A DNA stretch of 22,845 bases from a virus (IMGVR_UViG_3300037488_003250:1-22845); one strand, 5' to 3'; shown: positions 1 to 22,845, numbered from the stretch's first letter. Numbers and translations: made by a program. Notes: generated from the sequence alone by a model not told the origin.

Positions 1-213
1 GCTTGTAGCGTCTTCGTCTAATCCTTCTTCAAGTACTCTATTAGCTCTAATCATCCTTTTTAAAGTCTGTTTATCTTCGTCATTTTTAGCCCATTCAAAA
101 ATCTTACGGAGTTTTTTTGTATGTTCGGCTTGGCAATCCTCAATTAAACTCATTAAACACATTATGAGATCGTTCTTGTGCGGATATGTATAATTCTCGT
201 CTGTACTGTTCAT
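1..213 (-). CDS. Hypothetical protein, 3' part cut by left window edge
   Basis: An open frame starts at ATG 213-211 and stays open to the window edge (71 residues visible). The ATG overlaps the TGA stop (212-210) of the DnaA_N protein gene in an ATGA arrangement, so it is probably translationally coupled to it. The visible part is mostly charged and helical (Lys, Glu and Asp rich, with a Cys-Leu-Met-rich stretch around residues 18-27). I recognise no domain. Its place as third gene in the replication cluster suggests a replication accessory or regulatory role, but that is only inference. The C-terminus is not in the window. Confidence 0.7.
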   Translation of the reverse strand, partial: MNSTDENYTYPHKNDLIMCLMSLIEDCQAEHTKKLRKIFEWAKNDEDKQTLKRMIRANRVLEEGLDEDATS

Positions 214-1781
214 CTACCCCCTCCATTCGGTTTGTAAATTATTGGTTTCTCTTCGTTGTTTTCAAAATGTAGTTCAAGCGTCACTTTGTTTTTTGTGGTC
301 ACGTACTCAATCGCACTTTGGAATCTGTTGTAAACGCTATCAACATAAAACCTTGAGCCTGTTAGGATGATTCTGTTGTTTTTGGGATCTTCACTAACTC
401 GAAATTTATCAAACCAAGCGTTAAGGCTATGATGGCCGGTTTTTTCCGGCAGGTAATTCAACAGGTCATTTCTGAACTTAGTCCATTGGTGATAATACTG
501 CTGGATTTGAGGCTTTACCAAAATTTCAGTCTTGGGTTGTGCTATTTTTAATACAGCAGAAGAAACGATATTAATTCCCTCCCCGTAAACCAAGCGTATA
601 CAGGTTTTAAGACGGTCTCTATCAGTTGTGTTCAAGCTAAATCCGTTGCTAAGCTGGACACCGAGTTTATTCTCGTTTATCGGGATGAACTTGCAATTTT
701 CCATGATCTCATCGGACTTTACTCCGCCAAAACTTTTAAAGATTGCCCCGCTTAGTTCAAACTCCATGTTTCGCTCTGGTTCTAGGGGTATTGGGTTATT
801 TTTCATAGGCGTAACCTCTTCATGTTTTTTGGTTATTTCGGGGACAACTGTCGACGATTTCTCGACAGTTGGTCTTTCATCGCATTGGGTCAGCAAGTTG
901 GCTAGTAAGGGAATGTCCTGCAAAAGATTAAGCCCACTGCTGGGCCTTAAGTTTCTATGGGATTGGTACAATTCTTTCTCTTCGGTCAAAGCCTGTGATT
1001 CCAGTTGTACGCTTTTTCCGTACGGTTGCGCCTCGAACTCGTGACAATTTGTCACAACCTCACTTGCCTCAACATGGATTTCTTCTGTTTGGTAAACCTT
1101 GGCTGGCTCCGTAGGATAGCCAGTAGCCAAGGTTGGTATCTCGGTGATTTCTTCTTGCGGTGTTTCCTCGGGTTCAGAAAAACTTTTTATTTTTAATTTT
1201 TCATTATTCGAAAAAGAAGAAGAATAACCTAAAGGTTCTTCTTCTTTTTCTTTATCATACATATATGTGGAGCTTTTTTGCTCCACCCCTGGAGCATTTC
1301 CGCTACAGCTCATTAGCTTAGCTTCATTAGGTTTTGAAGGTGTATTTTGTAAGATTACTATATCTTCTAAATTCAATATTTTATGAGATTCTAATGTGTG
1401 CCAAACCTCATATACATTAGAATAAGATTTTCCTTCATGAATGATTTCTGAATGAAATTTAAACTCAAAAATATGTTTTATTTGGTTTCGCAAACGAGCA
1501 TTTTGATGCCTCTCTTTTTGAGTAACTTTTTTAAACCAATAAGGTGATAAAAAAACTGGACGATCGTTATTCTTATGCAACTCATATTCTAGTTTACTGC
1601 AAAGCTTGGCCGCCGTGTCTGATATCTTTTTAGTATTATCGTTTGCTCTCCATATGTCATACCAATCATCGTCAGTTTTAGTATAAGCTTTTACAACATT
1701 ACGTTTTTTGTATGAACTAATATAAACAACATTACTTTTTTTCTTACGAGATGCTTTTTGATTATTAGAGGCTATCTGCAT
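210..1781 (-). CDS. Replication-initiator-like protein with C-terminal DnaA N-terminal (domain I) module
   Basis: This 523-residue protein is probably a plasmid- or phage-type replication factor. Residues 427-507 look like DnaA domain I: a Trp near the start (W433), a helical Leu-rich stretch, the AWFDKF segment (455-460), a strand ending ILTGSRFYVDSV, then a final helix and strand. That domain normally lies at the N-terminus of DnaA and recruits helicase or DnaA partners; here it is C-terminal, and no AAA+ Walker motifs or DnaA-box-binding domain are visible. Residues about 74-131 match a segment of the upstream 132-residue protein (17 of 56 identical by hand), probably a winged-helix DNA-binding unit. 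Residues about 150-330 are a low-complexity Glu/Pro/Ser-rich linker. The start overlaps the upstream gene by 10 bases and the stop overlaps the next start. Proteins with DnaA_N domains are known from Rickettsia plasmids; exact function here is inferred. Confidence 0.75.
   Translation of the reverse strand: MQIASNNQKASRKKKSNVVYISSYKKRNVVKAYTKTDDDWYDIWRANDNTKKISDTAAKLCSKLEYELHKNNDRPVFLSPYWFKKVTQKERHQNARLRNQIKHIFEFKFHSEIIHEGKSYSNVYEVWHTLESHKILNLEDIVILQNTPSKPNEAKLMSCSGNAPGVEQKSSTYMYDKEKEEEPLGYSSSFSNNEKLKIKSFSEPEETPQEEITEIPTLATGYPTEPAKVYQTEEIHVEASEVVTNCHEFEAQPYGKSVQLESQALTEEKELYQSHRNLRPSSGLNLLQDIPLLANLLTQCDERPTVEKSSTVVPEITKKHEEVTPMKNNPIPLEPERNMEFELSGAIFKSFGGVKSDEIMENCKFIPINENKLGVQLSNGFSLNTTDRDRLKTCIRLVYGEGINIVSSAVLKIAQPKTEILVKPQIQQYYHQWTKFRNDLLNYLPEKTGHHSLNAWFDKFRVSEDPKNNRIILTGSRFYVDSVYNRFQSAIEYVTTKNKVTLELHFENNEEKPIIYKPNGGGR
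1041..1055. repeat. 15-bp palindrome GTGACAATTTGTCAC in coding sequence
   Basis: Perfect 7-bp arms around one central base, within the DnaA_N protein gene. It shares the CAATTTG core with the longer palindrome at 5188-5212 in the BRO-N gene. A binding site for a dimeric regulator is possible but unproven. Confidence 0.5.
1210..1250. repeat. 15-bp perfect inverted repeat inside the DnaA_N protein gene
   Basis: Arms at 1210-1224 (GAAAAAGAAGAAGAA) and 1236-1250 are exact reverse complements around an 11-base centre. They lie in the part of the gene encoding the low-complexity linker. The match may partly reflect Glu/Lys codons on one side and Ser codons on the other, but the exactness is notable. 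A second small set of alternating hairpins (GGAGC/GCTCC/GGAGC) lies at 1268-1295. Confidence 0.7.
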
Positions 1782-2170
1782 GATACACCTCCTCTAATGG
1801 TATAAAATAGTTCAGGATTAGAGGCTCTTTTTTCGCCATCTTCGCTAAATTCAATGATGTAACAATAGTTATATTTCTTGCCTTCAAAACGTGCTATTCT
1901 ATGGTACTTGTAACTTATGAAATCTTTTAACTGTTTTAGTAGGTTGCTATTTTGATCCACCTCCTTTCCCGTGATATCACGAAAGAAATCTTGGTTTACA
2001 CAAATCATCCTATTTTTCTTTACTAATAGCATTGAGATTAAATTGGTAAGCATTATTAAAGCATTATCAGCAAGTAGCTTTGAAGGGTCATTTGAGCGAG
2101 TGGCGCATTTCAAAAGCATAATTTTATCAAAAATTTCTTGACCTCGGGTTTTTCCCGGTATAGTTTTCAT
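1772..2170 (-). CDS. Replication-associated winged-helix-like protein, paralogue of a DnaA_N protein segment
   Basis: A 132-residue basic protein. Residues 54-109 align without gaps to residues 74-129 of the downstream 523-residue protein, with 17 identities. Shared positions include the FF/WF-x-x-x-T-x-K-E stretch, the QN pair and the helix ending K-(Y/F)-H, followed by EGK-x-Y. This pattern suits a small winged-helix DNA-binding or initiator domain. It is the first gene of a minus-strand group; its last 10 bases overlap the next start. About 170 bases upstream lie before a terminator, so this gene probably has its own promoter, although I see no clean -35/-10 pair. A role in phage or plasmid replication is inferred from position and paralogy only. 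Confidence 0.65.
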   Translation of the reverse strand: MKTIPGKTRGQEIFDKIMLLKCATRSNDPSKLLADNALIMLTNLISMLLVKKNRMICVNQDFFRDITGKEVDQNSNLLKQLKDFISYKYHRIARFEGKKYNYCYIIEFSEDGEKRASNPELFYTIRGGVSCR

Positions 2171-2296
2171 ATGTGAAGACCTATTATTAGATTAATTAAG
2201 TTTGTTGAAGACATAGCTTTTTATTGACTATTTAGTAGTTTTTCATCCAGCCACTATTATGGGTAATTTTGGTTAGGTTTTTTCATGATGACCTCG

Positions 2297-2342
2297 ATAA
2301 AAAGAAGATGAGTTTATGCATTTGGTCTCATCTTCTTTTTAT
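2297..2342. terminator. Bidirectional intrinsic terminator
   Basis: Arms 2299-2312 (AAAAAGAAGATGAG) and 2327-2340 are perfect complements, and two further A/T pairs extend the stem to 16 bp around a 14-base loop. Both strands end in a T-run. On the minus strand it ends the small-gene chain 3255-2339, whose TAA lies inside the stem. It separates that chain from the DnaA_N operon. Confidence 0.85.
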
Positions 2343-2641
2343 TCCCCCCTCTTTTTTAATTTTTTATCTGCAATGGCTTTTTTTCTAATTTCCCTTTCTT
2401 TCTCAATAGAGAGTTTTAATTGTCTAATACAGACGTCCATCTCATCTATAGACTCCGCTAATTGATTAAGTAACACCCTAGTCTTTCTTAAAACAATCTC
2501 CAGCTCGTAACGGAGCTGCGTACATTCTTCAGAAGAACAGTCATCTATCGACATTTTAATAAAATCAAAGTCACCATTAGTCGTTGCCCACTGATAAATG
2601 CTTGATATAAATTTGCGTGTATCTTCAATTGTAAAATTCAT
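2339..2641 (-). CDS. Hypothetical coiled-coil protein, last gene of the small-gene chain
   Basis: A 100-residue protein with no recognised family. Residues 30-45 contain an acidic, Cys-containing patch (DDCSSEEC). From about residue 45 to the end it is heptad-like and strongly charged, ending in a Lys/Arg-rich tail, which suggests a coiled coil. It starts at ATG 2641-2639, overlapping the upstream 53-residue gene by 17 bases, with a weak GAAGAAG ribosome-binding site. The stop codon lies within the terminator stem. A regulatory or structural partner role in early phage or plasmid functions is a guess. Confidence 0.7.
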   Translation of the reverse strand: MNFTIEDTRKFISSIYQWATTNGDFDFIKMSIDDCSSEECTQLRYELEIVLRKTRVLLNQLAESIDEMDVCIRQLKLSIEKEREIRKKAIADKKLKKRGE

Positions 2642-2786
2642 TTTTCTTCTTCAATTCATCAATTAAACTCAGCAAAGTAACTACATCGTTAAAAATAGAA
2701 GGAGTTGGATTACTATCTTGCATCATCATCCTCTTAAGACGGCTTGCTACAGTCTCTACGTCATCCATATCTAAAAGCTTTCTCAT
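2625..2786 (-). CDS. Small hypothetical protein, 53 residues
   Basis: Starts at ATG 2786-2784 behind a very strong ribosome-binding site (GAGGAGGT, four bases upstream) and ends with TGA at 2627-2625. Residues 1-22 are charged and helical with a Met-Met-Met run; residues 31-48 form a second amphipathic helix. Its ATG overlaps the stop of the upstream 54-residue gene (ATGA) and its end overlaps the start of the 100-residue gene. The strong ribosome-binding site and unbroken frame in a coupled chain support a real gene. No family recognised. Confidence 0.6.
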   Translation of the reverse strand: MRKLLDMDDVETVASRLKRMMMQDSNPTPSIFNDVVTLLSLIDELKKKNEFYN

Positions 2787-2947
2787 GCAACCTCCTCGCA
2801 TAAAAACTCAAGCTCTTCAGCTAAGTCTTCTAATTTATCAAGTTTGGTTATCCATTCCTTTTCTCGAAGATCCGATAACTCAAGAGAGTCGATTTGATCC
2901 CTCAATTCTTCAAAAATTTTCTTAATATTCTCTATTTTGTCTTTCAT
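2783..2947 (-). CDS. Small acidic coiled-coil protein, 54 residues
   Basis: Reads from ATG 2947-2945 to TGA 2785-2783. The composition is nearly all Glu, Asp, Lys, Leu and Ile in heptad-like order, so it should be one long charged helix or coiled coil, ending FLCEEVA. Its ATG overlaps the stop of the winged-helix gene upstream (ATGA), and its stop overlaps the next ATG in the same way. The start shares MKDK with two plus-strand genes at 6159 and 6918. No function can be assigned. Confidence 0.6.
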   Translation of the reverse strand: MKDKIENIKKIFEELRDQIDSLELSDLREKEWITKLDKLEDLAEELEFLCEEVA

Positions 2948-3255
2948 AAAATACCTAAATGCTCTTCAAAAAATCTTGTATCCATTTCCACGTATTTAAC
3001 ACATGTACCATTCATCACTCCCCTCAAAACTAATCCTACCTTTTCTAATTCAACAAAGGCCTGTCTTAGACTTTCATGGGTGTATTTAAGTTTTTCTTCT
3101 AAATCTGGATAATTAAACTCAAATTTTTCCCTAGATTTTTGTATCGATATTTTTAACAATTCTCTATATAAACGCTGCGCTTTTAAACTTAGATATTTTT
3201 CCAAACAGTTAGTAATAATTAGATAATCGGCTAACATAGTAAAAATTTCTTGCAT
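2944..3255 (-). CDS. Winged-helix DNA-binding protein
   Basis: A 103-residue protein. Residues 23-79 have a winged-helix layout: helix (LKAQRLYRELLKIS), a linker with a buried aromatic pair, then helix-turn-helix residues DLEEKLKYTHESLRQAF followed by VELEKVGLVLRG, where a short strand begins the wing. The pattern T-x-x-SLRQAF-x-x-LE-x-x-GLV-x-R is typical of recognition helices in small regulators and plasmid replication proteins. It leads the four-gene chain, starts at ATG 3255-3253 behind AGGTG, and ends in an ATGA overlap with the next gene. A regulatory or replication-control role is likely; the target is unknown. A GGGG-CGTA-CCCC dyad lies just upstream at 3278-3289. Confidence 0.7.
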   Translation of the reverse strand: MQEIFTMLADYLIITNCLEKYLSLKAQRLYRELLKISIQKSREKFEFNYPDLEEKLKYTHESLRQAFVELEKVGLVLRGVMNGTCVKYVEMDTRFFEEHLGIL

Positions 3256-3373
3256 AGCACCTATTCTTTGGTATACTGGGGCGTACCCCTTGTTTTATTA
3301 GGTGGTAGAATTAATGGATTATTAATACTTCCTAGCTAATTTATCGCGGCGGTATAAAAAAAGCGGTGGTGTC

Positions 3374-3418
3374 TTTGCTTTGCTTTGCTTTGCTTTGCTT
3401 TGCTTTGCTTTGCTTTGC
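3374..3418. repeat. Nine tandem TTTGC pentamers
   Basis: Nine perfect copies of a 5-bp unit, followed by TT and a C-run. It is intergenic. Perfect short tandem repeats of this kind can change copy number by slippage, which would alter the spacing between whatever flanks it. Confidence 0.95.
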
Positions 3419-3439
3419 TTCCCCTCTTTTTTTGTTGTT

Positions 3440-3471
3440 AACAGACCCTTCGTTTAGGTCTCTGTTTTTTT
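3440..3471 (+). terminator. Intrinsic terminator, plus strand
   Basis: AACAGACC (3440-3447) pairs with GGTCTCTGTT (3457-3466) with a two-base bulge, followed by seven Ts. It lies 22 bases after the pentamer array, so an RNA crossing the array could end here. Confidence 0.6.
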
Positions 3472-3590
3472 GTTGTTAAAAGTACGAAAAGGGTTGCAAA
3501 GCTTTAGAGCCTTGAATCTTTTTGTTTTATCAGTTTAGGTTTAGAATCGGGCCTGCCAGCATTCATCTAAAACTAAATATTTTACACATT

Positions 3591-3622
3591 AGCTCCCTAT
3601 TACAAAATGGGGAGCTTTTTTC
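3591..3622 (+). terminator. Intrinsic terminator, plus strand
   Basis: AGCTCCC (3591-3597) pairs perfectly with GGGAGCT (3610-3616), followed directly by TTTTTTC and more Ts. The hairpin is strong and directional. No plus-strand protein gene lies upstream, so it suggests a non-coding transcript between about 3300 and 3620. Confidence 0.75.
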
Positions 3623-3638
3623 TTTTGTAGATTTTTTT

Positions 3639-3721
3639 GATTTTTTAAGGGGGAAGAGGGCGTTGCATAATATCGATTATGTAATTCTTAAGTATATCCC
3701 TCTCCCCTCCCCCAAAAAATC
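3639..3721. repeat. Long imperfect inverted repeat with purine/pyrimidine arms
   Basis: The left arm, GATTTTTT then AAGGGGGAAGAGGG (3639-3660), is nearly complementary to CCCTCTCCCCTCCCCC then AAAAAATC (3698-3721). The 37-base centre includes a small CATAAT/ATTATG dyad (3666-3681). On the minus strand it lies about 80 bases beyond the stop of the 168-residue gene and could end that transcript, although the trailing T-run is poor. Confidence 0.65.
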
Positions 3722-3799
3722 TAAGTCCCTATAAATAAATGTTTTTTCGATAGTATTTGAAGTTAATTCTTCTTGCAAGCTAAAATTAATCTTCTTTTT

Positions 3800-4306
3800 T
3801 TAATCCTTTATCTCGGGATGTTGCTCAAGATAATAATCCCTCAGCGGTATACTACCAGCTTGCATAATATGATCGTAATTTTTACCTTTATCATACGCTT
3901 TTGTTTTTAGAGGAATAAAAATATCTTCATTTTGTACTTGTTGTAAGAGTTCTTTTGATTTTTCTTGTACATCGTAACGAGTCTTAAGTTGCATTAAATC
4001 TAACTTTTCAACTAATTTTTCTCGAACAGTTTTAAAGAATTCTTGGAACTCTACGTCTTTTAGTAAAGTTTCGGCATATATTGTTAGACCCAATGGGCTT
4101 TTACCAACAAAAATTTGTGGTGCATTTTTTTGAAATTCTTGTAAAGCCGATACGTATTTTTCTAACATACTAACTTTTTCAATTGTTTTTTCTAAGTTCA
4201 CAATTTTTTCCACATACTTACCTATCTTTAATGCAAATAACATTAAAGTTCCTACTACTCCTAACAGACCAGATAAACTTGGTATAATTATACTTTCCCA
4301 ATTCAT
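3800..4306 (-). CDS. Membrane-anchored hypothetical protein
   Basis: 168 residues. Residues about 6-28 form a Gly/Leu-rich transmembrane helix, followed by a coiled-coil-like stretch (30-60). The C-terminal part has a GKSPLGLT start near residue 68, YDVQEKSKELL near 110, and ends with an I-PLRDYYLE segment. I have seen this pattern (SPL-x-LT, YDVQ, LRD) in an uncharacterised bacterial family of membrane-anchored proteins, but cannot name a function. It is the last of three minus-strand genes with short gaps; upstream AGGTT is a plausible ribosome-binding site. It may be a lysogeny cargo gene. Confidence 0.65.
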   Translation of the reverse strand: MNWESIIIPSLSGLLGVVGTLMLFALKIGKYVEKIVNLEKTIEKVSMLEKYVSALQEFQKNAPQIFVGKSPLGLTIYAETLLKDVEFQEFFKTVREKLVEKLDLMQLKTRYDVQEKSKELLQQVQNEDIFIPLKTKAYDKGKNYDHIMQAGSIPLRDYYLEQHPEIKD

Positions 4307-4344
4307 ATTAGTAACCTACCCTTTTTTAATACTTTATCTTGGAT

Positions 4345-4593
4345 TTAAACTATAAATGTATTTTTCAACAAAATCCCTAAAACTACTAATACTATAGCCA
4401 TTAACCATTTTACATTAGTATTAATGATACCTATATCAAACTTTAACTCCGATATAGCCAAAGTAAGATCATTTTTTGTAACTAACTTATCATCTTTATT
4501 ATTTACAATATCAACGATAGCCTCGGCCGTCCCTTTCGAAACGCCTGTGGCGATAATTTTTTCTATTGCTCTGTGTGTATCAAAATATGCCAT
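4345..4593 (-). CDS. DUF1640/CCDC90-like small membrane protein
   Basis: 82 residues. The N-terminus begins FDTH and continues as a helix ending AEAIVDIV (residues 4-30), matching the head of the DUF1640/CCDC90 (MCUR1-like) family, whose bacterial members are common in alphaproteobacteria. A short central coiled-coil segment (about 38-60) leads to one C-terminal transmembrane helix (63-78). It is shorter than usual for the family because the coiled coil is abbreviated. An AAAGG ribosome-binding site lies upstream. It probably forms a membrane-anchored trimer; its cellular role is unknown. The gene sits between a small secreted protein and the 168-residue membrane protein. Confidence 0.65.
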   Translation of the reverse strand: MAYFDTHRAIEKIIATGVSKGTAEAIVDIVNNKDDKLVTKNDLTLAISELKFDIGIINTNVKWLMAIVLVVLGILLKNTFIV

Positions 4594-4653
4594 AATATTA
4601 CCTTTAATTCTCTTTTAAGAGTCAGTCCCCTTGTTATTTTCTTTTTTAGTATC

Positions 4654-4848
4654 TTATTCTTGATTATCATAATCATAAATAACTATACTACCACCTATAG
4701 TATTAGTCGAAGAGACAAGATCTGGACCATCATATGTAGCTGATGTTCCATCTCCATAATCAGTAGTTACTATTGGATCATATGGCCCTCCCAAACAAAA
4801 AGTTGGTGTAATTAAAAATAAAGCTAGCACTATAGAAAACTTTTTCAT
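4654..4848 (-). CDS. Small secreted protein
   Basis: 64 residues with a clear signal peptide: MKK, a hydrophobic core (about 5-14) and likely cleavage just after FCLG (about residue 20). The Cys does not sit in a good lipobox. The mature part is about 44 residues, acidic and rich in Gly, Tyr, Asp, Ser and Thr. It is probably exported to the periplasm or beyond. A minus-strand promoter at 4896-4925 fits this gene and a TAGG ribosome-binding site is near the ATG. No family recognised. It may be a lysogenic-conversion gene. Confidence 0.6.
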   Translation of the reverse strand: MKKFSIVLALFLITPTFCLGGPYDPIVTTDYGDGTSATYDGPDLVSSTNTIGGSIVIYDYDNQE

Positions 4849-4895
4849 AAAAACCTATCTTAGTAAAAATATTACGTATACATCACATAAGCACT

Positions 4896-4925
4896 ATGAT
4901 ATGTTTATTTTAAAATATTTGTCAA
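4896..4925 (-). promoter_or_regulatory. Putative sigma-70 promoter, minus strand
   Basis: TTGACA (complement of 4920-4925) and TATCAT (complement of 4896-4901) are 18 bases apart. Start of transcription near 4888 would give a leader of about 40 bases before the ATG at 4848. Confidence 0.6.
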
Positions 4926-4934
4926 TTAAAAATA

Positions 4935-4963
4935 TTGATATTGTTCAATTATTTTTATATGAT
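4935..4963 (+). promoter_or_regulatory. Putative sigma-70 promoter for the BRO/DinD genes
   Basis: TTGATA (4935-4940) and TATGAT (4958-4963) are exactly 17 bases apart, giving a start near 4970. It lies back to back with the minus-strand promoter. It also argues against a TTG start at 4935 and for the ATG at 4992. Confidence 0.6.
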
Positions 4964-4991
4964 AAATAAATATTATTTTAAATTAATAATT

Positions 4992-5327
4992 ATGGAAGAC
5001 AAAGACAATACTAACAATCTAGCAATGTTTGAAGATCATAATATACGTCGTATATATGACAAGAAAACTGAGACATGGTTTTTCTCTGTAGTAGATGTGA
5101 TTGCAGTTTTAACAGCACAAAACGATTATAAGGTAGCACAAAGTTATTGGACTACACTTAAAAGTCGCTTAAAAAAAGAGGGCAGCGAGTCTGTCACAAT
5201 TTGTGACAGACTGAAATTGACGGCGGCGGATGGTAAAAAATATTTAACAGACGTAGCTAATGTTGAGACATTATTCCGTATTATTCAATCTATACCCTCC
5301 CCTAAAGGTTATGAAATCATATTATGA
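4992..5327 (+). CDS. BRO-N domain protein, truncated
   Basis: 111 residues from ATG 4992. It is a BRO-N (phage antirepressor-type, DNA-binding) domain: the WFFSVVDVIAVL strand-helix, the YWTTLKSRLKKEG helix, a TAADGKKYLTDV hairpin and VETLFRIIQSIPSPK. BRO-N domains normally continue past SPK with a further helix, and often a C-terminal domain; here the frame reads GYEIIL and stops. The residual GYE matches a position a little further on in family members, so an internal deletion followed by early termination is possible. The TGA overlaps the ATG of the DinD-like gene (ATGA). No clear ribosome-binding site is visible, consistent with a nearly leaderless or weakly translated gene. It may be a working minimal domain or a decaying copy. 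Confidence 0.7.
   Translation: MEDKDNTNNLAMFEDHNIRRIYDKKTETWFFSVVDVIAVLTAQNDYKVAQSYWTTLKSRLKKEGSESVTICDRLKLTAADGKKYLTDVANVETLFRIIQSIPSPKGYEIIL
5188..5212. repeat. 25-bp perfect palindrome in the BRO-N gene
   Basis: AGTCTGTCACAA and its exact complement flank one central T. It lies in the codons for Ser-Val-Thr-Ile-Cys-Asp-Arg. The symmetry would suit an operator for a dimeric regulator or an mRNA hairpin. Confidence 0.85.
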
Positions 5328-6148
5328 ATGATATAGAAAAGAAATATTATCAAACATTTGAATCTGTCCGTAAGGTTGATGATAAAGGTCATGAATATTG
5401 GTTAGCTAGGGAGTTAGCCCCTTTACTTGAATATCAAAAATGGAGTAATTTCTTACAGGTTATTATAAAAGCAAAAATAGCTTGTACCCAAGCTAAATAT
5501 GTGGAATCAGACCATTTTGCTGAAGTCAGCAAAATGGTTGATATCGGGTTAGGAGCACAAAGAAAAATACGAGATATTAGACTGTCCCGATATGCTTGTT
5601 ATTTAATCGTGCAAAATGCTGATCCTTCTAAAGCTGTAATCGCTAATGGACAGACGTATTTTGCTATTCAAACTCGTAGGCAGGAGTTACAAGACGAAGC
5701 TAGTTTTACTCAGTTATCGGAAGATGAGCGCCGTATTGTCTTACGTCATGAAATGACAGAGAATAATAAAGCCCTAACAGCGGCAGCAAAAGATGCTGGT
5801 GTTATTACTTCACTTGATTATGCAATATTTCAAGATCATGGATATAAGGGGCTCTATGGTGGTATTGGAGCAAAAGAAATACATGGGCGTAAAGGTTTAA
5901 AGAAAAATCAGAAAATCCTCGATCATATGGGAAGTAGTGAACTTGCAGCTAATCTGTTTCGAGCTACTCAGACGGAAGAAAAGCTAAGACGCGATCAAAT
6001 AAAAGGAAAAATAAACGCTAACCATACTCATAATGAAGTTGGTAAAAAAGTACGAAAAACTATAAAGGAATTAGGGGGAACAATGCCAGAATTATTGCCC
6101 ACTCCTCATAAAAGTATAGGCCAATTAGAACAAAAGAAACTAAAATAA
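5324..6148 (+). CDS. DinD-like (DNA damage-inducible protein D / BRO-N family) protein
   Basis: 274 residues, the full length usual for DinD-like proteins. The N-terminal half has the BRO-N/DinD signature: YWLARELAPLLEY-x-KW-x-NF (about 24-43), HFAEVSKMVDIG (62-74), LSRYACYLIVQNADPSK (about 86-102) and TYFAIQTRRQEL (109-120). The C-terminal part has GYKGLYGG, ELAANLFRATQTEEKL and a closing KVRKTIKELGGTMPE, all typical of the family. E. coli DinD is SOS-induced and inhibits RecA filaments; phage relatives act as antirepressors. It follows the truncated BRO-N gene with an ATGA overlap. It may drive induction or modulate recombination; the family assignment is firm, the role inferred. Two perfect inverted repeats lie within its 5' part. 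Confidence 0.85.
   Translation: MNDIEKKYYQTFESVRKVDDKGHEYWLARELAPLLEYQKWSNFLQVIIKAKIACTQAKYVESDHFAEVSKMVDIGLGAQRKIRDIRLSRYACYLIVQNADPSKAVIANGQTYFAIQTRRQELQDEASFTQLSEDERRIVLRHEMTENNKALTAAAKDAGVITSLDYAIFQDHGYKGLYGGIGAKEIHGRKGLKKNQKILDHMGSSELAANLFRATQTEEKLRRDQIKGKINANHTHNEVGKKVRKTIKELGGTMPELLPTPHKSIGQLEQKKLK
5478..5495. repeat. 18-bp inverted repeat in the DinD-like gene
   Basis: TAGCTTG and CAAGCTA flank TACC. It lies 15 bases before the longer inverted repeat at 5511-5538. Confidence 0.8.
5511..5538. repeat. 28-bp inverted repeat in the DinD-like gene
   Basis: ACCATTTTGCTGA (5511-5523) and its exact complement (5526-5538) flank AG. It covers the conserved HFAEVSKMV codons, so part of the symmetry could be fixed by the protein. 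Confidence 0.85.
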
Positions 6149-6173
6149 AGGAAAAACTATGAAAGACAAAGAA
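6141..6173 (+). repeat. Direct repeat copy 1 (leader and first codons)
   Basis: TAAAATAAAGGAAAAACT followed by ATGAAAGACAAAGAA. The same sequence recurs at 6899-6932 with one extra A. Each copy contains an AAAGGA ribosome-binding site and the codons for MKDKE. Confidence 0.9.
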
Positions 6174-6599
6174 GCATACATAGATAAAATCTTAGAAGAT
6201 GTTTTTAGTTTACCAGCTCCTAAAATAAAGGAATCAAGAAAAGAGCATATTTCTGAGTTTATTAGCAGTGCCGTTAACGGGGATACTATTAATGCTTATA
6301 TAGTTATTGACGTACAAATAGATAACAAGCCTGGAATTTATATTTACATATTAACAAATAACAAACTAATTCAAATTGGAATCGACATAAATGGAAAAAT
6401 AGAATCATTAACCTTTATTTTATCTCAAATATTTAAAATTGAAAGAAAATTGACAGATGAAAACAGGATGGAAATAGAAATATCTTTTGCAGATAATTCA
6501 GTAGGTCTTAGATACCCTGGGGATGACAAAAATATCAATGAGTTTTTTCAGAAAATCGAGCAAGTATGGGTAAATAGAGGTCAAGGTGGCACAAAATAA
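6159..6599 (+). CDS. Hypothetical protein, 146 residues
   Basis: Starts at ATG 6159 behind AAAGGA, ten bases after the DinD-like stop. Residues 1-40 are charged and helical. From about 42 to 120 the pattern is alternating hydrophobic and polar (INAYIVIDVQI, GIYIYILTNNKLIQIGI, RMEIEISFADNSVGLRY), suggesting a mainly beta fold; residues 124-140 form a closing helix. I recognise no family. The 3' end overlaps the start of the next gene by 14 bases, so the two are probably made together. Both genes lie between direct repeats that encode MKDKE, so they look like an inserted cassette. Confidence 0.65.
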   Translation: MKDKEAYIDKILEDVFSLPAPKIKESRKEHISEFISSAVNGDTINAYIVIDVQIDNKPGIYIYILTNNKLIQIGIDINGKIESLTFILSQIFKIERKLTDENRMEIEISFADNSVGLRYPGDDKNINEFFQKIEQVWVNRGQGGTK

Positions 6600-6891
6600 A
6601 GAACCTTTTAATAGGCTTAGCGACAAACTAGAAAATACAAAAGAAGATTTACGTAAACTTATTGATGAATGTGTAAAAAAATCGGATTACCAGGATCAAC
6701 AAAAATATTATGCAACCAAATCTTTTGCCTTAACTCTAGGAGGAACATTAGTTGCTTTTTTGTGTTCTGCTTATTGGCTTGTGACTCCTATTATAGTTAA
6801 AAATGAAAACAATCAATTTATGACTACATTAGAAGAAATAATAAGAATATTAAAATACGATAAATACAAAATACAAAGTCCACAAAAGTAA
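6586..6891 (+). CDS. Small single-span membrane protein
   Basis: 101 residues from a GTG start at 6586, chosen because AGAGGT lies four bases upstream. Residues 5-42 are a charged, helical cytoplasmic segment; residues about 46-70 are a hydrophobic helix (LTLGGTLVAFLCSAYWLVTPIIV), and the tail (72-101) is polar and Lys/Glu rich. It overlaps the 146-residue gene upstream. No family recognised. A soluble partner with a small membrane protein in one cassette resembles some phage exclusion or toxin layouts, but nothing in the sequence shows such a role. Confidence 0.6.
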   Translation: MAQNKEPFNRLSDKLENTKEDLRKLIDECVKKSDYQDQQKYYATKSFALTLGGTLVAFLCSAYWLVTPIIVKNENNQFMTTLEEIIRILKYDKYKIQSPQK

Positions 6892-6898
6892 GTTAAAT

Positions 6899-6932
6899 TA
6901 AAATAAAAGGAAAAACTATGAAAGACAAAGAA
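6899..6932 (+). repeat. Direct repeat copy 2 (leader and first codons)
   Basis: Matches 6141-6173 apart from one inserted A. It supplies the ribosome-binding site and first codons (MKDKE) of the winged-helix gene at 6918. Confidence 0.9.
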
Positions 6933-7226
6933 CTGCTCATGAAAGCTATCGATAATCTAGATATTTACGTTGCGACCCGGCGTGCTACTTTAAAAGCTTT
7001 AATAGATCTTTCTGTTGATGGGGTGTCCTCAATAAGTCCTACTTCTTTATCTAGATTAATTAAAATAGGTAGAGGCATTATATATAATAATTTGCGAATT
7101 CTAGAAGAAGACGGCTATATAAAAAATATAGGGAAAGCCAGAAATAGAATAGGTTTATATAAACTAAACGAAACAAAACTAGAAGAAATAATTGAATTAC
7201 ACAAAAAGAAACTTAAATATTTTTGA
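6918..7226 (+). CDS. Winged-helix transcriptional regulator
   Basis: 102 residues. Residues 21-68 read as helix, then helix-turn-helix (SPTSLSRLIKIGRGIIYNNLRILEE is split by a turn at KIGR), followed by DGYIKNIG and a basic wing ending GLYKLN (69-83), then a charged C-terminal helix. This is the MarR/ArsR-like or GntR-like small winged-helix plan; the exact family is uncertain. AAAAGG lies upstream in direct repeat copy 2. The next gene begins 75 bases further on behind a strong promoter with a dyad, an obvious candidate target for this protein. It ends the first plus-strand group. Confidence 0.7.
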   Translation: MKDKELLMKAIDNLDIYVATRRATLKALIDLSVDGVSSISPTSLSRLIKIGRGIIYNNLRILEEDGYIKNIGKARNRIGLYKLNETKLEEIIELHKKKLKYF

Positions 7227-7244
7227 CGTTATACTAAAAAATAA

Positions 7245-7273
7245 TTGACAGTATAGCTTTTCTCCCTTATACT
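7245..7273 (+). promoter_or_regulatory. Near-consensus sigma-70 promoter
   Basis: TTGACA (7245-7250) and TATACT (7268-7273) are exactly 17 bases apart. It is the best promoter in the window and drives the recombination operon beginning at 7302. Transcription should start near 7280, inside the adjacent dyad. Confidence 0.85.
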
Positions 7274-7274
7274 A

Positions 7275-7297
7275 ACCTCATAACTAACTTATGAGGT
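7275..7297 (+). promoter_or_regulatory. 23-bp dyad over the transcription start and ribosome-binding site
   Basis: ACCTCATAA and its exact complement TTATGAGGT flank CTAAC. The right arm contains the GAGG ribosome-binding site for the ATG at 7302. It can act as a repressor operator in DNA or, if transcribed from its 5' side, as a hairpin hiding the ribosome-binding site. Confidence 0.75.
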
Positions 7298-7301
7298 CAC
7301 T

Positions 7302-7865
7302 ATGAAATATCCACCATCATTCTTAAGTCCACTATTAGCACAGGCAAAATTACGTTTTTCTGGGAATAATAGTGGCGGATCAACACCGCAACATAGTATA
7401 ATTGCAACCAACCATTGCAGTAATACTATGACAAATAACTCTAATATCTCCGAAATACCTACTTTCCACCAAGTTAAAGAAGAGGAGCAATATACTGATA
7501 TAGGCTTACCTCTTTCTGAAGTGGTAGCAACATTTGCTCGTAAAGCAAAAAGCATATATGAGAATTTTGAAATATCTAGCCGAGGGCAAGCGACATTAGA
7601 AAAAGCTGATAAGTTTGGTATTGAGTACGATCCTAACAACATTGATTTTCTTACCGTGCTTGCCAAAGTGCGAGAATTTGAGAAAGTCATAGCTCGAGCA
7701 GAAGAGCGTGGTATAAATTGGAAGCACTTTGGTTATCACACAATCACTACTTTAGGACTGAACTGTATTGAACAAATAGTTGAGGACGAAGAAAGAGAGG
7801 AAGAGGCTATTTATAGAAAACAGTCCTATTTAGACTTTGCCACAACTCGTGGCTTGGAGGCGTAG
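7302..7865 (+). CDS. Hypothetical protein, first gene of the recombination operon
   Basis: 187 residues from ATG 7302 with GAGG six bases upstream. Residues 1-58 are low-complexity (Ser, Asn, Thr, Pro rich) and probably disordered. From residue 66 to the end it is helical and charged (EVVATFARKAKSIYENF; VLAKVREFEKVIARAEERG), with an acidic run EDEEREEEA near 165. It reads like a compact helical domain with a flexible leader, but I recognise no family. Immediately downstream, GGAGG near its stop serves the next gene. It sits first after the controlled promoter, so it is likely an early regulator or recombination accessory. Confidence 0.65.
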   Translation: MKYPPSFLSPLLAQAKLRFSGNNSGGSTPQHSIIATNHCSNTMTNNSNISEIPTFHQVKEEEQYTDIGLPLSEVVATFARKAKSIYENFEISSRGQATLEKADKFGIEYDPNNIDFLTVLAKVREFEKVIARAEERGINWKHFGYHTITTLGLNCIEQIVEDEEREEEAIYRKQSYLDFATTRGLEA

Positions 7866-7866
7866 T

Positions 7867-8127
7867 ATGACAAAAGAACCAAAAGAAATGTTTTCAGCAG
7901 TATTTGAGAAATATGATAATGCTTCTGAGGCGCATAAAAGAAAGACACATTTTAGTGATGTGAGAAGTCGAGAAGGAGGAATAGTAAAAAAGTATATAGT
8001 ATTTGATGAAAAAGTATCCTCTACTATACCAAAAGAGTTAAGCTTAGGCGAATTTGTAGCATTTTTAGCTGATATTGAGTTTAAGAATATTCAGTTTTTA
8101 AATGTATTTGAATTAAATGGAGCATAA
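7867..8127 (+). CDS. Unrecognised family protein A, 86 residues (tandem paralogue)
   Basis: Start at ATG 7867, one base after the previous stop, chosen for the GGAGG at 7856-7860; an earlier in-frame ATG has no such site. Residues 8-77 match residues 74-143 of the next protein, 42 of 70 identical by hand. Shared blocks are KTHF-x-DVR, REGG, VFDE-x-VSS and VAFLADIEFKNI. The conserved His, Asp, Arg and Glu residues could be catalytic or binding, but no known family comes to mind. A small alpha/beta fold is likely. It lies just upstream of an exonuclease and annealase, so a DNA-processing or anti-host role is possible. Confidence 0.7.
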   Translation: MTKEPKEMFSAVFEKYDNASEAHKRKTHFSDVRSREGGIVKKYIVFDEKVSSTIPKELSLGEFVAFLADIEFKNIQFLNVFELNGA

Positions 8128-8141
8128 TTTAAAGAGGAAAT

Positions 8142-8606
8142 ATGCAGTATTTAGAAGCGTTATTTAAAGATATTGAAAAAAGTAGCAATAAAACTAATAA
8201 GATTTGTCGAAAAGCCTGGGAAAAGAAAACTTGGATAGAAGGCGGATCTCATGGCACAATGCGTCATTATACTAGCGAAGCTGATTGGACAGAATATAAA
8301 GCTGATATCGAAATGTTAGAAGATGATTGGGAAGTATATCATAATGTAGAAAGTAAATCTTTATTTACAGCGGTATTTGACAGATACGAGTACGGGAAAG
8401 AAGTACTCCGGAAAAAAACTCATTTCCGTGATGTTAGAGTAAGAGAAGGAGGCCTTGTATCTCGGAAGCTAGTTTTTGACGAAGATGTTTCAAGTAAGAT
8501 AGTTGGTCATTTAACATTCGGCGAATACGTTGCTTTTCTTGCAGATATTGAGTTTAAGAATATCGAATTTGAGTATCCGCATAAATTATCTAACGAGGTA
8601 TTATGA
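8142..8606 (+). CDS. Unrecognised family protein B, 154 residues (tandem paralogue with N-terminal extension)
   Basis: Residues 74-143 are the same domain as the 86-residue protein before it, with the REGG, VFDE and ADIEFKNI blocks nearly unchanged. Residues 1-73 are an extra N-terminal region that is Trp- and Lys-rich (AWEKKTWIEGG; ADWTEYKADIEMLEDDWEVYH), absent from protein A. AGAGGAA lies before the ATG. The TGA overlaps the ATG of the HTH gene (ATGA). The pair arose by duplication, then gain or loss of the extension. Function unknown. Confidence 0.7.
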   Translation: MQYLEALFKDIEKSSNKTNKICRKAWEKKTWIEGGSHGTMRHYTSEADWTEYKADIEMLEDDWEVYHNVESKSLFTAVFDRYEYGKEVLRKKTHFRDVRVREGGLVSRKLVFDEDVSSKIVGHLTFGEYVAFLADIEFKNIEFEYPHKLSNEVL

Positions 8607-8908
8607 GAGTAGAATTAGACAGAGAAGAAGTAATCGGCTTGCAAGAAACTGGGTTGCTCCAAAAAGAAATTGCAAAAAAGCTTGGTGTCACAGTGAAGAC
8701 GTTATCTACTTTCATGAAAGTAAATGGTATCGACACTAGAAGGCCTACTAAGTACAAAAGAAAAGCCTTGTATGAAGAAGAAATAACTATCATTAATAGT
8801 GTCAATACTGGCTACACACATATGGCAATTGAAAAAAAACGAACTATTAAGAATGACGATAAAAACCTTTTTATTCCTGAAAAATGGAATTGGAGGAGTT
8901 ATGCATAG
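8603..8908 (+). CDS. Small helix-turn-helix DNA-binding protein
   Basis: 101 residues. Residues 6-40 form a resolvase/homeodomain-like helix-turn-helix: DREEVIGLQETGLLQKEIAK, then KKLGVTVKTLSTFMKVNG, as in the DNA-binding tail of recombinases and transposases, but no catalytic domain is attached. Residues 44-60 are basic; a Trp pair sits near the C-terminus (EKWNW). It starts in an ATGA overlap with the preceding gene and its last eight bases overlap the exonuclease start. It probably regulates the recombination operon or guides a partner to DNA. Confidence 0.7.
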   Translation: MRVELDREEVIGLQETGLLQKEIAKKLGVTVKTLSTFMKVNGIDTRRPTKYKRKALYEEEITIINSVNTGYTHMAIEKKRTIKNDDKNLFIPEKWNWRSYA

Positions 8909-9815
8909 TCAGGAAAAAGAGAATTGGCTCAAGGAGCGTAAAACTTACATTGGTGGTAGTAATGTTGCTGCTGTAATGCGTTTAAATTCATATTGTACAG
9001 CTGTGGGTATATATTTAGAAAAGATATCTCCTGAAATTGATTGCACGATGAGTGAAGCCGCAAAATGGGGAATATTACTTGAGAATACTATAGCTAAAGC
9101 TTACGAGGAAAAAACCGGTTTTAATGTAGAAATAGAACCTAATGTAATATATCACAAAGAACACAAGTTTTTAGCCGCTAACATAGATAGATGGGCTAAC
9201 GGTAAAAAACATATCCTAGAGTGCAAAACTGCCGGCTTTATGATGGCCAAAGAATGGGGAGAAGAATATACCGATCAAATACCAGAAAGCTATTTATGCC
9301 AAGTTGCTTATTATGCAGCGATCTGTGATGTGGATAGAGTAGATATTGCAGTTCTAATTGGTGGGCAAGATTTTCGTATTTATACATATAATCGTAATAG
9401 AGAATTTGAGGAAAAGATTATAAAGATAGCTCAAAATTTCTGGACAAAGAATATATTACAAAAAGTACCACCAAAATGTATAAATCTTACGGATACAGCA
9501 GATTTATGGCCTAAAAGTAATGGAAGGGAAATATTAGCAGATGACCATATAATAAAAGAGATTCAAGAGTTAAAAATTATGCAATCCGAAGTAAAGCAAC
9601 TCGAAGAAGCTATTATATTAAAAAAAGTAGATATCCAAGAATTTATGCAAGATTATGACGTTTTGTCAGATAGCAATGGTCGAATTATTGCAACTTGGAA
9701 AAATTCAAGCCCGAGGGTTGCCCTTGATATTAAGCGTTTGCAAGAAGAGCATAAGGATATTTACCAGCAATACGCTAAGGAGAAAGAAGGCTCAAGAATG
9801 TTTTTAATTAAATAA
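8901..9815 (+). CDS. YqaJ-type viral exonuclease (lambda Exo-like PD-(D/E)XK)
   Basis: 304 residues from ATG 8901, chosen because GGAGGAG lies four bases upstream. It should resect double-stranded DNA ends 5'-3' for single-strand annealing. Motifs, numbered from this start: IGGSNVAAVMRLNSY (17-31), WGILLE with E61, AANIDRW with D96, ILECKT with E107 and K109 (the E-x-K of the nuclease core), and QVAYYAA with Q134. Residues about 240-300 form a helical tail. The RecT-like gene follows 13 bases later, the standard exonuclease/annealase pair of phage recombination systems. Length fits the family. Confidence in the family is high. Confidence 0.9.
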   Translation: MHSQEKENWLKERKTYIGGSNVAAVMRLNSYCTAVGIYLEKISPEIDCTMSEAAKWGILLENTIAKAYEEKTGFNVEIEPNVIYHKEHKFLAANIDRWANGKKHILECKTAGFMMAKEWGEEYTDQIPESYLCQVAYYAAICDVDRVDIAVLIGGQDFRIYTYNRNREFEEKIIKIAQNFWTKNILQKVPPKCINLTDTADLWPKSNGREILADDHIIKEIQELKIMQSEVKQLEEAIILKKVDIQEFMQDYDVLSDSNGRIIATWKNSSPRVALDIKRLQEEHKDIYQQYAKEKEGSRMFLIK

Positions 9816-9828
9816 AAAGAGATAGATT

Positions 9829-10641
9829 ATGAGTAACTTAACCACAATTAATTCATCAAATAGTTCATTAGATATGTTTGAAATGATGGACAAAGCATAT
9901 AAATTCGCTGGAATCATGGCAAAATCAGATATCATTCCCGCTCATTATCGAGGCAAACCAGAGAATGTATTTATCGCTGTGCAAACGGCATATCGCATGA
10001 ACTTAGATCCGATGCTAGTGATGCAAAATACTTTTACTATCAGCGGCAAACTGGGGATGAATAGTACATTTGCCATATCATTAGCTAATAAAAGCGGCTT
10101 ATTCTCAAACGGTATTAGATATAAATCTGAAGGTGAAAATGATAATTTAAGGATTACCGCCTATACCAACCTTAAGCATACTAACGAAGAAATAAGTTAT
10201 ACTATAGGTATGAAAGAGGCTATCGCCGAAGGATGGACAAAGAATCCTAAATACAAGAGCTTGCCTACACTTATGTTGAGCTACAGAGCTGCAACTTTGC
10301 TTATTAGGACTCATGCGCCTGAAGTAATGAACGGTATGCACATGGTAGAGGAAATAGAAGATATTACGTTGAGCCGTAATGTAACTCCAAAAGCCCAGAC
10401 TTTAAGCGCAAGATTAGATGATTTAATAAATGTTGAAGAAACAAATATACCTGTGGCAGCAAAACTTTCAAAACTAGTTTTAACTCACAATGTACCAAAT
10501 GAGGTAGTTTATAAATGGTGTGAAAAAGCAGGCGTTTCCGCGCTCAATGAGTTAGATGACCAAAAAGCTACATCATGTATAGAATATATCAATAACAATT
10601 ATATTAATGAAGCAGAAACCTTGAGTTGTAAAGATTTATAG
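9829..10641 (+). CDS. recT: RecT family single-strand annealing protein
   Basis: 270 residues. Anneals complementary single strands made by the neighbouring YqaJ exonuclease. Family features: FIAVQTAYRMNLDPMLVMQNTF (about 48-69) followed by GKLGMNS (73-79), a central beta region, EGWTKNPKYKSLPTLMLSYRAATLLIR (about 134-160), then APEVMNGMHMVEE (163-175), where RecT proteins typically have P-E-x-x-x-G and acidic residues. The C-terminal segment (about 185-270) is more variable and helical, with a Cys-containing end. It starts 13 bases after the exonuclease stop. The system may serve genome circularisation, replication by recombination, or repair. Confidence 0.9.
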   Translation: MSNLTTINSSNSSLDMFEMMDKAYKFAGIMAKSDIIPAHYRGKPENVFIAVQTAYRMNLDPMLVMQNTFTISGKLGMNSTFAISLANKSGLFSNGIRYKSEGENDNLRITAYTNLKHTNEEISYTIGMKEAIAEGWTKNPKYKSLPTLMLSYRAATLLIRTHAPEVMNGMHMVEEIEDITLSRNVTPKAQTLSARLDDLINVEETNIPVAAKLSKLVLTHNVPNEVVYKWCEKAGVSALNELDDQKATSCIEYINNNYINEAETLSCKDL

Positions 10642-10696
10642 TGTTTAAAACAGCAAAAACAATGCTAGCAAAAATATCAAATAAAGGAGATTAAAA

Positions 10697-11077
10697 ATGA
10701 GAAGGGGTTGTAATGAAATTGATAAACATATAGGGGGTAAAATACTCTCACTAAGATTAGCTCTAGGACTTTCTCGTGATCAACTAGCAAAGAAACTTGA
10801 CGTCACTCAGCAACAACTACAAAAATATGAGAAAGGTACAAATAGGATTTCTGTCAGTAGATTGGTTGTAATCGCAAAAGCTTTGTCGCAAGGCGTATCT
10901 TATTTCTACGAAGGGTTAAGTGATGATAATGAGCCTATGGTAACTCAACATCAACGCATGTGCATCGAAGTATCACGTAATTTTATGAAAATTGAGAGTG
11001 CTGTGCATCAAACAGCAGTCAATATTTTGATAAAGTCGTTGGCTAACAGGTCTATGGTAGATGTAGATACCCATTAG
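10697..11077 (+). CDS. XRE-family (Cro/CI-type) transcriptional regulator
   Basis: 126 residues. Residues 12-71 are a canonical XRE helix-turn-helix: KILSLRLALGLSRDQLAKKL, DVTQQQLQKYEKGTNRISV, SRLVVIAKALSQGVSYFYEG. The C-terminal half (77-126) is a short helical dimerisation region; there is no peptidase domain as in lambda CI. GGAGA lies upstream. Similar small XRE proteins are common in Rickettsiales and their phages. Placed between recT and the Panacea pair, it could be the phage repressor or a regulator of the toxin-antitoxin genes. No operator copies were found by eye. Confidence 0.85.
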   Translation: MRRGCNEIDKHIGGKILSLRLALGLSRDQLAKKLDVTQQQLQKYEKGTNRISVSRLVVIAKALSQGVSYFYEGLSDDNEPMVTQHQRMCIEVSRNFMKIESAVHQTAVNILIKSLANRSMVDVDTH

Positions 11078-11152
11078 TGATTTTTAATGCGACGGTTAAT
11101 TAAATATGTTAAGCTACAAATGATTTAGAGGTTAAAATTTAGGTAAATTAAA

Positions 11153-11692
11153 GTGCGTATTCAGTTCAACATCAATTACCAAAAAGCTCTAGAAGTTATT
11201 TTATGGGTGTTACATAAAGATAAAACTATCGATGTCTATAGGTTAATGAAGGTTCTGTTTCATGCCGATTTATTTTCTGTGAATAAATACGGAGCACCAA
11301 TAACCGGAGATAATTATCTTGCAATGAAATTTGGCACTGTTCCTGATGTGATTTATAATGGCTTAATTCAAAAACACATTTTATACTTAGAAGATTCACA
11401 ATTAGACATTAATTTAATACCTTTTGATCTAAAGGGTTATATGCTATTACCAAAAAGAACACCTAATATTGAGTGTTTATCAGAATCAGATATTGAATGT
11501 CTAGAATTAGGCATCAAGGAATATACTGGCTTGTCATTCGAACAAGTGAAAAATAAAAATCATTCTATTCGCGCCTGGAGAGAAACGTATCATAATACGC
11601 CTAATAGCTTTATTGATTGGTATGATCTTATAGAAGAGCAATATCTTAAAGACGATTTATCAGATGGATGGTCTGAGCACATGGTAATTTAA
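11153..11692 (+). CDS. Panacea-domain (SocA-like/DUF4065) putative antitoxin
   Basis: 179 residues from GTG 11153. The domain is recognised by KALEVILWVL (11-20), LMKVLFHADLFSVNKYGAPITGDNYLAMKFGTVP-like residues at 31-64 (broken into the typical LFHAD, YG-x-PITGD and Y-x-A-M-x-G-x-V/TP pieces), and a late H-x-x-x-AWRETY segment (about 137-146). Panacea proteins (SocA, DUF4065) act as antitoxins paired with very different toxin domains, often as adaptors or chaperones. The next gene starts immediately after the TAA with no gap, matching a two-gene antitoxin-toxin layout. The upstream AGGT site is weak, so the start is less certain than the family. Confidence 0.8.
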   Translation: MRIQFNINYQKALEVILWVLHKDKTIDVYRLMKVLFHADLFSVNKYGAPITGDNYLAMKFGTVPDVIYNGLIQKHILYLEDSQLDINLIPFDLKGYMLLPKRTPNIECLSESDIECLELGIKEYTGLSFEQVKNKNHSIRAWRETYHNTPNSFIDWYDLIEEQYLKDDLSDGWSEHMVI

Positions 11693-12058
11693 ATGTTATT
11701 GAAGGCAGGCGACATAATACATGCTTATATTGAAGATATTTATCCGCCAAAATATAAGTACTTATTATGCGTGCATCCTGAAAGAAAATTATTTTTAATG
11801 ATAAATACTGAAGAGCGTGAAATGTATAGATGTATTTCTATCAAATCTTCTCATTATCAATTTTTAAAAGGGAAAGACAGGTTTATTAGTTCTAATAAAT
11901 TTTTTACTATAAATGACATGACCATTAAAAATAGTAAAATTTTAGACGGCCTCAATAATGAAGATAAATTGCGTGTTTACAATAAAATACAAGAAGCACC
12001 AAAGATTTCCAAATCCGACAAAGTATTTAGCCAGATTTTACTAATTCTTGATAAATAA
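11693..12058 (+). CDS. Putative toxin partner of the Panacea protein
   Basis: 121 residues, basic, starting at the base after the antitoxin stop. The N-terminal half is strand-rich: LKAGDIIHAYI, a PPKYKYLLCV strand and KLFLMINTEE, reminiscent of the SH3-like barrel of PemK/MazF-type proteins; the second half (residues 50-121) is Lys/Ser/Ile rich with a closing helix. A G-D-I start followed by a (K/R)-Y-x-L-x-V strand is what suggests the barrel; I cannot confirm ribonuclease residues. Position next to a Panacea gene is the main reason to call it a toxin. It could instead be an unrelated effector. The 3' end lies 14 bases from the convergent lysis gene. Confidence 0.55.
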   Translation: MLLKAGDIIHAYIEDIYPPKYKYLLCVHPERKLFLMINTEEREMYRCISIKSSHYQFLKGKDRFISSNKFFTINDMTIKNSKILDGLNNEDKLRVYNKIQEAPKISKSDKVFSQILLILDK

Positions 12059-12072
12059 ACTTAGTCAGTCAA

Positions 12073-12342
12073 CTACTCCTTAGATACCAATCTATTTAAA
12101 TCTTTCTTTGGATCTTCTTCTTGTTCTGGCGATAAATTAATATCATTACCAGTTACTAGTTTATTAGCAAGTTCTACGATTTCTTCATATAAATTATTGG
12201 GACCAAATATATATTTAGAAAAAATAACAGTACCTGTTAATATACCGAATATGAAAGACCAATTTATAATAATCAAAGCAATAAATAATTTAGATTCTGC
12301 AATGAAATTGGCAATACGCTCTCTAAGCATGCTCCCTCTCAT
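12073..12342 (-). CDS. Small single-span membrane protein of the lysis cassette (holin or spanin candidate)
   Basis: 89 residues. Residues about 19-44 are a hydrophobic transmembrane helix preceded by a basic, amphipathic N-terminus (RGSMLRERIANFIAESK) and followed by an acidic, polar tail with QEEDPKKD. The start (12342) overlaps the endolysin gene by 20 bases; an alternative start at 12330 would give 85 residues. Last gene of the late operon, next to the endolysin. A holin-like or membrane lysis accessory is probable, but no lipobox is seen for a spanin and the single helix could be something else. Confidence 0.6.
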   Translation of the reverse strand: MRGSMLRERIANFIAESKLFIALIIINWSFIFGILTGTVIFSKYIFGPNNLYEEIVELANKLVTGNDINLSPEQEEDPKKDLNRLVSKE

Positions 12343-12763
12343 TAAATAAATTTACCTCGGCCACCCTTCTATTAGTAAGCCCATGTGATATTTTACCCTT
12401 GATCTTATTGATTTTTAAAAATCCCATTTTAGCTCCTGTATAATCATTGTTGTTAATCTTTTGTAATAGTTGGCTACGAAGAAAATTACCACTCCCCCAG
12501 TTGTATACTAAGCTTACAAGAGCATCGAATTGATTCTGGTTGAGAGGGACTTTAACTAAAGTATTTACTGTGTTTTCAGCAATATCTGCATCTTGATCTA
12601 GCAATGCTAATGCTTCCTTTTCTGTAAGCATTGTATAAGTTTCGCCATTTTGGATAACATGACCATAACCTATTGTAGCTTTACCAGCTGGACATAAATA
12701 CTTTTTAGAAGAAAACCCTTCGTATTTTTTAATTAACTCAAGTCCTTTTGATGATATTTTCAT
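12323..12763 (-). CDS. Endolysin, T4/P22-type lysozyme (GH24)
   Basis: 146 residues, normal length for a GH24 phage lysozyme. It cleaves the peptidoglycan glycan strand to release virions. Catalytic region near the N-terminus: E15 in KKYEGF, C24 in YLCPAG (Cys or Asp is usual here) and T30 in ATIGYGH, the E-x8-(D/C)-x5-T triad of the P21/P22 group. Later conserved segments are TEKEALALL (about 57-65), NQNQFDALVSLVYNWGSGNF (about 85-105) and GLTNRRVAE-LF near the end. No signal-anchor segment is present, so a holin should be required. It starts five bases after the DUF1064 stop and overlaps the small membrane protein gene. Confidence 0.9.
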   Translation of the reverse strand: MKISSKGLELIKKYEGFSSKKYLCPAGKATIGYGHVIQNGETYTMLTEKEALALLDQDADIAENTVNTLVKVPLNQNQFDALVSLVYNWGSGNFLRSQLLQKINNNDYTGAKMGFLKINKIKGKISHGLTNRRVAEVNLFNEREHA

Positions 12764-12768
12764 GTAAA

Positions 12769-13071
12769 TTAGACTTCCATTATTTTTACAGGATAAGTAG
12801 CCTCTACCTGTTTCTTTTTCAAAATATACAAAGGGGTTTTTATCCCCTTAACATCTTCAATAGTAACAGTTTCATCTTTCCAAAAGCACAGAAAATCACA
12901 TACATACTTAACATTAGCAGGCAAATGAAAAGGTACTTGTCTTAGAAAAAACAATAATTCACCTGATTTTTCAAGTAGTCTAAGCTCTCTGTAGCGCTTG
13001 GCCTCTTTTCTCGAGGCAAACTTAATACCATCAAGTTCTGTGGGAATTGCTCTGAATTTGTGTTTTAACAC
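12769..13071 (-). CDS. DUF1064 family phage nuclease
   Basis: 100 residues, the typical size of this short family of PD-(D/E)XK-like nucleases. Visible motifs: KFRAIP with DGIKFASRKEAKRY (14-27), a central QVPFHLP strand, YVCDF with D59, and EDVKG with D73 and K75, followed by TPLYILKKK (79-87), the signature order of the family. Such proteins are thought to cut branched DNA or act as phage endonucleases. Its ATG shares one base with the stop of the 240-residue gene and it sits directly ahead of the endolysin, an odd place for a nuclease. It may resolve junctions for packaging. Confidence 0.8.
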   Translation of the reverse strand: MLKHKFRAIPTELDGIKFASRKEAKRYRELRLLEKSGELLFFLRQVPFHLPANVKYVCDFLCFWKDETVTIEDVKGIKTPLYILKKKQVEATYPVKIMEV

Positions 13072-13793
13072 TACAAGCTAATCTCAAGTTTAATTTGTCT
13101 ATTCCCCATAGGCTTGTCCGAATCTCTATCCAGATAATTCTTAATATTTTGGAAAACTTTATAAGTAATACGATTCGCTAACTCATCAGACAAATCATTA
13201 CATTCCTCATGCTCTTCATGTTTATTTTCTCCTTCCATATTTGATCTCATAAAGTCAAATACAGGCGAAATATTAAACATGTTATTATCTATTTGTCTTG
13301 GCTTTTTAGAGGCAATAGTTTTTTCGCTCTTAGAATCTTCTAAAATTGGATTTATACTACGAGCATCATAAGGTTTATCCATCTTAGGAAAACGCTTTAC
13401 CATAATTTCTTTGTGTTCAATCATTTTAGGTAGATTAAAGCTATTTTTATTTTGTTTATCTAAAAATGAATGAATAAGCCCATCAATTGATTTTTCATGA
13501 CCACTCATAACTTTAGGCATAGCAATCCCTTTAATTAATGGGTTCGCTGTACGAGTATTATAAGGTTGTGCAGTTTGAGGAAAGCGTCTAACCATATTTT
13601 CTTTGCGTTCAGCTATTTTAGGCAAATTAAAACTATTCTTAGGTTGCTTATCTAAAAATGATCCCGCAATTTCTTTCATATCACTTTCATGAGATTTCAT
13701 AAATTTGGGCATAGATATCCCTTCAACAAGCGGATTCTTCGTTTTTTTCTCGATTATCTTGCGTCTTATCGCGAATTCTTTAGCTCCTACCAT
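13071..13793 (-). CDS. Hypothetical virion-associated protein with 64-residue repeats
   Basis: 240 residues. Residues 20-83 and 84-147 are two copies of a repeat with a 64-residue period; each contains NPL-x-x-GI-x-MPK, SFLDKQ-x-KNSFNLPK and a VKRFP-like stretch, then a PY-N/D-x-R-x-x-NP boundary. A third copy begins at 148 (NPIL) and decays. The remainder (160-240) is basic with an HEEHEE patch near 196. It lies between the 710-residue protein and DUF1064. Repeats in a late gene suggest a virion or assembly protein, but no family is recognised. Confidence 0.65.
   Translation of the reverse strand: MVGAKEFAIRRKIIEKKTKNPLVEGISMPKFMKSHESDMKEIAGSFLDKQPKNSFNLPKIAERKENMVRRFPQTAQPYNTRTANPLIKGIAMPKVMSGHEKSIDGLIHSFLDKQNKNSFNLPKMIEHKEIMVKRFPKMDKPYDARSINPILEDSKSEKTIASKKPRQIDNNMFNISPVFDFMRSNMEGENKHEEHEECNDLSDELANRITYKVFQNIKNYLDRDSDKPMGNRQIKLEISL
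13353..13736 (-). repeat. Two tandem copies of a 192-bp coding repeat
   Basis: The two copies encode residues 20-83 and 84-147 of the 240-residue protein, plus the start of a third. The DNA copies have diverged, so it is an old duplication. Confidence 0.75.
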
Positions 13794-13840
13794 GATTTAT
13801 TACCTATTTATCTATTTAGTCGTTTTGAAATTACTCATCA

Positions 13841-15973
13841 TTATTTCGGATTCCAAAAAGCAGCACGCTGAGCATCAGGTACTCTTGTGAATTGTCCTTG
13901 ATATGTTTTCCAATCCTCAGACCCAAAGTATTCTCTACCAAGCCTCGCATTATCAGCCAAGAAGTCAGCTTCTGAGGGATAATTTCTATAAGCATACTGT
14001 TGATATTTATTCATTCGATTAAATTGTTCCATTGGACTCGCTGCCTTCTTTAAAGCATCTAATCTTGCTGCTTCCTCCGATGCTTTTTGTGCCAAGTTTG
14101 CATCCCAAGCTTTATTATAACCAGCATGTCTTGCAGAAGAATCTCTGGCTGCCTGACCCCAAATTTGCGAATAATTTCCGGCTGCTTGCACCTCTTTTTC
14201 AGCTGCTGCTAATTTAGCTCTTGCCGCCTCTACTCTCTTCCAATTAGCATCAGAGTTGCCACTCTTGGATCCAGTAGTATTCCACCAGTTAGTAGCTTCA
14301 TCAGACTCCCTAGTAGCATCAAGGAACCTTTGATTCATTAAATCATTGCCTCTTTGTTTTTCAAATACTCCTAATTGCCCATATAAATCATTTATTGTTT
14401 TGTCTCTAGTATCTAACTCTGCTCTACGTGCAACGTTTTCTTTTTGTAACTCACTATAATTAGTATTTAATGCTGCTAATTGATCTAGACCTATCCCTCT
14501 GTTACTCAACCCCCTAAATACATCGCCTAAAGCTCCACTTCTAGCATTTCCTGCAATTACCCCTTTCATGTGAGGCCATTCCCAAGCAGCTTCGTTTTGA
14601 TAGTTTTTATACAAATCTTCATTTTCAGCTTGTTCATTCCCCCATTTAGTAGAACCTAGCTTATTCATATCCCTAATCTTACTAAGTGTATCGCCAAACT
14701 CTTTTTGCCCCTGATCTCCATAGAGACCCAACTGCCGAAGATTAGAAAGTTGGCCTTGGTGCCCTAAGGTTAATTCAGATTTCAGTGACTCTTGTAGCAA
14801 TTTATTTCTCTCTTCAAGAGTAGCCTTTGAAACTTCTCTAGCTCTTCTTTCCGCTTCCCTCATATGTTGTGGCGATCCGTATTGATTAGCTCGAATAAAT
14901 TGATTATTAATAGCGGCTAAATCTTTTTTTAATTTCTGTTTAGCCTCGGACTCAAGGCCTTCAACGGCACCACGCATTCTCTCCGGTACTGCTTCCTCAG
15001 CTCTTTGTCCAACACCCCTATCCGTCATTAATTGTCTAAGTAACGCTTTGCGTTGGTCATAAGAAGTATCTTTAAATTTAGGATTGACAGCTTCTAAAGT
15101 ACTGTGCGAGGCTAATATTTCCGGAGGAAGGTTTGCTACTAATTGCCCCTTATATGTAGATGGTGCAGTTCTTGCTTCGCCCCAGCTTCCTACCGGCGCA
15201 GATACATCTACACCGTATGCTCTAAGAGCTTGCAAGCCCTCTTTTCCCGACTGAGCTTGAATGTCCGGGTGCGATGATCCCATATCCGCACTTATAGGCC
15301 CAAGAGCTTCCCGTAGTTTTGCCATTCGGTTATATGGCGCAGCGGCCTCTTCGTTAAATTGATTTCTTTGAGCTTGATTAACTAAATTAGTATACCCATG
15401 CTTCTGAGCACCAAATTGCTCAAGCGTTCCGGTTAAACCCTCTCTACGAGCTTCTTTTTGAGCTTGTAATGCTTGAAGAGTTCTTACAAGCTGTTCATTA
15501 CTCGACTGTTCTAAAACCCCACTTGCTCGACCTATATCTCCAAGCTCTCCTGAAGCTTCACGTAGCCCCATTTGAACATCTCTTTGACCCTTACCTCTAA
15601 ACCTATCAATTCTTGGGTCGTATGACTCTCTAAATTGTTTACGCAAAGCACCTAGTATCCTATTGTCGCTAAAATCTTGTTGCCGTTGTCCTAACATCTC
15701 CAGTTGACGAGTTGGATCAATCCCTGCATTAGAACGATTTAAGACAGTCTCTAATTTTCGTGAGTATGGAGCTGGTTTTTTAGCAAAGTCTTCCTTTAAA
15801 GTTCTTGCTCTTTGGGTAAGGCTAGACATTGGAGCTACTGTTTGCCCCCTATATACTGGATAACTTAATCCTGAAAGTCTCGCTTGATCTTTAGCTAAAA
15901 TTTTTGCCGCTTCATCAAGAAGTTCTTGAGGTGCCAAATCAGAACCATATCCCCTTCCATATTCACTACCCAT
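13841..15973 (-). CDS. Large virion protein, helical, Gln/Arg/Ala rich
   Basis: 710 residues, predicted mostly helical and coiled-coil with many Gln, Arg, Ala and Glu. Near the N-terminus is YPVYRGQTVAPMSSLTQRA (38-56), a pattern (Y-x-G-Q-x-V-A-x-x-S/T-x-L) I associate with structural proteins of short-tailed phages. Aromatic-rich segments occur near the C-terminus (about 655-700, YQQYAYRNYPSEADF; EYFGSEDWKTYQGQF). There is no signal peptide or transmembrane segment. It is in the late operon between another large virion protein and the repeat protein. It is likely an internal, neck or tail component. The function is inferred from position and that motif. Confidence 0.65.
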   Translation of the reverse strand: MGSEYGRGYGSDLAPQELLDEAAKILAKDQARLSGLSYPVYRGQTVAPMSSLTQRARTLKEDFAKKPAPYSRKLETVLNRSNAGIDPTRQLEMLGQRQQDFSDNRILGALRKQFRESYDPRIDRFRGKGQRDVQMGLREASGELGDIGRASGVLEQSSNEQLVRTLQALQAQKEARREGLTGTLEQFGAQKHGYTNLVNQAQRNQFNEEAAAPYNRMAKLREALGPISADMGSSHPDIQAQSGKEGLQALRAYGVDVSAPVGSWGEARTAPSTYKGQLVANLPPEILASHSTLEAVNPKFKDTSYDQRKALLRQLMTDRGVGQRAEEAVPERMRGAVEGLESEAKQKLKKDLAAINNQFIRANQYGSPQHMREAERRAREVSKATLEERNKLLQESLKSELTLGHQGQLSNLRQLGLYGDQGQKEFGDTLSKIRDMNKLGSTKWGNEQAENEDLYKNYQNEAAWEWPHMKGVIAGNARSGALGDVFRGLSNRGIGLDQLAALNTNYSELQKENVARRAELDTRDKTINDLYGQLGVFEKQRGNDLMNQRFLDATRESDEATNWWNTTGSKSGNSDANWKRVEAARAKLAAAEKEVQAAGNYSQIWGQAARDSSARHAGYNKAWDANLAQKASEEAARLDALKKAASPMEQFNRMNKYQQYAYRNYPSEADFLADNARLGREYFGSEDWKTYQGQFTRVPDAQRAAFWNPK

Positions 15974-15982
15974 ACTAACCTC

Positions 15983-17527
15983 TTATTTTAAATAACTTGC
16001 TAACGATTTAGCCTTTGGCGGTAACTTATTGATTATACTACCTTTATGCTTACGTATTTTTTTTAAACCCATATCTAATTTTTTTGCACCGGCAGTATTA
16101 TTGCCGTCTCCTAAATGAGCTACGACATCAGCAGGGATAACATACTCACCGTCAGAAAGCAGAGCTTGTATTTTATCATCTTGTCCGTTAGTGTCCCCTG
16201 CTATATAACGCCCTAGTCCTGAGGGATATTCCATTTCTTCGGCTTCATACATCATATTAGGAAGTATTGAACCGCCTTTTTTATAAGGTATAGGTTCGCC
16301 GCTAAATTCAGGATTATTATAATAACTTAGCCATTTACCATGCTTTTTATATTCTTCTGGAGTATTACTTTTTCGATACATAGGTTCGATATTACCTAGC
16401 CGCTCTTCTGGCAAGAACTTTTGACGAGCGATCCTTCTTCTCATCTGTTCTTCTGCCAGCAAATTAGCTTCCATACCAGCTCTATCAGCAGGGCTTAATC
16501 TAAGCGCCCTTTCTAAACGTTTTTGTTCATCCGCTAGTTGTTCTGGTGTTTTTTCTTTCTTTTCCTTTGGTCGGTTCATCAATTGGCCACCAACCGATGC
16601 TAAAGTCAAAAGATTTTCAGGTTTAGTCAGAAAGTCTTTACTGTTTCCTAGTAATTTATCAGTAAAACCCATTTCTCCTTGAGGATTAGTAATGCTAGAA
16701 GCGAGAGCACTTTGGGGAGAGCTACTCGCGCCCATATAACTACTCATATTATTCTCTCCAGGAGCAAGTAATCTTTCACCTCCAGACATGTTGCCCAAAC
16801 CTAAAGAGGGTAATATAGCATTAACATTGCCATACTTAGTAAGTGCATGTCCAACATTTGTAGCTCCCATTGCGTTAGCTCCAGTGCCAATTAAACCAGC
16901 AACAGTAGGTAATGCAGCTCCCATTCCAAAACCCCGAAGAGCTGATTGTCCTGCATCCTTCCTACCTCGTATTTTTGATCCTGCTGCCCCTCCTAATGCT
17001 CCACCTATCATTCCGCCAACTCCTGGCAAAATCATATTACCTAATACAACGCCCGCTGCTGGCCCAACTACGCTTTTAAACCATTTCTTTGGATTAGAAA
17101 AAAGCCCAAATTGCGGCAATCCAGTTTTAGGATTAATCGTCCCGCTACCGCCCATATCTTTTAATATCATAGCTTCTAGCGGGTTTATATGAGCTAATAT
17201 AGTGTCTTCACCCTTTCCTTGTTTTCTAATCATCTCAGCTAACATTGGATAAGGGCTATTTTCTGCTTTATTTTTTTTCTTTTTCACAGCTCCGCCATCA
17301 GCATAACTTACTGTATTGGGATTTTGTCTATTAGTATTAACAGCAGGAAATGATTGAGATGGCGGAGTGGGATAAGGGGCATTATTACCCATCATATTAG
17401 ATAGTACATTCCCTTGAGCATAAGGATTCTGCCCATAAGAATTTTGCGGCATTTGATTAAGATATGTATCTGTATTTAATGGCATAACCGTATTTTGATA
17501 ACCATTATTAAATCTTGTATCAAACAT
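15983..17527 (-). CDS. Phage structural protein with Gly-rich hydrophobic region and DGEYVIPADVV motif
   Basis: 514 residues from ATG 17527, chosen because GAGGAG lies four bases upstream; an upstream frame (to 17563) has no such site. The first 60 residues are Asn/Gln/Pro/Tyr-rich and disordered, followed by ADGGAVKKKK. Residues about 80-140 contain LAHINPLEAMILKDMGG and GTINPKTGLPQFG. A Gly/Ala hydrophobic stretch (about 155-190) could insert into membrane. The C-terminus has ALLSDGEYVIPADVVAHLGDG (about 455-475) and a basic end, both recurrent in podovirus-like and marine phage structural proteins. A role in ejection or tail assembly is likely. The start overlaps the 95-residue gene by eight bases. 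Confidence 0.75.
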   Translation of the reverse strand: MFDTRFNNGYQNTVMPLNTDTYLNQMPQNSYGQNPYAQGNVLSNMMGNNAPYPTPPSQSFPAVNTNRQNPNTVSYADGGAVKKKKNKAENSPYPMLAEMIRKQGKGEDTILAHINPLEAMILKDMGGSGTINPKTGLPQFGLFSNPKKWFKSVVGPAAGVVLGNMILPGVGGMIGGALGGAAGSKIRGRKDAGQSALRGFGMGAALPTVAGLIGTGANAMGATNVGHALTKYGNVNAILPSLGLGNMSGGERLLAPGENNMSSYMGASSSPQSALASSITNPQGEMGFTDKLLGNSKDFLTKPENLLTLASVGGQLMNRPKEKKEKTPEQLADEQKRLERALRLSPADRAGMEANLLAEEQMRRRIARQKFLPEERLGNIEPMYRKSNTPEEYKKHGKWLSYYNNPEFSGEPIPYKKGGSILPNMMYEAEEMEYPSGLGRYIAGDTNGQDDKIQALLSDGEYVIPADVVAHLGDGNNTAGAKKLDMGLKKIRKHKGSIINKLPPKAKSLASYLK

Positions 17528-17807
17528 TTTGCTCCTCTTCTGGATTAGTTTCATTATTAACAATTAAATAGACGATCTTCGCCCATTCTTGCCAGTCCTT
17601 AAAGTCTTCTTTTTTAGTCCCTTGAACAATAGAAAACGGCGAAGGAACACTACTACGTGCAAAAACACCGGTTCCAACTACGGCAGCTCCCCATTCTTGC
17701 CATTTATTTTCATCTTGTAGAAGGGGTAGAAACGCATTAGGGCGATCAGATACTAAAGTAGCTGCCCAATTGTTTAAAGTTATATACTCTGGCCAAATTA
17801 CTAACAT
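17520..17807 (-). CDS. Small hypothetical late protein, 95 residues
   Basis: Aromatic-rich protein with repeated Trp: residues 5, 14, 36, 39, 71 and 74 approximately, including KWQEWGAAVVG and KDWQEWAKIVY. An ARSSVPSPFSIVQG segment lies in the middle and the tail is acidic. The ATG overlaps the TAA of the stabilisation protein gene by one base (TAATG), so it is coupled. Small proteins at this position are common after gp10-like genes in short-tailed phages; I recall no function. It may stabilise the tail hub. Confidence 0.7.
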   Translation of the reverse strand: MLVIWPEYITLNNWAATLVSDRPNAFLPLLQDENKWQEWGAAVVGTGVFARSSVPSPFSIVQGTKKEDFKDWQEWAKIVYLIVNNETNPEEEQNV

Positions 17808-19369
17808 TATCTTGCATCCCCCATACCGAGTAATAGTATTATGTGTCCCACTTCAAAATTATCTATCGATCTAAATGTAAGGCTCATATTGCGCCCTTGC
17901 ACTCTCATATCAAGTTTGCCTGTATCCCTTGAAAATTGTACCGGTGCACTAGTAACTACTGGACTTTGAGCATATTCTTGCGTATTAACTAGAACCTCAA
18001 ATCTATCCGGTACTCCAGCTGTAGTTACAAAATCAGGTTCTATTCTTTGCAAATCTACCCATCTATTAATGAATTGAGACGGCATTGAACCTCTATTTGG
18101 TTTGGGTGGAAATGCTACCCATGAAAATATAGGAGTAGTAAAAGATGAAGGAATAGGTGTTGGATTGTCAGCGCCTCCTGAAAACCCATTTTCTATAACA
18201 CCAACTTCATGTCTCCAAATATTATTTGTGCCTAAATCGTTAACAAGAAATTTTCCATAGGTACTCATAAAACCAAAGTCAGGAGAAAATACGCCCGCAG
18301 TTCTAGAAATAGCCGTATCGTACCAAAAGTTCTCTCTTTTGTTGTAAACTATGGCTCTTGAATTGTCTCCAAGAACTCCTTTTACTGGGTAAAACCACCA
18401 TATTTCACCATATTTTGTATTCTTTACGCCAAAAACTTGCTGGCGTCTTTCCATATCTATATTATCGTAAAAATAATTTAGATTCATTCGGTTATCCATT
18501 TCTTGAACAATGCCGTTATAAACAAAAAATCTATCAGTCCCAGGCCAGAAAAATAGCCCATCATACTCAACTACGCATTTACTAGATAAAATAGAAGAGC
18601 TAGTAGATATCACGTCATTTTTAAAAAGTACGGCGTCACCACCTATGTTTGTCGTGCGTACTACAGAGGATAATGTCCAAAAAAGAAGAGAAGGACTATT
18701 AGAACCACCACGAATTGGACGACCATAAATCACTTTGTCTTTCGATATTGTCAAAGACCCGCTGTCTCCCCCTTCAAAAATAAAAGGATTAGCTGATTGG
18801 CTATATTGAACCAGACCATTAGAGCCATATAAAAAAAGATAAGGTGCAGCAAAACATAAACCGCCGTTAATTAGAGGATTTACCCCCTGAAGAACATTCT
18901 GGTCAACAGGGCCATTAAGGGCTTGATTAATTTCTTTTCTAAAAAATTCAGATGCAGAATTTTGGGTTATATCAAGCGCATTATTAGTTTTCATAAATAC
19001 TATGAAAGCTTTACTAGATCCTTTGTCAATAACAGTTTCCGTCTCCCACAAAACTGTTGGAGGGAATGCAGCATTTAATAAATTATTATTAGCTGCGAAT
19101 ACCCAATCAGGGGAATTAATTTGAGCAGCAAGCCCTTGTTCACTACAAAGAAAAATTAAAATTCCCCCTCGTTCCCAAGGAAAAATTGTTAAACTAGTAA
19201 CTCTCTCAGCACCATATATGGTAGTTGTCCCTTTCATTCCTCCTATCTTTTTGACTTTTCCTCGTTGGAATCTAATCCATTGTCCATCAATGCAATACTC
19301 GGATTGAAACGAAGTACCATCTCTTTGAATACCAGGGCTATATATTAATGGGTAAAGATTAGCTGTCAT
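17807..19369 (-). CDS. Packaged-DNA stabilisation protein, P22 gp10-like tail hub
   Basis: 520 residues, similar to P22 gp10 (472 residues), the hub that closes the portal channel after packaging. The N-terminal signature SPGIQRDGTSFQSEYCIDGQ, then WIRFQRGKVKKIGGM (about 30-45), is the hallmark of the family. The rest is beta-rich with blocks such as LFWTLSSVVRTT, YDGLFFWPGTDRFFVYNG and ENFWYDTAISRTAGVFS, consistent with beta-propeller-like repeats. A C-terminal domain carries the strand TGKLDMRVQGRNMSLTFRS. It is coupled on both sides by TAATG overlaps, with the adaptor upstream and the 95-residue protein downstream. Confidence 0.85.
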   Translation of the reverse strand: MTANLYPLIYSPGIQRDGTSFQSEYCIDGQWIRFQRGKVKKIGGMKGTTTIYGAERVTSLTIFPWERGGILIFLCSEQGLAAQINSPDWVFAANNNLLNAAFPPTVLWETETVIDKGSSKAFIVFMKTNNALDITQNSASEFFRKEINQALNGPVDQNVLQGVNPLINGGLCFAAPYLFLYGSNGLVQYSQSANPFIFEGGDSGSLTISKDKVIYGRPIRGGSNSPSLLFWTLSSVVRTTNIGGDAVLFKNDVISTSSSILSSKCVVEYDGLFFWPGTDRFFVYNGIVQEMDNRMNLNYFYDNIDMERRQQVFGVKNTKYGEIWWFYPVKGVLGDNSRAIVYNKRENFWYDTAISRTAGVFSPDFGFMSTYGKFLVNDLGTNNIWRHEVGVIENGFSGGADNPTPIPSSFTTPIFSWVAFPPKPNRGSMPSQFINRWVDLQRIEPDFVTTAGVPDRFEVLVNTQEYAQSPVVTSAPVQFSRDTGKLDMRVQGRNMSLTFRSIDNFEVGHIILLLGMGDAR

Positions 19370-19998
19370 TAGTCTTTATCCCTCTTTGAAATACGATCAG
19401 TGTAGAGTTTTTGCGCATCTTTGTTTACGCTCTGCAAAGCACGACTATATAAAGCTTCAAACACCTGTACACGTTCGTCATCTTTTAAAAATGGGATTGT
19501 TTCAAGCAGACAAGCATATAAAAGCAAACTCGGATATCTTAAAGTTAAAAAGTTTTCAGGGTTTTGGGCATTAAATAAAGGCAGTGCAAGATAAATCAAT
19601 TGCAGCGGATATGCGTAATCAGGAGTAGGAGCAAAGAAAAAATTATTATACTCTAATGCATTAGCATAAAATTCTGGCGTTCCTGTCAGCACTGACTTTG
19701 GCCAATAGCTTCTACAAAACTCTAAACTTCTTAGCAGCAAAAAAGATGTAGGAGCTGGATTTAATCTATCATCAATTATACTAAAGCTAACTGTTTCTTT
19801 CCAATCTGCCGGCTTTGCTAGTAATGGATTGTTTATTACCAAGTTCCCGTTTAAAACTTTTTCAAATCCTATACTTTTTGCTTCTGAATAAATTCGATTC
19901 ACTCCTTGATTAATAAAATCAGGAATCTGGTCGATAAAAAATTGATCGGTCCTATTTGAGTAATTTTGTATTTGAAGACGTAGAGAATTATAATTCAT
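19369..19998 (-). CDS. Head-tail adaptor protein (SU10/P22 gp4-type)
   Basis: 209 residues. It should bind the portal and join it to the tail hub. Pattern: an N-terminal helix (NYNSLRLQIQNYSNRTD), IPDFINQGVNRIY (about 25-37), a beta segment with ADWKETVSFSI, a central region with GTPEFYANALEYNNFFFAPTPDYAYPLQLIYLALP (about 101-135, broken here), and NPENFLTLRYPSLLLYACLLET (about 142-163), then helices ending NKDAQKLYTDR. These are the hallmarks of phage adaptor proteins. It is followed directly by the gp10-like gene through a TAATG overlap and preceded by the 711-residue gene with a one-base gap. Confidence 0.8.
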   Translation of the reverse strand: MNYNSLRLQIQNYSNRTDQFFIDQIPDFINQGVNRIYSEAKSIGFEKVLNGNLVINNPLLAKPADWKETVSFSIIDDRLNPAPTSFLLLRSLEFCRSYWPKSVLTGTPEFYANALEYNNFFFAPTPDYAYPLQLIYLALPLFNAQNPENFLTLRYPSLLLYACLLETIPFLKDDERVQVFEALYSRALQSVNKDAQKLYTDRISKRDKD

Positions 19999-19999
19999 G

Positions 20000-22135
20000 T
20001 TATTTTCCCTCTCTTTGTCTTTGGCTATTTAAAGAGTAAGCTGTTGTAGGAATGCCAACCTTTGTTAGAATTGACTTTAAACTTGCCTCATTTTTAATTG
20101 AACTTACAGGAGTTAAGAGCAACTTAGCTATATCTGGCTCTAGCAACGCTTGTTCTAATAGACGTGTTATTTGTTGCTTTTCATAATTTTTAGATAACTC
20201 ATATACCGGCGTTAAATATTTCCCACCCGGTATTTTATTTATAATTTTCTTCCCGATAGATTGTTTTACAGGGTTAGTAAGATTTTCTAAAAGAGTAGTT
20301 TGCGACTGGGTATTAGAGCCAACGGCTCTCCCCACCGTTGCAACCATATTACGCCTTTTTAAAACGCTTTTTACATCATCTAAAACCTTAACCTGGTTTT
20401 CATCAAAAATATATTGAAGCTTTCCTTTGTTTTTCTTTAAAAAATTATTTACTTTGTTATATGACAGATTCTGTTGCCCTAGCGCATTAGCTGAAGCAAG
20501 TTCAGAGGTATTTAATAACTTATCAACTACAGAGCCTCTTATCATATCAATAGTTTTCTTATCTTTTCCTACTTCGGCCATTAAAGCCTTTGTATTATTT
20601 AAACTACCACGCAATATCATGTCGGGTATTTGCTCTGGAGAAGTTAAAAACTCCTGGCCAAAAGTATCTTGTTTAACAATCTTTCCTAATAATGGCTCTT
20701 TTTCGATAGCAGAAACGGGTTTAGATAACTTAGCATAAGCAGACCGTGCTATTGCTTCCTCGGGTATTTGAGCCATGTCTGCAAGAATATTAGATTTGGC
20801 TTCTGACAAAGCTCGTACCACTTCATTATTACCGGATTTTTTAGCCGCGCCAATTCTCCCGGAGATGTCTTTTAAAGCGTTTGTTAGTTCAGCGGGTACA
20901 GGTTGACCTAAAACCTCTTTTTGAAGCTGCGATCGCGCCCCTTGTCCTAAATTACCGTATAATTTATCAAAACCTCGCGCCTCACCTTTAGATACCGCAT
21001 TACTTCTAATGATATCTTCAACATAATTGAGATTATTTTTTATATCTCCTTTTGCAAATTCACCTTCTCTTTTTAGAAAAGCTTGTGTATTTGGAAGATC
21101 AATACCTTGCTTCAGTTTATTTACTTCTTGATAAAGAGGCTCTGTAACATTTGCTCTGGCTTGTTTTCTATTTTTTAATTCTCCAAACAGATAATTTCTA
21201 ATAGCCTCTCCTTGCTGGGTCGTTTCTAAACCTATTTGAGGCGATAATTGATTTAATTGTCTGTTAATAATGCTATCGGTAATAGCTTCCTTTTCTGCAA
21301 TAGCCGGAATGTTAGGGGCTAAAGCTCTATGAAGGCCTGAAATACCTGTATTTTGAGCTAGTTCGGCAGTGTTAAGCTTAGTATTAAAAGGAGTGGGGGC
21401 ATTTAAATTCTCAAGTACTCTTGGGATATTTTTTTCACCTACTTTTTCTTTTAGAATATCACTTGCCGCACTCTTTATAGCTTTTTCTTGACCACTTTTG
21501 GTAAATCTGTTTAATAAATTGCCAGTTCCTTTTATAGAACTTGAAATTCCTCTTGCAGCTGTTGGCAAAGCAAATGCCGATCCAAGATCAGCAACTAACG
21601 GATCAACTCCACCTTCTTGCAAAGCCCCACTAGTTGCGCCGATACCAGCTCCTGTGCGGGCTAATTTTACCGCATTCAATGCACCCGCTCCTTTACCAAT
21701 CATTCCCCATGGTCCTAATGAACCAGCAAACTCAGCGGCATGTGACGCTACTCTTTGTCCACTAGTTGTAGGTTTAGGTTCTAAATCAAAACCTGTTTTT
21801 TCTTTTAGGTAGTTTCTTGCACCACTAGAAGTTGGAATACGAGAGCTTAAACTATTAATCTGAGGAGTTTCTATGTCGGAACCTGGATATCCCATTAGTT
21901 CCATCTTTCTTCTTTCTGCTTCGGCCTGTCCTCTAGCTAATCCTTCTATTCCTTGAGCCGCTAGATTAGGGATATCAGCAATAGAACCTAACCCTTTTAA
22001 AGCAGATTTACCTAGAAGAGCAGACCACGAATCGCCTTCTTCTTGTTTTTGAGATTGAATCCTATATTTGTCATAAGATTTTACCGGTAAATCCTGAGAA
22101 ACTTTTACTCTATATTTGTCATAAGATTTACTCAT
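20000..22135 (-). CDS. Large internal virion (DNA ejection) protein candidate
   Basis: 711 residues. The N-terminus carries KSYDKYR twice (about 3-9 and 19-25). A Gly/Ala-rich hydrophobic region (about 125-195, AAEFAGSLGPWGMIGKGAG; GAGIGATSGALQEGG; SAFALPTAARG) could insert in membrane. The rest is a long series of charged helices. Large proteins of this plan, beside portal, adaptor and hub genes, typically lie inside the capsid and form a channel during DNA ejection. I recognise no transglycosylase motif. It begins two bases after the stop of the gene cut by the window edge. Role inferred from layout. Confidence 0.6.
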   Translation of the reverse strand: MSKSYDKYRVKVSQDLPVKSYDKYRIQSQKQEEGDSWSALLGKSALKGLGSIADIPNLAAQGIEGLARGQAEAERRKMELMGYPGSDIETPQINSLSSRIPTSSGARNYLKEKTGFDLEPKPTTSGQRVASHAAEFAGSLGPWGMIGKGAGALNAVKLARTGAGIGATSGALQEGGVDPLVADLGSAFALPTAARGISSSIKGTGNLLNRFTKSGQEKAIKSAASDILKEKVGEKNIPRVLENLNAPTPFNTKLNTAELAQNTGISGLHRALAPNIPAIAEKEAITDSIINRQLNQLSPQIGLETTQQGEAIRNYLFGELKNRKQARANVTEPLYQEVNKLKQGIDLPNTQAFLKREGEFAKGDIKNNLNYVEDIIRSNAVSKGEARGFDKLYGNLGQGARSQLQKEVLGQPVPAELTNALKDISGRIGAAKKSGNNEVVRALSEAKSNILADMAQIPEEAIARSAYAKLSKPVSAIEKEPLLGKIVKQDTFGQEFLTSPEQIPDMILRGSLNNTKALMAEVGKDKKTIDMIRGSVVDKLLNTSELASANALGQQNLSYNKVNNFLKKNKGKLQYIFDENQVKVLDDVKSVLKRRNMVATVGRAVGSNTQSQTTLLENLTNPVKQSIGKKIINKIPGGKYLTPVYELSKNYEKQQITRLLEQALLEPDIAKLLLTPVSSIKNEASLKSILTKVGIPTTAYSLNSQRQREGK
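22062..22129 (-). repeat. 20-bp direct repeat encoding a duplicated heptapeptide
   Basis: CTATATTTGTCATAAGATTT occurs at 22062-22081 and again at 22110-22129, 48 bases apart. It encodes the two KSYDKYR copies at the start of the 711-residue protein. The DNA identity indicates a recent duplication. Confidence 0.85.
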
Positions 22136-22137
22136 TT

Positions 22138-22845
22138 TTAGACCTCATTAAAACCATCATTGATTGCATCCATAATAGCCTGCTCATCATTAGCAGGAAT
22201 TTTAATTTGTTGGCCGTTTTGATCCTGCATAAGTATAAAATCTTTGCCACTCTCTTCTGAATTTATATCCATATCTTGATTTTGAAGAGCCATATTTTCC
22301 ATTTCATCTACATCATTAGGATCTATACTGATCCCTAAATCAGCACTTAGTTTTGCCGCTTTGTAGTAGGTATCCATCTCTTTATTGATAGATCCCATTT
22401 TCTCTTTTATGGTTTCGTAATCGTCATGTTTTATATCAGGAAAATTCGGCTTTAAACGATCGTACATCCCCTGACCTAATTTACCACCACCAGCTTTAAC
22501 AGCTTCTAAAACAGCAGTTAAATTACCCATCTTTGCAGCTAAATCTTTTCTAGCCGCAGTTTCTTTTTGAAGAGTCTTTTTATTACTAAATTGACCAAAA
22601 AAATCCTTTACTGGATTAGTTATTCCTGAATAGCCTCCAATTGGTTGGAAGGTATTATCTTTTGTAAGTTTTTCTAACTCATCCCAGCTTTTATTAATTT
22701 CTTTGACAGCTAAGTAAGTATTACCTGCCTTTGTTTTAAATTTATTAGCTTGTCTTTGTTCTATTTTATCTAATGGACGGAAAGATTGACCCTTATAATC
22801 TATTAATCCATCTTGACTCCCCCCGCTGGAAGTCCTGGCATTAAC
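22138..22845 (-). CDS. Late virion protein, C-terminal 235 residues (cut by right window edge)
   Basis: The frame is open to the window edge, 105 residues beyond the first internal ATG at 22530, so the real gene starts outside and that ATG is not its start. The visible part begins with a Ser/Gly stretch, followed by charged helices (IEQRQANKFKTKAGN; EINKSWDELEKLTKD; KTLQKETAARKDL), an acidic segment (SIDPNDVDEMENMALQNQDMD) and an end with PANDEQAIMDAINDGFNEV. No membrane segment is seen. It is the first visible gene of the late operon, two bases from the ejection protein gene. It could be an internal or scaffold-like virion protein; no family recognised. Confidence 0.65.
   Translation of the reverse strand, partial: VNARTSSGGSQDGLIDYKGQSFRPLDKIEQRQANKFKTKAGNTYLAVKEINKSWDELEKLTKDNTFQPIGGYSGITNPVKDFFGQFSNKKTLQKETAARKDLAAKMGNLTAVLEAVKAGGGKLGQGMYDRLKPNFPDIKHDDYETIKEKMGSINKEMDTYYKAAKLSADLGISIDPNDVDEMENMALQNQDMDINSEESGKDFILMQDQNGQQIKIPANDEQAIMDAINDGFNEV

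Follow-up and report, generated by a model that had tools for sequence, protein, structure and literature searches.

Phages of obligate intracellular Alphaproteobacteria that appear intact are, to our knowledge, scarce; Wolbachia WO and MAnkyphage are those encountered in this analysis. A virus record of 22,845 nucleotides (IMGVR_UViG_3300037488_003250), the whole of which is here called the window, raises the question of whether a further one exists, since a sequence-only reading of positions 13841-22845 had seen there the neck and ejection module of a functional, podovirus-like phage in a putative Rickettsiales element. The window is an entire IMG/VR virus record rather than a segment of a bacterial chromosome or other bacterial DNA, and its 22,845 bp contain no recognised host sequence. 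Its right-hand genes are open at the right edge, where the record ends; portal, terminase and capsid genes are absent from it, and no match to the P22 coat family was found in it. Taken with its relatives, the window very probably covers some two fifths of a short-tailed phage genome. The phage would belong to a viral family whose hosts are obligate intracellular Alphaproteobacteria, probably Rickettsiales near Candidatus Megaira, and several members of that viral family are circular phage-plasmids.

A conserved neck module on the minus strand

The gene order first read between 13841 and 22845 was confirmed: seven intact, nearly contiguous frames lie on the minus strand, encoding, 5' to 3', proteins of 235 (5'-open), 711, 209, 520, 95, 526 and 710 aa, neighbouring frames either overlapping slightly (twice as TAATG) or standing no more than 9 bp apart. 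The six complete module genes are under purifying selection, with dN/dS of 0.04-0.42 in every pairwise comparison with close relatives, and the frames are therefore maintained as proteins. The same module gene order was found in several independent contigs which, together with these ratios, makes the arrangement more than chance.

The 209-aa protein (19369-19998, minus strand) is an SU10/gp4-like head-to-tail adaptor, as had been proposed, matching the SU10_adaptor family (PF24175, 6.5e-20) and, in a profile search of the PDB, the SU10 adaptor structure 7z47 (1.9e-10) and the Pa223 adaptor 9nwi_A. Next to it, the 520-aa protein (17807-19369, minus strand) matched phrog_3287 (9.6e-25) and, by profile, the podovirus nozzles 9nwi_Y (3.8e-15) and 8zkk/8zkm (VP1 gp16; 3.4e-10). 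Its predicted structure was of low-to-moderate confidence (pLDDT 55), and the best Foldseek matches of this model were the nozzles of Pa223 (1.7e-16), VP1, SU10 and Pam1, with P22 gp10 also retrieved (3.5e-6); profile and predicted fold thus agree in identifying this protein as the gp10-like tail hub or nozzle named in the sequence-only reading. An adaptor ring and a nozzle/hub of the P22/SU10 kind are the parts expected of a podovirus. The small Trp-rich protein noticed beside the hub (17520-17807, minus strand) has 95 aa, six of them Trp, and is 39-89% identical to its counterparts in relatives and Megaira plasmids.

Three further proteins (p711, p710 and p526) are probable ejection proteins, a label drawn from their position, their composition and the analogy with T7 and P22; of the "ejection module" originally described, the neck part is borne out by sequence and fold, whereas the ejection part is positional, with no family match behind it. 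The 235-aa frame at the record end (22138-22845, minus strand) is the C-terminal part of a virion protein of about 400 aa (p400), being 80% identical to the full-length 400-aa protein of the relative G006. The 711-aa protein (p711; 20000-22135, minus strand; dN/dS 0.09-0.17) is predicted to be all-helical, its model (pLDDT 38) being unusable as a fold beyond that; it had no match in 50,697 phage records, while relatives are present on Megaira plasmids. The 710-aa protein (p710; 13841-15973, minus strand; dN/dS 0.30-0.39), a probable internal or ejection protein, occurred on two Megaira plasmids only among 72,556 plasmids. Neither p711 nor p710 matched any protein family, and their profiles retrieved nothing from the PDB. 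Relatives of p400, p711 and p710 were found only in the phage group of the window and on symbiont plasmids, in searches that covered parts of some free-living phage genomes.

The third, p526 (526 aa; 15983-17527, minus strand), carries the DGEYVIPADVV motif and is probably a membrane-active ejection protein. The TTG start listed for it (17563) was set mechanically; the ATG at 17527 coincides with an invariant Met, and the G006 protein starts there. Residues 165-200 form a hydrophobic stretch of glycine-zipper type, which would be compatible with membrane insertion, the Gly-zipper_Omp match itself (0.0048) lying below the cut-off. The match of p526 to phrog_6090 is confined to the 40-aa motif, and a role as tape measure was rejected, as only 40 residues are matched and genes of a long tail were not recognised. 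A single sub-significant chitinase match from the PDB profile search was discarded.

Within the module, p526 is 98% identical to its counterpart in L004, the neighbouring genes being 90-95% identical, and G002 and L003 have a divergent version in place of the 711-aa gene; both patterns point to mosaic swapping inside the module.

Replication and lysis genes of the window

The remainder of the window encodes a putative replication and lysis set. A 523-aa replication-initiator-like protein (210-1781, minus strand), whose C-terminus resembles DnaA-N by inspection, is 72% identical over 329 aa to its G002 counterpart and has a relative in MAnkyphage; a single-query tblastn search of plasmids gave no match. 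An 82-aa DUF1640/CCDC90-like protein (4345-4593, minus strand) is 49% identical to the CCDC90-like protein of MAnkyphage and 41-42% to Megaira plasmid counterparts. On the plus strand are a YqaJ/RecE-like exonuclease (8799-9815; PF09588, 3e-30) and a RecT/Bet single-strand annealing protein (9829-10641; phrog_561, 7.4e-54), and on the minus strand a phage lysozyme-type endolysin (12323-12763; PF00959, 6.8e-40) and a DUF1064/Holliday-junction-resolvase-like protein (12769-13071; PF06356, 7.4e-16; phrog_190, 1.3e-26).

A 240-aa protein (13071-13793, minus strand) has tandem repeat units of about 60 residues, visible as an internal blastn repeat (13358-13469 and 13552-13661), the number of which seems to vary between relatives. 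The adjacent genes at 7837-8127 and 8142-8606 look like tandem paralogues and are conserved in relatives. The DinD/Bro-N gene (5324-6148), 60-63% identical at the protein level to DinD of Thiothrix, E. coli and Neisseria, was probably acquired horizontally; its best matches are scattered, and it was rejected as a signal of the host.

Close relatives carry complete structural sets

Head genes had been anticipated beyond the right edge, and close relatives do carry portal, terminase and capsid genes there; terminase and capsid were neither missing nor decayed in those examined. The 45.9 kb contig G002, which begins inside the divergent 711-aa gene, encodes adaptor, hub, 95-aa, 526-aa and 710-aa proteins 74-97% identical to those of the window, as well as terminase, portal, GroES, scaffold, a capsid protein of 302 aa and ParA, while G006 spans from portal to RecT. 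In G002 and G005 the large terminase (TerL; phrog_38, 7e-81) and portal (phrog_1216, 7e-25) were accompanied by GroES and by a capsid protein which, in the relatives, matches phrog_371 (8e-7) and is homologous to annotated capsids; a profile of this protein retrieved nothing from the PDB. The terminase, portal and HK97-type capsid characteristic of Caudoviricetes are thus found in the relatives, the window ending before these genes.

Two relatives, G014 (55,280 bp) and G015 (48,229 bp), carry exact repeats of 127 bp at their ends, as is typical of circular assemblies; both are likely complete genomes, with the order TerL-portal-GroES-scaffold-capsid-spike-p400-p711-adaptor-hub-p95-p526-p710. 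The capsid protein was present in 61 IMG/VR loci from many metagenomes, most at 76-100% identity, and the longer loci have complete structural sets. No tail-tube, terminator, sheath or full-length tape-measure gene was recognised in G014, G015 or G002/G006, where several proteins belong to no family and the tape-measure family match is limited to 40-60 aa around the DGEYVIP motif.

No integrase (PF00589) was found in the window, in eight virus relatives (G014 and G015 included) or in the Megaira plasmid CP113869, and one is carried by the Megaira plasmid pPCS109. ParA is present in G002, G013, G018 and three plasmids (CP113869, pPCS109 and pBealeia1), and was not found in G014, G015, MAnkyphage or the window fragment; as G014, G015 and MAnkyphage do without it, the plasmid state is not general.

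Further genes were noticed in members of the family. A patatin-like phospholipase gene lies in the tail/spike block of many members (for example L109:17988-19148, L112:10985-12187, G005, G008, CP113869 at 1465-2553, pPCS109 and MAnkyphage), with more than 20 capsid-bearing loci having it, whereas a search of nine stretches from free-living relatives did not find it. Members also encode a beta-barrel or porin of the outer membrane, predicted to be secreted, often near the terminase gene (L014:9459-10169, L110:15223-15924, L103:9193-10473), and could possibly serve surface conversion or superinfection exclusion. The MFS transporter of G013 (L107:16241-17524) is 50% identical to one on Megaira pPCS109, and the SSF symporter of G002, of which G014 has a 45% relative, finds its best plasmid matches in Megaira.

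Related elements are plasmids of intracellular symbionts

When 72,556 plasmids were searched with the hub, the portal and p710, only three matched: CP113869 and pPCS109 of Candidatus Megaira polyxenophila (Rickettsiales), and pBealeia1 of Candidatus Bealeia (Holosporales), the latter with hub and portal but not p710.

CP113869.1, plasmid unnamed2 of Candidatus Megaira polyxenophila NDG2 (64.4 kb, circular), comes from a hybrid Nanopore/Illumina assembly (PMC10847448) and is annotated as a plasmid encoding mostly hypothetical proteins. Like the group of the window, it has counterparts of TerL, portal, GroES, scaffold, capsid, adaptor, hub, the 95-aa protein, p526, p710, p400 and p711, and it also shares the exonuclease, RecT and DUF1640; TerL, portal, GroES, capsid, adaptor, hub, p526, p710 and p711 are full-length, and the set is apparently intact. 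The G002 ParA shares 85.5% identity with the one on this plasmid, the next plasmid reaching 58%. It differs in that structural identities are only 28-48%, p526-p710-p400-p711 form a separate opposing block, a RuvC-like protein stands in place of DUF1064, and no lysozyme homologue was found. A second NDG2 plasmid, unnamed3 (CP113870.1), encodes a terminase (16738-18321) 50% identical to that of G002, together with very large SecA-like proteins, and gave no match to the capsid profile.

The pBealeia1 plasmid (NZ_CP133271.1, Candidatus Bealeia paramacronuclearis) shares the portal (37%), capsid (51-56%), GroES, scaffold and adaptor, but its hub is in three pieces, its terminase region is broken and p400 and p711 are fragments. 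It also differs from the group of the window, in whose members no R-body genes were found, by carrying six RebB R-body genes; a decayed relative of the head-neck block and the RebB genes thus stand on one plasmid (L134, 2344-4635 and 30825-44877), and by sequence pBealeia1 appears to connect the phage family with the R-body killer system, to which phage-like particles have long been tied. Among the non-subscription papers found on Rickettsiales phage-plasmids and on Megaira/Megaera phages, none describes these plasmids as phages.

A structural set combined with replication and partition genes, the features of a phage-plasmid, was found in CP113869 and pPCS109 and, by gene content, in G002 and G013. 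For some members of the family, phage-plasmid is the description that fits best, and it would likely apply to the phage of the window, a fragment that has an initiator-like protein but no ParA.

Host signal and comparison with free-living phages

The window's group and the symbiont plasmids joined each other apart from free-living podoviruses in the portal tree (support 100/100), in the capsid tree (100/99) and in the hub tree, built without Bealeia (98/99). In the adaptor tree the Bealeia sequence fell with free-living phages, a single clade not being rejected (p-AU 0.16). Gene matches were dominated by Megaira: except for the capsid, for which the closest named relative is from Holosporales (Bealeia), the closest matches for most genes were Megaira plasmids and phage. 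The four best plasmid matches of the exonuclease were all from Candidatus Megaira (51-58%, the next at 34%), compared with at most 37% identity in 398 other Pseudomonadota genomes. A scan of GTDB genomes with the RecT profile retrieved one gammaproteobacterial MAG, and a scan of GTDB species genomes for the pattern of close relatives gave no capsid match, so that GTDB genomes yielded no host assignment; in the 398 Pseudomonadota genomes the capsid profile had strong matches in two and weak ones in three more, all of 3-4 Mb.

Nine window proteins match MAnkyphage_25.80 (OP381185.1), a phage of Megaira polyxenophila that carries a patatin gene. Shared are the replication initiator, CCDC90/DUF1640, the exonuclease (58%), RecT (62-63%, for which, at 63%, it is the best phage match), the lysozyme (47%) and DUF1064 (70%); in contrast, the head and tail of MAnkyphage are encoded by other genes, with T7-like gp11/gp12 annotations, and no match to the hub, adaptor or capsid was seen.

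Among cultured virions, those of HTVC023P-type pelagiphages, of CRP roseophages and of the Caulobacter RW cluster come nearest, in keeping with the likeness to short-tailed phages of free-living, including marine, bacteria that had been noticed (Pelagibacter HTVC023P/HTVC027P, Roseobacter CRP-901/902, Caulobacter RW group). HTVC023P-type phages have been described as Podoviridae with terminase, GroES, helicase and DNA polymerase A as core genes (PMC9599517). They and CRP-901/902 share with the window's group the GroES-scaffold-capsid order, portal, TerL and a distant hub, but p400/p711/p710, exonuclease/RecT and ParA were not found in the stretches searched. Terminase and GroES are present in the window's group, whereas DNA polymerase A, found in HTVC023P (the positive control) and in DSL-LC04, was absent from all members tested, G014 and G015 included, and membership in the HTVC023P type was rejected on this ground. 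The Caulobacter RW group (GB2A, RLK, KcrB) shares the hub (30-33%), the adaptor (38%), a protein with the DGEYVIPADVV motif and the capsid (35%), and differs by its 62 kb size, a G+C content of 64% over the fetched stretch, other replication genes and the absence of p710/p711/p400 from that stretch. RW-group phages have been reported without an identified major capsid gene (PMC11053796); L025:2160-3074 aligns with annotated capsid proteins and is likely to be it.

Alternative explanations

On these likenesses one could take the window for part of a common lytic podovirus (HTVC023P/CRP/Caulobacter RW-like) that infects free-living bacteria in water and has no more than some genes in common with Rickettsiales elements: the capsid is about 43% identical to that of pelagiphages, so that its identity to Megaira plasmids (about 41%) is no higher, the hub is homologous to those of pelagiphages, roseophages and Caulobacter phages, the GroES-scaffold-capsid order is common to them, and ParA is missing from two likely complete relatives. 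We consider this distinctly improbable, as portal and capsid trees place the group with the symbiont plasmids, p400, p711 and p710 did not turn up in the stretches fetched from free-living relatives, DNA polymerase A is absent from all members tested, and for replication and lysis the closest genes are those of Megaira elements. That the phage is instead a phage-plasmid of Holosporales or of another intracellular lineage is unlikely, if somewhat less so; the capsid speaks for it, being 51-56% identical to that of the Bealeia plasmid against about 41% for Megaira plasmids, with Bealeia nearer to the window's group in the capsid tree (93/85), but Megaira is the nearer in the portal tree (100/98), and the Bealeia exonuclease (about 30% or less) and ParA (27%) are far below those of Megaira (51-58% and 86%). 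The suggestion of a Rickettsiales element has indirect support from the Megaira plasmids and the Megaira phage, with the refinement that the wider clade takes in a Holosporales plasmid, and the host of the window's phage is probably a member of Rickettsiales.

Decay does occur in related elements, the pPCS109 hub being cut by transposase genes and that of Bealeia lying in three pieces, and the window might by extension be what is left of a prophage that has been domesticated or is decaying and has ceased to produce virions. This is very unlikely given that all window frames are intact with dN/dS of 0.04-0.42, and that 61 loci hold relatives, with complete structural sets in the longer of them. 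The earlier description as a functional phage agrees with the intact frames, the purifying selection and the intact relatives, particle production itself being predicted from sequence.

A model for the phage and its significance

For a short-tailed phage of intracellular Alphaproteobacteria, the preferred reading, the portal encoded beyond the right edge would bear the SU10-type adaptor ring and then the beta-propeller nozzle/hub, forming a short tail. Adsorption would take place through spike proteins, upon which p400, p711 and p710, with the Gly-zipper protein p526, may exit together with the DNA to form the lining of a channel through the bacterial envelope. The phage DNA would circularise and replicate with the exonuclease/RecT pair and the DnaA-like initiator, ParA would partition it in those members that have ParA, and the lysozyme would release the progeny.

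Phage-like particles linked with R-bodies in Paramecium symbionts have long lacked an identity. It is conceivable, and we put it forward tentatively, that a short-tailed phage-plasmid family circulates in the intracellular Alphaproteobacteria of protists (Rickettsiales and Holosporales), where a patatin-like phospholipase, often encoded in its virion gene block, could aid the crossing of eukaryotic membranes; that the phage-derived backbone of one R-body plasmid or more came from this family; and that it is a candidate for the R-body-associated particles of Paramecium symbionts. What is new is a whole family with complete structural sets, some members of which are plasmids of named symbionts. 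Such a family would be a route of DNA transfer between symbionts sharing one eukaryotic cell; it names a concrete culture for a particle search, Megaira NDG2 in Euplotes, and the old question of R-bodies and phages may become testable by sequence.
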